Assembly: GCA_020402745.1 (NCBI GenBank)
Contig: JADBYZ010000019.1
Span: forward strand, 1-64,000
Reading direction: 5' to 3'
DNA length: 64,000 nt
Source of the DNA: Phenylobacterium sp.
GTDB lineage: Bacteria > Pseudomonadota > Alphaproteobacteria > Caulobacterales > Caulobacteraceae
The notes beneath the pieces are model-generated. The model was not told the DNA's origin, searched no databases, and was given only the letters and a program-made list of their open reading frames with translations. Shown here piece after piece: positions 1 through 64,000 of this stretch (positions within the stretch are counted from its first letter, which is position 1; the number at the start of each line of letters is the position of its first letter). The position numbers and the translations under genes were made by a program.

Positions 1-116
1 GCGCAAGACTCGCTCGATCAAAAAACCGGGAACAAAACGGAATCGGTGACTGCCTCTTGGACTGCAGACGCTTACCAGCGTCGGTTTCCTGTCAGAGGCG
101 GCGGCATATGCGATTC

Positions 117-211
117 CCCTGCCCCTGGGGGGAGGAATTACGGAGCCATTGCTCCCCCAGAGCCGCCCTTGCCACCTCCGGCGCGCTGACCGCCTCCTCC
201 CCTGGGGGAGA
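117..211. repeat. Degenerate copy of a dispersed palindromic intergenic repeat
   Basis: The stretch around 123-160 (ctggggggaggaatta, then ccattgctcccccag) matches the core of the elements at 41731-41853 and 54055-54175, where the same two blocks flank a short spacer. The outer arms are worn here. A second short palindrome (ctcctcccctgggggagag) sits next to the stop codon of the acyl-CoA synthetase, so the element may also help end transcripts. Confidence 0.55.
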
Positions 212-215
212 GGAG

Positions 216-1916
216 TCAGGGCGTCTGGGCGGCGGCGAGGCGGCGGGCGGCTTCGTCGCGCAGGCCGCGCTTGAGGATCTTGCCCGAGGCGATGCGCGGC
301 AGGGGTTCCGGCGAGATGTCGATGTAGCGGGGGATCTCGAACCGGGCGAGCTGGTCCTTGAGGAAGTCGCGGATCTGGTCGGGGTCGAGGCCCGGATCAC
401 CATGGACGGTGGCGCCCACCTCCTCGCCCAGCCGCTCGTCCGGCACAGCGTAGACCGCCGCCTCATGGATGTGCGGGTGCTTGAGCAGGGCCGCCTCGAC
501 CTGGCCGCAGCCGATGTTCTCGCCGCCGCGGATGATGAGGTCCTTGATGCGGTCGACGATGAAGAGATAGCCCTCATCGTCCAGGTAGGCGACGTCGCCG
601 GTCCGGAACCATCCGTCCTCGAAGATCTCGGCGTTCAGCTCCGCCCGGTTCCAGTAGCCCCGGAAGAGGCTGGTCCCGCGGATGAGCAGCTCGCCCCGTT
701 CGCCCGCAGGCAGGGCGCGGCCCTGATCATCCAGGATCTTCAACTCCAGCACCGCAGAGCAGCGGCCCGAGCTGGCCGGGCGGTTGAGGTATTCCTCGCC
801 GCCGATCCCGGTGCCGATGGCGTTGGTCTCGGTCATACCCCAGCCGGTGTTGGGCATGGCCTGGGCGAAGGATGAGCCGATCTGGGCCACCTGTTCGGGC
901 GCCCGGGGCGCCCCGCCCCCGCCGACCGTGAGCAGGCTGGAGAGATCCCGTGAGGTCCGCTTGGCCTCGCGGACCAGGTCGCCGGTCATGGCCGCCGGGG
1001 CGGTGAAGCTGGTCACCTTCTCGCGCTCGATGATCTCGGCCGCGAGCTCGGCGTCCCACTTGTACATGCAGACCATGGCGCGCTGGGCCCGGTAGCACTG
1101 CAGGAAGATGGCGTTGGCGCCGGTGACGTGGAACAGGGGCACGCCCAGCAGGGCGACCGGCTGGCGGGCGGGCGGCGCCGGCTCGATGCCGGTGAGCAGG
1201 GCGCCCGTGCGCAGGTCCAGCTCCCAGGAGAAGAGGGCGGAGATGATGTTCCGGTGCGAGGAGACCACCCCCTTGGGATGGCCGGTCGAGCCCGAGGTGT
1301 AGAAGATGGTGGCGTCGTCATCGGGGGCGATGTCGACGGCGGGCAGGCTCGCGCCGGCAGCCTCGGCCAGCAGGTCCTCGTATCGCGCCGCCCCGTCCGG
1401 CCGGTCGGCGCGGACGGCGATCACCGGGACCTTGAGGTCCGGCGAGCAGCCAGCCAGACGATCCAGCCGCTCCTGGTCGGCGATGAAGACCTTGGCCCCG
1501 CAATCCTTCAGGCCGTATTCCAGTTCATCCGACTGCCACAGGGCGTTCATGGCCACGGCCACGGCGCCGATGGAGGTGGCCGCCTGGTACGAGATGACCC
1601 ACTCGGGGAAGTTGCGCATGGAGAAGGCGACGCGGTCGCCCTTGCCCACGCCGAACCGGGTGACGAGGACGGAGGCCAGGGCTGCGGCGTCCCGGGCCAC
1701 CTGGGCGAAGGTCAGGCGCTCTTCGCCATAGACCAGGAAGGTGGCGTCCGAGACCGCCGCGGCGAACATCTCCCGCAGGGTGGGCGGGGCCGCGGCGAAG
1801 ACCTTCCGCGGATAGCCGCCGATCTCAAGGGTGGCCAGTTCATAAGGCTGGCCGGGCGCCGTGAGGATGGCGAGGGCTTCAGCCCGGGTGGCGGGCGGGG
1901 ACGCGGCGTCGGTCAT
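216..1916 (-). CDS. Acyl-CoA synthetase (AMP-forming), class I adenylate-forming enzyme
   Basis: Predicted to activate a fatty or carboxylic acid with ATP and coenzyme A through an acyl-adenylate. The 566-residue protein has the P-loop-like motif IFYTSGSTGHPKGVV at about residues 204-218, the GWGMTETNAIG motif, the GWFRTGDVAYLDDEGY hinge region, and the C-terminal PRIASGKILKR with the catalytic lysine, so it looks complete. The start at 1916 (MTDAASPP) is chosen because the open frame upstream runs into the preceding acyl-CoA dehydrogenase gene. It is the last gene of a leftward operon with two acyl-CoA dehydrogenases and a GST, 13 bases after its neighbour. This setting suggests catabolism of a lipid or steroid-like acid; the substrate cannot be read from sequence. 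Confidence 0.9.
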   Translation of the reverse strand: MTDAASPPATRAEALAILTAPGQPYELATLEIGGYPRKVFAAAPPTLREMFAAAVSDATFLVYGEERLTFAQVARDAAALASVLVTRFGVGKGDRVAFSMRNFPEWVISYQAATSIGAVAVAMNALWQSDELEYGLKDCGAKVFIADQERLDRLAGCSPDLKVPVIAVRADRPDGAARYEDLLAEAAGASLPAVDIAPDDDATIFYTSGSTGHPKGVVSSHRNIISALFSWELDLRTGALLTGIEPAPPARQPVALLGVPLFHVTGANAIFLQCYRAQRAMVCMYKWDAELAAEIIEREKVTSFTAPAAMTGDLVREAKRTSRDLSSLLTVGGGGAPRAPEQVAQIGSSFAQAMPNTGWGMTETNAIGTGIGGEEYLNRPASSGRCSAVLELKILDDQGRALPAGERGELLIRGTSLFRGYWNRAELNAEIFEDGWFRTGDVAYLDDEGYLFIVDRIKDLIIRGGENIGCGQVEAALLKHPHIHEAAVYAVPDERLGEEVGATVHGDPGLDPDQIRDFLKDQLARFEIPRYIDISPEPLPRIASGKILKRGLRDEAARRLAAAQTP

Positions 1917-1929
1917 GGAGGTTCCGGGA

Positions 1930-3054
1930 TCAGAAAAGGAGGCGGGCGAGCTTCTTGCGGTGGAAGGCGGCGTCGCCGAACTGGGCCGCATGCCAGATGG
2001 CCCGGCGGCGGTAGAGCTGGGCGTCGCAGTCCCAGGTGAAGCCGAAGCCCCCGTGGAACTGGATCGAGCGGTCGGCGGCGAAGCTGTAGGCGACGTCCGC
2101 GGCGGCCTTGGCCATACGCACGGCGATCTCGCCGGTCCCCTGCTCGTTGAAGCAGTGGGCGGCGCTGTAGAGGTGCGACCGGGCCTGCTCATAGCGGGTG
2201 TAGGCGTCGACCATGGGGTGCTTCAGCGCCTGGTAGGCGCCGATCACCTTGCCGAACTGGGTGCGGGTGCGGAGGTAGTCCAGGGTGTAGTCAATGCAGG
2301 CCTGGGTCCCGCCCACCATGTCGGCGGCGGCCAGGAGGTTGGCGGCGAGGTGGATGTGCTCGAGGGCGACGCCCACGCGGTCCGGGTCCAGCAACCGGTC
2401 GGCGTCCAGGACGATGCCGTCGAGGGCCAGGGCGAAAGACCTGCGGGTCTCGTCGATCACCGTCTCCCGGCGAAGGGCGCCGGAGGGCAGGTCCTCAGGC
2501 GTCAGGAGCACCAGGGCGGGGGCGCCGTCCAGGCGGACCGAGACGAGGATCCGGCGGGCCTCGGCGGCGTCGGTGACCAGGATCTTCCGGCCGGACAGGG
2601 CGAGGCGACCGTCAGGCCGTCGCGTCGCGGTGCAGCCGATGGCGTCCAGCTCCCAGTCGGTGTCCAGTTCGGCCAGGGCCAGGGTCGCCGCCTCGCCGGC
2701 GGCGATCCGCGGCAGGGTCTCCCGCTTCTGGTCCTCGGTCCCGCCGGTGATCAGGGCCTGGGCGGCGAGGGTGGTGGAGACGAAGGGGCCGGCCATCAGC
2801 CGCCGCCCCATCTGCTCGACCAGGGGAACGACCTCGGCGAGGCCAAGCCCGGAGCCGCCGTAGGCCTCCGGAATGGCCACGCCCAGCCAGCCCAGGTCGC
2901 CCAACTCGGTCCAGACGGCGGGGTCGTGACCCAGCTCGTCCTCCATCAGGCGACGCACGGTCGCCACCGGCGCGCGCCGCTGGCATAAGTCCGTCGCGAC
3001 CTCGAGGAGGGTCGCCTGGTCCTCGGAAAACCCGATCCTTCCAAGATCCTTCAT
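1930..3054 (-). CDS. Acyl-CoA dehydrogenase (374 aa), probable partner subunit
   Basis: FAD-dependent alpha,beta-dehydrogenation of an acyl-CoA. The protein of 374 residues has the family fold from the N-terminal helical domain (PEAYGGSGLGLAEV) to the C-terminal QFHGGFGFTWDCDAQLYRR, which resembles the flavin/CoA-contact segment of the family. The start at 3054 (MKDLGRIGFSEDQ) is preferred; the open frame continues upstream into the neighbouring gene. It lies 11 bases after a second, different acyl-CoA dehydrogenase. Pairs of unlike acyl-CoA dehydrogenases encoded side by side form heteromeric enzymes in steroid side-chain degradation (FadE pairs); that this pair does so is inference. Confidence 0.88.
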   Translation of the reverse strand: MKDLGRIGFSEDQATLLEVATDLCQRRAPVATVRRLMEDELGHDPAVWTELGDLGWLGVAIPEAYGGSGLGLAEVVPLVEQMGRRLMAGPFVSTTLAAQALITGGTEDQKRETLPRIAAGEAATLALAELDTDWELDAIGCTATRRPDGRLALSGRKILVTDAAEARRILVSVRLDGAPALVLLTPEDLPSGALRRETVIDETRRSFALALDGIVLDADRLLDPDRVGVALEHIHLAANLLAAADMVGGTQACIDYTLDYLRTRTQFGKVIGAYQALKHPMVDAYTRYEQARSHLYSAAHCFNEQGTGEIAVRMAKAAADVAYSFAADRSIQFHGGFGFTWDCDAQLYRRRAIWHAAQFGDAAFHRKKLARLLF

Positions 3055-3065
3055 CGTCCCGCCCC

Positions 3066-4274
3066 TTATGACTTCGGCAGGCCGAGCACATGCTCGCCGA
3101 CGATATTGGCCTGGATCTGGGAGGTGCCCCCGCCGATCGTGGCCGAGAAGGAATTGAGATAGTTGCGCGCCCACAGGCCGTTATCCGCAGCCTCGGGCTC
3201 GTCGACATAGTAGGCGCCCCGGGCGCCCGTCAGCCGGACGGCGAAGTCGTTGAGGCGCCGGGACATCTCCGTGCCCATGAGCTTGGAGGCCAGGGGGATG
3301 CCCTGTGGGCGGTCGGCCACCAGCTCGGGCACCTGGGTGCGCTGGCCGTTGAGGGTCAGGGCCTGGATCTCCATGAGGAAGCCGACCATCTCGTCGGCGA
3401 CCAGGGGATCCTCCAGGACGGGGCGGCCGCCGCGCGTCGTCCGCTGGGCCAGGTCGAAGACGTCGAAGGCGTTGGACCCCACCGAGACATAGCCGCCGGC
3501 CTGCCCGCCTCGGGCGCCGCGCTCGTACTCCAGGGTCCGCATGGCCACCTTCCAGCCGCCGCCTTCGGGTCCGACCAGGCCATCGGCCGGGGCCCTGGCG
3601 TCGGTGAAGAAGGTCTGGGTGAAGCCGTGCTCGCCGGTCAGCTTGCGGATCGGGACGGTCTCGATCCCGGGCGCCTTCATGGGCATGAGGAAGAAGCTGA
3701 GGCCGTCGTACTTCCGTTCGGTGGAGGGATCGGTCCGGGCCAGGAGGATCATGTACCCGGCGTAGCGGCCCAGGGTGGTCCAGATCTTGGAGCCGTTGAC
3801 CACATAGTGGTCGCCATTGCGCACCGCCCGGGTCTGGGCCGAGCCCAGGTCAGAGCCGTGGCCCGGCTCCGAAAAGCCCTGGCACCAGATGTCCTCCGCC
3901 GAGAGGATGCCCTTCAGGTAGGCCGCCTTCTGCGCCTCGGATCCCATCTCCAGGATCAGGGGACCGGCCCAGTTCAGGCCGATGGCGTTGAGCATGATGG
4001 GGCCATGATGCTTGCGCATGGCCCGGGTGGCGGCGTTCTGGAAGGCCTGGGGCAGGCCGCCGCCGCCATAGGCCTTCGGCCAGGCCGCGCCCAGGTAGCC
4101 CGCTTCCCAGACCTTGTTCTGCCAGTCGCGCAGGAAGTGGAACTGTGTGTCGGTCCCGACCTCCATGAAGGTCAGGGGCAGCATGAAGCCGGGGTCGCGG
4201 ACAACGTTCTGGGCGAACCAGGCGTCGGCCTGCTCGGCGAATGCGGCGAGGTCCTTGGGATCAACTGTGCTCAT
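3066..4274 (-). CDS. Acyl-CoA dehydrogenase (402 aa)
   Basis: A full-length acyl-CoA dehydrogenase: N-terminal AWPKAYGGGGLPQ, the middle-domain QGFSEPGHGSDLGSAQTRA and VNGSKIWTT strands that cover the flavin, and the C-terminal IGGGTSQIQANIVGEHVLG that contacts FAD in this family. The acyl chain is not predictable. Second gene of the leftward GST-dehydrogenase-dehydrogenase-synthetase operon, 50 bases after the GST gene. Sequence differs clearly from the next dehydrogenase downstream, so they are not a recent duplication. Confidence 0.9.
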   Translation of the reverse strand: MSTVDPKDLAAFAEQADAWFAQNVVRDPGFMLPLTFMEVGTDTQFHFLRDWQNKVWEAGYLGAAWPKAYGGGGLPQAFQNAATRAMRKHHGPIMLNAIGLNWAGPLILEMGSEAQKAAYLKGILSAEDIWCQGFSEPGHGSDLGSAQTRAVRNGDHYVVNGSKIWTTLGRYAGYMILLARTDPSTERKYDGLSFFLMPMKAPGIETVPIRKLTGEHGFTQTFFTDARAPADGLVGPEGGGWKVAMRTLEYERGARGGQAGGYVSVGSNAFDVFDLAQRTTRGGRPVLEDPLVADEMVGFLMEIQALTLNGQRTQVPELVADRPQGIPLASKLMGTEMSRRLNDFAVRLTGARGAYYVDEPEAADNGLWARNYLNSFSATIGGGTSQIQANIVGEHVLGLPKS

Positions 4275-4324
4275 GGTCTCACTCCCGGGGCGGGGCCCCT
4301 TACTGTCACGGGCATACCGTCCGG

Positions 4325-4948
4325 TCAGTCCGCCCGGACGGCCTGCTTTTCGCGGGCCCGGCGGAAGGCCGGACGCGCCTTCAGGCGCTCAAGATAGTCG
4401 CGGCTGCGGGGCTTGTAGCGCTCGGCCAGGCCCAGGGTCTCGCCCAGGAAGAGGGCGTAGTGGACCGCGATGTCCGCCATGGTGAAACGGCCGGCGCAGA
4501 GGAACTCCTGGTCCTCCAGGGCCGCCTCGACGCTGCGCAGGCGCGAGAGATACCAGACCGTGTAGTCCTCGGCCGCCTGCGGCAGGCGGCGCTCCTTTGG
4601 CTCGAGCCGGGTGTAGCGAAGCACAATGGTCTGGGGAAAGGTCAGGGTCGCATCGCTCCGGTACATCCAGTTCAGGTACTCGCCGTAGGCCGGCTCGGAG
4701 GGATCGACCCGCAGGTCGGTGGGGGCGAACTTCTCGCCCAGATAATGGCAGATGCCCGTGGACTCGGTGAGGGTGATGTCGCCGTCGACGAAGGTCGGGA
4801 CCGTGCCCAGGGGGTTGATGTTGAGGTAGCCCGGATAGGTCGCCCGGGGCGGGAAGGCCATGTTGACCAGCTCATATTCGGCGCCCAGCTCCTCCAGCGC
4901 CCAGAGGGGGCGCAGGGAACGCGCGTCGGCGCAGTGATAGAGCTTCAT
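4325..4948 (-). CDS. Glutathione S-transferase family protein
   Basis: A 207-residue cytosolic GST: thioredoxin-like N-terminal half beginning MKLYHCADARSLRPLWALEE, with the cis-proline segment GTVPTFVDGD and the STGICHYLGEKF glutathione-contact motif, then an all-helical C-terminal half. The catalytic residue near the N-terminus is probably a serine or cysteine (HCADARS); I cannot decide which. Start 4948 is chosen over the ATG 30 bases upstream because a good ribosome site (ggggagg) lies 5 bases before it. First gene of the leftward lipid-catabolism operon, so it may handle a CoA thioester or a reactive intermediate of that pathway (inference). Confidence 0.85.
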   Translation of the reverse strand: MKLYHCADARSLRPLWALEELGAEYELVNMAFPPRATYPGYLNINPLGTVPTFVDGDITLTESTGICHYLGEKFAPTDLRVDPSEPAYGEYLNWMYRSDATLTFPQTIVLRYTRLEPKERRLPQAAEDYTVWYLSRLRSVEAALEDQEFLCAGRFTMADIAVHYALFLGETLGLAERYKPRSRDYLERLKARPAFRRAREKQAVRAD

Positions 4949-5018
4949 GGGCCTCCCCGGACTCTGCGGTCGCTCCATACACCTTATTCAAATTTCGCCG
5001 GCAAGGAAGGGATCACGG

Positions 5019-5047
5019 TTGGTCTGGACCGCTCTGTCCGCTAATGC
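5019..5047 (+). promoter_or_regulatory. Candidate housekeeping promoter for moxR-VWA operon
   Basis: TTGGTCT at 5019-5025 and GCTAATGC at 5040-5047 are separated by 14 bases, close to the Caulobacter sigma-73 pattern TTGACNN, 10-14 bases, GCTANAWC. It sits about 55 bases before the MoxR start. Confidence 0.45.
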
Positions 5048-5101
5048 TCGCACCAGACCGGACATGAACAGGACCCGCGTGCAGCGGGCGGGGGAGACCA
5101 T

Positions 5102-6064
5102 ATGACGGACGGGGTGGAGCAGAAGGAGACGCCGGCGGGCCTGGCCTCTGTGGAGGCGGTGACGCAGATGTTGGCGGGGACCGGCTACATCGCCACGCCG
5201 GAGATCGCCACGGCGGTCTACCTGGCCCACCACCTGCGCAAGCCCGTCCTGATCGAGGGCCCCGCCGGGGTCGGCAAGACCGACCTCGCCCGGTCGGTCG
5301 CCCTGGGCCTGGAACAGCCCCTGATCCGGATGCAGTGCTACGAGGGCCTGGACGAGTCCAAGGCCCTGTACGAGTGGAAGTACGGCAAGCAGCTCCTCTA
5401 CACCCAGATCCTGAAGGACAAGATCGGCCACCTGGTCGAGGACGCCGACAGCCTGGACGAGGCCCTGCACAAGCTGACCGGCTTCCAGGACATCTTCTTC
5501 TCCCGGGACTTCCTCGAGCCGCGGCCCCTCCTGAAGGCCATGGAGCAGTCGACCGGCTCGGTCCTGCTGATCGACGAGATCGACAAGTCCGACGAGGAAT
5601 TCGAGGCCCTTCTGCTGGAGGTGCTGTCGGACTACCAGGTGACCGTGCCGGAGATCGGCACCATCGCCGCCCAGGTGCCGCCCCTCGTGGTCCTGACCTC
5701 CAACGCCACCCGCGAGCTGGGCGACGCCCTGAAGCGCCGCTGCCTGCACCTGCACATCGACTTCCCCGATGCGGACCTGGAGGCGCAGATCGTCCGTACA
5801 CGGGTGCCCGAGGTGACCGGGCGGCTGCTGGAGCGGCTGGTGGACTTCGTCCAGGCGGTGCGGGGCGAGAATATCCGCAAGCTGCCGTCGATCAGTGAGA
5901 CCATCGACTGGGCCCGGACCCTGATCCTGCTTCACGCGGACTCCCTGGACCCGGCCCTGGTGCGCTCGACCCTCAATGTCATCCTCAAGCGCCAGTCGGA
6001 CATCGCCGAGGTGGCCGGCAAGGTGGAGGCCCTGCTGGCGGGCGGGGACAAGGCCGGCCGCTGA
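5102..6064 (+). CDS. MoxR-family AAA+ ATPase
   Basis: A 320-residue AAA+ ATPase of the MoxR group, which remodels or helps metallate partner proteins together with a von Willebrand factor A (VWA) protein. Visible motifs are Walker A GPAGVGKT (about residues 57-64), Walker B SVLLIDEIDKSDEEFE, and the sensor-1 segment VVLTSNATRELGDALKRRC. The gene overlaps the next one, a VWA protein, by one base (TGATG), so the two are translationally coupled, as is usual for MoxR-CoxE pairs. The client is not known; no CO dehydrogenase or methanol dehydrogenase genes lie nearby. Confidence 0.92.
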   Translation: MTDGVEQKETPAGLASVEAVTQMLAGTGYIATPEIATAVYLAHHLRKPVLIEGPAGVGKTDLARSVALGLEQPLIRMQCYEGLDESKALYEWKYGKQLLYTQILKDKIGHLVEDADSLDEALHKLTGFQDIFFSRDFLEPRPLLKAMEQSTGSVLLIDEIDKSDEEFEALLLEVLSDYQVTVPEIGTIAAQVPPLVVLTSNATRELGDALKRRCLHLHIDFPDADLEAQIVRTRVPEVTGRLLERLVDFVQAVRGENIRKLPSISETIDWARTLILLHADSLDPALVRSTLNVILKRQSDIAEVAGKVEALLAGGDKAGR

Positions 6065-7479
6065 TGGAGCGGACCCTCACCCGCTACATCCGCGCCCTGC
6101 GCTCCGCCGGGGCCGGGGTCTCGACCACCGAGGCCATGGATGCGGCGCGGACCGTGGATGTCGTGGGCTGGGCGGACCGGGGCGTCCTGAAAACCGCCCT
6201 GGGGACGGTGCTGGCCAAGTCCGTCGAGGAAAAGGCCATCCACGACCAGCTGTTTGAGCTCTACTTCAGCCGTGAAGCGGCCTCGGCCGCCGCGTCGGAG
6301 GGAAAGCCCGGCGAAGGCGGCGATCCCGATACCGGGCGCCCCGGGGAGGGCGAGGCCGGCGCGGATCCCCAGTCCGGTGACGCCGAAGGGGATGAAGGCG
6401 CCGAGGGGGGCGATCCCGTGGAGGCCCTGTCGGCCCTGGCGCGGGGCGAGAACCCCGGACAACTGGCCATGGCCCTGGAGCGCGCCGGCGCCGCCGCGGG
6501 GGTGGACGAGATCCGCTTCGCCACCCAGTCGGGCTATTTCGTCCGCAAGATGATGGAGAACATGGGCGTCGAGGCCCTTGAGGCCCGGCTCATGGAAGCC
6601 CTCTCCCGGCGCACCCCCGAGGGCGAGGCGGAGGCCGAGGGGCTGATCGGGACCCGCTCGGCCCTGCAGAAACAGGCCCGCGCCTTCGTCGAGGCCCGGT
6701 TCGAGATCTACGGGAAGTCGGCGCAGGACGCCTTCATGAACGAGATCCTGGCCGAGCGCAGCTTTGGGGCCCTGGGGCGCAGCGACACCGAGCGCATGCG
6801 GGCCCTGGTCGAGCGCATGGCCAAGCGCCTCGCCGTCCGCCACGCCCGCCGCCGCAAGGTCCGGGACCGGGGCCGGCTGGACGTGCGCCGGACCCTGCGC
6901 GCCAACGCCGGCCACGACGGCGTGCCCTTCGACATCATCTGGAAGATCAAGCGCAAGGACCGGCCCAAGATCGTCGCGGTCTGCGACGTCTCGGGCTCGG
7001 TGGCCCAGTATGTCCGCTTCCTGCTCCTCTTCCTGCACGCCCTGAAGGAAAAGGTCACCGATCTGGAGACCTTCGCCTTCTCGGCCCACCTGGCCGATGT
7101 CAGCCGGCCCTTGGAGACCCTGCCCTTCGAGACCGCCATGCGGGCGATCGTCGACGAGGTGGGCTCTGGGGGCACCGACTACGGCGCGGCCTTCCTGGAG
7201 CTGGACCGGGACTTCGGCGAGGTGATCGACCGCCGGACCACCGTGCTGGTCCTCGGCGACGGGCGCTCCAACTATTCGAACCCGCGCCTGGACGTCTTCA
7301 AGCAGATCGCCGACCAGGCCAAGCGCCTGGTCTGGCTGTGCCCGGAGCCGGCGACGAACTGGGGCTCCGGAGACAGCTGCCTGCTGGAATACCGCCCCTT
7401 CTGTACGCTTCTCACCCAGTGCTCGACCGTCATCGACCTTGAGCGGGCGCTCGACGAAATCCTGATGGCCTACGACTAG
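6064..7479 (+). CDS. VWA domain-containing CoxE-like protein
   Basis: Partner of the MoxR ATPase. The 471-residue protein has a helical N-terminal part, a low-complexity acidic Gly/Glu/Asp linker at about residues 78-120, and a C-terminal VWA domain whose metal-ion-dependent adhesion site reads DVSGSVAQY, followed later by GGTDYGAAF and VLVLGDGRSNYSNP. The end SCLLEYRPFCTLLTQCST is typical of CoxE-like proteins. Nine bases separate it from the downstream SDR gene, so the three may be one transcript. In known systems this pair works as a chaperone for a metalloenzyme; the client here is unknown. Confidence 0.9.
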   Translation: MERTLTRYIRALRSAGAGVSTTEAMDAARTVDVVGWADRGVLKTALGTVLAKSVEEKAIHDQLFELYFSREAASAAASEGKPGEGGDPDTGRPGEGEAGADPQSGDAEGDEGAEGGDPVEALSALARGENPGQLAMALERAGAAAGVDEIRFATQSGYFVRKMMENMGVEALEARLMEALSRRTPEGEAEAEGLIGTRSALQKQARAFVEARFEIYGKSAQDAFMNEILAERSFGALGRSDTERMRALVERMAKRLAVRHARRRKVRDRGRLDVRRTLRANAGHDGVPFDIIWKIKRKDRPKIVAVCDVSGSVAQYVRFLLLFLHALKEKVTDLETFAFSAHLADVSRPLETLPFETAMRAIVDEVGSGGTDYGAAFLELDRDFGEVIDRRTTVLVLGDGRSNYSNPRLDVFKQIADQAKRLVWLCPEPATNWGSGDSCLLEYRPFCTLLTQCSTVIDLERALDEILMAYD

Positions 7480-7488
7480 GAGTCCCCC

Positions 7489-8280
7489 ATGAAGGTTCAG
7501 GGAAAGATCATCATCGTCACCGGCGGCGCCGACGGCATCGGCGCAGCCCTCTGCCGGCGCTTCGCCCGGGAGGGCGCAGCCCATGTGGCCGTCGTCGACC
7601 TCAACGCCGAGGGCGCTGCGAAGGTGGCGGCCGAGATCGGCGGCTCGTCCTATGGCGTGGACGTCTCCAACCCGTCGGCCGTGGACGCCATGGTCCGGGC
7701 GGTGGAGGCGGCGCACGGGCGGATCGACCTCCTCTGCCAGAACGCCGGCGTCGGCGGCGGTGAGCCGGACCCCGACAACGCCGCCTCGGCGGCGGATGCG
7801 GTCTGGGCCCGGGCCTGGGGGGTCAACGTCATGGCCCATGTCTACGGCGCCCGCGCCGCCCTGCCCGGCATGATCGCCCGGGGCGAGGGCTACATCCTCA
7901 ACACGGTCTCGGCGGCGGGCCTCTTGTCGCAGATCGGCAGCGCCGTCTACTCGACCACCAAGCACGCGGCCATCGGCTTCGCCGAGAGCCTGGCCATCGC
8001 CCAGGGCGACCTGGGGATCAAGGTCTCGGTCCTCTGCCCCCAGGGCGTGGATACGGCCATGCTGCGCGCCGGCGGCGGGCAGGAGCAGCCCCAGAACCTC
8101 GATGGCGTCCTGTCGCCTGACGAGGTGGCCGAAGCGGTGGTGAAGGGGCTGGAGGCCGAGAGCTTCCTGATCCTGCCCCACGAGATTGTCCGCACCTACA
8201 TGCAGCGCAAGACGGCGGACTACGATCGCTGGCTGGGCGGCATGCGCAGGCTGAGGTCGAAAGTGCTGGGCCGGGCCTGA
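7489..8280 (+). CDS. Short-chain dehydrogenase/reductase (SDR)
   Basis: A 263-residue classical SDR that uses NAD(P)H to oxidise or reduce an alcohol or ketone. The Rossmann glycine motif is TGGADGIGAAL (about residues 12-22), the NAG motif is QNAGVGG, and the catalytic Ser-Tyr-Lys set is in NTVSAAGL and YSTTKHAA. The last codons (LGRA, stop) are part of a 30-base direct repeat that continues past the stop. It follows the moxR-VWA pair by 9 bases. Substrate unknown; beta-oxidation genes downstream hint at a lipid role. Confidence 0.88.
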   Translation: MKVQGKIIIVTGGADGIGAALCRRFAREGAAHVAVVDLNAEGAAKVAAEIGGSSYGVDVSNPSAVDAMVRAVEAAHGRIDLLCQNAGVGGGEPDPDNAASAADAVWARAWGVNVMAHVYGARAALPGMIARGEGYILNTVSAAGLLSQIGSAVYSTTKHAAIGFAESLAIAQGDLGIKVSVLCPQGVDTAMLRAGGGQEQPQNLDGVLSPDEVAEAVVKGLEAESFLILPHEIVRTYMQRKTADYDRWLGGMRRLRSKVLGRA

Positions 8281-8337
8281 CGGCCCGTGGGAGTCCTGGG
8301 CCGGGCCTGACGGCCCTTGGGGGTCCTGGGCCGGGCC
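8266..8337. repeat. 30-bp tandem repeat, 2.4 copies, spanning a stop codon
   Basis: Units begin at 8266, 8296 and 8326. Each starts ctgggccgggcctga and continues cggccc with small differences at the end; the third is cut after 12 bases. Unit 1 includes the SDR stop codon. Each unit contains a GGGCC/GGCCC inverted pair, so each can fold into a small GC hairpin. Confidence 0.85.
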
Positions 8338-8516
8338 CGGTCTCCACGGCGTGTTGGCGGACCCGGACAGGACGGCCGGGAGGGTCAGACCGCTCCCGCA
8401 CCCTCTCAGTTTTGACTCGCCCCCCTGAAACACCGCGTATACACCGCCGAGGGAATTCGCCTCCGGAACCGCTCCTCTGAACAGCCGGTCCGGGAACAGT
8501 AGACCGAGGGAACGCC

Positions 8517-10595
<2,079 letters not shown>

Positions 10596-10605
10596 TCCTT
10601 GCGGT

Positions 10606-10633
10606 CCTGGGTCGGCTGAAGGGCCGGCCCAGG
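10606..10633 (+). terminator. Terminator-like hairpin after the bifunctional beta-oxidation gene
   Basis: Arms cctgggtcggc (10606-10616) and gccggcccagg (10623-10633) pair over 11 positions with one G-T pair and a 6-base loop. No T-run follows, so intrinsic termination is uncertain. Confidence 0.4.
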
Positions 10634-10710
10634 CGACGGATCGGGCTCTGGATTTGAAGCGCAAACGGGGCCTATCCTCCACCGCAGAGCTTTGACCTGG
10701 GGAGGGGATC

Positions 10711-12342
10711 ATGGCGCAGAAGGCTCAGAATGACCGGATGATCGTGGGTGCGGCCTCGGCCGGCACGGTCTTCGAATGGTACGACTTCTATCTCTACGGC
10801 TCGCTGACCGCCTTCATCAGCCTTCACTTTTTCTCCGGCGTGAACGAGACCACAGGCTTCATCCTGGCCCTGATGGCGTTTGCGGCGGGCTTCGCGGTCA
10901 GGCCCTTCGGGGCCATCGTCTTCGGTCGGCTTGGCGACCTCTGGGGCCGAAAGAACACCTTCCTGGTCACCATGCTCCTGATGGGCCTGTCGACCTTCGC
11001 GGTGGGGCTCCTTCCGGACTACAGTCAGATTGGGGTGGCCGCGCCGATCATCCTGGTCGGGCTCCGCCTTGTGCAGGGTCTCGCCATGGGCGGGGAGTAC
11101 GGAGGGGCGGCCATCTATGTGGCTGAGCATGCGCCGGAGGGCAAACGCGGACTCTACACAAGCTGGATCCAGACCACAGCGACGCTCGGCCTCTTCCTGT
11201 CGCTGGTGGTCATCATCCTGGTCCGGACCCAGGTGGGCGAGGACGCCTTCAAGGCCTGGGGTTGGCGGATCCCCTTCCTCGTCTCCGCCGTCCTGCTGGC
11301 CGTGTCCATGTGGATCCGGCTGAAGCTGAATGAGAGCCCGGTCTTCCAGAAGATGGTCGACGAAGGCCGGACCTCGAAGAGGCCCCTGACCGAGGCCTTT
11401 GCCGACCGTGCGAACCTGAAGCTCGTCGTGCTGGCCCTGGTGGGGTTGACCGCCGGACAGGCGGTGGTCTGGTACACGGGCCAGTTCTACGCCCTCTTCT
11501 TCCTGGAGAAGACGCTCAAGGTCGACGGGCTGACCACCAACGCGCTTGTGGCGACGGCCCTCTTGATCGGCACGCCCTTCTTCGTCGTCTTCGGCTGGCT
11601 GTCGGACAAGATCGGCCGCAAGCCCATCATCCTTGCGGGCTGCCTTCTGGCGGCGCTCACCTTCTTCCCGATCTTCAAGGCCCTGACCACGGCGGCGAAT
11701 CCCGCCCTTGCGGCGGCGACCGCCTCGGCGCCGGTGACGGTGATCGCCGATCCCGCCGACTGTGCGCTTCAGTTCGATCCCATCGGCAAGAGCGCCTTCG
11801 CCTCTTCCTGCGACATCGCCAAGTCGGCCCTTGCGAGCGCCGGCGTAAGCTACCGGAACGAGGCGGCGCCGGCGGGAACCCTGGCCCGGGTGCGGATCGG
11901 TCAGGCCGAGATCGCCTCGGTCGATGGCCGCAACCAATCCCGCGAGGATCTCGCCGACGCCCGCGCCGCCTGGACAAAGACTCTGGGGGCGACCCTCTCA
12001 GAGGCTGGTTACCCGGCCAAGGCCGACCCAGCCCAGATCAACAAGCCCCTTGTCGTGGGCCTGCTCACCCTGCTCGTCCTTTACGTGACCATGGTCTATG
12101 GACCGATCGCGGCCGCCCTGGTGGAGATGTTCCCGGCCCGGATACGGTATACTTCCATGTCTCTGCCCTATCACATCGGCAACGGCTGGTTCGGCGGCTT
12201 TCTGCCCGCCACAGCCTTCGCCATGGTGGCGGCGTCGGGGGACATTTACAGGGGCCTCTGGTACCCGATCATCATCGCGGCGGTCACCCTGGTGGTGGGA
12301 GGTCTCTTCATCCGGGAGATGCGCGGGGCCCCGATCGACTGA
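10711..12342 (+). CDS. MFS transporter, metabolite:H+ symporter (MHS) type, with a large extracytoplasmic insert
   Basis: Inner-membrane carrier of 543 residues. The start AASAGTVFEWYDFYLYG is the signature of the MHS branch, which moves organic acids, betaines and similar solutes with protons. The loop motif GRLGDLWGRKNTF and its repeat GWLSDKIGRKPIIL mark the two six-helix halves. Between late helices (about residues 330-450) is a polar stretch of roughly 110 residues with two cysteines (ADCALQF and SSCDIAK), likely a small periplasmic domain. An ATG start at 10711 follows ggggagg. It lies 222 bases before the SARP-like regulator on the same strand, so it may share control with the P450-peroxidase locus, although operator-like repeats begin only after its stop. 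Confidence 0.88.
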   Translation: MAQKAQNDRMIVGAASAGTVFEWYDFYLYGSLTAFISLHFFSGVNETTGFILALMAFAAGFAVRPFGAIVFGRLGDLWGRKNTFLVTMLLMGLSTFAVGLLPDYSQIGVAAPIILVGLRLVQGLAMGGEYGGAAIYVAEHAPEGKRGLYTSWIQTTATLGLFLSLVVIILVRTQVGEDAFKAWGWRIPFLVSAVLLAVSMWIRLKLNESPVFQKMVDEGRTSKRPLTEAFADRANLKLVVLALVGLTAGQAVVWYTGQFYALFFLEKTLKVDGLTTNALVATALLIGTPFFVVFGWLSDKIGRKPIILAGCLLAALTFFPIFKALTTAANPALAAATASAPVTVIADPADCALQFDPIGKSAFASSCDIAKSALASAGVSYRNEAAPAGTLARVRIGQAEIASVDGRNQSREDLADARAAWTKTLGATLSEAGYPAKADPAQINKPLVVGLLTLLVLYVTMVYGPIAAALVEMFPARIRYTSMSLPYHIGNGWFGGFLPATAFAMVAASGDIYRGLWYPIIIAAVTLVVGGLFIREMRGAPID

Positions 12343-12346
12343 AAGT

Positions 12347-12375
12347 GCGTGAAATCATCGTGAAAATGTCGTGAA
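12347..12375 (+). promoter_or_regulatory. Candidate SARP-type operator, three heptamers every 11 bp
   Basis: Heptamers gcgtgaa (12347-12353), tcgtgaa (12358-12364) and tcgtgaa (12369-12375) are separated by 4 bases each, giving an exact 11-base period. SARP regulators are known to bind heptamers repeated with this spacing on one face of the helix. The gene downstream encodes a SARP-like protein. Confidence 0.6.
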
Positions 12376-12502
12376 TCGCGGGTTCAGGGCTGGCGGCCCG
12401 ACGAAGGATGGTTTCGACCGGTGTATATCGGTGGAATCTCCGGTGATCATTGGAAGTTTCCGAGGGGAAAGCTCGGGTTTGAAGACCGGGAGGGGGCTCC
12501 CG

Positions 12503-12520
12503 ACGTGAAGAAGGCGTGAA
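12503..12520 (+). promoter_or_regulatory. Second array of the same heptamer, two copies at 11 bp
   Basis: acgtgaa (12503-12509) and gcgtgaa (12514-12520) repeat the sequence and the 11-base period of the array at 12347-12375. They lie 45-62 bases before the start codon of the regulator. Confidence 0.5.
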
Positions 12521-12530
12521 ACTGGGGTCA

Positions 12531-12550
12531 GGCGTCGCAAGTGCGACGCC
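12531..12550. promoter_or_regulatory. Perfect 9-bp inverted repeat in the regulator leader
   Basis: ggcgtcgcaagtgcgacgcc is a perfect 9-base-arm palindrome with a 2-base centre. It ends 14 bases before the start codon, beside the likely ribosome site (ggggtgat). It could be a dimer operator, or, with a longer loop or cruciform, an RNA structure that affects translation. Confidence 0.55.
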
Positions 12551-12564
12551 CCGGGGTGATTTGA

Positions 12565-14310
12565 ATGACGGGGCGATCCGGATTTTACTCCATTCGACTG
12601 ATGGGGGCCTTCCGCCTCCAGGGCATGAACGGACACCGAGTGGAAGTCGCCAGCAGGAAGGCGGTCGGGCTCATCGCCCTCCTGGCCACAGGCCGGGACG
12701 GCGAACGCGCGCGCCAATTCCTGCAGGACAAGCTGTGGGGTTCGCGGGAGTCGACACAGGCTCAGACCAGCCTGCGACGGGAGCTTTCAAACCTGCGCAA
12801 GCTCCTCGCAGACGAGCCCGAGCCCCTGCTGTTCACCGAGGGCTCACGGGTGCGCCTCAACCTGCGGAAGATCGCCTTCGACATCCTGGTGCCGGGCGCC
12901 GCCAACGAGAACGACCCACGGGAGCCCTTAGGCGTCGCCGAGTTCCTTGAGGGCCTGGACATTCCCGGAGAAGAGGGCTTCGAAGACTGGCTTCGGGAGG
13001 AGCGGGCGCGACTCTCAAAAGGGTCCGAGGGATGGGGGGCTGGGCCGCCGCCCCTCTTCACTCCCCTGCCAAGCCATGTCCTGGACCTCAGTCAGCCGGC
13101 GCCAGGGTTCGATGGTCGTCCGGCGGTGGCGGTGCTGCGGTTCCTCAACCAGACCGACGACGACGCCCTGGACTTCGCTGCAGAGGGAATCAGCGAAGAC
13201 CTGATCGACCAGCTCTGCCGGCTACGCTGGCTGCCCGTGATCGCCCGATCCTCCAGCTTCCATTTCGGCCCTGAGATCCAGGACGCCAAGGCGGTTGGAC
13301 AGGGCCTCGGCGCCAGGTACCTGATCGAGGGTCGGCTCCGCGCCGCCGGGGAGGACTTCCAGCTTGCAGTCTCGGCGGTCGATACTGAGACCGGCAAGGT
13401 CATCTGGTCGAAGCGCTTCGATCTGCCCAGAAGCTTGGCCAATGAGAGCCTGTCTCCGCTGCTCGAGGACCTGACCGCAATTCTGTCGGCGCAGATCGAT
13501 CATGCCGAGCAGTCCAGGGCCGCGGCGCGGCCAGCGACCAGCCGGGATGTGAACACCCTGATCTGGAAGAGCCGCTGGCATCTGAACCAGATGACCCGGC
13601 GGGACGCCGGGATCGCGCAGGACCTTGTCGAAGAGGCCCTGAGGCTGGAGCCCGAAAATCCGGAGGTGCTCATCCAGGCGGCCTGGAGGATCGGCTGGAG
13701 CAACTGGGCGGAAAGGGCGAAGCCTCGCGACATGAAGGCCTGGTCGAAACTGGCTCGCGACGCCATGCGCGCGGATCCCGAGGACGGCCGCGCCTACGCC
13801 ATCCTCGGCGCGCACGAGTTGCTGATCAGGAATACTGCACGCGCTCAGATGCTCTGCGAGCGGGCGATCGAGCTCAATCCCAGCCTGCCCCTGGGCCACG
13901 CCATGCGCGGCTCGTCTCTCAACCTGGCCGGGCGGCCAGAGGACGCGCTGTTAAGCCTGCGGACGGCTCTGCGCCTCAGCCCAACCGATCCCTTCGTCTT
14001 TCACACCCTGGGCGAACTGGCGACCGCCCACTGCATGATGGGCCGCTGGGACGAGGCCATCGACCTGTCCGACCAATCCCTGATCCGGCGCCCCGCCTAC
14101 TGGCTGGCCCACGTGGTCAAGATCAACGCCCTGGCGCGGAGCGGCGATGCCTCTACGGCCGTGGAAGCCCGGCGAACCATGGACCAAGCGTGTCCGGGTT
14201 TTGATCACAACAGTATTGACTGGCTGCCGTTCGTCGACAGCCGCTGGAACATTTTCTTCAGAGAGGGCCTTCAGCAGGCCCTGGACAACAAGAATCCCGG
14301 AGACGCCTGA
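12565..14310 (+). CDS. SARP-like winged-helix regulator with TolB-like and TPR domains
   Basis: Predicted cytoplasmic transcription activator of 581 residues. Residues about 5-105 form an OmpR/SARP-type winged helix: RKAVGLIALLA, FLQDKLWGSRES and TSLRRELSNLRKLL are the expected helices. The next segment (FLEGLDI, EGFEDWLREERARL) looks like the start of a bacterial transcriptional activator domain. Residues about 185-295 (GRPAVAVLRFLNQTDDD to TGKVIWSKRFDL) resemble the TolB-like domain seen in CadC- and cyclase-type regulators, and the rest is TPR-like helices (EALRLEPENPEVLIQAA, CERAIELNPSLPLGHA, ALRLSPTDPFVFHTLGELA). No membrane segment is seen. It lies 58 bases before the P450-peroxidase gene, which it probably controls, and 11-base-spaced repeats precede it. 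The signal it senses is unknown. Confidence 0.82.
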   Translation: MTGRSGFYSIRLMGAFRLQGMNGHRVEVASRKAVGLIALLATGRDGERARQFLQDKLWGSRESTQAQTSLRRELSNLRKLLADEPEPLLFTEGSRVRLNLRKIAFDILVPGAANENDPREPLGVAEFLEGLDIPGEEGFEDWLREERARLSKGSEGWGAGPPPLFTPLPSHVLDLSQPAPGFDGRPAVAVLRFLNQTDDDALDFAAEGISEDLIDQLCRLRWLPVIARSSSFHFGPEIQDAKAVGQGLGARYLIEGRLRAAGEDFQLAVSAVDTETGKVIWSKRFDLPRSLANESLSPLLEDLTAILSAQIDHAEQSRAAARPATSRDVNTLIWKSRWHLNQMTRRDAGIAQDLVEEALRLEPENPEVLIQAAWRIGWSNWAERAKPRDMKAWSKLARDAMRADPEDGRAYAILGAHELLIRNTARAQMLCERAIELNPSLPLGHAMRGSSLNLAGRPEDALLSLRTALRLSPTDPFVFHTLGELATAHCMMGRWDEAIDLSDQSLIRRPAYWLAHVVKINALARSGDASTAVEARRTMDQACPGFDHNSIDWLPFVDSRWNIFFREGLQQALDNKNPGDA

Positions 14311-14368
14311 GGGTCCGGCCTGCATTCGCCGGATCCATCATGACGCCGCGCCGGGTGGGAGGCTGAGC

Positions 14369-17300
14369 ATGTGGGTGGGCAGGCTAAGAGAGACGCTGCT
14401 TCTGGTCGTCGTATGGGCGATCGTCGTCGGCCTTGGACTCCTGGCGATCGCCGCGGTCTGCGGCCTCTTCCTTTCAGTCTGGCCCAATCCCTCCCCACTC
14501 TTTCTGGGCGCCTTGGGAATTCTCCTCGCCTGGGGGCTTGTCCGCTTTCTCCTCACCGATCCCCTGGGCAGGTTCCGCAAGGCCATCACGCAGAAGTACT
14601 ATGCAAAGATCAGGGATGCGGAGGCCGAAGAGGCGAAGGATCCCTGGAAGCGCCCTCCCCCCTTCCGACTGGACCCCGAGACCGCGTCTGCAGGCATCGG
14701 GTTGGGACTGGGAGGATTGACGAAGGCCATCACGGGCGCCGGCCTCAGCGTGATCCGGCTCCTGGCTCCAAACCTCCGGATCTGGCCATTACCGATCCGC
14801 CTGGTCACCCGGTATAGCGATGTCCAGGCGGTCCTGGCGGCCGCAGATACTTTCCCGACGGTGTATGGCGCGGAAATGCGCGACCTGGGAGAGGGGGCTG
14901 ATTTCGTTCTCGGGCTGAACGGCGCCGCACACGCGCCCGCGCGCAAACTCCTCGACGATGTTGTCGGCGAACTCGCCAATCCCCAGGACCGGGACCGCGT
15001 GGCCACGCATGCGGCGGAGGTGGCCAACGCGCTGGTCGACCAGTCGCAGGGTCGGATGGATGTCGTGGCGGACCTGATCCGCCGGACTGCGGCCGAGGTC
15101 TGCATCGAGTACTTCGGTTTCGAGGCGCCCGATCCGGACGGCCTGGCGGACTGGACCATAGGCATGTCCCGCCTGCTCTTTTCTGATCCCTTCGGGGCGC
15201 CCGAGACCCGCGAGCAGGCCGTCCAGGCCGCCAGCCTGTTCCGGGGCATGGTCAGGCGCAGTCTTGAAGTGGGGGAGCGTCGCCCCTCTCGGGACACCCT
15301 CGTAACCCGTCTGCTCGCCCAGGAGGCTGCGGGCCGGATCACCCGTCCGGAGATCGTCGCCTTCCTCACAGGGAATGCTGCGGGGATGATACCGACCACC
15401 ACCATCGGGATGACCGCGATCATTGAGCTCCTTCTGGCGCGCCCACTCTGGTGGGACAGGGCCCGGCGACTGGCCGCTCAGATCCGGGGGGCTGGCCCGG
15501 CCGGAGACCCGGCGGCCAGGAAACAGCTCCTCGACATCCTGATGGAGGCGGCTCGCCTCTCCCCCACGCTCTACCCGGGGCAGTTCCGGCTGGCGGGAAG
15601 GGACGCCGTCATCGCCCCGGGAACCCTGCGCGCAAGTCGGGTGCGACAGGGCGACCTTCTGATGGTCTCGACGGCGTCCGCCCTACAGGACGGACGACGC
15701 TTCAAATGGCCGGGCGCCTTCAATCCCGACCGCCCGACCGCCGAGAAGCAGGCCGCCGAACTGATGTTTGGGGCGGGGGTTCATAAGTGCGTGGGGATTC
15801 ACCTCGCCAAGGCCGTCATGCTGGAGATCGCGGTCGCCTTGTTCTCCCGGGAAGATCTGGCCCCGGCGCCGGGGGACGCCGGCAAGGTTCGCTCGGTGGG
15901 ACCCTTCCCCCGCCATAAGGAGATGACATGGCGTCCGGACGGCCCGGTCGCCGGACAGAGCCTTCTGGTGATCGCAGCGCCCCTGCCGGCCGGAGCCAAC
16001 GCTAAGGCGCTCGCAAAGGGGCTCGAAGCTCTCAGAGTCCAGGGTGGCGGCCGTGATATGGACCGGACCGGCGTCGTTCACTTCGCCGCCTTCAGCGTGC
16101 TTGACCTCGGTTTCGAGGCGACGCCGCAGCCCTGGCTCGTGGGCGAACTGAACGTCGATGGCGAGGGACCCACCGCCATAGACCGCACCGCCGCCTGCCT
16201 GGAGGACTGGCTCGGCCTGTTCCAGATTGTCGATCCGAAGCTCCGCACTACCGACGATCTCGCCCGCTTCCTGAAGGCCCATGTGCTGGACATCCGTTGC
16301 ACGCCCTGGGGAGCGACCGGCCTGCAGTATCCCGGTGCGATCGGAGTGCCGGCCGGCGACATCCGCCGCCAGAAGGACCTGGCCGATTATGTCCGAGAGG
16401 TGCTGGACCACCTCAACGCCCACGGGGCGCCTGAGGGCCGGGACTCGGTTCGGCCCGCAGGCGGACCGCCCGACGCCGTCCAGACGCTCGATACGGTCCG
16501 ACGGCTGATCCGGAGGGATCCCGACTTGGTGAAGGCGTCCGCCAAGGACCCGAGGCTGGCGGCGCTTGTTCTTAAGGGCGCGGCGTTCCGTGACTTTCTC
16601 TTGCGTCCCCTCGGTCCAAGACTGGCCTTCACCGACTTCACCTCTCCGCCCGGAAGCGAGAACCCGCCGCTGGTGACCGTCCTGGGGCAGGTGCTGAAGG
16701 ACCGGAACCGCGGCGCGGTCCTGGCGGTCGTCCTCGCCCTCGCTGTAGCCGTGACCGCCATGGTGCGGATCTACCTGGGGCCAGGGGGCGTCGCCGACGA
16801 TCTCGGCGGGATCGTCGAGATCGTCTTCACAAGTCTGGTCTGGGTGCTGGCGGCCTACATCCTCGCCCTCCTGGCGGCCGTGGGTCTGTTCGTCGCCCTT
16901 TTGCTCGCACATGAGGCTGCGGACAGAGCGGATCCGAGCCCGCCGTCGCCGGAGGCGGTTGCAAACGTGGAGGCCTTCGAAAACCCGGAGGGCTATGCAC
17001 AGAACCACATGATCTCCGTCACCCGGCTGAAGCCCGGCCCCTTCCGGAGATACACCCTGGCGCTCGGCATGTGGGTGATCCGGCTTCTGGCCCTCTTCAG
17101 CTTCCGACAGGGAAACCTGGCGCGGATGGGCACCATCCATTTCGCCCGCTGGGTGAAGCCGCCGGGGACGGACGCCCTGTTGTTCATGTCAAACTATGAC
17201 GGGTCCTGGCTTAGCTATCTGGAGGACTTCACAGCCCTCGCCTCCCTCGGACTGAACGCAGCCTGGGGGCACAGTCGCGGCGTCCCCACGGCGACCCTGA

Positions 17301-19132
17301 TGTTTCTGGGCGGGGCATCGGACTCCGACGCCTTCAAGCGCTTCGCCAAACGGTCCCTCCGGCGGACAAACTTCTGGTACTCCGCCTATCCTGGGGTGAC
17401 GCTTGAGAACATCCGGCGCAACGCCCTGATCCACGACGGCCTGATGCGAGCGGCCAACGCCACCGAGGCGCAGGACTGGCTGGACATGCTGGCCTCGGTG
17501 AAGCGGCCCGAGCTTGAGATCCAGACAGACGAGGTGCAAACCCTGATCCTCCGGGGTCTCGGCTCTTTGCCGGCCATGGCCTGCGGCCTGATCCACATCC
17601 CACCCGGAGCCGACCTTGCGGGCTGGACGGCCCACCTGTCACGTACCGTCGCCTTCGGGAACGCAGATCCCGATCCCCATCGCTGGAACCAGAGACTCTG
17701 GGCGCGGGTGTTTCACCAGGAGGAGGGACCCTTCCCCGACCGACCCGGGGAGGTGGGGTTTGTGGGCTTCACAGCCTCCGGCCTGGTCAAGCTCGGACTT
17801 CCGGGGCCGGATACCGGCGTCGGCCTCGCCGGCCTCCTGGCGCCCTTCTACCAGGGGATGAGCAGCCGCGAGCGGGTCCTCCGCGATGCGGGGCCCTCCG
17901 CCCCTGCGAACTGGTCCTGGTCTGACTCCGCCTGGACGGGCCTTCCGCCCGACTCAGCCGGGGTCGACGCGGTGCTGCTGGTCTACGGAATGACTCCGGG
18001 AGACTGCAGCGCCGCCATCGGCGCGCAGGCCGCCGATTTTGGTCTGACCCTCAGAAAGACGCTGTCCTCCCCCGCGCGTCCGGTCTTGCCAGGCGGCCTG
18101 CGCGCCGAACCCTTCGGGTTCGCTGACGGGATCTCTAATCCGGCCATCAGGGGACTGCGGGGTGATCCCGGCCTTGCCGGAGACCAGGTGGAGCCCGGCG
18201 AGATCCTTCTGGGCTATCCGCACAACCGGGACGGGCGGGTTCCGACCTGCGCCCTGCCTGCCGAACTGGACCCCCTGGACATCCTGCCGGCGGTGTCGAA
18301 CTCCCGCTTCAGGCGCTATCCGGCCTTCGGCCTGGAGTCGGGCGCCGGGGCCGATCACGATTTCGGCCGTAACGGGACCTTCCTCGTGGTGCGGCAGCTG
18401 GAGCAGGATGTCGCAGGCTTCCAGGACTATACGGCGCGGACGGCGGCTCAGCTGGCCCTGACTCCCGGCATGGCGGGGGTCGATCCGCACTGGGTCGGCG
18501 CCAGGATGATCGGGCGCTGGAAGGACGGATCACCGGTGGTCCTGTACCCGGACGCCAGCCCCCACCGGCCCAATCCTACAAATGACTTTGGTTACGCCAC
18601 ACTGGATCCAAGGGGCTTTGCCTGCCCGCTGGGTTCGCATGTCCGCCGCTCGAATCCCCGGGACAGCCTGATGTCTGACAACCTCAAGGCGCCAAACCAT
18701 GTCAGCAGCCACCGGATCCTGCGCCGGGGACGGGCCTATCTTGAGCCCGCGCCGGCGGGCGCGAACCCGACAGAGGGCCTGATCTTCCTCGCCGCCTGCA
18801 CCGACCTTGAGCGCCAGTTCGAGTTCATCCAGCAGAGCTGGCTCGGCGAACCGTCCTTCCACGGCCTGACCGGGGAGGCGGATCCCGCAGTGGACTCCGA
18901 TGGCAAGCTGCAGGACCTGTCCCTGCCCGACGGGCGCACGGTCCGGCGGATCCGGGGCATACCCGACTTCGTGACCGTGCGGGGCGGAGGCTACTTCTTT
19001 ATGCCGAGCCGGTCGGCCCTCTACTACCTGGCGGACAGGACCCGGAGGCTGGCGGGGCCCCTCAGCCCGCCTTCGGCGACAGCGAGCCGGAAGCGTAGCG
19101 CTTCGCCATCTCGGAGAGGGGAACCGGCCTGA
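14369..19132 (+). CDS. Membrane-bound cytochrome P450 - DyP-type peroxidase fusion protein
   Basis: A 1587-residue two-haem protein. Order: two N-terminal membrane helices (about 8-31 and 37-56); a P450 domain (about 120-510) with EAAR at 393-396 (ExxR) and the haem loop [10 protein letters not shown] at 467-476, with C474 the thiolate ligand; a module around 560-700; two more helices (about 782-803 and 815-850); a similar module around 905-1010; and a DyP peroxidase domain (about 1050-1560) with GFADG at 1250-1254 (D1253), CPLGSHVRR with proximal H1424, and HRILRRG with R1449. The I-helix reads AGMIPTT, without the usual acid-alcohol pair. The start at 14369 follows gggaggc; the open frame upstream overlaps the regulator. 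No Tat signal is seen, so both haem domains are probably cytoplasmic. The last 24 codons overlap fba. Substrate unknown. Confidence 0.85.
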
Positions 19133-20126
19133 TCTTCGAGGCGTGGCCGGCGGTCCCGAACTCCTCGAACCGCTGGCGACAGACGTCGCGCATCGCCTCC
19201 ATGGCGGGCTTGAGGTACTTGCGCGGGTCGAACTCGCCCGGGTTCTCGGCGAAGACCTTGCGGATGGCGCCGGTCATGGCCATCCGGTTGTCGGTGTCGA
19301 TGTTGATTTTCCGCACGCCGTTCTTGATGCCGCGCTGGATCTCCTCGACCGGCACGCCCCAGGTCTGGGGCATCTCGCCGCCGTACTGGTTGATGATGTC
19401 CTGAAGCTCCTGAGGCACGCTGGACGAGCCGTGCATGACCAGGTGGGTGTTGGGCAGGCGGCGGTGGATCTCCTCGATCACGTGCATGGCCAGGACGTCG
19501 CCGTCGGGCTTGCGGGTGAACTTGTAGGCGCCGTGGCTGGTGCCCATGGCGATGGCCAGGGCGTCGACCTGGGTGGCCTTTACGAAGGCCACGGCCTGGT
19601 CGGGATCGGTCAGCAGCTGGTCATGGTCGAGCTTGCCCTCGAAGCCGTGGCCGTCCTCCTTCTCGCCCATGCCGGTCTCAAGGCTGCCCAGCACGCCGAG
19701 CTCGCCCTCCACCGAGGCGCCGACCCAGTGGGCCATGTCCACCACGTTGCGGGTGACGCGGACGTTGTAGTCGTAGTCGGCGGGGGTCTTGCCGTCGGCC
19801 ATCAGTGAGCCGTCCATCATCACCGAGGTGAAGCCGTACTGGATGGCGGTGGCGCAGGTCGCCTCGTTGTTCCCGTGGTCCTGGTGCATGCAGATCGGGA
19901 TGTGCGGGTACATCTCGGCCAGGGCGTCGATCAGGTGCTTCAGGACGATGTCATTGGCGTAGGCGCGGGCGCCGCGGCTGGCCTGGATGATGACCGGCGA
20001 GTCCGTCGCCTCGGCCGCCTCCAGGATGGCCAGCCCCTGCTCCATGTTGTTGATGTTGAAGGCCGGGACGCCGTAGCCGTGCTCGGCGGCGTGGTCGAGG
20101 AGCTGTCGCAGGGTGATCCGGGCCAT
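19062..20126 (-). CDS. fba: Fructose-bisphosphate aldolase, class II
   Basis: Zinc-dependent cleavage of fructose 1,6-bisphosphate to two triose phosphates in glycolysis, and the reverse in gluconeogenesis. The 354-residue protein has [14 protein letters not shown] at the N-terminus, the metal histidines in MHQDHGNN and in [10 protein letters not shown], and the phosphate-binding segments [13 protein letters not shown] and [11 protein letters not shown]. Length and motifs match the class IIB group of alphaproteobacteria. Third gene of gap-pgk-fba, 12 bases after pgk. Its 3' end overlaps the end of the P450-peroxidase gene on the other strand by 71 bases. Confidence 0.96.
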
Positions 20127-20138
20127 GTGCCGTCTCCG

Positions 20139-21341
20139 TTAGCGTTGGGTCTGTTTCGTCAGGGCGGCGACGCCGGGCAGGGTCTTGCCTTCCATCCATT
20201 CCAGGAAGGCGCCCCCGGCGGTCGAGACAAAGGTGAAGCCTTCGGCGCAGCCGGCGTGGTGCAGGGCCGCGACGGTATCGCCCCCGCCCGCCACAGCGAC
20301 GAGCTTGCCGGCCTTGACCAGGTCGGCGGCGGCGCGGGCCGCCTCCACCGTGCCGCGGTCGAAGGGCGGCATCTCGAAGACGCCGAGCGGGCCGTTCCAG
20401 ATCAGGGTCTTTGAGTTGGCCATGGCCCGGCGCAGGCGCTCCACCGTCTTGGGACCGGCGTCGAGTATCCGCTCTTCGTCGTCCATGGCGCCCAGCTCGC
20501 GCACCCGCGCCGGGGCGCCGGGGGCCAGCTTCTCGGCCACGACGATGTCGATGGGCAGAAAGAGCTTGCAGTTGTGCTGGCCGGCCAGGCGGATGATCTC
20601 GCGCGCCGTGTCCGCCAGGTCCTTCTCGCAGTAGGAGGCGCCGACCTCATGCCCCTGGGCGTAGAGGAAGGTGTTGGCCATGCCCCCGCCGATGGCCAGC
20701 TTGTCCAGCCGGGTCACCAGGTTGGAGAGGAGGTCCAGCTTGGTCGAGACCTTGGAGCCGCCGACAATGCCCATCACCGGGCGCTCGGGCCGGCCCAGGG
20801 CGCGGTCCAGGGCGTTCAGCTCCAGCCGCATCTGCTCGCCGGCGCAGGCGGGCAGGAGGTGGGCCAGGCCCTCGGTGGAGGCGTGCGCCCTGTGGGCGGC
20901 CGAGAAGGCGTCGTTGACATAGAGGTCGCCATTGGCGGCCAGGGCGCGGGCGAAGGCCGGATCATTGGCCTCCTCGCCCGGATAGAAGCGGACATTCTCC
21001 AGGAGGAGGACGTCGCCAGGCGCCATGGCGGCGACGGCGGCCGCCACGTCCTTGCCGGCGCAGTCCGCAACGAAGGTCACAGGACGCCCCAGAACCGCCG
21101 ACAGGGCGGGGGCGATGGGCGCCAGGCTCATCTCCGGCACCCACTTGCCCTTGGGCCGGTCGAAGTGGGCCAGCAGGATCACCTTGGCCCCGCCGGCGCG
21201 CAGCCTCTCGATGGTCGGCACGGCCGCCCTCAGGCGGGTGTCGTCGGTGACCGCGCCGTCCGCCATGGGGACGTTGAAGTCCACCCTGACCAGGGCCCTG
21301 ACGCCGGCCAGGGAAACGTCGTCGAGGGTCTGGAAGGCCAT
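20139..21341 (-). CDS. pgk: Phosphoglycerate kinase
   Basis: Transfers phosphate between 1,3-bisphosphoglycerate and ADP. The 400-residue protein shows the N-terminal signature [16 protein letters not shown], the basic-patch segment [10 protein letters not shown], the hinge [13 protein letters not shown], and the C-terminal [13 protein letters not shown] and [13 protein letters not shown] nucleotide loops. Complete, with no odd features. It begins 4 bases after the gap stop codon and leads into fba, so the three are co-transcribed. Confidence 0.97.
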
Positions 21342-21345
21342 GGGC

Positions 21346-22353
21346 TCAGATCAGGCGGGCCATGGCGGCGGCGGTGTCGGCCATCCGCGTGGAGAAGCCC
21401 CACTCGTTGTCGTACCAGGACAGGATCCGGCCGAGGCCGCCGTCGATCACCTGGGTCTGGGCCAGGTCGACCGTCGAGGAGGCCGCCACATGGTTGAAGT
21501 CGGTGGAGACCAGGGCCTCGTCGGTCACCGCGAGCACGCCCTTCAGGGGGCCTTCGGCGGCGGCGCGCAGGGCGTCGTTGATTTCCTTGACGGTCAGGGT
21601 GCGGCCCGGGGTCCAGACCAGGTCCACGACCGAGACGTTCGGGGTCGGCACCCGGATGGACGAGCCGTCCAGCTTGCCCTGCAATTCGGGGATGACCAGG
21701 CCCAGGGCCTTGGCCGCGCCGGTGGAGGTGGGGATCATGGACATGGCCGCGGCGCGGGCGCGATAGAGGTCCTTGTGCATGGTGTCCAGCGTCGGCTGGT
21801 CGCCCGTATAGGCGTGGATGGTGGTCATGTAGCCGCGCTCGATGCCGGCCAGCTCGTGGAGGACCTTGGCCACCGGGGCGAGGCAGTTGGTGGTGCAAGA
21901 GGCGTTGGAAACCACCAGGTCGGCGGCTGTCAGGGTGTCGTGGTTCACCCCGTAGACGATGGTCTTGTCGGCATTGTCGCAGGGGGCGCTGACGAGGACC
22001 CGCTTGGCGCCGGCCGTCAGGTGGGCGCTGGCCTTGTCCTTGGAGGTGAAGATGCCCGTGCACTCGAAGGCGATGTCGACGCCCAGTTCGCGGTGGGGCA
22101 GTTCGGCGGGATCGCGGACGGCGGTCACCTTGATCTTGCCGCGGCCGACGTCGATCGTGTCGCCGTCCACCTTCACCTCACCGGCGAAGCGACCATGGAC
22201 GCTGTCATAGCGAAACAGGTGGGCGTTGGTCTCGACGGGACCCAGGTCGTTGATCGCCACGACCTCGATGTCGGTCCGGCCGTGCTCGACCAGGGAGCGC
22301 AGGATATTGCGGCCGATCCGGCCGAATCCGTTGATGGCGACACGCACAGTCAT
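21346..22353 (-). CDS. gap: Glyceraldehyde-3-phosphate dehydrogenase (NAD), type I
   Basis: Oxidises and phosphorylates glyceraldehyde 3-phosphate. The 335-residue enzyme starts [19 protein letters not shown] (dinucleotide fold) and contains the active-site cysteine in [15 protein letters not shown], the catalytic histidine after [10 protein letters not shown], and the C-terminal [12 protein letters not shown]. First gene of gap-pgk-fba; a promoter that matches the Caulobacter pattern lies 43-69 bases upstream. Confidence 0.97.
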
Positions 22354-22395
22354 GAATCGGTCTCCGAACCTTTAACTTCGCTGGTTGGCGGCGGT

Positions 22396-22422
22396 TTTTT
22401 AGGTCCGGGGCGGGGAAGTCAA
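22396..22422 (-). promoter_or_regulatory. Candidate housekeeping promoter of gap-pgk-fba
   Basis: Read on the minus strand, TTGACTT (22422-22416) is followed after 12 bases by CCTAAAAA (22403-22396), a good fit to TTGACNN, 10-14 bases, GCTANAWC. Confidence 0.6.
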
Positions 22423-22476
22423 CCCTGACGATCACGGTTTCGAGAGCGACAGGCTCGGTCCCGCCGAATCCTGCGG

Positions 22477-23688
22477 TCAGCCCCCGACGACCCGCACCTT
22501 CCCAGCGGCCTCCACGGCCCGTGTGCGGGCGGTCTCGACGTCGTCGGCGCGGGCCAGGGCCACCCCCATCCGCCGGCGTGCGAAGGCCTCGGGCTTGCCG
22601 AAGAGGCGCAGGTCCGCGCCGGGGACGGACAGGGCCGCCGCGACGCCCTCGAAGGCCACGCCCCGCCCTTCCAGGCCGCCGTAGATCACCGCGCTGGCGC
22701 CGGTCTCGCGCAGGGTGACATCCACGGGCAGGCCCAGTATGGCGCGGGCGTGTAGGGCGAATTCGCTCTGGACCTGGGTGGCCAGGGTGACGAGGCCGGT
22801 GTCGTGCGGGCGGGGGCTGACCTCGGAGAACCAGACGGCGTCGCCCTTCACGAAGAGCTCGACCCCGAAGACGCCCAGCCCGCCCAGTTCAGCGGTCACC
22901 GCCCCGGCGATCTGTCGCGACCGCTCCAGGGCGGCGGAGGACATGGCCTGGGGCTGCCAGCTTTCCACATAGTCGCCCTTCACCTGCCGGTGCCCGATGG
23001 GGGCGCAGAAGTCCGTCCGGACCTGTCCGTCGGCGCCCAGGCTGCGCACCGTCAGCTGGGTGATCTCGAAGTCGAAGTCGACCCGGCCCTCGACGATGAC
23101 CCGGGGCTGCTCCACCCGGCCGCCTTCCAGGGCGTAACGCCAGGCGGCGGCGATACCGTCGGGCGCCTCGACAAAGGACTGGCCCTTGCCGGACGAACTC
23201 ATCACCGGCTTCACGAAGCAGGGAAACCCCGTGACCCGGGCCGCCGCCTCGGCCAGTTCGGCCTCGGAACTGGCGAAGGCGTAGGTGGAGGTCGGCAGGC
23301 CCAGGGTCTCGGCGGCCAGCCGGCGGATGCCCTCGCGGTTCATGGTCAGCTGGGCGGCGCGGGCGGTGGGAATGACGGTCGCCAGGCCCTCGGCCTCGAT
23401 CCGCACCAGTTCATCCGTGGCGATGGCCTCGATCTCGGGCACGATCAGGTGAGGCCGCTCGGCCTCCACCAGGGCGCGCAGGGCGGCGGCATCCGTCATG
23501 GCCAGGACGTGGCTGCGGTGGGCGACCTGCATGGCCGGGGCGTCGGCGTAGCGGTCCGCGGCGATAACCTCGCAGCCCAGGCGCTGGAGCTCGATCACCA
23601 CCTCCTTGCCCAGTTCACCCGAGCCCAGCAGCAGGACCCGGACGGCGGAGGGCGACAGGGGCGTGCCCAGGCGGGCGGGCGGGGCCAC
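22477..23688 (-). CDS. purT: Formate-dependent phosphoribosylglycinamide formyltransferase
   Basis: ATP-grasp enzyme that makes formyl-GAR from GAR, formate and ATP in purine synthesis, an alternative to folate-dependent PurN. The 403-residue protein has the N-terminal [36 protein letters not shown], the ATP-grasp lysine segment [18 protein letters not shown], and the substrate loop [15 protein letters not shown]. The start is GTG at 23688, 3 bases after the transketolase stop. It sits between tkt and gap, an unusual place for a purine gene, and is probably co-transcribed with tkt. Confidence 0.94.
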
Positions 23689-23691
23689 GGC

Positions 23692-25665
23692 TCAGCCCAG
23701 CTTCTGGCGGACGGCGTCGGCCACCGCCTGGGGCGTGATGGCGAAGGCTTCATAGAGCCGCTCGGCCGGGGCGGAGGCGCCAAAGCCCTTCATGCCGACA
23801 AAGATCCCGTCGGCGCCGATGAAGCGGGCCCAGCCCATGCGGACACCCGCCTCGACGGCGGCCCTGACCTCGGTCTCGCCGATGACGGCGGCCTTGTACC
23901 GGTCGGTCTGGGCCTCGAAGAGCTCCCAGCAGGGGGTGGAGACCACGCGGGTCCCGATGCCCTCGGCCTCGAGCAGGTCACGGGCGGCCAGGGCCACGGC
24001 CACCTCGGTGCCCGAGGCGAACAGGGTGACCCGGGCGGACGACCCGGCGGCGGCCAGCTGGTAGGCGCCGTGGGCCGACAGGTTCTCACCCGAAGCGGCC
24101 GTGCGCACGGCGGGAACCTTCTGCCGGGACAGGGCCATGACCGACGGCGTGGTCCGGGCCGATACGGCCAGCTTCCAGCACTCGGCGGTCTCCACCGCGT
24201 CGGCGGGGCGGAAGACCAGGAGGTTGGGCATGGCCCGCAGCGAGGCCACGTGCTCCACCGGCTGGTGGGTGGGGCCGTCCTCGCCGACGCCGATGGAGTC
24301 ATGGGTCATCACGTGGACGACCCGGGCCCCCATCAGGGCGCCCAGGCGGATGGCGGGCCGCGAATAGTCCGAGAAGACCAGGAAGGTGCCCGAGAAGGGG
24401 ATCACGCCGCCATGCAGGGCCATCCCGTTCATGGCCGCGGCCATGCCGTGTTCGCGCACGCCCCAGTGGACGTACCGCCCCGCATAGTCCGGGACGTCGA
24501 AGGCGGCGGTTCCCTTGACGAAGGTGTTGTTCGATCCGGTCAGGTCCGCTGAGCCGCCGATCATCTCGGGAATGGCCGGGAAGAGGTGGTCGAGGGCCGA
24601 GCCGGAGTGCTGGCGGGTGGCCGCCGCGGGCCTGGCGTCCGCCGCCGCGGCGATGTGGGCGTCTAGGGCCTCGAAGGCCCCGGGGGGAAGCTCGCCGGCC
24701 ACGGCGCGCTGGAAGTCGGCGGCCTTGGGCGAGGCCGACAGGCGGCCCTGCCAGGACTTGCGGGTGCGCACACCCCTCCGGCCCGCCCGGCGCCAGGCCT
24801 TCACCAGGTCGTCCGGAAGCTCGAAGGGCGGCAGGTCCCAGCCCATGGCCTTGCGGGCCTCGGCGACCTCGCTGTCGAACAGGGTGTAGCCGTGGCTGTG
24901 GGGGTCGCCTTCCTTGGGCCCGGCGCCCTTGGAGATGCGGGTGCGACAGGCGATCAGGGTCGGGCGGTCCTGCTTGGTCGCCCAGCGAAGGGCTGCGGCG
25001 ATCTTGCCGTGGTCGTGCCCGTCCACCGCCTTGACCGCCCAGCCATAGGCCTTGAAGCGGGCCAGCTGGTCACCGGTCTCGGCGATGGTCGCCTCACCAT
25101 CGATGGTGGTGTTGTTGTCGTCGAACAGGACGGTCAGCCGGTTCAGCCGGAAGCGGCCCGCGATGGAGGCGGCCTCGTGGCTGACGCCCTCCATGAGGCA
25201 GCCGTCGCCGGCGATGACCCAGGTGCGGTGGTCGACCAGGTCCTCGCCGAACCGGGCGGCCAGATGGCGCTCGGCCATCGCCATGCCCACGGCTGTGGCG
25301 ATGCCCTGGCCCAGGGGACCGGTGGTGGTCTCGACCCCCGGGGTGTGCCCGAACTCCGGGTGCCCGGGGGTGTTGGAGCCCCACTGCCGGAAGTTCCGGA
25401 TCTGGTCCATGGTCATCGCCTTGAACCCGGTCAGGTGCAGCAGGGCGTAGATCAGCATGGAGCCGTGGCCGGCCGACAGGACAAAGCGGTCGCGGTCAGC
25501 CCAGTCGGGCCGGGAGGCGTCGAACTTCAGAAACTTCGTCCACAACACCGTGGCGACATCAGCCATACCCATCGGCATGCCCTGGTGGCCGGACTTGGCC
25601 CTGTGCACCGCATCCATCGAGAGGACGCGGATGGCGTCGGCCATTTTCACGGGCGAGACAGGCAT
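23692..25665 (-). CDS. tkt: Transketolase
   Basis: Thiamine-diphosphate enzyme that moves two-carbon units between sugar phosphates in the pentose phosphate pathway. The 657-residue protein has the N-terminal HRAKSGHQGMPMG, the ThDP/metal motif GDGCLMEGVSHEAASIAG ending near VLFDDNNTTIDG, the catalytic glutamate region RYVHWGVREHGMAAAMNG, and the C-terminal ATGTEVAVAL-like stretch (FASGTEVAVALAA). Start 25665 (MPVSPVKMADAIRVL) is chosen because the frame upstream has no family similarity and overlaps the divergent gene's promoter. It heads a leftward group with purT and then gap-pgk-fba. Confidence 0.95.
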   Translation of the reverse strand: MPVSPVKMADAIRVLSMDAVHRAKSGHQGMPMGMADVATVLWTKFLKFDASRPDWADRDRFVLSAGHGSMLIYALLHLTGFKAMTMDQIRNFRQWGSNTPGHPEFGHTPGVETTTGPLGQGIATAVGMAMAERHLAARFGEDLVDHRTWVIAGDGCLMEGVSHEAASIAGRFRLNRLTVLFDDNNTTIDGEATIAETGDQLARFKAYGWAVKAVDGHDHGKIAAALRWATKQDRPTLIACRTRISKGAGPKEGDPHSHGYTLFDSEVAEARKAMGWDLPPFELPDDLVKAWRRAGRRGVRTRKSWQGRLSASPKAADFQRAVAGELPPGAFEALDAHIAAAADARPAAATRQHSGSALDHLFPAIPEMIGGSADLTGSNNTFVKGTAAFDVPDYAGRYVHWGVREHGMAAAMNGMALHGGVIPFSGTFLVFSDYSRPAIRLGALMGARVVHVMTHDSIGVGEDGPTHQPVEHVASLRAMPNLLVFRPADAVETAECWKLAVSARTTPSVMALSRQKVPAVRTAASGENLSAHGAYQLAAAGSSARVTLFASGTEVAVALAARDLLEAEGIGTRVVSTPCWELFEAQTDRYKAAVIGETEVRAAVEAGVRMGWARFIGADGIFVGMKGFGASAPAERLYEAFAITPQAVADAVRQKLG

Positions 25666-25795
25666 GGCGGGAATCCGGTTGTCGGCGGAAGGAGGCTTGG
25701 GCCTCGCACAGGGGGCCGGAAGGGTCAAGAAAGGTAAGTGTTCCGGCGGCGCGGCGGATGGCGCTATAGAGGAAAGGCAACCTCCGGAGTCCCTC

Positions 25796-26059
25796 ATGAC
25801 CCAGGACGAAACCGCCCTCGACCAGGCCGCACGGCGGCTGGATCGGGCCCTGGCCCTTCTCGAGCAGGAACTGGCGGGACGCCGGTCCGGCGGTGAGGGC
25901 GAGCTCTTCGACCCGGCCCGCAGCAGCCTGGCGGCCGAGCTGGAGCGTAGCCGCGAGCGCGAGCGTCAGCTTGAGACCGCCGGCGCCGAGGCATCCCGCG
26001 CCCTCGGGCAAGCCATCGCCCAGATCGAGTCGGTGCTGGGCGACGGCAAGGGCGACTGA
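25796..26059 (+). CDS. Small coiled-coil protein, DUF4164-like
   Basis: An 87-residue acidic protein with two heptad-rich helices (ALDQAARRLDRALALLEQEL and LAAELERSRERERQLETAG) and an IESVLGDG-like end. It resembles the DUF4164 family that lies next to zapA in alphaproteobacteria, whose function is unknown; a role near the division ring is suggested only by position. The start is ATG 25796; the longer open frame upstream runs antisense to tkt. A -10-like GCTATAGA (25763-25770) lies upstream. The zapA gene starts 3 bases after its stop. Confidence 0.75.
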   Translation: MTQDETALDQAARRLDRALALLEQELAGRRSGGEGELFDPARSSLAAELERSRERERQLETAGAEASRALGQAIAQIESVLGDGKGD

Positions 26060-26062
26060 TCC

Positions 26063-26389
26063 ATGGCTCAGGTGACCCTCAGCGTAAACGGTCGTCCCTA
26101 CGCCGTCGGCTGCGAGGATGGCCAGGAAGCCCACCTCACCGAACTGGCCCGACTGTTCGATACCCAGGTCCGGCAGGTCTCGCAGGATGTCGGTCAGCTG
26201 GGCGAGACCCGACTCTTCCTGATGGCGGCCCTGCTCCTTGCCGATGAGCTTTCGGATCTCCGCGGTCGCCTGGCCGGCCTGCAGGCCGACCATGCCCGGC
26301 TCCAGTCCGAGGCCGGGACCGTCGAGGGCCGGGCTGTCGCCGCCCTGGAGGCCGCCGCCCGTCGCATCGAGAAGCTGGCCGGGGCCTGA
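26063..26389 (+). CDS. zapA: Cell division protein ZapA
   Basis: Binds FtsZ and cross-links protofilaments at the division site. The 108-residue protein has the ZapA fold: N-terminal VTLSVNGRPYAVGCEDGQE, then the AHLTELARLFDTQVRQVSQ helix, LMAALLLADELSDLRGRL, and a C-terminal coiled coil extending to ARRIEKLAGA. It follows the coiled-coil gene closely, and 6S RNA and fthC follow it, the usual gammaproteobacterial and alphaproteobacterial order. Confidence 0.9.
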   Translation: MAQVTLSVNGRPYAVGCEDGQEAHLTELARLFDTQVRQVSQDVGQLGETRLFLMAALLLADELSDLRGRLAGLQADHARLQSEAGTVEGRAVAALEAAARRIEKLAGA

Positions 26390-26404
26390 CGCCGCGGGCT
26401 GGCC

Positions 26405-26433
26405 TTGCCGCAGCCCCCCCCGGGGCCTAGATT
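26405..26433 (+). promoter_or_regulatory. Promoter of 6S RNA
   Basis: TTGCCGC (26405-26411) and CCTAGATT (26426-26433) are 14 bases apart, a close match to the Caulobacter housekeeping consensus, and place the start near 26440. Confidence 0.6.
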
Positions 26434-26439
26434 GGAGCG

Positions 26440-26606
26440 CGGCGGGTCTTGCTGCAGCTCGCGTCGAAGGCGACTAATCCCAGCGACCTTAATTCACTCG
26501 AAGGGAGCTGTCCCTGTCCGGGTCCGTGGACCCGGATACATGGTGCCCACCTGGTTATCCAGGTCGAGGGGATTGAACAGTCCTTCACGGTTCCCGCGGC
26601 GCCGCC
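26440..26606 (+). ncRNA. ssrS: 6S RNA
   Basis: Regulatory RNA that binds the housekeeping RNA polymerase by mimicking open promoter DNA. Evidence is the position between zapA and fthC, the conserved place in proteobacteria, a good promoter just upstream, and pairing of the ends (gcggcggg near 26439 with cccgc and gccgc near 26594-26606). The middle can form a long rod with a central bubble around cgactaatcccagcg and gattgaacagtcc. The ends are approximate by about 10 bases. Confidence 0.72.
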
Positions 26607-26627
26607 ACCTCTTTTCCTGGACACGCC

Positions 26628-27212
26628 TTGCCGTCCAACGACCCCCATCCAACCTCCCGGCCGGACCTGCGAAGGCGGCTGAGGCGTCGGCGCAGGGCGC
26701 TCGCGGTCGCTGCGCCTCAGGCGGGCGAGGCCGCAGCCCGGCTCCTGCCCCCCGACGCCTTGCCCCCTGTCCGCACCTTCGCCGCCTATCTGCCGACGGG
26801 CGGCGAGATCGATCCCGGTCCGCTGTCCGCGCGCCTTCTCGCCCTGGGCGTCGAGAGGCTCCTGCCGCGAGCCTTCGAGGACGGGAGCCTGAGGTTCCTT
26901 GACGCCCCGCCGGAGGCGCCTCTCGCGCCCGACGCCGCCGGCGTCCCGGCCCCGCTCCCGGACCGCCCCGAGCGGCGCCCGGACCTCGTCATCGCCCCGC
27001 TTGTCGGCTTCGACCGGTTCGGCGGCCGCCTCGGCCAGGGCGGCGGCCACTACGACCGGGCCCTGGAACGGCTGAGGCGGAACGGCCCCGTCTTCGTCCT
27101 GGGCCTGGCCTATGCCGGGCAGGAGGTAGACAGGCTGGCGCTTGAGCCCCACGATCAGACACTTGACGCCGTCCTGACAGAGGTCGGATACCGCCGCCTC
27201 CCGCAGGCCTGA
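26628..27212 (+). CDS. fthC: 5-formyltetrahydrofolate cyclo-ligase
   Basis: Converts 5-formyltetrahydrofolate to methenyl-tetrahydrofolate with ATP, returning it to the one-carbon pool. The 194-residue protein has an arginine-rich N-terminus ([15 protein letters not shown]), FAAYLPTGGEIDPGPL, and the signature LVGFDRFGGRLGQGGGHYDR with its glycine-rich phosphate loop. The start appears to be TTG at 26628, soon after 6S RNA; a later start in the arginine stretch is possible. It is also called ygfA when linked to ssrS. Confidence 0.9.
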   Translation: MPSNDPHPTSRPDLRRRLRRRRRALAVAAPQAGEAAARLLPPDALPPVRTFAAYLPTGGEIDPGPLSARLLALGVERLLPRAFEDGSLRFLDAPPEAPLAPDAAGVPAPLPDRPERRPDLVIAPLVGFDRFGGRLGQGGGHYDRALERLRRNGPVFVLGLAYAGQEVDRLALEPHDQTLDAVLTEVGYRRLPQA

Positions 27213-27221
27213 AGGAACAGC

Positions 27222-28058
27222 ATGCGTTTCGCCTTTTTCGGAGACGTGGTCGGGAAATCCGGCCGGGACGGCCTGACCGACCACCTGCCCGGCCTGCGTC
27301 GGCGTCTCGACCTGGAATTCGTCATCATCAACGCCGAGAACGCTGCGGCGGGGTTCGGCATCACCGAGCGGACCGCCCGCGACCTCTTCGACGCCGGCGC
27401 CGACTGCCTGACCCTGGGCAACCACGCCTGGGACCAGAAGGAGGCCCTGACCTACATCGTTCGCGAGCCCCGGCTGATCCGGCCCCTGAACTATCCCGTT
27501 TTGGCGGACGCCCCGGGACTGGGCGCCAATCTGTTTGAGACCTCAGGCGGACGGCGCATCCTGGTCATCAACCTTCTGGGCCGCGTCCATATGGACAGCC
27601 TGGACGATCCCTTCGCTGCGGTGGACCGCGAGTTGGAGAAGGCGCCCCTCGGCATGGTGGCCGACGCCGTCGTGGTGGACATGCACGCAGAGGTGACCTC
27701 CGAGAAGATGGCCATGGGCCACTTCTGCGATGGACGGGCCAGCCTGGTGGTCGGGACCCACACCCACGTTCCCACCGCCGACGCCCAGATCCTGCCCGGC
27801 GGCACCGCCTACCAGACCGACGCCGGCGCCTGCGCCGACTATGACAGCGTCATCGGCAACATGAAGGACGAGCCGCTCCGCAGGTTCACGACCCGGATCT
27901 CCGGCGGTCGGTTCAAGCCGGCGGAGGGTCCGGCCACCGTATGCGGGGTCTTTGTCGAGACCGACGACACCACGGGCCTCGCCCGGCGGATCGCTCCCAT
28001 CCGGATCGGCGGCCGTCTTGCAGAGACCGTTCCCGAGCTCAGTCCGGCCGTGGCCTGA
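27222..28058 (+). CDS. YmdB-type metallophosphoesterase
   Basis: A 278-residue two-metal phosphoesterase of the TIGR00282/YmdB family; Bacillus YmdB is a cyclic-nucleotide phosphodiesterase. Metal-ligand motifs are FFGDVVGKSGR (residues 4-14), INAENAAAGFGIT, CLTLGNHAWDQKE, VVDMHAEVTSEK and VGTHTHVPTAD, in the family order. The ATG at 27222 lies 9 bases after fthC with gaagga before it, so the two are probably co-transcribed. The 3' end overlaps the convergent EF-hand gene by 20 bases. Confidence 0.88.
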   Translation: MRFAFFGDVVGKSGRDGLTDHLPGLRRRLDLEFVIINAENAAAGFGITERTARDLFDAGADCLTLGNHAWDQKEALTYIVREPRLIRPLNYPVLADAPGLGANLFETSGGRRILVINLLGRVHMDSLDDPFAAVDRELEKAPLGMVADAVVVDMHAEVTSEKMAMGHFCDGRASLVVGTHTHVPTADAQILPGGTAYQTDAGACADYDSVIGNMKDEPLRRFTTRISGGRFKPAEGPATVCGVFVETDDTTGLARRIAPIRIGGRLAETVPELSPAVA

Positions 28059-28695
28059 AGAAGCGTCCGAGCCCGGAGGGCGGAGACTGCCGCGCCCTCA
28101 GCCGAGCCTCGAGGGCCTGGAAGTCCAGACGCCCCGTCGCCTCCGGATCCAGCAGACCGAAACGGCGCATCGCGGCCTTCGACTGTTCGTCGACGGTGAT
28201 CTTGCCATCGTAGTTCAGGTCTGCGCCGCGAACAGGCTGGGGCTCATCCAGGAGACCGAAGGTCGAGGCGCCCTCCAAACCCCTTGCGCGCGGCGCCGGT
28301 CCCCTGCCTTCGGGGCGATCGCCGCGGAAGGCTGAGGACTGAGGCAGAATCTCCGGAGCGATCTCATACTCGTAGGCGGTGTTCTCGAAGCCATCGACGC
28401 GGCCGTCGCGATTGGCGTCGAGACGGGAGTGGAACCGGAGGCCGTCGGCGGTGAACTCCTTCCCGGTCAGGGTCCCGTCACGGTCGGCGTCAGCGCCTGT
28501 GAACCAGTCCAGGAGTCCGACGGGCGATCGGAAGGGCTCGCCGAAAGGACTGATGAACAGGCCGCCTTGCGGCCCCTGAAGGGGCGGAGTTGCGGCCTGG
28601 AGCGCGCCGGCGGTCGTGAGGGCGAGGACAAGTCCGCACACCCCCTGCGCAATCGGACGAGGGAAACGGCAGATGAGCGGGGGACGAGGGTGCAT
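28039..28695 (-). CDS. Secreted EF-hand calcium-binding protein
   Basis: A 218-residue exported protein with three clear 12-residue EF-hand loops: DADRDGTLTGKE, DANRDGRVDGFE and DLNYDGKITVDE, plus a worn fourth (DPEATGRLDFQA). Start 28695 (MHPRPPLICRFPRP) gives a signal peptide with a basic N-terminus and core GVCGLVLALTTAGALQA, cleaved near AAT. Between the EF pairs lies a proline- and arginine-rich linker. A calcium-binding or calcium-sensing role outside the cytoplasm is likely; no partner is evident. It converges on the YmdB gene with a 20-base overlap. Confidence 0.8.
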   Translation of the reverse strand: MHPRPPLICRFPRPIAQGVCGLVLALTTAGALQAATPPLQGPQGGLFISPFGEPFRSPVGLLDWFTGADADRDGTLTGKEFTADGLRFHSRLDANRDGRVDGFENTAYEYEIAPEILPQSSAFRGDRPEGRGPAPRARGLEGASTFGLLDEPQPVRGADLNYDGKITVDEQSKAAMRRFGLLDPEATGRLDFQALEARLRARQSPPSGLGRFFRPRPD

Positions 28696-28865
28696 GATTC
28701 GGACTCCCGGGCGGCTGAGAAGACAGAACGCCTCGCCTGCGGCGTCAATGCGGCGCGAAAGCTTTCCGCACGATATCGGACTTGTCATCCCCTGCGACGT
28801 CCCCGCATCCTCACGGTCCGGTGTCGGGTGTCTGCTCGCTCCGCCACTGAGATCAGGGGTTCGAC

Positions 28866-29234
28866 ATGTTGCACTTTCTCGTTCGCGCCGCCTTCGCCGC
28901 TTTTGGCCTGGCCATCGCCGCCCGGCTCGTCTCCGGGATCACCTATGACGCCCCGATGACTCTCTTCCTGGCGGCCCTGCTGCTGGGCCTGGTCAACGCC
29001 ATCCTGCGGCCCCTCCTCATCCTGCTGACCCTGCCCCTGACAGTGCTGACCTTTGGTCTCTTCCTGCTGTTGATCAACGCGGGGATGATCCTCCTGGTGT
29101 CCAGGATCATTCCGGGCTTCCAGGTCGCCGGTTTCACCCCGGCCCTGCTCGCCGCCCTGATCACTGGCGTGACAAGCTGGGCCGCATACATGCTGCTGGG
29201 CGACGTCAAGCGCATCACCTCTCGGAACGGCTGA
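28866..29234 (+). CDS. Small four-helix membrane protein, phage holin family 4 (DUF360-type)
   Basis: A 122-residue inner-membrane protein with about four hydrophobic helices (residues 4-24, 31-52, 55-80 and 92-113). The segment LLGLVNAILRPLLILLTLPLTV is the signature of a widespread family annotated as phage holin family 4, which in most genomes is chromosomal and not phage-linked; its role is unknown. No phage gene is near here. It converges on groEL, and the groEL terminator lies between them. Confidence 0.82.
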   Translation: MLHFLVRAAFAAFGLAIAARLVSGITYDAPMTLFLAALLLGLVNAILRPLLILLTLPLTVLTFGLFLLLINAGMILLVSRIIPGFQVAGFTPALLAALITGVTSWAAYMLLGDVKRITSRNG

Positions 29235-29258
29235 CCCCACCCCCCGGCGAACGCGCAC

Positions 29259-29291
29259 AAAAAAGGGGGCGGAGCCTGAAGCCCCGCCCCC
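29259..29291 (-). terminator. Intrinsic terminator of groESL
   Basis: Read leftward, a GC hairpin (arms 29265-29272 and 29284-29291, gggggcgg with ccgccccc) is followed by six T (29264-29259 on the minus strand). It lies 24 bases past the groEL stop. Confidence 0.85.
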
Positions 29292-29315
29292 CTGACTTTC
29301 GGGAAACGACCTGGG

Positions 29316-31305
<1,990 letters not shown>

Positions 31306-31362
31306 ATCTTGATCTCTCCGTTTAGGACGAGGGTTTTCGGAACTCCCGGGCCGGAGCCGCTG

Positions 31363-31389
31363 TTGGCAGCCTATGCGCCCGAGTGCTAA
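31363..31389 (-). promoter_or_regulatory. CIRCE operator (HrcA site) of groESL
   Basis: On the minus strand TTAGCACTC (31389-31381) is a perfect CIRCE half, followed by exactly 9 bases and then GGCTGCCAA (31371-31363), which matches 6 of 9 positions of the expected GAGTGCTAA. The HrcA repressor is expected to bind. A CTTGAC box (31428-31423) further upstream could be the -35 of a housekeeping or sigma-32 promoter. Confidence 0.82.
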
Positions 31390-31526
31390 CGCGCCGTGGA
31401 GGTAAGATCGGGGGCGCGCGGAGTCAAGCGCGGGCGGCGGAAACCGGCGCTCAGTTCCGGTTGGACCGGAGCCGCCGCCACCGCTAAGGTCGCGCCGAGC
31501 TGTGACGCCATAACAAGGAAACGCCC

Positions 31527-31949
31527 ATGCGCCGCGCGCCCGTGATCGCCGCCCTCTCGGCCCTCGCCCTCGCCCTGCCCGCTGTCGCCGAGACCTGGAC
31601 GCCCTACACCGAACCTACGGATACGGGGCTCCAGTGGTCTTACGACGCCGATTACTCCTACCGTGACGCCGGGTCGGGCCGGATCGTGGTCATGACAGCC
31701 ATTGGTAAGGTCGGCGCGACGCCCAGGATGGGCCCTTCCGCCCCCGGCGCCGCAGATGGGGTGGGTTTCGTCTACGCCCTGGACTGCAATGCCAAGAACC
31801 TGATCCCCATGGGCGGCTACTCGCCGAAGAAGCCGCTCGAGATCGCCTCCAACTGGCGGGGCGTCGCCCCCAAGAAGGCGGACGGGGCCGACGATGCGGC
31901 TTTGATGCGCCAGGTCTGCGCGGCGTCGGCATCCCTCCCCACCCGGTAA
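31527..31949 (+). CDS. Hypothetical exported protein
   Basis: A 140-residue protein with a clear signal peptide ([20 protein letters not shown], cleaved near AET) and no recognised domain. The mature part is short and soluble, with [20 protein letters not shown] near its start and two cysteines (ALDCNAKN and RQVCAAS) that could form a disulfide. A surface-entry exclusion or similar small periplasmic fold is possible but not supported. It diverges from groES and has its own ATG with aaggaaa before it. Confidence 0.7.
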
Positions 31950-31974
31950 ACGAGGGGGATTTTCTCACCGACCG

Positions 31975-31996
31975 GGGCGGCCCGTCAGAGCCGCCC
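31975..31996. terminator. Hairpin between convergent genes
   Basis: gggcggc (31975-31981) and gccgccc (31990-31996) pair perfectly around an 8-base loop, between the exported protein and a convergent acyl-CoA dehydrogenase. Only a short pyrimidine run (tctt) follows on the plus strand; it may serve both genes. Confidence 0.5.
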
Positions 31997-32010
31997 TCTT
32001 CGTAGGATCC

Positions 32011-33309
32011 TCATCGCATGCCCACCGGAACCCGCTCAGCGTCACGCTCGGCGCGGATCTTCATCTGAAGGTCGCCGTACTTCGCCAGTTCCATGCGGGC
32101 GATGGTGCGATTATGGACCTCGTCCGGTCCGTCCGCCAGGCGCAGGGTGCGCTGGCTGGCATAGGCCTTGGCCAGGCCAAAGTCGCTGGTCACCCCGCCG
32201 CCGCCATGGGCCTGGATGGCGTCGTCGATGACCTTGATCGCCATGGTCGGCGCCTGGACCTTGATCATGGCGATCTCCATCCGGGCGACCTTGTTCCCGG
32301 CCTTGTCCATCATGTCCGCCGCCTTGAGGCAGAGCAGGCGGGTCATCTCGATGTCGATACGGGCCCGGGCGATCCGCTCTTCCCAGACCGAGTGCTCGGA
32401 GATGTACTTGCCGAAGGCCTTCCGGGTCATGAGGCGGCGGCACATCTTCTCCAGAGCCACCTCGGCGGCGCCAATGGTGCGCATGCAGTGATGAATGCGG
32501 CCCGGACCCAGGCGGGCCTGACTCATTTCGAAGCCCCGGCCCTCGCCCAGCACCAGGGACTCCGCCACGGGCACGCGGACATTCTCCAGCAGGACCTCGG
32601 CGTGGCCGTGCGGGGCGTCGTCATAGCCGAACACCGGCAGCATGCGCAGGACCTTGATCCCGGGCGTATCCAGGGGGACCAGCACCTGCGACTGCTGGGC
32701 GTGCAGGGCGGCCTCGGAATTGGTCTTCCCCATCACGATGGCGATCTTGCAGCGGGGGTCGCCCACGCCCGACGACCACCATTTGCGGCCATTGATCACA
32801 TAGTGGTCGCCGTCCCGGTCGATGCGGGTCTCGATGTTCGTAGCGTCCGAGGAGGCCACCAGGGGCTCGGTCATCAGGAAGGCCGAGCGGATCTCGCCGC
32901 GCATCAGGGGCGCCAGCCAGCGGTCCTTCTGCTCGCGGGTCCCGAAGCGGTTCAGAACCTCCATGTTTCCGGTGTCCGGCGCCGAGCAGTTGAAGACCTC
33001 GGAGGCGAAGCTCACCCGCCCCATGATCTCGGCGATGGGGGCGTACTCCAGATTGGACAGCTGGACGCCTTCGAAGACGAAGGTGTCATCCACGTGAGGA
33101 TGGCCGGAGTCCGGCGGCATGAACATGTTCCAGAGACCCGCTGCGCGGGCCGTGGCCTTCAAGTCCTCGACGACCGGGATGACCTTCCAGGGATCGCCTT
33201 CGGCCTGCTGGGCCTCGTAGACGGGGACGGCGGGCAGGATGTGGGCGTCCATGAAGTCGCTGACGCGGCGGATGAGCGCCTTCTGGCGGGCGGAGTACTC
33301 AAAATCCAT
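32011..33309 (-). CDS. Acyl-CoA dehydrogenase (432 aa)
   Basis: A longer acyl-CoA dehydrogenase of 432 residues. Family segments are [31 protein letters not shown], the lid [15 protein letters not shown], the [12 protein letters not shown] helix, and the C-terminal [20 protein letters not shown] and [15 protein letters not shown]. The last motif and the length match the group often annotated as acyl-CoA dehydrogenase ACAD10/11-like. It stands alone, divergent from the GNAT gene. Substrate unknown. Confidence 0.9.
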
Positions 33310-33445
33310 GGCGGTCGCCTTTTCTTCAAGCGCCCGCCGAAGCGCCGGGGGTCGCCTTGCCGAAAGTCCAAGCTTGAGGGCTCAGCGTCCTTGATCTGGC
33401 TCAACCGGGGCTGGTCAATCCGGCAACAGCGCGCCAGCATGGGGC

Positions 33446-34048
33446 ATGGTCCCGGACTTTCCCCATCGCCCGCTCGCCAACGCCTTCGTGACCCTTGAGC
33501 CCCTGTCGGAGGTCCACCGGGAGCCGCTGCGCGCCGCCTGCGCCGCCGATCCGGAGATCTGGGAGGCCCAATACTCGCTCTCCCTCCTGGGCGAACACTT
33601 CGACCGATTCTGGACAGAGATGCGGCCCGCCGCCGCCGCCTCAGGCGCCTGGAGACACTTTGCGGTGATGAGCGGCGGCCGTTGTGTCGGGATCACGGCC
33701 TTTCTCAAGATCGACCCGGCCAACGCCGCCCTCGAGATCGGCCTGACCTACTACACGCCCGACGCGCGGGGCGGACCGGTCAATCCCGCCGCCAAGCGGC
33801 TCCTTCTCGGCGAGGCCTTCGACGCCGGCTTCGGCAGGGTCCAGTTCCACGTGGACGAGACCAACGCCCGGTCCCGCGCCGCCGTCCTGAAGCTGGGAGC
33901 CACCTTCGAGGGGATACAGCGCTGGGACCGGATCGTCTGGACCGGCCGCCGACGCAGCACGGCGGTCTACTCCGTCATCGCCCCCGAATGGCCCGCCGTA
34001 CGCGAGGGCCTGGACCGGCGGCTCGCCGCCTTCGGGCCCGGGGCCTGA
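33446..34048 (+). CDS. GNAT family N-acetyltransferase, RimJ/RimL-like
   Basis: A 200-residue acetyl-CoA-dependent acyltransferase. The segments FVTLEPLSEVHREPL, CVGITAFLKIDPANAALEIG, YYTPDARGGPVNPAAKRLLL (acetyl-CoA pyrophosphate loop region) and VDETNARSRAAVLKLGATFE follow the RimJ/RimL pattern, whose members acetylate N-termini or small amines. The acceptor is not predictable. It converges on a broken SDR gene 16 bases away. Confidence 0.85.
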   Translation: MVPDFPHRPLANAFVTLEPLSEVHREPLRAACAADPEIWEAQYSLSLLGEHFDRFWTEMRPAAAASGAWRHFAVMSGGRCVGITAFLKIDPANAALEIGLTYYTPDARGGPVNPAAKRLLLGEAFDAGFGRVQFHVDETNARSRAAVLKLGATFEGIQRWDRIVWTGRRRSTAVYSVIAPEWPAVREGLDRRLAAFGPGA

Positions 34049-34064
34049 AGGTGGCGGGGCAGGA

Positions 34065-34943
34065 TCAGCGGACCGGCGCAGTCCGGGTCTGGCTCTCCGC
34101 GAAGAAGACCTGGGCGGCATGCTCCGCCACCTCCTGGGCTGTGTAGGGCCGGCCCGGCTGGAAGCCCTCCGTCTCCAGCATCTTGATCTCGCGCACGCCG
34201 CGGGAAGAGACCCCCAACACCTTGCCGGTGTGGTCGGCCGCCAGGTCCGAGACCATGTAGAGCACGCCTGGCGCCACGTTCTCGGGCAGGCTCAGCGGAT
34301 CCGGCTCGCGGCCGGCGCGACCTGGCAGGTCGGAGGTCATGCGGGTGTAGGCGCCGGGCGCCAGGCCCATGACCCGGATGCCGTACTTGCGGCCCTCGAT
34401 GGCCAGGACGCGCATGAAGCCATAGATGCCCGCCTTGGCCGCCCCATAGTTCGACTGGCCGAAGTTGCCATAGAGGCCCGACGTCGAGCTGGTCATGACG
34501 ATGACCCCGGGGCGACCATTGTCCTTCAGCCACTTCCAGACCGGCAGGGTGCAGCAGTAGGTCCCCTTCAGGTGGACCTTCACCACCAGGTCCCAGTCCG
34601 CTTCGGTGGTGTTGGCGAAGGACTTGTCGCGCAGGATGCCGGCGTTGCAGACGAGGATGTCGGCCTGGCCGAAGGCGTCCAGGGCGGTCTACAGGATGTT
34701 CTCGCCGCCCGCCAGGGTCGAAACGTCGTCGCCGTTGGCCACCGCCCTGCCGCCCTCGGCGAGGATCTCGTTGACCACCTTCTGCGCCGCGCTGACCGAG
34801 CCGTCCCCCGATCCATCACGGGCGCCGCCCAGATCATTGGCAACCACGGCGGCCCCTTCCCGCGCGAAGAGCCGGGCGTAGGCCTCTCCGAGCCCGCCGC
34901 CCGCGCCTGTGATGATGGCCACCTTACCGTCGAGCAGTCCCAT
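34065..34943 (-). pseudogene. Short-chain dehydrogenase gene interrupted by an in-frame amber codon
   Basis: The reading frame from ATG 34943 encodes an SDR of about 292 residues, but codon 85 is TAG (34691-34689). Before it are the Rossmann motif TGAGGGLGEAYARLFAREGA and the NDLGGARDGSG segment. After it, in the same frame, come VCNAGILRDKSF (NAG motif), IVMTSSTSG (catalytic Ser) and NYGAAKAG (Tyr and Lys), then a normal end. Nothing else is damaged, so the change is recent, or it is a sequence error, or the codon is read through. A single C-to-T change from CAG (Gln) would explain it. The protein resembles the dehydrogenase part of peroxisomal multifunctional enzyme type 2, so it fits lipid beta-oxidation. 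Confidence 0.85.
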
Positions 34944-35106
34944 GGTGCGTCTCCCTAAGGTTTTCTGAAGAGCCCACTTTCCAACCGGTCCGAGGGGGAG
35001 TCGAGTCCGGGTCGGCGCCCTGCTTTCCGACTCCACAAGCGTCCCGGTTGGAGTAGGCTCCCGGGACAGCCAGCGCACCAGACGCTGGCGACGGGGGGAA
35101 AACGCC

Positions 35107-36570
35107 GTGTCCGCAAACCTACCAGCCGGCGAGGCCCATGGGCCGGGCGCCGTCGTCGATTCCCCCATTGCCGCTGAACTTGCCGGAGATGGCCGCATGA
35201 ACCGCGGGGCGGTCGCCTGGTCGCTCTTCGAGGGCGCCCGCAACCCCTATGTTGTCCTGGTCACCATCTACATCTTCGCCCCCTACATCGCCTCGGTGAT
35301 GATCGGCGATCCCGTGAAGGGCCAGGCGGTGATCTCCCAGTGGAGCCAGTATTCGGGCTGGATCATCATGGCCACTGCGCCCTTTCTGGGGGCCTCCATC
35401 GACCAGCTGGGCGGCCGCAAGCTCTGGCTGGGCCTGGTGGTCGCCGCCATGGTCCCGATGATGGCGGCGCTCTGGTGGGCCAAACCGGATGGGTCAGGCC
35501 TGTCGGTCACTGTCACCATGCTGCTCATCACCCTGATCGGCCTGGGCTTCGCCTTCTCTGAGGTGCTCCACAATTCTCTGCTCATCCGGGCGGCGGGCAT
35601 GCGGGCGGCGCACAAGGCCTCCGGTCTTGCTCTCGCCCTGGGCAATGGCATCTCCGTCCTGGCCCTGGCCTTCACCGCCTGGGCCTTCGCCCTTCCCGGC
35701 CGGGTCGACTGGGCCTGGGTGCCCAAGGCGCCCCTCTTCGGCCTGGACACCGCCGCCCATGAGCACGAGCGGATCGTCGCCCTCATGGCGGCGGGCATCT
35801 TCGCGATCGGCGCCCTTCCCCTGTTCCTCTTCACGCCAGACGCGCCGCGGACGGAAATCCCCGTTCTGCGAGCCTTCCGGAACGGGGCCCGCCAGCTCTG
35901 GGAGATGCTCGCCACTGTCCGCAACTACCGGGATGCGGCCATCTATCTTGTCAGCCGGATGGCCTTCGTCGACGGCATGAACGCCATTCTCATCTACGCC
36001 GGCGTCTACGCGGTCGGCGTCATGAAGTGGCAGGCCCTTGAGATGTTGGCCTACGGAATTCTGCTTTCCGTTCTGGCCGTCCTGGGCGGCTTCACCGGGC
36101 GCTGGATGGACGCCGCCCTTGGCCCCAAGAACGCCCTGCGGGTGGCCATCTTCATGTCTATCCTCGGCATTGTCGCCATGCTGGGCATGTCGCCGACGCG
36201 GATTCTCTTCTTCTGGACCTTCGATCCCTCGGCCTACCCGCCGGTATGGGAGGGTCCGGTCTTCCGCACCCTGCCCGAGGTGATTTTCCTGCTGATTGGC
36301 TTTGTGAACGCTGTCTTCATCACCGCCCAGTACGCCTCGGCGCGCACCATGCTGACCCGGCTGACCCCCCCGGACAAGACGGGAGCCTTCTTCGGCGTCT
36401 ACGCCCTCTCCGGCGTCGCCACCGGCTGGCTGGGCCCCATGATGGTGAACTTCGGCACCAATCTGACCCGAACACAACAGGGGGGTTTCGCTACGGTTAT
36501 CATTCTGCTGGTCGCTGGCCTGATCGGGCTCGGATTTGTCCGGGGCGGGGGGAAAACTCTCGAGGTCTGA
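35107..36570 (+). CDS. MFS transporter (Atg22/UMF1-like)
   Basis: An inner-membrane carrier of 487 residues with about 12 helices. The N-terminal WSLFEGARNPYVVLVTIYIF resembles the UMF1/Atg22 group, and the loops DQLGGRKLWLGL and GRWMDAALGPKNALRV link helices as in MFS proteins. The last third, RTMLTRLTPPDKTGAFFGVY, is also typical of this group. Substrate unknown; yeast Atg22 exports amino acids from the vacuole. The start is GTG 35107 after ggggggaaaa; an internal Met at about residue 31 is an alternative. It diverges from the broken SDR gene. Confidence 0.83.
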   Translation: MSANLPAGEAHGPGAVVDSPIAAELAGDGRMNRGAVAWSLFEGARNPYVVLVTIYIFAPYIASVMIGDPVKGQAVISQWSQYSGWIIMATAPFLGASIDQLGGRKLWLGLVVAAMVPMMAALWWAKPDGSGLSVTVTMLLITLIGLGFAFSEVLHNSLLIRAAGMRAAHKASGLALALGNGISVLALAFTAWAFALPGRVDWAWVPKAPLFGLDTAAHEHERIVALMAAGIFAIGALPLFLFTPDAPRTEIPVLRAFRNGARQLWEMLATVRNYRDAAIYLVSRMAFVDGMNAILIYAGVYAVGVMKWQALEMLAYGILLSVLAVLGGFTGRWMDAALGPKNALRVAIFMSILGIVAMLGMSPTRILFFWTFDPSAYPPVWEGPVFRTLPEVIFLLIGFVNAVFITAQYASARTMLTRLTPPDKTGAFFGVYALSGVATGWLGPMMVNFGTNLTRTQQGGFATVIILLVAGLIGLGFVRGGGKTLEV

Positions 36571-36652
36571 TGTTTTATCCGCGGTAATTTTTACTGTTAA
36601 CTATATCTGTAAACCTTATTGCGCGAACTCTTGTTGGCTGTTTTACATAGAA

Positions 36653-36667
36653 TTTACTTCTCGTTAA
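36653..36667 (+). promoter_or_regulatory. Candidate CtrA box
   Basis: TTTA at 36653 and TTAA at 36664 are 7 bases apart, one mismatch from the CtrA site TTAA-N7-TTAA. A weaker candidate, TTAA-N7-TGTA, is at 36597-36611. Both lie in an AT-rich tract (36571-36680) that stands out from the GC-rich surroundings, in front of a Flp-like gene; pilin genes of Caulobacter are CtrA-dependent. Confidence 0.35.
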
Positions 36668-36764
36668 CTTATCCCGGACAAGTGTGATCGCGAGTGCGCG
36701 GGGAAGCTGAAAGGCTCAAACGGGGCGTGGGGACTCCCGCCCTCCCGTGACACGGGAGAACAGA

Positions 36765-36935
36765 ATGTCCAGGTTGCTCGCCAGGGTCCTCCGGCAGGAG
36801 GCCTCTGCACCGGTTGTCGAATACGGGGTCGTCGCGGCCCTGGTCGCGGCTGTGCTTCTGGCGGCCGCCAGCCTCAGCCCGGCCCGCCAGCCGAGCCCGG
36901 ACCCGCCGCCGTCCCTTCGCGCCGATCCTCACTGA
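36765..36935 (+). CDS. Small Flp-like (type IVb pilin-like) peptide
   Basis: A 56-residue peptide with a short basic leader (MSRLLARVLRQEASA), then PVVEYGVVAALVAAVLLAAAS, which resembles the Flp pilin core (IEYGLIAALIA) with its Glu-Tyr pair and hydrophobic helix, and a short proline-rich tail. Prepilin peptidase would cut just before the helix, although the usual glycine is Ala or Ser here. No pilus assembly genes are near, so it is an orphan. ATG 36765 is preferred because ggaga lies just before it. Short proteins carry less evidence, so this is moderate. Confidence 0.55.
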   Translation: MSRLLARVLRQEASAPVVEYGVVAALVAAVLLAAASLSPARQPSPDPPPSLRADPH

Positions 36936-37020
36936 TTCCCGCGCCGCCCGCCGCCCGTTGCGGCCGGGAGCGCTTTGGCCCAAATGACCCCCAGGGCCCG
37001 TGAGGGGCGAAACCGGGGAC

Positions 37021-38406
37021 ATGATGATGGCCGTCACTTACACGCCTGAAGCCGGGGAGACGCCCGTTCCGCTCATCGCCCTCTGCGAGGAGGACCTGTC
37101 CGCCTGGCGCGAAGACGCCTCGCCCCTGGAGCAGGGACTTGCGGGCGCGGACTTCCGGGCCCGGCCGGGCCAGGTGGTCATCGTCCCGGGGCCAGACGGG
37201 AAGCCGGCCCGGATTCTGCTCGGACTCGGCGCCTCGCCCGGCGAAGCTTCCGCCTTCCGGACCCTCGCCGGGCGCCTGCCGCCGGGCGAGTTCCGGCTGG
37301 AAGGCCGGCCCAGCGGCCTGGAGCCGACAGATGCGGCCCTGGCCTTCGCCCTGGGCCTCTACCGCTTCGAGCGTTACCGGCGCCGAGAAACCGCGCCTCC
37401 GCAGCTGTTCGTCCCGGGCGCCGATGTGGCCGAGGTCGAAAGCCTGGCGGAGGCCTGCGCCCTCGCCCGGGACCTGATCAACACGCCCGCCAACGATCTG
37501 GGGCCGGCCGAGCTCGAGGGGGCGGCCCGAGAGCTGGCGGGCCGCTTCGGCGCAGGGATCGAGGTGATCGCCGGGGACGAGCTCCTGGCGAAGGGGTATC
37601 CCGCCGTTCACGCGGTGGGGCGGGCGGCGGCCCCCGGCCGGGAGCCGCGGATGATCGAGATCACCTGGGGCGAGGCAGGGCGACCGGGGCTCGTCCTCGT
37701 CGGCAAGGGCGTGATGTTCGACACCGGAGGCCTCGACCTCAAGCCCTCCGCCGGCATGCGGCTGATGAAGAAGGACATGGGCGGGGCGGCGCATGTCCTG
37801 GCCCTGGGCGCCATGGTCATGGAGGCCCGCCTGCCGGTGCGGCTCTCCATCCTGGTTCCGACCGTGGAGAACGCCGTCAGCGGCGACGCCATGCGTCCCG
37901 GCGACGTCCTGGCCACGCGCAAAGGCCTGAGCGTCGAGGTCGGGAACACCGACGCCGAGGGACGCCTGATCCTCGCCGACGCCCTCACCCGGGCCTCGGA
38001 GCTCTCCCCTGACCTCACCCTCGACCTGGCCACCCTGACCGGCGCCGCCCGGGTCGCCCTGGGGCCCCAGTTGCCGCCCTTCTTCACAGACGATGACGAC
38101 CTCGCCGCCGCCATCGAGGCGGGCGCGCGCAAGGCTTCCGATCCGGTCTGGCGGCTCCCCCTGTGGAAGGGGTACCTGCCCTCCCTGGAGACTGAGATCG
38201 CCGACCTCAAGAACGACCCGGACGCCTGGGCCCAGGCGGGCGCCATGACTGCGGCCCTCTTCCTGCAGAAGTTCGCCCCCGCCGGCGCCTGGGCCCATTT
38301 CGACATCTTCGCCTGGAACCCGCGGGCCCAGCCCGGATACCCGGCCGGCGGGGAGGCCCAGGCCATCCGGGGGCTCTTCGCCATGCTGAAGGCCCGTTAC
38401 GCGTGA
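37021..38406 (+). CDS. pepA: Leucyl aminopeptidase (M17)
   Basis: Two-metal aminopeptidase of peptide turnover, a cytoplasmic hexamer in this family. The 461-residue protein has the catalytic domain motifs LVGKGVMFDTGGLDLKPS, the metal signature VGNTDAEGRLILADAL, MKKDMGGAAHVLALG, and the bicarbonate/active-site arginine in the NTDAEGR loop. The N-terminal domain is shorter than in E. coli PepA. Of the three adjacent Met codons the first, 37021, is used; an upstream GTG has no support. Its stop overlaps the start of the NlpC/P60 gene (GTGA), so the two are coupled. Confidence 0.92.
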   Translation: MMMAVTYTPEAGETPVPLIALCEEDLSAWREDASPLEQGLAGADFRARPGQVVIVPGPDGKPARILLGLGASPGEASAFRTLAGRLPPGEFRLEGRPSGLEPTDAALAFALGLYRFERYRRRETAPPQLFVPGADVAEVESLAEACALARDLINTPANDLGPAELEGAARELAGRFGAGIEVIAGDELLAKGYPAVHAVGRAAAPGREPRMIEITWGEAGRPGLVLVGKGVMFDTGGLDLKPSAGMRLMKKDMGGAAHVLALGAMVMEARLPVRLSILVPTVENAVSGDAMRPGDVLATRKGLSVEVGNTDAEGRLILADALTRASELSPDLTLDLATLTGAARVALGPQLPPFFTDDDDLAAAIEAGARKASDPVWRLPLWKGYLPSLETEIADLKNDPDAWAQAGAMTAALFLQKFAPAGAWAHFDIFAWNPRAQPGYPAGGEAQAIRGLFAMLKARYA

Positions 38407-39263
38407 GGCCCGACCCCCGCCTCACCCTCGCCCGGCCGGACCTCGCCGCCGGCGACCTTGAGGGCCGCCTGGACGCCCGGCGGTTCGCGCGCCCCCGCCG
38501 GATGCAGGTCGTCGTACCCGCTGCGGCCATCCGCCGCGAACCCCGACCGGACGCAGAGCAGCTGGACCAGGTGCTGCTGGGGGAGCGCTTCGATGTCCTG
38601 GAGACCCGCGACGGGTACGCCTGGGGGCAGGCGGTGCGGGACGGGTATGTCGGACACCTGGCCTTCGGCGCCCTGGTTCCGGAAGGCGCGCCGCCGACAC
38701 ATTGGGTCAGGGTTCCCCTGACCTACGGGTTCGAAGCCCCGACCATCAAGTCGCGACCCACGGGCCCGATCTCCCTGAACAGCCTGGTGACCGTCACGGC
38801 CCGGGAGGGACGACTGGTGCAGTGCGACGCGGGCTTCTGGCTCCCGGAGTCCCACCTGTCGTCCCTGGGCGACGTCGCCGGCGACCCCGCCGGGATCGCC
38901 GAGGCGCACCTCGGCGCCGCCTACCTCTGGGGCGGACGGGAGGGATGCGGGATCGACTGCTCAGGCCTTATCCTCCAGGCGCTCCTCGCCTGTGGCCGCG
39001 CTTGCCCGCGGGACTCAGACCTGCAGCAGACCCTTGGCGCGCCCGTGGCGGCGGGGGATCTGGAACGGGGGGATCTGGTCTTCTGGAAGGGTCATGTGGC
39101 CATCCTTGTAGACGGCGCCCAGATCATCCACGCCAACGCCCATCACATGGCGGTGGCGCAGGAGCCCCTGAGGGAGGCGATCGAGAGAATTCGCAGTTCG
39201 GGCGGCGGCGACCCTACCGCCTACAGGCGACCCCTGGCGCGGACCCGACCGGGTCCGGCCTGA
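38403..39263 (+). CDS. NlpC/P60 family cell-wall peptidase with N-terminal SH3-like domains
   Basis: A 286-residue enzyme. The N-terminal half carries two SH3-like segments (VVVPAAAIRREPRPDAEQLDQ with LGERFDVLETRDGYAWGQA). The C-terminal NlpC/P60 domain has the catalytic Cys186 in GIDCSGL and His231 in KGHVAIL, with His243 in IIHANAH, so the triad is intact. It would hydrolyse gamma-D-Glu-diaminopimelate bonds in murein peptides. No signal peptide is seen, so it probably works in the cytoplasm on recycled murein peptides, alongside the aminopeptidase with which it is translationally coupled (GTG start). Confidence 0.9.
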   Translation: MRPDPRLTLARPDLAAGDLEGRLDARRFARPRRMQVVVPAAAIRREPRPDAEQLDQVLLGERFDVLETRDGYAWGQAVRDGYVGHLAFGALVPEGAPPTHWVRVPLTYGFEAPTIKSRPTGPISLNSLVTVTAREGRLVQCDAGFWLPESHLSSLGDVAGDPAGIAEAHLGAAYLWGGREGCGIDCSGLILQALLACGRACPRDSDLQQTLGAPVAAGDLERGDLVFWKGHVAILVDGAQIIHANAHHMAVAQEPLREAIERIRSSGGGDPTAYRRPLARTRPGPA

Positions 39264-39282
39264 GCCTGACCGACCGCAGTAA

Positions 39283-39921
39283 TCAGGCCGCGGGCTTGGC
39301 GGCGGGATCCGCCGCAGGAGCCGCATCGGCAGGTGCGGCGGCCTCGGCGGGAGCCGCTGCAGGCGCCGCCGCCGCGGGGTTCGGAGCCGGCAGGGGCAGG
39401 CTGCCGCCCTGAGCGCGCAGGTAGGCAATCATGTTGACCCGGTCCTCGGACTTCTTGAGGCCGACGAAGGACATCTTGGTGCCCGGAACATACTTCTGGG
39501 GCGCCCTCAGGTACTCGTAGAGTTGAAGGTCGTCCCAGACGGCCTGCTTGGCTCCAAATTCCGTCATGGCCGCTGAATAGGCGTAGCCGGCGTGCGTCCC
39601 GGGCTTAAGACCGACAACGCCCCAGAGGTTGGGGCCAATGCCGTTGGCGCCGCCATTGGCGATGTTGTGGCAGGCCTGGCACTTGGCGAAGACGGCCTCG
39701 CCGGCCTTTACGTCGGCGATTGGAAGAACGGTCCCGAAATCAGGAATCACCTCGGCGACGGCCGCCTCGCCGCCACCTTCAACGGTCGCCTCGATCAGAT
39801 AGCCGGGCTTCTCCGGCGCCTCGACATTGAAGAGCCCCGTCGTGACTTCCCGAAGCCCGACGATGGCCAGGGCCGTCGCGAGCCCGGCGCCGGCGATCAT
39901 GTTAAAGTTCAGATTGCTCAT
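39283..39921 (-). CDS. Membrane-anchored class I cytochrome c (CycM-like)
   Basis: A 212-residue electron carrier. An N-terminal helix (residues 8-25, MIAGAGLATALAIVGLREV) anchors it, then comes the haem domain with CQACH at 81-85 and the axial methionine M150 in GTKMSFVGL. The family (CycM, c552) passes electrons from the bc1 complex to the aa3-type oxidase. A low-complexity Ala/Pro tail of about 35 residues follows the haem domain, which is not usual. Start 39921 (MSNLNFNMIAG) is chosen over the upstream frame. It diverges from kdsB. Confidence 0.9.
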   Translation of the reverse strand: MSNLNFNMIAGAGLATALAIVGLREVTTGLFNVEAPEKPGYLIEATVEGGGEAAVAEVIPDFGTVLPIADVKAGEAVFAKCQACHNIANGGANGIGPNLWGVVGLKPGTHAGYAYSAAMTEFGAKQAVWDDLQLYEYLRAPQKYVPGTKMSFVGLKKSEDRVNMIAYLRAQGGSLPLPAPNPAAAAPAAAPAEAAAPADAAPAADPAAKPAA

Positions 39922-40088
39922 CGTCCCGAAACCGATTCTTTTCGGGACCGAAGCCCCGCCACCCAAAACCTGCAAGGCCGACTGAAGGCCCTGCGGAACC
40001 GGAGATTCCCGGCCCCTTATTGCGTTGGCGTCTCTTACACGCTACCGGCGCTCGCGCAACCGCGCAGATGGCTCCAGGCCTCAGCTTC

Positions 40089-40835
40089 ATGACTCCGATC
40101 CTCCTCATCCCGGCGCGAATGGCCGCGACCCGACTGCCCGGCAAACCCCTGGCGGACATCGGCGGCCTGCCGATGATTGTCCGAGTCCTGCGCCAGGCCG
40201 AGGCCGCCGGTATCGGCCCGGTGGCCGTGGCGGCGGGAGACGCCGAGATCGTCCAGGCGGTCGAGGCGGCCGGAGGGCGCGCCGTCCTGACCGATCCGGA
40301 CCTGCCGTCCGGGTCAGATCGCATCCTGGCCGCCCTGGGCGCACTTGACCCGGAGGGCCGCCACAACGTGGTGATCAATCTCCAGGGCGACATCCCCTTC
40401 ATCGCCCCGGAGGCGATCCGCGCCTGCGCCGACCTCCTCGACCAGCGACCCGAGGCTGACATCTCCACCGTCATGGTCGCCGAGGCGGGCCCCGAGGACC
40501 GGACCAACCCGGACATGCCCAAGGTGGTCGCGGCCATGGACCCGGACGGACGGTCCGGCCGGGCCCTTTACTTCACCCGATCGGTGCTTTTCGGCGAAGG
40601 TCCGGTCTGGATCCATCACGGAATCTACGGCTACCGGCGTGAGGCGATTCAGCAGTTCACCGCCGCCCCGCCCTCTCCCCTGGAGCGCCGCGAGCGGCTC
40701 GAGCAGCTTCGGGCGCTGGAGCTGGGCATGACGATCTGGTCAGCCGTACTGGACGAGGCGCCCGTCTCGGTAGACAACCCCGCCGACCTGGAACGCGCCC
40801 GCGCCCACGCCCGGAGCCTTGGAGCCCCCGCATGA
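40089..40835 (+). CDS. kdsB: 3-deoxy-manno-octulosonate cytidylyltransferase
   Basis: Activates KDO as CMP-KDO for lipopolysaccharide core synthesis. The 248-residue protein has the N-terminal PARMAATRLPGKPLADIGG, TDPDLPSGSDRILAAL, the metal-binding VINLQGDIPFIAPE, and HHGIYGYRREAI, all typical of KdsB. The start is ATG 40089. The stop overlaps the pheA start (ATGA), the order seen in Caulobacterales, where the two genes are coupled. Confidence 0.94.
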   Translation: MTPILLIPARMAATRLPGKPLADIGGLPMIVRVLRQAEAAGIGPVAVAAGDAEIVQAVEAAGGRAVLTDPDLPSGSDRILAALGALDPEGRHNVVINLQGDIPFIAPEAIRACADLLDQRPEADISTVMVAEAGPEDRTNPDMPKVVAAMDPDGRSGRALYFTRSVLFGEGPVWIHHGIYGYRREAIQQFTAAPPSPLERRERLEQLRALELGMTIWSAVLDEAPVSVDNPADLERARAHARSLGAPA

Positions 40836-41686
40836 ACCGCAACCGGATCGCCTTTCAGGGAGAGTTGGGCGCGAACGGTCACGAAGCCTGCCTGGCCGCC
40901 TACCCAGACATGGAGCCCGTGCCCTGCGCCACCTTTGAGGAGGCCTTCGAGGCCGTCAGCGCGGGCGAGTGCCGGCTGGGCATGATCGCGGTTGAGAACT
41001 CGATCGCCGGGCGGGTGGCCGACGTCCATCACCTCCTGCCCTCTTCGGGCCTGCGGATTATTGGCGAACACTTCAAGCCGATCCACTTCCAGCTGATGGC
41101 CAACCCCGGCGTGAGGGTGGACGACCTGAAGTCGGTGGCGTCCATGCCCATCGCCTTCGCCCAGTGCCGCGGAACCATCGCCCGCCTGGGCCTGACCCGA
41201 GAACCCGTCAGCGACACCGCCCTGGCCGCCCGCCAGCTGTCCGAGCGGCCAGACCCGACCCGTGCGGCGATCGCTCCGGCGCTGGCGGCGCGCCTCTATG
41301 GCCTCGACATCCTGCTTCCGGACATCGAGGACACACATAACAACACCACCCGCTTCCTGGTGATGACCGCTGACGCTGACGCCGAAGCCCCGGCCCCCGG
41401 GCCGGGCGTGACGTGCGTGACCAGCTTCGTCTTCCGGGTCCGCAACCTGCCCGCCGCCCTCTACAAGGCGCTGGGAGGCTTTGCGACAAATGGGGTCAAC
41501 ATGACCAAGCTGGAAAGCTACATGGAGAACGCCGCCTTCACGGCGACCTTCTTCTACTCCGAGATCGACGGGCGGCCCGAGGACGAAGCCGTCGCCCGCG
41601 CCTTCGAGGAGCTGCAGTTCTTCTCCGAGCGCTTCGAGATTCTCGGCGTCTATCCCGCAGCTCCCTACCGGGCCCAGGTGGGATAG
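40832..41686 (+). CDS. pheA: Prephenate dehydratase (with ACT domain)
   Basis: Makes phenylpyruvate from prephenate in phenylalanine synthesis. The 284-residue protein has the catalytic domain from RIAFQGELGANGHEACLAAYP to the NNTTRFLVMT motif that contains the key Thr-Arg-Phe, and a C-terminal ACT domain (FVFRVRNLPAALYKAL, NMTKLESYMENA) that binds phenylalanine for feedback control. A monofunctional enzyme without a fused chorismate mutase. Coupled to kdsB through an ATGA overlap. Confidence 0.95.
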   Translation: MNRNRIAFQGELGANGHEACLAAYPDMEPVPCATFEEAFEAVSAGECRLGMIAVENSIAGRVADVHHLLPSSGLRIIGEHFKPIHFQLMANPGVRVDDLKSVASMPIAFAQCRGTIARLGLTREPVSDTALAARQLSERPDPTRAAIAPALAARLYGLDILLPDIEDTHNNTTRFLVMTADADAEAPAPGPGVTCVTSFVFRVRNLPAALYKALGGFATNGVNMTKLESYMENAAFTATFFYSEIDGRPEDEAVARAFEELQFFSERFEILGVYPAAPYRAQVG

Positions 41687-41730
41687 CGAACAAGCGCCCG
41701 CAGACGGTAGGTCTGGGGGGTCGGCTTAAG

Positions 41731-41853
41731 CGCCGTTGACCCCCTCCGTCCCGCTACGCGGTCCACCTCCCCCTTGGGGGGAGGAATTAGAAGCGCCAAT
41801 TGCTCCCCCAAGGGGGAGCTGTCAGCGAAGCTGACTGAGGGGGTCAACGGCGG
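41731..41853. repeat. Nested palindromic intergenic repeat with perfect 16-bp terminal inverted repeats
   Basis: The 123-base element starts cgccgttgaccccctc and ends with its exact reverse complement, gagggggtcaacggcg. Inside, a second palindrome (cctcccccttggggg, aggaattag, caattgctcccccaa) forms the core. It fills the gap between the pheA and nudC stops, two bases before the nudC stop. The copy at 54055-54175 has the same core in reverse. Confidence 0.85.
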
Positions 41854-41854
41854 T

Positions 41855-42784
41855 TCAGCTGACCTCCTCCGCCCAGGCTTTGATGAGCTGGTGCGCGATG
41901 GCCATGCCGCCGGGGGAGAAACTGCCCTTGATCTCGCCGGCCAGCAGCGCCCGGGCGTCCTCGCGGGTGTACCAGCGCACCTCAGACAACTCGGTCTGAT
42001 CCGGACGGGCGTCATCGCTGTCGACCTCGGCGATCAGGCCGATCATCAGGGAGTTCGGGAAGGGCCAGGGCTGGGTGGAGTGGTAGCGCACCGTGGTGGC
42101 CCTCAGCCCCGCCTCCTCGAGGAGCTCGCGGGCGCAGGCCTCCTCGATGCTCTCGCCGGGCTCGAGGAAGCCGGCGAGGGCGGAGAACATCCCAGGCGGC
42201 CAGACCTCCTGGCGGCCCAGCATGCAGCGGTCGCCATGGACGGCCAGCATGATCACGACCGGATCGGTCCGGGGGAAGTGATCGGCGCCGCAGGCCGGGC
42301 ATTCGCGCTTCCAGCCGCCCTCGGCGGTGCGGGTGGGCTCGCCACAGACGGAACAGGCCCGGTGCTTGCGCCGCCATTCGAAGACGCCCTTGGCGGTGCC
42401 GACGATGGCGATCTCGCCCGCCGGCAGGCTGGAGGCCAGGGCTCGCGCGTCCTCGAACCGTCCCATGCCCTGGAGCGGGCCATCCGTCGGGTCCGCGGGC
42501 CCCTCCAGATCGACGGCGAAGACCGCCGTGTCCTGCCACAGGCCCATGAACAGCAGCCGCTCGGGGCCCCCGGCCAGGTCCTCCACAAGCCGCGACGGCA
42601 GGTAGGCGATCTGGGTTCCGCCCGAGCCGGAGCGCTCCACGAGGGCCTTTCCGTTCCAGAGCACGAGACCCAGGGACTGGTCAGAGGAGAGGCGCTCGGC
42701 GAGCCAGGCGGAGTCCTTTCGGCGCTCGCTGGCGCGGTCCAGGGGGTTGCCGGCGAAGGTGTTCTGGAAGGCGTTCAAGGGCAT
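41855..42784 (-). CDS. nudC: NADH pyrophosphatase NudC / RNA decapping Nudix enzyme
   Basis: Hydrolyses NADH, and in E. coli removes NAD caps from RNA. The 309-residue protein has the zinc ribbon CSVCGEPT, then CPACGADHFPR, and the Nudix box GFLEPGESIEEACARELLEE followed by AGL, with the SQPWPFPNSLM-like segment (TQPWPFPNSLMIG) that gives NAD specificity. The longer open frame upstream crosses the SRP RNA gene, so the start is set at 42784 (MPLNAFQNTFAG). Confidence 0.92.
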   Translation of the reverse strand: MPLNAFQNTFAGNPLDRASERRKDSAWLAERLSSDQSLGLVLWNGKALVERSGSGGTQIAYLPSRLVEDLAGGPERLLFMGLWQDTAVFAVDLEGPADPTDGPLQGMGRFEDARALASSLPAGEIAIVGTAKGVFEWRRKHRACSVCGEPTRTAEGGWKRECPACGADHFPRTDPVVIMLAVHGDRCMLGRQEVWPPGMFSALAGFLEPGESIEEACARELLEEAGLRATTVRYHSTQPWPFPNSLMIGLIAEVDSDDARPDQTELSEVRWYTREDARALLAGEIKGSFSPGGMAIAHQLIKAWAEEVS

Positions 42785-42823
42785 GAGTCGTCTTTTAGCC
42801 CACAGGCGACAATCTGCACACGC

Positions 42824-42852
42824 TTGCATGCACGTCTCGGGACCGCGATATA
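42824..42852 (+). promoter_or_regulatory. Promoter of the SRP RNA gene
   Basis: TTGCAT (42824-42829), 17 bases, then GATATA (42847-42852); the RNA would start about 7 bases later at 42859. This promoter may also drive dnaX, whose start codon is 11 bases after the RNA end. Confidence 0.65.
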
Positions 42853-42858
42853 GGGGAT

Positions 42859-42952
42859 GGAGATCGGCGATGGGCGGACGCCTCGCCAACCCGGTCAGGT
42901 CCGGAAGGAAGCAGCCGTAACGAGTCCCGTTCCGGGTCGTCGTCCGGTCTCC
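42859..42952 (+). ncRNA. ffs: Signal recognition particle RNA (4.5S)
   Basis: About 94 bases, folding as one hairpin. The apical domain has the invariant ggtcaggtccggaaggaagc block followed by agccgtaacgag, the Ffh-binding loops. The ends pair (ggaga with tctcc, cggacg with cgtccg). With Ffh it targets membrane and secreted proteins to FtsY. It lies just upstream of dnaX, as in many bacteria. Confidence 0.96.
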
Positions 42953-42963
42953 ACCCAGCCCAA

Positions 42964-44775
42964 ATGGCGACCATGGCCGACGAAGACCTCACGCCCGAAC
43001 CCGATGCGCCGGAGCGTGATCCCGACACCGCGGACATGTTCGGCGACCCCGCCCCCGCCCAACCGGCGGCGGCGCCTGCGCCGGCTGGCAACGCCGCCTA
43101 TACCGTCATTGCGCGGAAGTACCGGCCCCGCACCTTCGAGGACCTCTATGGCCAGGAGGCCATGGTCCGGACCCTTCGCAACGCCTTCGCGGCCGGGCGG
43201 ATCGCCCACGCCTTCATGCTCACCGGCGTCAGAGGGGTGGGCAAGACCACCACGGCCCGGCTGCTGGCCCGGGCCCTGAACTACCAGACCGACGCCGTCG
43301 ACGCGCCCAGCCTGGACCTCGCCGTCGAGGGGCGGCACTGCCGGGCCATCATCGAGGGCCGGCACATGGATGTGCTGGAGCTGGACGCCGCCAGCCGGAC
43401 CGGCGTGGGCGACATGCGCGACCTGCTCGACGGGGTGCGCTACGCCCCGGTGGAGGCCCGCTACAAGGTCTACATCATCGACGAGGTGCACATGCTCTCG
43501 ACGGGGGCGTTCAACGCCCTCCTGAAGACCCTCGAGGAGCCCCCGCCCCACGCCAAGTTCATCTTCGCCACCACCGAGATCCGCAAGGTGCCGGTCACCA
43601 TCCTCTCGCGCTGCCAGAGGTTCGACCTGCGCCGGGTGGAGCCGGAGGACATCATCCGCAACCTGCAAATGATCCTGGAGGCCGAAGGCGTGCGGGTCGA
43701 GGCCGAGGGCCTGACCCTCATCGCCCGGGCCGCAGAGGGTTCGGTGCGGGACGCCCAGTCCCTGCTGGACCAGGCCATCGTCCAGGCCGAGCCTGGCCAG
43801 ACCGTCCCCGCCGCCCTGATCCGCGACATGCTGGGCCTGGCCGACCGGGCCGGGACCCTCGACCTCTTTGAGCTTGTCCTCAAGGGCGACCCCGGCGGCG
43901 CCGTCAGCGCCTTCCGCCACCTCTACGCCCTGGGCGCCGACCCCGCTCAGGTGGTCCTTGACCTGATGGAGCACGTCCACGGCGCCTCCGTCGCCCGCGC
44001 CGTCGGCCCCCAGGCCCTGGCCCTGCCGAAAGACCAGGCCGCCCGGCTGGCCGCCGCCGGCGCGGCGGTCTCCGCCCCTATCCTCGCCCGCCTCTGGCAG
44101 ATGCTGCTCCGGGCCCACGAGGAGGTCGGGCGGGCGCCGGACCCGGCGGCGGCCACGGACATGGCCCTCATCCGCCTGGCCCACGCCGCGGATCTGCCCG
44201 GCCCGGAAGAGGCGCTCAAGCTCCTCAGGAACGGGGAGAGTCCGGGCGGTGGAAGCGTCCCGGGCGGCGGCGGCGGCGGCGCGGGACAGGGCGGCGCCGC
44301 GCGCGCCCTTTCGCCCCAGGCCTCCCCCCAGGCCTCCCCCCAGCTCGAGGCGCGCCAGGCCCCCACCCTGCAGACCTTCGAGGACCTGGTCGCCCGGATC
44401 GACGCCGAGCGGGACATCGCCCTGAAGCTGGATGTCGAGCGTTTCGTCCGGCCCATCAGCTTCCGGCCCGGCGTCCTGGAGTTCGAGCCCGCGCCCGGCG
44501 CGCCGGCCAACCTCGCCCAGCGCCTGGTGGGCCGCCTCAAGGCCTGGACCGGCCAGCCCTGGCTGGTGGCGGCCCAGGGCGGCGGCGGGGCGGAAAGCCT
44601 CTGGGAGCGCCAGACCCGCGAGGCCCGCGAGACCCGCGCCGAGATCGCCCAGGACCCCTTCGTCCTGTCGGTGATCGAGGCCTTCCCCGGCGCCGAGGTC
44701 GTCCAGATCCGCCACCTGCCCCCGCCCGAGCCGGCCCTGGTCGACGACCTGGCTGAGGAGGCCGGCGAGGACTAG
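42964..44775 (+). CDS. dnaX: DNA polymerase III subunits gamma/tau
   Basis: Clamp-loader ATPase of 603 residues. N-terminal lead YTVIARKYRPRTFEDLYGQE, Walker A GVRGVGKTTTARLLARAL, Walker B YIIDEVHMLSTGAFNALLK, sensor 1 FIFATTEIRKVPVTILSRC, and a proline/glycine-rich linker (GGGSVPGGGGGGAGQGG) before the C-terminal tau region. The four-cysteine zinc cluster of most DnaX proteins is absent; only one cysteine (EGRHCRAII) lies there, as in Caulobacter. It starts 11 bases after the SRP RNA. The next gene is recR; no ybaB gene lies between. Confidence 0.96.
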   Translation: MATMADEDLTPEPDAPERDPDTADMFGDPAPAQPAAAPAPAGNAAYTVIARKYRPRTFEDLYGQEAMVRTLRNAFAAGRIAHAFMLTGVRGVGKTTTARLLARALNYQTDAVDAPSLDLAVEGRHCRAIIEGRHMDVLELDAASRTGVGDMRDLLDGVRYAPVEARYKVYIIDEVHMLSTGAFNALLKTLEEPPPHAKFIFATTEIRKVPVTILSRCQRFDLRRVEPEDIIRNLQMILEAEGVRVEAEGLTLIARAAEGSVRDAQSLLDQAIVQAEPGQTVPAALIRDMLGLADRAGTLDLFELVLKGDPGGAVSAFRHLYALGADPAQVVLDLMEHVHGASVARAVGPQALALPKDQAARLAAAGAAVSAPILARLWQMLLRAHEEVGRAPDPAAATDMALIRLAHAADLPGPEEALKLLRNGESPGGGSVPGGGGGGAGQGGAARALSPQASPQASPQLEARQAPTLQTFEDLVARIDAERDIALKLDVERFVRPISFRPGVLEFEPAPGAPANLAQRLVGRLKAWTGQPWLVAAQGGGGAESLWERQTREARETRAEIAQDPFVLSVIEAFPGAEVVQIRHLPPPEPALVDDLAEEAGED

Positions 44776-44850
44776 CCTCCGCTGGCTGCAGGCGCTGGCT
44801 TGGACAGAATCACCCCGGGGGGTGCACCCTGCAGCATCCTTTGCGACCGA

Positions 44851-45468
44851 ATGGAGGCAGGGGCCTTGGCCGCATCCGCCGGACCCGAGATCGAACGGCT
44901 GATCAGCCTCCTGTCCCGCCTGCCGGGGCTGGGGCCCCGGTCCGCGCGCCGCGCCGCCCTCGCCCTGCTCAAGCGCCGGGAGCAGCTCATGACGCCCCTG
45001 GCCGAGGCCATGGCGGAGGCCGCGGCCAAGGTCCGGGCGTGCTCCGCCTGCGGCGCCCTCGACACCCGCGATCCCTGCACGGTGTGTTCCGACGGCTCGC
45101 GGGACGCGGCCCTGATCTGCGTGGTCGAGGAGGCCGGCGCCCTCTGGGCGCTGGAGCGGGCGGGCGCCTTCCGGGGCCGCTACCATGTGCTGGGCGGCCT
45201 GCTCTCGGCTCTCGACGGGGTCGGGCCGGACGACCTGCGCATTGCCGGCCTGCTCTCCCGGGTCGCCGCAGGGGGCGTGCGAGAGGTCATTCTCGCCCTG
45301 CCGGCCACCGTCGACGGCCAGACCACCGCCCACTACCTGGTCGAGCGCCTCTCCGGGAGCGGCGCAGAGGTCACCCTCCTGGCCCGGGGCGTGCCCGTAG
45401 GCGGCGAGCTCGACTGGCTGGACGATGGCACCCTGACCCAGGCCCTGCGCGCCCGCCGGCCCGCCTGA
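44851..45468 (+). CDS. recR: Recombination protein RecR
   Basis: Works with RecO/RecF to load RecA at gaps. The 205-residue protein has an N-terminal helix-hairpin-helix ([17 protein letters not shown]), the zinc finger [16 protein letters not shown], the Toprim domain ([38 protein letters not shown]) and the C-terminal Walker-like [18 protein letters not shown]. The ATG at 44851 is used; a TTG 15 bases later is possible. It follows dnaX by 75 bases. Confidence 0.95.
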
Positions 45469-45512
45469 CCGCGCCCGGTGACACGGCGGCGATTCCGACT
45501 TAAGAACACTTC

Positions 45513-46742
45513 ATGAACTCTGAGCTCCTCATCGCCCTGCTGGGCTTTGCCGTCGCCCTGGTCGCCGTCATCTGGGCCGTGCTTGAGCGGGGCCGGGCGG
45601 ACCGGGCGGAAGCGCGGGTCGCCGACCTCCAGGCCACGGCCGCCCGAGTCCAGGTCATCGAGGAGATGGCCGCCCGCAACGCCGAGCTGCTGCAGGCCGA
45701 GGCCGCCGGCGCCATCGCCGAACAGCTCATCGCCCGGGCCAATGAGAGCTTCGAACTGCGCGAGAAGCTGGCGGAGGAGAAGCTGGCCGGCCAGCTCAAG
45801 CCCGTGACCGAGACCCTCGAGAAGTTCCAGAAGCAGGTCACGGACATGGAGACGGCCCGGGCCCAGGAGACCGGGGGCCTGCGTGAACAGATCGGCGCCC
45901 TCCTCCAGGCCTCGACCGCGGCCCGGGACGAGACCCAGAAGCTCACCGCCGCCCTTCGCCGGGGGGTCGGCGTCCAGGGTCGCTGGGGCGAGCAGACCCT
46001 GCGCAACGTCCTGGAAATGGCCGGCCTGCAGAACCGTTTCGACTTCCTCGAGCAGATCACGGTCACCACCGGCGAGCGCCGCCAGCGGCCCGACGTTGTG
46101 GTGCGCATGCCCGGCGGCGGCGAACTGGTCATCGACGCCAAGGTCTCCATCGGCGCCTTCCTCGACGCCCAGGACGCTCCGGACGAGGCCCAGCGCGAGG
46201 CCGCCCTCGCCCGTCACGCCGACAGCGTCCGCACCCATGTGCGCACCCTCGCCTCCCGGGGCTATCAGGATGAGCTGGGCGGCAGCGCCGACTTCGTGGC
46301 CATGTTCATCCCCGGCGACAGCTTCCTGGTCGCCGCCCTCGACCGCCAGCCCGACCTCCTGAACGAGGCCATGGCCCAGAAGGTCGTGGTGGTCACGCCC
46401 ACCACCCTCTTCGCCCTGTGCAAGGCGGTCTCCTACGGCTGGCGGGTGGAGGACCAGGCGCGGGGCGCCGCCGAGATCGCCAGGGTCGCCCGCGAGCTCT
46501 ACAAGCGCCTGTCCGACATGGGCGGTCATGTGGCCGGGGTCGGCAAGGCCCTGACCCAGGCCGTGGAGAAGTACAACCAGGTGGTCGGCTCGCTGGAGAG
46601 CCGGGTCCTGCCCCAGGCCCGTCGCTTTGAGGCCCTGGGGGTCGACCATGAGGGCAAGCCCATGCCCGAACTGCCCCACGTCGAGACCGGGGTCCGCCCC
46701 CTCGCCCGCCTGGACCCCAAGGCGGACGACGGCGCGGCTTGA
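45513..46742 (+). CDS. rmuC: DNA recombination protein RmuC homologue
   Basis: A 409-residue membrane-tethered RmuC-type protein, thought to be a nuclease-like factor that limits DNA inversion. N-terminal helix LLIALLGFAVALVAVIWAVL, a long coiled coil (ARVQVIEEMAARNAELLQAE to SQKQ-type heptads), and the conserved domain GVQGRWGEQTLRNVLEMAGL, VVRMPGGGELVIDAKVSIGA and FIPGDSFLVAALDRQPDLL. It follows recR by 44 bases and precedes def. Confidence 0.92.
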   Translation: MNSELLIALLGFAVALVAVIWAVLERGRADRAEARVADLQATAARVQVIEEMAARNAELLQAEAAGAIAEQLIARANESFELREKLAEEKLAGQLKPVTETLEKFQKQVTDMETARAQETGGLREQIGALLQASTAARDETQKLTAALRRGVGVQGRWGEQTLRNVLEMAGLQNRFDFLEQITVTTGERRQRPDVVVRMPGGGELVIDAKVSIGAFLDAQDAPDEAQREAALARHADSVRTHVRTLASRGYQDELGGSADFVAMFIPGDSFLVAALDRQPDLLNEAMAQKVVVVTPTTLFALCKAVSYGWRVEDQARGAAEIARVARELYKRLSDMGGHVAGVGKALTQAVEKYNQVVGSLESRVLPQARRFEALGVDHEGKPMPELPHVETGVRPLARLDPKADDGAA

Positions 46743-46775
46743 CGCTGCCCGGACCCATCCCTAACTGGCGAAGCC

Positions 46776-47285
46776 ATGGCCGTCCTCGACATCCTCACCG
46801 TCCCCAACCCCGTCCTCAAGCAGGTCTCCACCCCTGTCGAACAGGTGGATGACGACCTGCGCCGGCTCATGGACGACATGCTGGAGACCATGTACGCGGC
46901 GCCCGGCATCGGCCTCGCCGCCATCCAGGTGGGTGTGCCCAAGCAGGTGATTGTCATGGACCTCGCCCGGCAGGGCGAGCCGCCGGAGCCGCGCTACTTC
47001 GTCAATCCCGAGATCCTCTGGGCCTCGGAGGAGACCGCACCCTATGAGGAGGGCTGCCTGTCCGTACCCGAGATCTATGACGAGGTTGACCGTCCGGCCC
47101 GGGTCAAGCTGCGCTATCTCGACTATCACGGCAAGGACGTCACCGAGGACGCCGAGGGCCTCTTCGCCGTCTGCATCCAGCACGAGATGGACCACCTCAA
47201 GGGCGTCCTCTTCATCGACCATCTGTCGCGGCTGAAGCGCGACCGGGCCGTGGCGCGGGTGCGCAAGCTGGCCCGCACGGGCTGA
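46776..47285 (+). CDS. def: Peptide deformylase
   Basis: Iron/zinc enzyme that removes the formyl group from new proteins. The 169-residue protein has all three motifs: [18 protein letters not shown] (metal Cys) and QHEMDHLKG (two metal His and the catalytic Glu). It precedes fmt, the usual pair, which formylates the initiator tRNA; def undoes the mark on the protein. Confidence 0.97.
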
Positions 47286-47335
47286 TCCCGGCCCTTCCAG
47301 TTCCCTCGCCGGCGCGGGAGGGGTAAACCCCGCCC

Positions 47336-48262
47336 ATGCGCCTCGCCTTCCTCGGGACCCCTGACATCGCCGCCGCCTGCCTGAGGGCCGTCGCCGCCGC
47401 GGGCCATGAGGTCGCGGCCGTCTACGCCCAGCCCCCGGCGCCCCGCGGACGCGGCCAGGCGCTGCGCCCCTCGCCGGTGCAAGCCCTGGCGGACGCCCTC
47501 AGCCTGCCCGTCCGGACCCCCGCCTCGATGCGCGATCCGGCCGAGGTCGAGGCCTTCCAGGCCCTGGGCCTCGACGCCGCCGTGGTGGTCGCCTACGGCC
47601 AGATCCTGCCCCGGGAGGTGCTGGAGGCGCCGCGCCTCGGCGCCTTCAACCTGCACGCCTCCCTCCTGCCCCGCTGGCGCGGCGCAGCCCCCATCCAGCG
47701 CGCCATCATGGCCGGCGACGCTGAGACCGGAGTCCAGGTCATGCGCATGACGGAGGGGCTGGACGAGGGGCCCATCCTCTCCACCGCCCGCCTGGCCATC
47801 GGGCCGGACGAGACCGCCGGGACCCTGCACGACCGGATGGCCAAGGTCGGCGCAGACCTGCTGGCAGCCACCCTGGCCGACATCGCCGCCGGCCGGGCCA
47901 TCGAGACCCCTCAGGCCGACGAAGGCGCCACCTACGCGAAGAAGATCAGCGCCCGGACCGCCCGCCTGCGCTGGACCCGCCCCGCCGCCGAGCTGGATTG
48001 CAAGATCCGCGGCCTCTCGCCCTTCCCCGGCGCCTGGTTCGAGGCCCCCGGGCCCCGCGGTCCCGTCCGGGTCAAAGCCCTGCTCAGCCGGGCCGAAGCC
48101 GGGTCAGGCGCGCCGGGAGAAGTGTTGGACGACGCCCTGCTGGTGGCGACGGGCGAAAGTGCGGTGCGCCTGCTCCGCCTCCAGCGCGAGGGACGCGGCC
48201 CCCAGGACGCCGCCGACTTCCTGCGCGGCCTGCCCCTGCCCGCCGGGACGCAGCTGGCCTGA
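47336..48262 (+). CDS. fmt: Methionyl-tRNA formyltransferase
   Basis: Transfers formyl from 10-formyltetrahydrofolate to Met-tRNAfMet. The 308-residue protein has [17 protein letters not shown], the signature [20 protein letters not shown] with the catalytic Asn-His, [11 protein letters not shown], and a C-terminal tRNA-binding domain ([15 protein letters not shown]). Its stop overlaps the truA start (TGATG), so the two are coupled. Confidence 0.96.
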
Positions 48263-49020
48263 TGCCCCGCTACCGCCTGACCCTCGAATACGACGGCGGC
48301 CCCTACAAGGGCTTCCAGGCCCAGGGCGACCTGCCCACGGTCCAGGGCGTGGTGGAGCGGGCGGTCCTGGCCTTCACCGGCGAGGCCGTGCGCCTGCAGG
48401 CCGCCGGCCGCACCGACACCGGCGTCCACGCGACGGGCCAGGTGGTGCACGTGGACCTGACCCGGGACTGGCCGGCCCAGACCGTGCGCAACGCCCTCAA
48501 CGCCCACCTGATCGAGGAGGCCGTGGTCGTCCTCGACGCCGCGGTCGCCCCGGAGGGCTGGCACGCCCGGTTCTCGGCCACCGAGCGGCGTTATCTCTAC
48601 CGCATCCTCAACCGCCCGGCGCCTCCGGCGCTGGACAGGGGCCGGGTCTGGCACGTCAAGACGCCCCTGGACGCCGAGGCCATGCATGCCGCCGCCCAGG
48701 TCCTGGTCGGCCACCACGACTTCACCACCTTCCGCGACCTGGCCTGCCAGGCGAAGTCGCCGGTCAAGACCCTGGACCTGGCCGAGGTCAGCCGCCGGGG
48801 CGAGGAGGTCTGGCTCAGCTTCGCCTCGCGCTCCTTCCTGCACCGGCAGGTCCGGTCCATGACCGGAACCCTGGCCGAGGTGGGCGTCGGGCGCTGGACG
48901 GCGCAGGACGTGAAGGCCGCCCTGGAGGCGCGCGACCGCCGGGCCTGCGGTCCCGTGGCGCCGGCCTCGGGCCTCAGCCTAACCGGCGTCGCCTACGCCG
49001 AGGGCGGGGCGGCGAAGTAG
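48262..49020 (+). CDS. truA: tRNA pseudouridine(38-40) synthase
   Basis: Modifies uridines 38-40 in the anticodon arm. The 252-residue protein has [18 protein letters not shown], the catalytic aspartate in [15 protein letters not shown], and [17 protein letters not shown]. Start 48262 overlaps the fmt stop by one base. The 3' end overlaps the dapE stop on the other strand by 28 bases. Confidence 0.96.
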
Positions 49021-50147
49021 CGCCGGATCAGGGTCTCGTAGACGGCCTGGAGGCGGCGGATCTCTTCCACCGGCGCCCGCTCGTCCGCCGCGTGCATGGT
49101 GCGGCCCACCAGGCCCAGCTCCACCACCGGGCACAGGGCCCGGATGAAGCGGGCGTCGGACGTGCCCCCCGTGGTGGACAGGTCCGGCCTCTGTCCCGAC
49201 ACGGCCTCGACCGCGCCCGCCACCAGCTCTGTGAAGGGACCCTGTTCGGTCAGGAAGGCCTCGCCGCTGATCGCCGGGGTCAGGGTGAGGGTCCCGGGGA
49301 AGCCCTCGGCGGCGCGGTCGGCCTCGGCCTGGATCCAGGCGGCCAGGTCCGCGCCCCGGTGGGCGGGATTGAAGCGGATGTTCAGCCGCGCCGAGGCGAC
49401 GGCGGGAATGAGGTTGGTGGTGGGATTGCCCACGTCCACCGTGGTGACCTCCAGGTTCGACGGCTGGAAGTCGGCGTATCCCTCGTCCAGCACCCGCGCC
49501 TGCAGGGCGGCCAGCAGGCGGATCAGGACAGGGACGGGGTTGGCCGCCCGGTGCGGATAGGCCACATGACCCTGGATCCCCTCGACCCGGACGCCGACAT
49601 TGATCGAGCCCCGGCGACCGATCTTGACCATGTCGCCAAAGCTCTCGGCGCTGGTCGGCTCACCGACGATGCAGTGATCGATCACCTCACCCTCGGCCTT
49701 CAGGGTCTCAACCACCCGCTTGGTCCCGTCGAGGGCCACACCCTCCTCGTCGCCGGTGATCAGGAAGGACAGGGAGCCCTTCACCGCGCCCTCGGCCAGG
49801 GCTGCAGCGGCGGCGGCGGCGAAGGCGGCGATGGCGCTCTTCATGTCCACGGCGCCCCGGCCGATCAGCACCCCGTCGACGATGTCGGCGGCGAAGGCCT
49901 CGCGGCTCCAGGCCCCGGCGTCACCCACCGGCACCACGTCGGTGTGGCCGGCGAAGCAGAGGTTGGGCCGGGCGGTCCCGATCCGGGCGTAGAGGTTCTC
50001 GATCTCGCCGAACCGCATCCGCCGGCAGGCAAAGCCGAGGCCTGCCAGGACCTGCTCGACCACGTCCATGGCCCCGGCGTCGGCCGGCGTCACCGAGGGT
50101 CGGCGGATCAGCTCGCGGGTCAGCTCGACGGCGTCGATCCCGGCCAT
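48993..50147 (-). CDS. dapE: Succinyl-diaminopimelate desuccinylase
   Basis: Two-zinc M20 hydrolase of the lysine/diaminopimelate pathway. The 384-residue protein has the metal His in [13 protein letters not shown], the aspartate-rich [12 protein letters not shown], the catalytic Glu region [16 protein letters not shown], and [12 protein letters not shown]. It follows dapD by 4 bases, so substrate made by the succinyltransferase branch is handled in the same operon. Converges on truA. Confidence 0.95.
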
Positions 50148-50151
50148 GGGC

Positions 50152-50988
50152 CTAGTCCCTCAGGAGTTCGTTGATGGAGGTCTTGGCCCGGGTCCGGGCG
50201 TCCACCGTCTTCATGATCACCGCGCAGTAGGTGCCGGGCAGGCCCTCGTGCGGGCTTGGCCGGCTGCCGGACATGACCACCGAATAGGGCGGCACCTCGC
50301 CGGTGAAGACCTCGCCCGTGCGCCGGTCGATGATGGGGGTTGTAGAGGTCAGGTAGACGCCCATGGACAGGACGCTGCCCTCGCGCACGATCACGCCCTC
50401 GGCCACCTCGGAGCGGGCGCCGATGAAGCAGTTGTCCTCGATGATGGTCGGGTTGGCCTGCAGGGGCTCCAGCACCCCGCCGATCCCCGCCCCGCCGGAC
50501 AGGTGCACGTTCTTGCCGATCTGGGCGCAGGACCCGACGGTGGCCCAGGTGTCGACCATGGTTCCCTCGTCCACGAAGGCGCCGATGTTCACGAAGGAGG
50601 GCATCAGGACCACATTGCGGGCGATGAAGGCGCCCTTGCGCACCACGCAGCCGGGCACGGCGCGGAAGCCGGCGGCCTCGAAGCGGGCGACCTCCCAGCC
50701 CTCGAACTTGGTGTCCACCTTGTCCCAGTAGGGGCCGGGCCCGGGGGCGTGGTGGACCCGGTTGGGGTTGAGACGGAAGGACAGGAGGATGGCCTGCTTG
50801 ACCCACTGGTGGGTCGTCCAGGCGCCGTCCTCGCCCCGGCTCGCCACCCGCAGGTCGCCGCTGTCGAGCTGGCGCAGGGTCTCGTCCACGGCGGTGCGCA
50901 CCGGGCCGGTGGTGGCGGTGGAGACCCCGTCGCGGGCCTCCCAGGCGGCTTCGATCTCGGCGCGGAGGTCGGCGTAGGTCAGGCTCAT
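50152..50988 (-). CDS. dapD: Tetrahydrodipicolinate N-succinyltransferase
   Basis: Succinylates tetrahydrodipicolinate in lysine and cell-wall diaminopimelate synthesis. The 278-residue protein has an N-terminal helical domain and a left-handed parallel beta helix of hexapeptide repeats ([56 protein letters not shown]), with [17 protein letters not shown]. Its start overlaps the HAD gene stop by one base (TGATG). Confidence 0.96.
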
Positions 50989-51650
50989 CAGGCGGTCTCC
51001 CGGAGGCGGGCGTGATTGAGGAAGGGGGTCAGGCGTGCGGTCCTGTGATGGACGTAGGGGGCCTCGGAGGCGCTCGCCCGGGGCCCGACCAGAACGGTGG
51101 TCATGCCCAGGTCATGGGCCGGCTTCAGGTTGCGCTCGGAGTCCTCGAAGAAGGCGGTGGCGGCGGGGTCGAGGCCATGGCCCTCGATCATCCGCGTAAA
51201 GCCCAGGGGGTCGGGCTTGGGCGCAAAGCCGAAGGAGTGGATGTGGAAGACCTCGTCGAACAGGTGGGTCAGGCCCAGGTGGTTCATCACACGCTCGGCA
51301 TGGAAGTCATCGGCGTTGGTGAAGATCAGCCGCCGCCCGGGCAGGCGGGCCAGGGCCACCAGCAGCTCCGGATCGTGCGCCAGGGCGTCCAGGCTCAGGT
51401 CGTGGAACAGGGCGTGGAAGTCCGCCGGGTCCACCCCGTGGTGCCGCATCAGCCCGCCCAGGGTCAGGCCGTGCTCGGCCAGGTACTTCTTCTGGAGGGC
51501 GAAGGCGGCGTCCCGCTCCAGGCCCGTCACCTTCATCACGAAGGCGGTCATGCGGCTCTCGACCTGCCGCATGAAGCCGGACTCCTCCGGGTAGAGGGTG
51601 TTGTCCAGGTCGAACAGCCAGGTGTCGATGTGGCTGAGGTCCGGGCTCAT
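50988..51650 (-). CDS. HAD-family hydrolase, pyrimidine 5'-nucleotidase (SdtA-like)
   Basis: A 220-residue haloacid-dehalogenase phosphatase. Motif I is [15 protein letters not shown] with the nucleophile Asp, motif II is [15 protein letters not shown], and motifs III/IV are [11 protein letters not shown] and [17 protein letters not shown]. The family dephosphorylates pyrimidine nucleotides or similar. It sits between argB and dapD with start and stop overlaps at both ends (ATGA and TGATG), so it is translated with these biosynthetic genes; this order recurs in alphaproteobacteria. Confidence 0.87.
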
Positions 51651-52579
51651 CGGGTGATCAGGGTTCCCGACCCGTGCTCGGTGAAAAGCTCGACCAGCAT
51701 GGCGTGAGCGCGCCGGCCGTCCAGGATGACCACGGCCTCGACCCCGGCCTCGACCGCGGCGATGGCCGTCTCCAGCTTGGGGATCATGCCGCCCGAGGCC
51801 ACGCCGGAGGCGATGGCCGCCCGGGCCTCGTCCACGGACATCTGGCGGATCAGCTCACCGTCGGCGCCCAGGACGCCCGCCACATCGGTCAGCAGCAGCA
51901 TCCGCTTGGCCGACAGCGCCCCGGCCAGGGCGCCGGCCACCGTATCGGCGTTGATGTTGTAGGTCTGACCGTCCTCGGAGACGCCAATGGGGGCGATGAC
52001 CGGGATGTAGTCGTGCTCGGCCGAGATCAGGCCCTGGATCAGCTGGGGGTCGATCCGGGTCGGTTCGCCGACAAAGCCCAGGTCCACCACCTGCTCGATC
52101 TGGCTGTCGGGGTCCTTGCGGGTCCGGGTCGCCTTCTCCACCGTGATCAGGCGGGCGTCCTTGCCCGACAGGCCCACCCCGCGCACGTCCGCCTCGGCGC
52201 CCGCCAGGGTGATCCAGTTGGCGATCTCCTTGTTGATGGCGCCGGACAGGACCATCTCGGCCACCTCCATGGTGGCCTGGTCGGTGACCCGCAGGCCGTC
52301 CACGAAGGTCGACTTCACGCCGGCCTTGTCCAGCATGCGCGAGATCTGCGGACCGCCGCCATGCACGACCACCGGATGCAGGCCGAGCAACTTGAGCAGG
52401 ACCGCGTCTGCGGCGAACAGGCGCGCGGTCTCCTCCTGGCCCATGGCGTGGCCGCCGTACTTGATGACCACGGTCTCGCGGTCGTACTGCTGGATGAAGG
52501 GCAGGGCCTCGGCCAGGGTCCGGGCGGTGGCCCAGCCCTGCGCCTCGGCGCCTTCGCGGGTGGCTGACGTATCGCTCAA
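51647..52579 (-). CDS. argB: Acetylglutamate kinase
   Basis: Phosphorylates N-acetylglutamate in arginine synthesis. The 310-residue protein has the N-terminal [15 protein letters not shown] (catalytic Lys), [38 protein letters not shown], and [20 protein letters not shown]. The start is set at TTG 52579, because a strong ribosome site (aggaggt) lies 7 bases before it; the open frame further upstream has no family similarity. First gene of argB-HAD-dapD-dapE. Confidence 0.93.
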
Positions 52580-52650
52580 GTCCCGGACCTCCTGCACGCG
52601 TCGCGCGCTCCGATACCGGACACAGGCCCCCGTGTCACCCGCCGGGCGCC

Positions 52651-52694
52651 CCCAATGGCGCCCCCAATAGCGCCCTTGGGGGGGCGCCATTGGG
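52651..52694. repeat. Long perfect hairpin in a divergent intergenic region
   Basis: cccaatggcgccccc (52651-52665) and its exact complement gggggcgccattggg (52680-52694) form a 15-base stem with a 14-base loop. The left arm is also part of a 12-base direct repeat (gcgcccccaat, twice). It lies between the argB start and the amidohydrolase start, so it is not a normal terminator. Confidence 0.75.
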
Positions 52695-52745
52695 AGTACG
52701 GGGCATGCTAGAAGGACTTTCCCCCTCTTCACCCCGGAGTCCGCC

Positions 52746-54014
52746 ATGCGACGCCTCGCCTCTCTCGCCGCCGCCCTCACCCTCGCGGCGCCCGTCGCGC
52801 AGGCGGGCACTGTCGCCGTCACCGCTGACAGGCTGATCGATGTGGCCACCGGCGCCCGCGTCGAGCGCCCCCAGATCATCATCACCGACGGTCGGATCAC
52901 CCAGGTCGGCCGACAGGGCGATGTGATCCCGGCGGACGCGGAGAGGGTCGACCTGCCGGGCGTGACCCTGACGCCGGGCCTGATCGATATGCATGTGCAC
53001 ATCACCTCCTCGCCCCTCTACGGCGGCTACAACAGCCTGCTTTTCACCGACTCCTTCTGGACGGCCATTGGCGTCGCCCACGCGAAATCCACCCTGGAAG
53101 CCGGCTTCACCACCATCCGCAATGTCGGCTCGGAGGGGTATGGCGACGTCGGCCTCAAGCAGGCGATCGAGGAGGGTTTTGTTCCGGGCCCACGCATCGT
53201 GCCTGCGGCCTACGCCATCGGCGCCACGGGCGGGCACTGTGACTCCACCTTCTTCCCCCCGTCCATGAACCAGCAGAGCCCGGCGGTCGTCGACAGCCCG
53301 GACGAGGCCCGGCGCATGGTCCGCCAGATGCGCAAGTACGGCGCCGAGGTGATCAAGATCTGCGCCACGGGCGGGGTCTTTTCCCGCGGATCCTCCCCCG
53401 GCGCCCAGCAGATGACCCTGGCGGAGATTCAGGCCGTCGTGGAGGAGGCCCGGGCCGCCGGGATGAAGGTGGCTGCCCACGCCCATGGCGCCTCGGGCAT
53501 CCGCCAGGCCCTCGAGGCCGGGGTCGACACCATCGAGCACGTCAGCCTGGTGGATGACGAGGGCATCCGCCTGGCGGTCCGCAAGGGCGCCTGGTTCGCC
53601 ATGGACATCTACAACACCGACTACACCCAGGCTGAGGGCGCAAAGAACGGCGTGCTGGAGGAGAACCTCCAGAAGGACCGGGACGTCGGCCTTATCCAGC
53701 GCCAGAATTTCCAGAAGGCGCTCCGGGCCGGGGTGAAGATGGTCTACGCCACGGACGCGGGGGTCTATCCGCACGGAGACAACGCCAAGCAGTTCGCCGT
53801 CATGGTCCAGTGGGGCGCCACGCCCCTCCAGGCCCTGCAGTCCGCCACGATCAACGCCGCCGAGGCCCTCGGACAGGCCGGCCAGGTCGGCCAGATCAAG
53901 GTTGGCGCCTGGGGCGATCTGGTGGGTGTGAGGGGCGACCCCCTCTCGGACGTGAAGGTGCTGGAAGCGCCGGTCTTCGTCATGAAGGGCGGCGAGACGG
54001 TCCTTCGGCCCTAG
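52746..54014 (+). CDS. Exported metal-dependent amidohydrolase (imidazolonepropionase-like)
   Basis: A 422-residue amidohydrolase with a signal peptide ([19 protein letters not shown], cleaved near GTV). Metal ligands are LIDMHVHIT (HxH), the lysine in [24 protein letters not shown], and [11 protein letters not shown], with the aspartate in [12 protein letters not shown] near the end. The family includes prolidase-like Xaa-Pro and Xaa-Arg dipeptidases of Caulobacter, secreted enzymes; a similar peptidase role is possible but unproven. Its gene diverges from argB. Confidence 0.87.
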
Positions 54015-54054
54015 TGTATTCCCACGCGCACCTGGACTTTGGGGGACTGCTGAA

Positions 54055-54175
54055 GCGCTGTTGACCCCCTCACCGCGCTTCGCGCGGAGCTCCCCCTTGG
54101 GGGAGCAATTGGCGCTCTAATTCCTCCCCCGAGGGGGAGGTGGACCGGGGCAAGCCCCGGGCCGGAGGGGGTCAG
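54055..54175. repeat. Nested palindromic intergenic repeat, inverted copy
   Basis: Outer ends gcgctgttgaccccctc and gagggggtcag, core agctcccccttggggg, caattggcgctctaatt, cctcccccgaggggg. The core is the reverse complement of the element at 41731-41853 with a few changes. A fragment of another copy (tcggcttcgctgacagc) follows at about 54198-54214. It fills the gap after the amidohydrolase. Confidence 0.8.
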
Positions 54176-54235
54176 CTGAGGCGCCGTCGCCCCCTAAATC
54201 GGCTTCGCTGACAGCGGAGCGCGCTCTGAAGCCAG

Positions 54236-55378
54236 TCAGAGCGAACGGGCCACGACCTCCTTCATGATCTCGGACGTGCCGCCGTAGATCCGCTGGACCC
54301 GGGCGTCGCGCCAGAGGCGGGCGATCGGGTATTCGTTCATGTAGCCGGCGCCGCCATGCAGCTGCAGGGCAGCGTCGCAGACCTCCCACTGCAGCTCGGT
54401 GTGGAAGAGCTTGGCGGCCGAGGCTTCGGCGGCGGTCAGCTCGCCCTTCAGGTGGCGGGCCGTGCACCAGTCCAGGTGCGCCCAGCCCGCCTGCAGCTTG
54501 GCCTTCAGGTTGGCCAGGGTGAAGCGGGTGTTCTGGAAGTCGAAGACGGTCTGGCGGAAGGCCTTGCGGTCCTTGGTGAACTTCACGGCCTCGTCAAAGG
54601 CCCTCTGGGCGCCGGCCTGGCCGGAGATGGCGATCTGCAGGCGCTCCTGGGGCAGCTGGGTCATCAGGTAGACGAAGCCCTGGTTCTCCTGGCCCAGCAG
54701 GTTGCCGGCAGGGACCCGGACATCCTCGAAGAAGAGCTCGGAGGTGTCGGCGGAATTCTGGCCGATCTTGTCCAGGTTGCGTCCGCGCCGGAAACCCTCG
54801 CGGGTGGCCTCCACCAGGATCAGGGAGATGCCCTTGGCGCCCTTGTCCGGGTCGGTCTTGGCCACGACGACGACGATGTCGGCGCTCTGGCCGTTGGTGA
54901 TGTAGGTCTTGGACCCCGAGATCACATAGTCATCGCCGTCCCGCCGGGCGGTGGTGCGCACCCCCTGCAGGTCCGAGCCGGCGCCCGGCTCGGTCATGGC
55001 GATGGCGGCGATGGCCTCGCCCGACACCATCTTCGGCAGCCAGGCCTGCTTCAGCTCTTCCGAGGCGTAATGAATGAGGTAGGGGGCCACAATGTCCGAC
55101 TGCAGGGTGATGCCCGCCGTCGAGCCGGCATAGGTCAGCTCCTCGCCGATCACGGCGTTGTAGCGGTAGTCCAAGTCCAGGCCGCCATAGGCCTGCGGGA
55201 CCTGCGGACAGAGCAGGCCCGCGTCGCCGCAGGCGCGCCAGAAGGCCCGGTCCACCACACCCTCTTCCTCCCACCGGTCCAGGTGGGGCGTCAGGTGCTG
55301 GGCGAAGACCTTGCGCACCTGCTCGCGGAAGATCTTCAGATCCTCGTCGAAGATCGTACGGGCTGAGGTATCGAGCAT
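54236..55378 (-). CDS. Acyl-CoA dehydrogenase (380 aa)
   Basis: A full-length short- or medium-chain-type acyl-CoA dehydrogenase. Segments are PQAYGGLDLDYRYNAV, AIAMTEPGAGSDLQGVRTTA, DDYVISGSKTYITNGQSADI, the RKAFRQTVFDFQNTRFTLAN helix and the C-terminal HGGAGYMNEYPIARLWRD with VQRIYGGTSEIMKEVVARSL. The last motif with Glu/Ile is typical of the long-chain acyl-CoA dehydrogenases of alphaproteobacteria. It stands alone, between a palindromic repeat and engB. Confidence 0.92.
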   Translation of the reverse strand: MLDTSARTIFDEDLKIFREQVRKVFAQHLTPHLDRWEEEGVVDRAFWRACGDAGLLCPQVPQAYGGLDLDYRYNAVIGEELTYAGSTAGITLQSDIVAPYLIHYASEELKQAWLPKMVSGEAIAAIAMTEPGAGSDLQGVRTTARRDGDDYVISGSKTYITNGQSADIVVVVAKTDPDKGAKGISLILVEATREGFRRGRNLDKIGQNSADTSELFFEDVRVPAGNLLGQENQGFVYLMTQLPQERLQIAISGQAGAQRAFDEAVKFTKDRKAFRQTVFDFQNTRFTLANLKAKLQAGWAHLDWCTARHLKGELTAAEASAAKLFHTELQWEVCDAALQLHGGAGYMNEYPIARLWRDARVQRIYGGTSEIMKEVVARSL

Positions 55379-55423
55379 GGCGGCCTCCCGGGATCCGGCT
55401 TGAGGCCTTCAGTTTATGCCGCC

Positions 55424-56110
55424 TCACGCCGCGTCAGGCGAGTCCCCGATGGCGCAGGCCTCGGCGATCGCGGCGCGCAGTTCCGGCAGGCCGGTCCCCT
55501 TCTCCGAGGAGGTGGCGATCACCCCCGGGAAGGCGGCGGGCCGCTTGGCGACCTGCGCCTCGGTGCGGGCGCGCACGGCCTCAACCTCGGCGGGCTTGAG
55601 CTTGTCGGCCTTGGTCAGGACCACCTGGTAGGAGACCGCCGCCCGGTCGAAGGCCGCCATGGGCTCCTCGTCCACGTCTTTCAGGCCATGGCGCGCGTCG
55701 ATCAGCAGGTAGGCCCGGCGCAGGTTGGGCCGGCCGCGCAGGTAGTCGCGGCCCAGGGCCTGGAACTTCTTGACCTCGCCTTTGGCCGCCCGGGCCCAGC
55801 CATAGCCGGGCAGGTCCACCAGCCGCAGCCGGTCGTCGACCACGAAGAAGTTCACCTCCCGGGTGCGCCCCGGCTCGTTCGACGCCCGGGCCAGGTGCTT
55901 CTGGCCGACCAGACCGTTGATCAGGGACGACTTGCCCACGTTGGAGCGGCCGGCGAAGGCCACCTCGGGAAGGTCCGGGGCCGGCAGGCCCTCCACCGAG
56001 ACGGCGCCCATGAGGAAGACGGCGGGGCGGGCGAAGAGCACGCGCGCGGCCTCGATCTCCTCGTCGGAGAAGACGCCCTCGTCTGGCGCCGGCGCGCCCT
56101 CCGGGCTCAC
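55424..56110 (-). CDS. engB: Ribosome biogenesis GTPase EngB (YihA/YsxC)
   Basis: Essential GTPase for large-subunit assembly. The 228-residue protein has G1 [16 protein letters not shown]2/G3 [14 protein letters not shown]4 VLTKADKLK and G5 TSSEKGTG. The start is GTG 56110, which overlaps the yidC stop by 3 bases (GTGA); the longer frame overlaps the yidC gene and has no support. Last of rpmH-rnpA-yidC-engB. Confidence 0.93.
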
Positions 56111-57897
56111 CCGGCGGCCTTCCGCGCCCGGATCTTGGCGATGAAGTCGTCGATGGGGTTCTCCACCTGGTACTTCCGCATGATGACGTACTGCTGGAGG
56201 ATCGTGAGCACGTTGCTCCAAGTGTAGTAGATCATCAGGCCGACCGCGAACGGAGCCATGACGAAGGTGAAGATCACCGGCATCAGCTCCATGATCTTCT
56301 GCTGGATCGGGTCCGGCGCCGGGGGGCTCATCTTCATCGAGAGCCACTGGGTGATGCCGTAGGCCAGGGGCCAGATGCCGATGTGCAGGGGGCCATTCAG
56401 CAGGCCGCCGATGAAGGGCGCGGTCGCCGGATCCCAGGGGATCAGGCCGAACAGGTTCAGAACGGTGGTCGGATCCCGGGAGGAGAGGTCCTGGATCCAG
56501 CCATAGAAGGGCGCATGGCGCATTTCGATGGCCACGGAGAGCACCTTAAAGAGGGCCAGGAAGATCGGGATGGTCGCCAGCATGGGCAGACAGCCCATCA
56601 GCGGGTTGATCTTCTCGGACTGGTAAAGTCGCATCAGCTCCTGCTGCTGCTTCTGCGGGTCGTCCTTCAGCCGGGCGCGCAACTCCTCCACCTGAGGCTG
56701 GACCTTTTTCATCTTGGTCAGCGACTCGTAGGACAGGTTCGCCGGATAGAACATCAGGAGCCGGACCACGACGGTCAGGGCGAGGATCGCGAGGCCGAAA
56801 TTGCCCATCCAGCCGTAGAAGACCTCCAGCAGCCAGAAGATCGGCTTGGTGAAGAAGTACAGCCGGCCCCAGTCCACGGCGTCCTGGAACTTTGAGATTC
56901 CGAGGGTCTCCTCGTAGGCGCGCAGGACCGGAACGGTCTTGGCCCCCGCGAAAAGGCGGCTGACATGGGTGTAGGTGGCGCCGGGCTGCACCACCCGGGG
57001 CTGGGCCACGAAGTTGGCCTCGTAAATGTCCACGCCGGAGAGGTTGGTGCTGCGGTAGGCCGCGTTCACCTTTTCCTTCTGCTCGGGGATGACGGCGGCC
57101 AGCCAGTACTTGTCGGTGATGCCCATCCATCCGCCTGTGGCGGAGAAGGCCGCCTCGCCCTCCTTCTTGAGCTGCTTGTAGTTCAGCATCTCCAGGACCC
57201 CGTCCATGACGCCCACCGCGCCCTCATGGGCGTTGGCGGCGGGAACGGCGGGGGCCCCGCGGCGCTGCACGGTGGCGTAGGGCGCGATGGTGACCGGGTT
57301 GGACAGGCTGTTGGCCACCGTATCGGTGACCGTGAACATGAACTTGTCGTCCACCTCGATCCGCCGGGTGAAGGCCAGACCCTGTCCGGCGTCATAGCGC
57401 AGGACGACGGGGCGGCCCGGCGACAGGCGGTCGCCCTGGACCAGGGTCCACTGGGCGCCGGAGGTGGGCAGGCCGGGCAGGTTGGCGCCGGTCCAGCCGA
57501 ACTCGGCGAACCAGGCGTCGCGAACACCCTCAGGGCGGAGGAGCTCCACCGGGGGCGACCCGGCGTCGACTTCGGTCCGGTAGTCCCGCAGGAAGAGGTC
57601 GTCGATGCGCCCGCCGCGCAGGGAGAGCGAGCCCTCAAGGGCGGGGGTGTCCACCTGAATCCGCGGCGATCCTGAAATGGCGGTCGACCTCGGGATGAAG
57701 ACGGGGCCGGCTGGCCCGGCCGGGCCAGCGGCGGCGGGGCCATTCGCCGGCTGGGTCGCCTGGGCCGTTTCGCGGGCCTTGAGCTCGGCCTCCCTCTGCT
57801 TGTTCTGCGGGCCCAGCACCAGGGCCTGGTAGCCGAACAGCAGGGCCATCGAGAGGATGACGAAGAGGATCGTGTTGCGGTTCGTGTTGTCGGGCAT
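56107..57897 (-). CDS. yidC: Membrane protein insertase YidC
   Basis: Inserts proteins into the inner membrane, alone or with Sec. The 596-residue protein has an N-terminal anchor ([20 protein letters not shown]), a large periplasmic beta domain (about 60-350), and the C-terminal five-helix insertase core ([20 protein letters not shown], then [19 protein letters not shown], with the positively charged groove between). The final helix pair ends [20 protein letters not shown]. Typical for gram-negative YidC. Three genes of the operon precede it. Confidence 0.96.
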
Positions 57898-57909
57898 TCG
57901 GGCGCGCGC

Positions 57910-58320
57910 TCAGTCTGTTGAAGAGGGGGCGCGGTCAGGCGCGCGGACAGGGCGGTCGCCCTCGGCCGCGAGGCTTATCAGCGCGGTTTTCACGTCGTCA
58001 AGCAAACGCGGCCAGGGACGGGTCGGCGTCCCGCCCCGGGCGATCAGGACATAGTCGCATCCGGGGCGTCCGAGCACTGGCACAAGCAGGCGGGCGGCCT
58101 CGCGGAGGCGGCGTTTGGCCCGGTTGCGGACCACCGCCCCGCCGATCCGGCGGGTGGCGGTGAAGCCCACCCGGACGAGGTCGTCGCCGTCGGCGCGGTC
58201 GCGGACCTGCATCAGCACAGCGCCCCGGGCGCAAGCACGGCCCTTGGCGGCGGCGAGGAAGCCCGGACGGGTCCGGAGCCGTTCGAGACGGAGACCTGGA
58301 AGGGAGGCGGGTTCCTCCAT
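57910..58320 (-). CDS. rnpA: Ribonuclease P protein component
   Basis: Basic protein subunit of RNase P, which cuts tRNA 5' leaders. The 136-residue protein has the LRTRPGFLAAAKGRACARG segment and the signature RNAKRRLREAARLLVP with its conserved RNR-like basic helix (VVRNRAKRRLRE). It lies between rpmH (34 bases upstream) and yidC (12 bases downstream). Confidence 0.95.
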   Translation of the reverse strand: MEEPASLPGLRLERLRTRPGFLAAAKGRACARGAVLMQVRDRADGDDLVRVGFTATRRIGGAVVRNRAKRRLREAARLLVPVLGRPGCDYVLIARGGTPTRPWPRLLDDVKTALISLAAEGDRPVRAPDRAPSSTD

Positions 58321-58354
58321 CCGGAGGGCCCTGGGGATCGCCTGCGTCGCCGCG

Positions 58355-58489
58355 TCAGGCGGTCAGGCGCTTGCGGCCCTTGGCCCGGCGGCGCGCGACG
58401 ACCTTGCGGCCGTTCTTGGTGGCCATGCGGGCGCGCCAGCCGTGACGGCGCGCGCGCACGAGACGGGAGGGCTGAAAAGTGCGCTTCAC
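58355..58489 (-). CDS. rpmH: Ribosomal protein bL34
   Basis: A 44-residue basic large-subunit protein: [20 protein letters not shown] then [20 protein letters not shown] and LTA, the usual bL34 from end to end. The start is GTG 58489 with ggag about 8 bases before it; the frame upstream (20 residues) matches no family. First gene of rpmH-rnpA-yidC-engB. Confidence 0.97.
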
Positions 58490-58520
58490 GGGACCAGCTC
58501 CGGGAGAAAACGAGGCGCGG

Positions 58521-58549
58521 GGAATAGGGGATGCCCGCCCCCCTGTCAA
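58521..58549 (-). promoter_or_regulatory. Promoter of the rpmH-rnpA-yidC-engB operon
   Basis: Read leftward, TTGACAG (58549-58543), 14 bases, then CCTATTCC (58528-58521), fitting the Caulobacter housekeeping pattern, about 31 bases before the rpmH start. Confidence 0.65.
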
Positions 58550-58582
58550 TGCCAGGCGGCGGAAGGGCCTCGCGAAGGCGTC

Positions 58583-59566
58583 TCAGAGGTCCGGCCGGAT
58601 GATGGTCTTGCCCACCACGGTCCGCTCGGCCAGGGTGTCGAAGGCCTCGCGCCATCCGTCCAGGGGGAACTCCCGGTCCACTCGCGGCCGCATGGCGCCT
58701 TCGGCCGCCAGCTTCCAGATGGCCTCGTTGTTCTCGCGGCCCTTTTCCGGGAATTTCCGTCCGTACTCGCCGGCCCGGACCCCCATGACCGAGAATCCCT
58801 TGATCAGGGCATAGTTGACCGGCAGCACAGGCAGGCGGCCCGAGGTGAAGCCGATGGAGAGGATGCGCCCGTCGAAGGCGATGCAACGCACGCTCTCGTC
58901 GAAGACATCGCCGCCGACGGGGTCGTAGATGACGTCCGCGCCGCGGCCCCCGGTGATCTCCTTCACCCGGTCCTTGAAGCCCTTGGTGACGTTGACCACG
59001 GCGTCGGGGGCGTATTCCTTCTCGATCACCGCCAGCTTGGCGTCGGAGGCTGAGGCGGCGATGACCCGGCAGCCCAGGTGGCGGGCCAGGTCCACGGCGG
59101 CCAGGCCGGTGCCCCCGGCCGCGCCATGCACCAGGACCCACTCGCCCGGCTGGACCTGCGCCCGGCGGACCAGGGCGACCCAGGCGGTCAGGTAGCAGAC
59201 CTGGTAGCCAGCGGCCTGGCCATAGGTCAGGGCCTCGGGCTTGCGGTGCAGGGCGCCGGCGGGGCTGACGGCGTATTCGGCGAAGGCGCCCGTGCGCGAG
59301 CCCCCGGCCACGGCGTCGCCCGGCTTCCAGGCTGTGACGCCCTCGCCCACCGCGACCACGTCTCCGGCCATCTCCATGCCCGGGGTGAAGGGCACGGGCG
59401 GCTTGTGCTGATGCTCGCCCCTGGTCTGCATGAGGTCGGGAAAGTTCACCGCCCCGGCCCGGACCTTGACCAGCACCTCTCCCGGCCCGGGGGTCGGATC
59501 CGGCAGGTCCTTGACCCGGCAGCCGGCGTATTCCGCGGCCAGTTCCTCGACGACGAGCGCACGCAT
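58583..59566 (-). CDS. NADPH:quinone oxidoreductase, zinc-independent MDR family
   Basis: A 327-residue medium-chain reductase. AGAVNFPDLMQTRGEHQHKP and PFTPGMEMAGDVVAVGEG form the catalytic domain without the structural zinc cysteines, and VLVHGAAGGTGLAAVDLARH is the nucleotide-binding loop; GGRGADVIYDPVGGDVFDES and GRILSIGFTSGRLP complete the fold. Reduces quinones or activated alkenes with NADPH. It follows the esterase gene by 3 bases, in an operon under the TetR gene. Confidence 0.9.
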   Translation of the reverse strand: MRALVVEELAAEYAGCRVKDLPDPTPGPGEVLVKVRAGAVNFPDLMQTRGEHQHKPPVPFTPGMEMAGDVVAVGEGVTAWKPGDAVAGGSRTGAFAEYAVSPAGALHRKPEALTYGQAAGYQVCYLTAWVALVRRAQVQPGEWVLVHGAAGGTGLAAVDLARHLGCRVIAASASDAKLAVIEKEYAPDAVVNVTKGFKDRVKEITGGRGADVIYDPVGGDVFDESVRCIAFDGRILSIGFTSGRLPVLPVNYALIKGFSVMGVRAGEYGRKFPEKGRENNEAIWKLAAEGAMRPRVDREFPLDGWREAFDTLAERTVVGKTIIRPDL

Positions 59567-59569
59567 GGT

Positions 59570-60622
59570 TCAGTCCTTCTGGAGGGGTTTGGACAGCCGG
59601 GCGGCGACCAGGCCGGCGATCTCCGCGCAGGCCCGGCGGGCCTCCGGGACCACGCCGCCAAAGGCCGTGAAGCCGTGGACCAGGCTGTCATAGCGTCGGT
59701 AGTCCACCGGCACGCCAGCGGCGGCCAGGCGCCGGGCGTAGGCCTCGCCCTGGTCGACCAGGGGATCAAAGCCGGCGGTGGCGATCACGGCCGGGGCCAG
59801 GCCCGACAGATCCTCGGTCCGGCCCGGCGCATTGCGCGGTTCGGCGGGATCCCCGCCGGGCGGGAGATAGTGACCGATGAACCAGTCCATCGTGGCCCGG
59901 TCGAGGGGAAAGGCGTCGGCGAGGGTCGTCATGGAGGGGGTCTCGCTGGCCACGTCCACGCAAGGATAGACCAGCAGCTGCAGGTCCGGTCCCGGCTCGC
60001 CGGTCCGCTTCATCTCCTGGGCCAGGGCGGCGGCGAAGAGCCCGCCCATGGAATCCCCGCCGATCGCCGCCCGCCCCGGAGGTCCGCCCAGGGTTACGGC
60101 GTTGTCCCGGGCCCAGCGGAAGGCCGCCAGCACGTCCTCGTAGCCCGCCGGGAACCGGTGCTCGGGGGCCAGCCGGTAATCCACGGACAGGACGGGTCCG
60201 CCCAGGGTCTCGGCCAGGCGGCCGCAGAAGCCCTCGGTGGTGTCGAGGTCGCCGATCACCCCGCCGCCCATGTGGGCGAAGACCAGGATGGGAACCTCCG
60301 GCGCAGGCCGGGAGGGACTGTACAGTCGGGCGGGCCGCTCGCCCTCGCCGCCGGGAACCGTCAGGGCTTCGATCCGCACGCCGGGCGGCGGGGCCTCGGC
60401 CGTGGCGCGGAGGGCGGCGGCGCTGGCGCGGCGGGCCTCCTCCGGGGTCAGGGTGCTCATCGGCCGGGACCGGCGTGCGCCGGCGGCGAGGAACTGCAGG
60501 CGGGGGTCCAGGGTCCGCCCCTCCCGGTAGGTGGCGACCCCGCCGGACATCAGGCGAAGCACCGGCGTGGGCAGGGACAGGATCCAGGACAGGATCGCCC
60601 TCTGTTGGCCTGACCGGCTCAT
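59570..60622 (-). CDS. Alpha/beta hydrolase of the HSL (hormone-sensitive lipase) family
   Basis: A 350-residue esterase. The oxyanion motif is HMGGG (117-121), the nucleophile is S191 in GGDSMGG, and the acid and histidine are D286 in GFDPLVDQG and H316 in SLVHGF, so the triad is complete. YRLAPEHRFPAGYED is the HSL-type conserved block. It probably hydrolyses short esters. The gene overlaps the tetR stop (ATGA), so it is in one operon with the regulator and the quinone reductase. Confidence 0.9.
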   Translation of the reverse strand: MSRSGQQRAILSWILSLPTPVLRLMSGGVATYREGRTLDPRLQFLAAGARRSRPMSTLTPEEARRASAAALRATAEAPPPGVRIEALTVPGGEGERPARLYSPSRPAPEVPILVFAHMGGGVIGDLDTTEGFCGRLAETLGGPVLSVDYRLAPEHRFPAGYEDVLAAFRWARDNAVTLGGPPGRAAIGGDSMGGLFAAALAQEMKRTGEPGPDLQLLVYPCVDVASETPSMTTLADAFPLDRATMDWFIGHYLPPGGDPAEPRNAPGRTEDLSGLAPAVIATAGFDPLVDQGEAYARRLAAAGVPVDYRRYDSLVHGFTAFGGVVPEARRACAEIAGLVAARLSKPLQKD

Positions 60623-61242
60623 CGCGCCGCCTCCGCCAGGCCCGCCGTGCCGCGCAGGATCAGGGCGACGGCGAAGTCGGTCGCCGCCGCCGGGTCGATG
60701 GGGCGCCGGGCCAGCATCTTCTGGCCGACCTCCCGGGCCAGGCCGATACAGGCGGCGGCCAGGTAATCGGCGTCGACGCCCCGCGCTCCGCCCCGCTCCG
60801 CCTCATCGATGATGGACCGGCGGACCTCCTCGAAGACGGCCGACATTTCGGGAGTCTCGCCCCTCAGGGTCAGGCCCGCCTCTCCGGCCGGACGACGGGC
60901 CATCCAGTTGTCGTGCTCGCTGGCCAGGAAGCCGTAATAGGCGCTGAGCGCTCCGCGGACGAACTCCTCCCAGGTCCGGGCCCGCTCCCTCTGGGCCTTC
61001 AAGACCGGCGAGAACCGACGCGCGCCGTCCCGCGAAAGGGCGGAGGCCACCTCCTCCTTGGAGCGGAAGTAGTTGTAGAAGGTCCCTGCAGCGAGGCCCG
61101 TTCGGCGGATGATGTCGCGCACGGTCACCGCCTCGAACCCCACTTCGCCGAACACCTCGCTTGCGGCGTCGAGGATGGCCTGGCGGTTCTGCGCCTTGGT
61201 GATCTCGCGCTTTCCGGCCGGGGCGAAGGCGGTGTCAGGCAT
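60619..61242 (-). CDS. TetR-family transcriptional regulator
   Basis: A 207-residue repressor-like protein. The N-terminal helix-turn-helix is AILDAASEVFGEVGFEAVTV then IIRRTGLAAGTFYNYFRSKE; the C-terminal ligand domain is all helical (FVRGALSAYYGFLASEHDNW). Start 61242 (MPDTAFAPAGKREITKAQ) is used; an ATG at 61281 in the same frame is an alternative. First of tetR-hydrolase-reductase, and probably self-regulated; the inducer is unknown, perhaps an ester or a quinone-generating compound. Confidence 0.85.
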   Translation of the reverse strand: MPDTAFAPAGKREITKAQNRQAILDAASEVFGEVGFEAVTVRDIIRRTGLAAGTFYNYFRSKEEVASALSRDGARRFSPVLKAQRERARTWEEFVRGALSAYYGFLASEHDNWMARRPAGEAGLTLRGETPEMSAVFEEVRRSIIDEAERGGARGVDADYLAAACIGLAREVGQKMLARRPIDPAAATDFAVALILRGTAGLAEAAR

Positions 61243-61304
61243 GAACTCGCTCAAAAGATGACGCGCGTCACCATAGGGCATCGCGCATCCCCGTCGAGCC
61301 CCCG

Positions 61305-62960
61305 CTATTTTCTCTGGGCCGCCGTCGAAGCGCGGACGGCGCGGAACTCCGAGCCCGCCTTCCAGTCCGGCCAACGGCGGGAGTTAGCCAGCGCACGACC
61401 GAGATCGTGGAGCAGCGCCCCGTCCTGGGCCGCCCCGGCCAGGTTCCAGTCGGGCGACCATTCGTCAGCAGGCTGATGATAGCGATGGATGTTGTAGTCC
61501 CTGGCCAGGGCCTCGCCCCGGGCCCGGCCGCCGTCGACCAGGTCCTGGCCCGAGCCGAAGGAGATGGCCGGCACGCCGCGCTTGGCGAAGGGGAAATGGT
61601 CCGAACGGAAGAAGTATCCGGCGCCCGGATTGGGATCCGGCGTGTAGGCCCTGCCGCGCTGGGCGCCGAGGGCGATGAGGTCGTCCTGCAGGGTCAGGGG
61701 CGCATCGCCCGAGGTCGTGAAGTCCCTGGCGGGGCCGGCTGTGGAAGCCCCGTCCATGTTGATCACCCCTGCGGTGGTCGCCAGCGGATAGAGCGGATTG
61801 GCGGCATAGTACTCCGAGCCCAGCAGGCCCCTCTCCTCGGCGGTCACCGCCAGGAAGACCACAGAGCGGTCCGGGGCCGGCGCCCGGGCGTACTGACGGC
61901 CAACCTCGATCAGCGAGGCGATCCCCAGGGCGTTGTCCTGGGCGCCATTGTAGATCCGGTCGCCGCGGGCGTCCGGAACGCCCACGCCCAGATGGTCCCA
62001 GTGGGCCGTGTAGATCACCGTCTCGTCAGCGTGGCGGCGCCCCGGCTTCCGGGCGACGACATTCTTCGAAACGATCTTCTGCGCCCGGATGGCGTAGTCC
62101 GTGGAGAAGGTCACGCCCGTCAGCTCCACCGCACGGAAGTCCCGGGTCTGCGCCTTGGCCTTCAGCGCCTCGAAGTCGAGGCCCGCCGCCTGGAACAGCC
62201 CCACGGTCACGTCGCGCTGGATCCAGCCCTCCAGCGGCGCATGGGCCTGGGCAGGGTCGGTGCGGATGATGTCGAAGAGGGTGCTGGTGTTGGAGTTCTT
62301 CACCGTCGCCCAGCCATACGAGGCCGGGGCGGTCTCGTGGATCACCAGGAAGCCGACGGCGCCCCGACGGGCGGCCTCCTCGAACTTGTAGGTCCAGCGA
62401 CCGTAATAGGTCATGGCCTTGCCGCCGAAGTCGCCCTGGCCGGTCTCGAAATCCGGGTCGTTGATCAGCACCAGGCCGATCTTGCCCTTCATGTCGACGT
62501 CCTTGAAGTCATCCCAGTTCCGCTCCGGCGCGGTGACGCCATAGCCGATGAAGACCAGGGGCACGTCCTTCAGGGTCAGGCGGTCGATCCCGGTCTGGGC
62601 CGCGCGGATGGCGATCTCCTCGCCCTGGGTCCTGGCCCGGGTCTGGCCGGCGGCGGTGACGCTGACCGCCACCGGGCCCTCGGTGTCGAAGCGCGCCAGG
62701 GGCACGTCCTGGGTCCAGGCGCGGGTCCCGTCCGCCTGCAGGTCGCCGCCGGGCTGGAGGCCAAAGCTGCTGAACTGCTCGACCAGGTAGGCCACGGTCT
62801 TGCGCTCGCCCTCGGTATCCGGGGCCCGGCCCTCGAAAGCGTCGTCCGACAGCACCTTCACATGCTGGGTCAGGCGCGCCGGATCCAGGTCAGCGGCCAG
62901 GGCGGGAGCGGAGATCACCAGGGCCGACAGACCGGCCAGGAAGGTGCGCTTGAGGGTCAT
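61305..62960 (-). CDS. Exported M28-family metallopeptidase with PA domain
   Basis: A 551-residue secreted aminopeptidase. Signal peptide TFLAGLSALVISAPALA, cleaved near AAD. The middle shows a PA-like insert (GKIGLVLINDPDFETGQG, AARRGAVGFLVIHE), then the M28 zinc motifs TAHWDHLGVG, NGAQDNALGIASL, TAEERGLLGSEYY, and RSDHFPFAKRGVPAISFGSG with the last His. All metal ligands are visible, so it should be active in the periplasm or outside. It stands alone, 62 bases from tetR. Confidence 0.9.
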   Translation of the reverse strand: MTLKRTFLAGLSALVISAPALAADLDPARLTQHVKVLSDDAFEGRAPDTEGERKTVAYLVEQFSSFGLQPGGDLQADGTRAWTQDVPLARFDTEGPVAVSVTAAGQTRARTQGEEIAIRAAQTGIDRLTLKDVPLVFIGYGVTAPERNWDDFKDVDMKGKIGLVLINDPDFETGQGDFGGKAMTYYGRWTYKFEEAARRGAVGFLVIHETAPASYGWATVKNSNTSTLFDIIRTDPAQAHAPLEGWIQRDVTVGLFQAAGLDFEALKAKAQTRDFRAVELTGVTFSTDYAIRAQKIVSKNVVARKPGRRHADETVIYTAHWDHLGVGVPDARGDRIYNGAQDNALGIASLIEVGRQYARAPAPDRSVVFLAVTAEERGLLGSEYYAANPLYPLATTAGVINMDGASTAGPARDFTTSGDAPLTLQDDLIALGAQRGRAYTPDPNPGAGYFFRSDHFPFAKRGVPAISFGSGQDLVDGGRARGEALARDYNIHRYHQPADEWSPDWNLAGAAQDGALLHDLGRALANSRRWPDWKAGSEFRAVRASTAAQRK

Positions 62961-63031
62961 TGAGGTCCCCGTGGGAGAAAGGCTGGAGGGGTGATTACCC
63001 CCTGGCGCGGGCTTCCGCCAGAAGCGCTGAG

Positions 63032-64000
63032 TCAGAATTCCCCGCGCAGCACCCGGGCGAAAAGGTCCGGATCCACATTGCCCCCGGACAGCACCAGACC
63101 CACACAGGCGCCGGGTCGGGCCTCGGGGACCCTGCCGGCCATCAGGGCGGCGAGCCCCACCGCTCCGCCGGGCTCCACCGCCAGCTTCAGGGTTGAGAAG
63201 GCCAGCCGCACGGCCGCCGCCACCTCGGCGTCGCTCACCGTCACGATGGCCGCAAGCCTTTGCTTCAGGATGGGAAAGGTCAGCTCGCCCGTCGACGGGG
63301 TCTCCAGGGAGTCGCAGAGGGTCCGAACGGTGGGCGCCGCGCTCTCGCGCCGGCCGCTGGCGAGGGCCCGTCGGGCGTCGTCGTAGAGCTCCGGCTCCAC
63401 CCCCACGATCCGGGTCCGCGGCGAGAGGGTCTGGACCGCCAGGGCCACCCCCGCCATCAGGCCGCCGCCGCCCACCGGGCCGACGACCAGGTCCAGCTCC
63501 GCCCCCAGGGCCTGCGCCTGCCGGGCCAGCTCCAGCCCCGCCGTGCCCTGCCCCGCAATGATGTCGGGGTCGTCATAGGCCGGCACGATGACCGCGCCCC
63601 TCTCTCCCGCCAGCCGGGTCGCAATCGCCTCCCGGCTCTCGGTCATCCGGTCGTAGAAGACGACCTCGGCGCCGTAGCCCCGCGTGGCCTCCACCTTCAC
63701 CGCCGGGGCGTCGGCGGGCATGACGATCACCGCCGGCATGTCCAGCAGGCGCGCCGCCAGGGCCACCCCTTGCGCATGATTGCCCGAGGAAAAGGCCACC
63801 ACCCCGCGCGGGCGGTCCGCCGGCGCCACCTGCGACAACCGGTTGAAGGCCCCGCGGAACTTGAAGGCGCCCACCCTCTGCAGGGTCTCGGGCTTGATGA
63901 AGACCCTCAGGCCCAGCCGGTCGTTCAGGGCCGGGCTCTCGATGAGGGGCGTGACCACAGCCTGTCCCGCGAGGCGCTCGGCCGCCGCTTCGATGTCGGC
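63032..64000 (-). CDS. Threonine dehydratase (PLP-dependent), 5' end beyond the window
   Basis: Deaminates threonine (or serine) to 2-oxobutyrate. Visible are the PLP lysine in RVGAFKFRGAFNRL, the SSGNHAQGVALAA loop, the phosphate-binding GPVGGGGLMAGVALA, and the end VLSGGNVDPDLF. The frame stays open through the right edge (ADIEAAAERLAGQAVVTPL), so the true start lies outside and the first codons are missing. No C-terminal ACT regulatory domain, so it is the catabolic, TdcB or serine-racemase-like type. Confidence 0.9.
   Translation of the reverse strand, partial: ADIEAAAERLAGQAVVTPLIESPALNDRLGLRVFIKPETLQRVGAFKFRGAFNRLSQVAPADRPRGVVAFSSGNHAQGVALAARLLDMPAVIVMPADAPAVKVEATRGYGAEVVFYDRMTESREAIATRLAGERGAVIVPAYDDPDIIAGQGTAGLELARQAQALGAELDLVVGPVGGGGLMAGVALAVQTLSPRTRIVGVEPELYDDARRALASGRRESAAPTVRTLCDSLETPSTGELTFPILKQRLAAIVTVSDAEVAAAVRLAFSTLKLAVEPGGAVGLAALMAGRVPEARPGACVGLVLSGGNVDPDLFARVLRGEF

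Follow-up and report, generated by a model that had tools for sequence, protein, structure and literature searches.

The window analysed here, a stretch of 64,000 nucleotides from Phenylobacterium sp. (contig JADBYZ010000019.1), contains a gene that joins a P450 to a DyP-type peroxidase (Table 1). Its frame has no internal stops, and GGAGG lies close 5' of the start codon. In order along the chain are a membrane pair, the P450, domain A, a second membrane pair, domain B and the DyP peroxidase. Pfam searches at E values up to 1 matched only p450 and Dyp_perox_C in the protein; neither an FMN/FAD/FeS reductase domain of the self-sufficient P450 type nor a cyclooxygenase-superfamily peroxidase domain was found in the chain at that limit. 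Its translation thus shows a P450, the A/B duplication and a DyP whose haem residues are intact, all within a single polypeptide. A preliminary description had proposed the single 1587-residue frame, which is borne out as uninterrupted, and had placed E393, R396, C474, GFADG at 1250, H1424 and R1449 where we find them. The fusion, both haem domains and the membrane pairs that it described stand as well, whereas it overlooked the A/B duplication and the catalase-type alternative partner.

Table 1. Features of the fusion gene and its upstream neighbour, in positions of the window
Feature	Position	Strand	Basis or remark
TPR regulator-like gene, 581 aa	12565..14310	+	58 bases 5' of fusion
P450-A-B-DyP fusion gene	14369..19132	+	1587 aa; ATG 14369, stop 19132 (ORF translation)
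N-terminal pair of hydrophobic stretches, residues 2-64	14372..14560	+	hydropathy
P450 domain, residues 136-515	14774..15913	+	Pfam match
I-helix motif GMIPTT (339-344), Pro342 replacing the acid of the acid-threonine pair	15383..15400	+	alignment
ExxR, E393-R396	15545..15556	+	alignment
Haem-thiolate loop with C474	15767..15796	+	alignment
A domain, residues 530-720, homologous to B	15956..16528	+	hhalign probability 98.3, E 1.9e-14
Middle pair of hydrophobic stretches, residues 780-852	16706..16924	+	hydropathy
B domain (IHFARW ... SNYDGSW), residues 876-1050	16994..17518	+	profile comparison
DyP-type peroxidase domain, residues 1051-1587	17519..19129	+	TIGR01413 and solved DyPs
GFADG, residues 1250-1254, distal Asp D1253	18116..18130	+	alignment
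H1424, position of the proximal haem ligand in DyPs	18638..18640	+	alignment
R1449, distal Arg position in DyPs	18713..18715	+	alignment

A chance fusion or an assembly artefact would fit the patchy spread of the gene (of 101 genomes of the genus, its own among them, 22 have the B domain), but its probability is negligible and the distribution refutes it. Three Phenylobacterium assemblies and one Caulobacteraceae assembly contain relatives 75-78% identical (best segment) that cover at least residues 1-1561, and two genomes of the genus that consist of one contig each have the complete P450-A-B-DyP order in single frames of 1617 and 1460 aa, which rules out an assembly join between the halves. 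The N-terminal membrane part is in another frame in one of the four relatives compared, L032 (apparently identical to L002). The genome survey suggested in the preliminary description found the same fusion in several families, namely in other Phenylobacterium and in Bradyrhizobium, Vineibacter, Novosphingobium, Pararhizobium and Sulfitobacter, and also on plasmids, where some of the modules lie. Also against an artefact, the fusion gene is under purifying selection: dN/dS in four comparisons, in which some dS values exceed 1 and the N-terminus of L032 is not comparable, was 0.16-0.36 for the P450, 0.17-0.23 for A, 0.04-0.07 for B, 0.11-0.12 for the DyP and 0.25-0.51 for the N-terminus. So is the conservation of the upstream regulator, relatives of which (annotated as SARP family regulator, adenylate/guanylate cyclase domain protein or hypothetical) lie directly 5' of the fusion in other genera wherever upstream sequence was covered; the split Bradyrhizobium pairs L035 and L046 are without it. 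Searches of the open-access PubMed Central literature gave no description of a natural bacterial P450-DyP fusion, and the available part of an alphaproteobacterial P450 survey (PMC8197338) has no mention of fusion, fused or peroxidase.

Both halves were compared with their families. The P450 domain lies above the Pfam cut-off (PF00067, 37.1 vs 22.8 bits), and F467, C474 and G476 of the haem loop FxxGxxxCxG and E393 and R396 of ExxR are invariant in the 10 aligned rows. The DyP half missed the cut-offs of TIGR01413 (E 6.8e-24, 84.8 bits against 100.5) and Pfam Dyp_perox_C (PF20628, 16.7 bits against 20), but it matches solved DyPs at E 2e-39 to 1.4e-17. The GxxDG motif with distal Asp, the proximal His and the distal Arg, which TIGR01413 DyPs have in common with it, are all present in the alignment. 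By these comparisons the C-terminal domain is a divergent but clear DyP, differing from that family in its scores and in being joined to A/B and a P450. To our knowledge, the natural substrate of most DyPs is not known, and we know of no DyP that is a fatty-acid dioxygenase.

Searches with the B domain, in which the His of IHFARW is invariant, gave no Pfam family, no PHROGs family and no solved relative in the PDB. That A and B are hidden DyP copies was considered and rejected at the profile level, where the hhalign probabilities (0.1 and 0.4) did not exceed those obtained with the P450. A/B is the most constant companion of the module DyP. The two pairs of membrane helices noted earlier coincide with the hydrophobic pairs in the hydropathy profile. 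The label of a membrane-bound P450 calls for caution: the N-terminal pair is found in the window's line, whereas L036 and L037 have hydrophobic stretches between A and B only, which makes the middle pair the common anchor. L055 has one stretch near the protein start besides the A-B one, and L057 has one additional stretch inside the P450.

Based on sequence comparison, the fusion is one form of a gene module that is widespread and seems not to have been described: a DyP and A/B, accompanied by a P450 or a catalase-type protein. All 33 other surveyed genomes with B have a DyP at most 1.1 kb from that domain; as third partner, 20 have a P450, seven a catalase-type protein, six neither and none both. 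Six of the 20 P450s are fused as in the window, one is fused in the order DyP-P450 (as in L107, with both domains confirmed by Pfam) and 13 are neighbouring genes, while one of the seven catalase-type partners is fused to the DyP (as in L118). These comparisons show an A/B-DyP core that recurs either with a P450 of one particular lineage or with a partner of catalase type, almost never with both. L110 (1209 aa) has the order A/B-DyP-X; X has no Pfam or PDB match, and its weak match to our own P450 profile together with HACSG, a situation like that of L195, suggests a very distant or decayed P450. L110 stays among the six with neither partner. L195, outside the survey count, has the order B-DyP-P450-like, the P450 part (GFIPT and HACPG) being called by our own profile only. 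Its C-terminal stretch, for which the PDB gave no match, contains GDSW, GGGGND and FHPT, which we take to be marks of SGNH lipases/esterases.

Ordinary DyP neighbourhoods contained a P450 or catalase-type gene in 0 of 20 controls; these were the best row of each of the 20 genomes that scored highest (20 of 51 rows) and belong mostly to other DyP subfamilies, our own DyP profile matching 4 of 20. Among nearer DyPs without B (L048-L054), one of seven has a P450 nearby (L049), on the opposite strand and of the ordinary group. On the DyP tree, from which two pieces of the broken DyP of L046 (2 of 68 rows) were dropped, the catalase label appears at three separate places, and the starred branches force at least five changes.

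All 34 module P450s fall together as one lineage, which a 100/99 branch separates from 26 ordinary P450s. Partner P450s in the survey were called with our own profile, and each aligns with both ExxR and the haem Cys in place; Pfam, run for L105, L107, L121 and L123 only, placed L121 above the cut-off and L123 below it (18.1 of 22.8). The acid-threonine pair of O2-activating monooxygenases is absent from the I helix of the fusion, which has Pro342-Thr343 there. Pro occupies the acid position in all 16 fused P450s and is preceded by I, V, G or A (I341 in the window protein). In a count that left out L002, L003 and L004 (contig fragments, both with Pro) and L193-L195, this position is Pro in 29 of 34 module P450s vs an acid in 25 of 26 ordinary P450s. 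The acid is missing from 31 of the 34 and retained in three (E in L040, D in L105 and L101), and the Thr is retained in 29. The altered motif would point away from O2 activation; it is suggestive only, because of these three P450s and because some ordinary monooxygenases also lack the acid, the CYP7 family having a similar Ile-Pro. CYP152 peroxygenases are likewise P450s without the acid-threonine pair, but they have an Arg-Pro pair in the I helix; no Arg-Pro occurs in the fused set, which rules out CYP152 membership.

It is quite improbable that the P450 works as an ordinary monooxygenase with NAD(P)H and O2, next to a DyP or catalase that merely clears peroxide leaked by uncoupling. The canonical haem loop and ExxR, the Thr kept in most module P450s and the fit of a catalase to scavenging would agree with this, but the acid is mostly lost, and the catalase-type modules contain no P450 needing protection. 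In a search that used one ferredoxin and one reductase type only, those of L060, relatives were found beside no module except L060 itself; P450 redox partners are often encoded elsewhere in the genome. This Methylorubrum plasmid alone has a ferredoxin, a reductase, a P450 and a catalase-type gene together, and its P450 groups with ordinary P450s, outside the module lineage. As far as these two types go, a redox partner is not a regular member of the module.

The catalase-type partner is found in relatives and is absent from the window. L061, L125 and L133 score above the PF00199 cut-off and L060, L063, L128 and L062 below it; L118, L119, L120 and L124 gave no match to this family. An Arg and a Tyr four apart (R344, Y348) are invariant in 11 of 11 catalase-type partners, and L118-L120 align with the other eight at a probability of 100 (E 2.4e-43). 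The distal His is kept in eight of the 11 and absent from L118-L120; therefore, plain peroxide removal would be possible for those eight. The best match of the L118-L120 profile among solved structures was coral allene oxide synthase 1u5u (E 3e-4), with no ordinary catalase matched up to E 10, and the profile of all 11 matches 1u5u at E 2e-9. A pair that shares H2O2 rather than a lipid hydroperoxide, with the P450 as peroxygenase and the DyP as one-electron peroxidase on aromatic or xenobiotic substrates, would accommodate the altered I helix, the intact DyP catalytic residues and a partner related to catalases, which are H2O2 users. Two catalase-type sets also adjoin efflux genes, which, with the plasmid-borne modules, would suit such a pair. 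We consider it unlikely, as it leaves unexplained the membrane-spanning A/B protein and the presence, at several loci, of lipase, FadL and fatty-acid genes.

These genes comprise patatin and FadL genes at L129/L130, an LCAT-like lipase at L105, an esterase at L120, and oleate hydratase, thioesterase and 3-hydroxyacyl-CoA dehydrogenase near the set of L063. Lipid genes are not general at module loci: among 124 immediate neighbours, patatin accounts for three, and two of these are a near-identical pair. Tailoring of a membrane terpenoid, hopanoid, carotenoid or quinone would likewise explain the membrane anchors, and some DyPs cleave carotenoids, but no terpene family is among the 25 most frequent of the 131 Pfam families matched by the 124 neighbour proteins, and we regard this role as distinctly improbable.

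The closest known systems are the fungal dioxygenase-P450 fusions (Ppo, linoleate diol, epoxy alcohol and allene oxide synthases), which likewise combine a haem peroxidase-type domain and a P450 in one chain. In the available part of PMC13049297, these have HxC in the haem loop, as in the bacterial proteins, and SRS4 motifs also without the usual acid-Thr: fungal 9S-allene oxide synthase P450s have (V/A)PxT in SRS4 of the I helix, and prostacyclin synthase has GNMGPA at the corresponding place. The Ppo peroxidase domain belongs to the cyclooxygenase superfamily and is N-terminal (PMC4420034, available part), whereas that of the window protein is a C-terminal DyP with an A/B membrane domain in between. 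Membership of the Ppo/linoleate diol synthase group is ruled out by the absence of a cyclooxygenase-superfamily domain. In corals, a catalase-related allene oxide synthase or hydroperoxide lyase is fused to a lipoxygenase (PMC5617202, available part). There a catalase relative handles the hydroperoxide, as the alternative partner here may do, but it is paired with lipoxygenase instead of A/B-DyP. Lipoxygenase is a non-haem enzyme. In Pseudomonas aeruginosa, the di-haem cytochrome c peroxidases of oleate-diol synthase oxygenate fatty acids as a pair (PMC4496055, available part); they too are bacterial peroxidase-family haem proteins, but of unrelated families with CXXCH-bound haems.

By analogy with these systems, we tentatively favor a peroxide-driven cascade (probability about 0.4), in which the DyP and A/B form or handle a lipid hydroperoxide and the P450, or the catalase relative, rearranges it. 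The idea in the preliminary description that the two haems may act in series on one substrate gains strong, though indirect, support from the recurrence of the pair in adjacent genes and in further fusion orders, with a single P450 lineage. In such a cascade, the A/B-DyP part would make or bind the hydroperoxide of a membrane-derived substrate, a fatty acid or other lipid, and would pass it to the P450 or, in other modules, to the catalase relative. The P450 would then cleave the O-O bond, with no need for NAD(P)H, ferredoxin or the activation of O2, to yield a rearranged or hydroxylated lipid as in the fungal and coral fusions, and anchoring and fusion may prevent escape of the reactive intermediate. 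The order of reactions and the substrate are guesses. A broader proposal, possible but with the odds against it, is that the module represents a third, hitherto unrecognised solution to chemistry of the oxylipin type, in bacteria. Here the DyP and the duplicated membrane domain would serve as lipid oxygenase or hydroperoxide donor and the P450 lineage or interchangeable catalase relative as hydroperoxide isomerase, with fusion more than once, in more than one order, and once with a lipase-like tail.

The module indicates a coupled reaction for this DyP, and its conserved partner, one P450 lineage or a catalase relative, shows where to look for it. It also defines a dedicated P450 lineage, at a time when peroxide-only P450s are sought for biocatalysis, and an unnamed domain, A/B. 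The split-gene forms, among them the separate P450 and A-B-DyP genes of Bradyrhizobium elkanii, provide a bacterial system in which hydroperoxide hand-over between fused haem pairs may be tested in separate pieces.

In the preliminary description, the gene was held to join a P450 to a DyP-type peroxidase in one frame, and domain searches bear this out: the frame of 1587 residues is assigned by family to a P450 and a divergent DyP, and the haem-domain residues named there lie where they had been placed. A PF00067-type P450 match in the Pfam search covers residues 305-494, and an NCBIfam DyP match covers residues 1196-1550 with a score under the family cut-off. In the PDB search, the best solved match of the P450 part is 2jjn (E 3.1e-9), and the DyP part clearly matches solved DyPs (best 8re3, E 2e-39). 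The stretch between these domains, matched by no Pfam family, is a repeat in which A (residues 530-720) is homologous to B (876-1050) by alignment of relatives (hhalign 98.3%, E 1.9e-14), and a hydrophobic pair separates the two. Across 18 aligned rows, ten positions of B are invariant, among them His and Trp in IHFARW and Trp in SNYDGSW. B found nothing below E 0.09 in PDB and no match in PHROGs, and in profile comparison it bears no resemblance to DyP.

Features of the window discussed in this part
Feature	Position	Strand	Remark
P450-A-B-DyP fusion gene	14369-19132	+	single frame, 1587 residues
TPR regulator-like gene	12565-14310		upstream of the fusion

An assembly artefact is ruled out by relatives in several genera, by one-contig genomes with an intact fusion, and by purifying selection, which acts on each fusion domain, most strongly on B and most weakly on the N-terminus. 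Both one-contig genomes (L193 and L194) have P450, A, B, and DyP in this complete order as a single frame, preceded by the regulator. The survey proposed along with the original claim found the same fusion in other Phenylobacterium and in further genera: relatives at 75-78% identity occur in three Phenylobacterium assemblies and one Caulobacteraceae assembly, Bradyrhizobium archetypum and Vineibacter terrae have relatives at 35-38%, and plasmid-borne ones are known from Novosphingobium aromaticivorans (pNL2), Pararhizobium, and Sulfitobacter. Within the genus, the B domain is present in 22 of 101 genomes, the window's own counted; L193 and L194 are among these 22. Individual loci vary. At L032 (Caulobacteraceae), the membrane N-terminus sits in another frame (3607-3990 vs 3690-8423) and the DyP reads GFAEG, with Glu replacing the distal Asp; at L046 (Bradyrhizobium, 11162-14310), the DyP is broken across two frames.

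The B profile was matched by 11 of 385 genomes of the class and by 27 of 398 genomes of the phylum, own genome included each time; with three others common to both searches counted once, the survey set comprises 33 genomes besides the window's own, and their neighbourhoods (L101-L133) were all scanned with profiles built in this analysis. In all 33, a DyP adjoins B or is found no more than 1.1 kb away. Twenty have a P450 partner, fused in the window's order (L111-L115, L117), fused in reverse as DyP then P450 (L107, both confirmed by Pfam), or encoded by a neighbouring gene (L101, L102, the divergent L104, L105, L108, L109, L116, L121, L123, L126, L127, L129, L130). Seven have a catalase-type partner (L119, L120, L124, L125, L128, L133, and L118, where it is fused behind the DyP), six have neither (L103, L106, L110, L122 near a contig end, L131, L132), and none of the 33 has both. 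The A/B-DyP core also occurs beyond this set. A separate P450 gene accompanies it in Bradyrhizobium elkanii, Polyangiaceae, and Skermanella; plasmids of Methylorubrum, Roseomonas, Sphingomonas, and Terrarubrum pair it with a catalase-type gene; and Mucilaginibacter and others have it with no third partner. The Methylorubrum locus L060 is the one examined case with both a P450 and a catalase-type gene. On this mobilizable plasmid (pMPPM03 of Methylorubrum populi, 1839-7812), one line of genes encodes a ferredoxin, a reductase, an ordinary-type P450, a catalase-type protein, a B-only protein, and a DyP, and catalase-B-DyP sets are also found on mobilizable plasmids of Roseomonas mucosa (L063) and Sphingomonas (L062). 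For DyPs lacking B, 20 neighbourhoods served as controls (20 of 51 rows, most being DyPs of other subfamilies); none matched the P450 or catalase profiles, and a P450 lies at one of seven nearer DyPs without B (L048-L054), on the other strand. The P450 profile does recover ordinary P450s, namely those of L049 and L060 and the second P450 of L101.

In an unrooted tree, a 100/99 branch separates all 34 module P450s (16 fused including the window's, 17 neighbours, and one reverse fusion) from 26 ordinary P450s, most of which come from relatives of the window's genome; several module rows are long branches, and the L060 P450 falls among the ordinary ones. A 99/97 branch of the unrooted DyP tree parts 59 rows with B from seven without. 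The catalase label appears there at three places (L118-L120; L060-L063 with L124, L125, and L128; and L133 beside P450-partnered rows), and the starred branches require this label to have been gained or lost no fewer than five times.

At the I-helix acid position, 25 of the 26 ordinary P450s have Asp or Glu and the remaining one Ser. This position is Pro in all 16 fused P450s and in 13 of 17 neighbours (E, D, D, and A in the remaining four), and Gly in the reverse fusion. Thr occupies the threonine position in 16/16 fused, 12/17 neighbouring (Q in four, V in one), 1/1 reverse, and 26/26 ordinary P450s. The altered acid position would point to a peroxide-using P450, which it supports but does not prove, since CYP7-family monooxygenases have a similar Ile-Pro. 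In fungal 9S-AOS P450s, which are fatty-acid hydroperoxide isomerases, SRS4 contains (V/A)PxT according to Oliw (PMC13049297), who also gives GNMGPA for prostacyclin synthase. No relatives of the L060-type ferredoxin and reductase were found near the other modules (L031-L063, L101-L133) or in the window's first 34 kb, the sole other match being a ferredoxin at control locus L049. The small G000 genome (2.87 Mb) has 12 P450 matches at about 11 places.

The catalase-type partners were called by a profile of four plasmid proteins. A profile of 11 such partners best matches 3e4w in PDB (E 4.6e-25), a mycobacterial catalase relative whose entry is titled putative uncharacterized protein, with catalases next; it also matches coral allene oxide synthase 1u5u (E 2e-9). 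Pfam Catalase scores over its cut-off for L061, L125, and L133, under it for L060, L062, L063, and L128, and finds no match in L118, L119, L120, and L124. The proximal R...Y pair is invariant in all 11 aligned partners, and, on our reading of the alignment, Asn replaces the distal His in L118-L120, which is not expected of a working catalase. Aligned with the other eight, these three score a probability of 100; a profile built from them alone picks out two coral allene oxide synthase structures, 1u5u (E 3e-4) and 3dy5 (0.0018), with no ordinary catalase among its matches down to E 10. At L118, a second catalase-type gene with Asn at this position lies on the other strand (2182-3423).

Given the several fusion orders, the neighbouring-gene forms, one dedicated P450 lineage, and the interchange with a catalase relative, P450 and A/B-DyP are very likely functionally linked. 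Fatty-acid hydroperoxide rearrangement in plants, fungi, and corals involves two haem families, P450s and catalase relatives, and these are the families of the alternating partners. By this analogy we favour a hydroperoxide cascade, with a probability of roughly 0.4, the lipid nature of the substrate being its weakest step. PMC13049297 and PMC5617202 partly cover such rearrangements by P450s and catalase relatives. As a cascade enzyme, the fusion would work like Ppo; its identification as a Ppo/LDS protein, a CYP152, or a reductase-fused P450 was rejected. Searches of the open-access full-text literature turned up no description of a naturally occurring bacterial P450-DyP fusion or of this module; public records already label members 'cytochrome P450' or 'Dyp-type peroxidase domain-containing protein'.

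Lipid genes adjoin some modules. In the near-identical genomes of L129 and L130, the A, B, DyP, and P450 genes share their line with genes for a patatin-like phospholipase and a FadL-type outer-membrane transporter. L105 has an LCAT-like lipase next to it, and L120 an esterase. In Roseomonas L063, oleate hydratase, 3-hydroxyacyl-CoA dehydrogenase, and thioesterase genes, themselves on the other strand, precede the catalase, B, and DyP genes. Among the genes preceding the fusion in the window's line are those of a fatty-acid beta-oxidation multienzyme protein and of an MFS transporter, in an order kept only in related Phenylobacterium-group loci. With patatin only three times and FadL twice among 124 immediate neighbours across the 33 loci, the lipid link is local, not general.

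Relatives of the TPR regulator lie directly upstream of all complete fusions with upstream sequence (L002, L003, L031-L034, L036, L037, L055-L057, L111-L115, L117, L193, L194) and are absent at the split Bradyrhizobium pairs L035 and L046. Cyclic-nucleotide control of the module is possible, since Crp-type regulators (5/124) and guanylate cyclase domain proteins (4/124) recur among the immediate neighbours of L101-L133 and a cyclase/SARP-annotated regulator precedes the fusions.

Two further chains are unusual. L195 (G537 contig 105, 356-5152), met in the DyP control search, encodes 1599 residues in the order B, DyP, P450-like part, and tail. In the P450-like part, the I helix reads GFIPT and a haem-loop-like HACPG is present, but the ExxR glutamate is missing and PDB gives no match; the tail, also without a PDB match, bears GDSW, GGGGND, and FHPT, motifs that mark SGNH lipases and esterases. 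In L110 (G227, 6905-10531), the frame runs on beyond A/B-DyP for about 460 residues that have no match in Pfam or PDB, match the P450 profile weakly, and carry HACSG near the end, as in L195.
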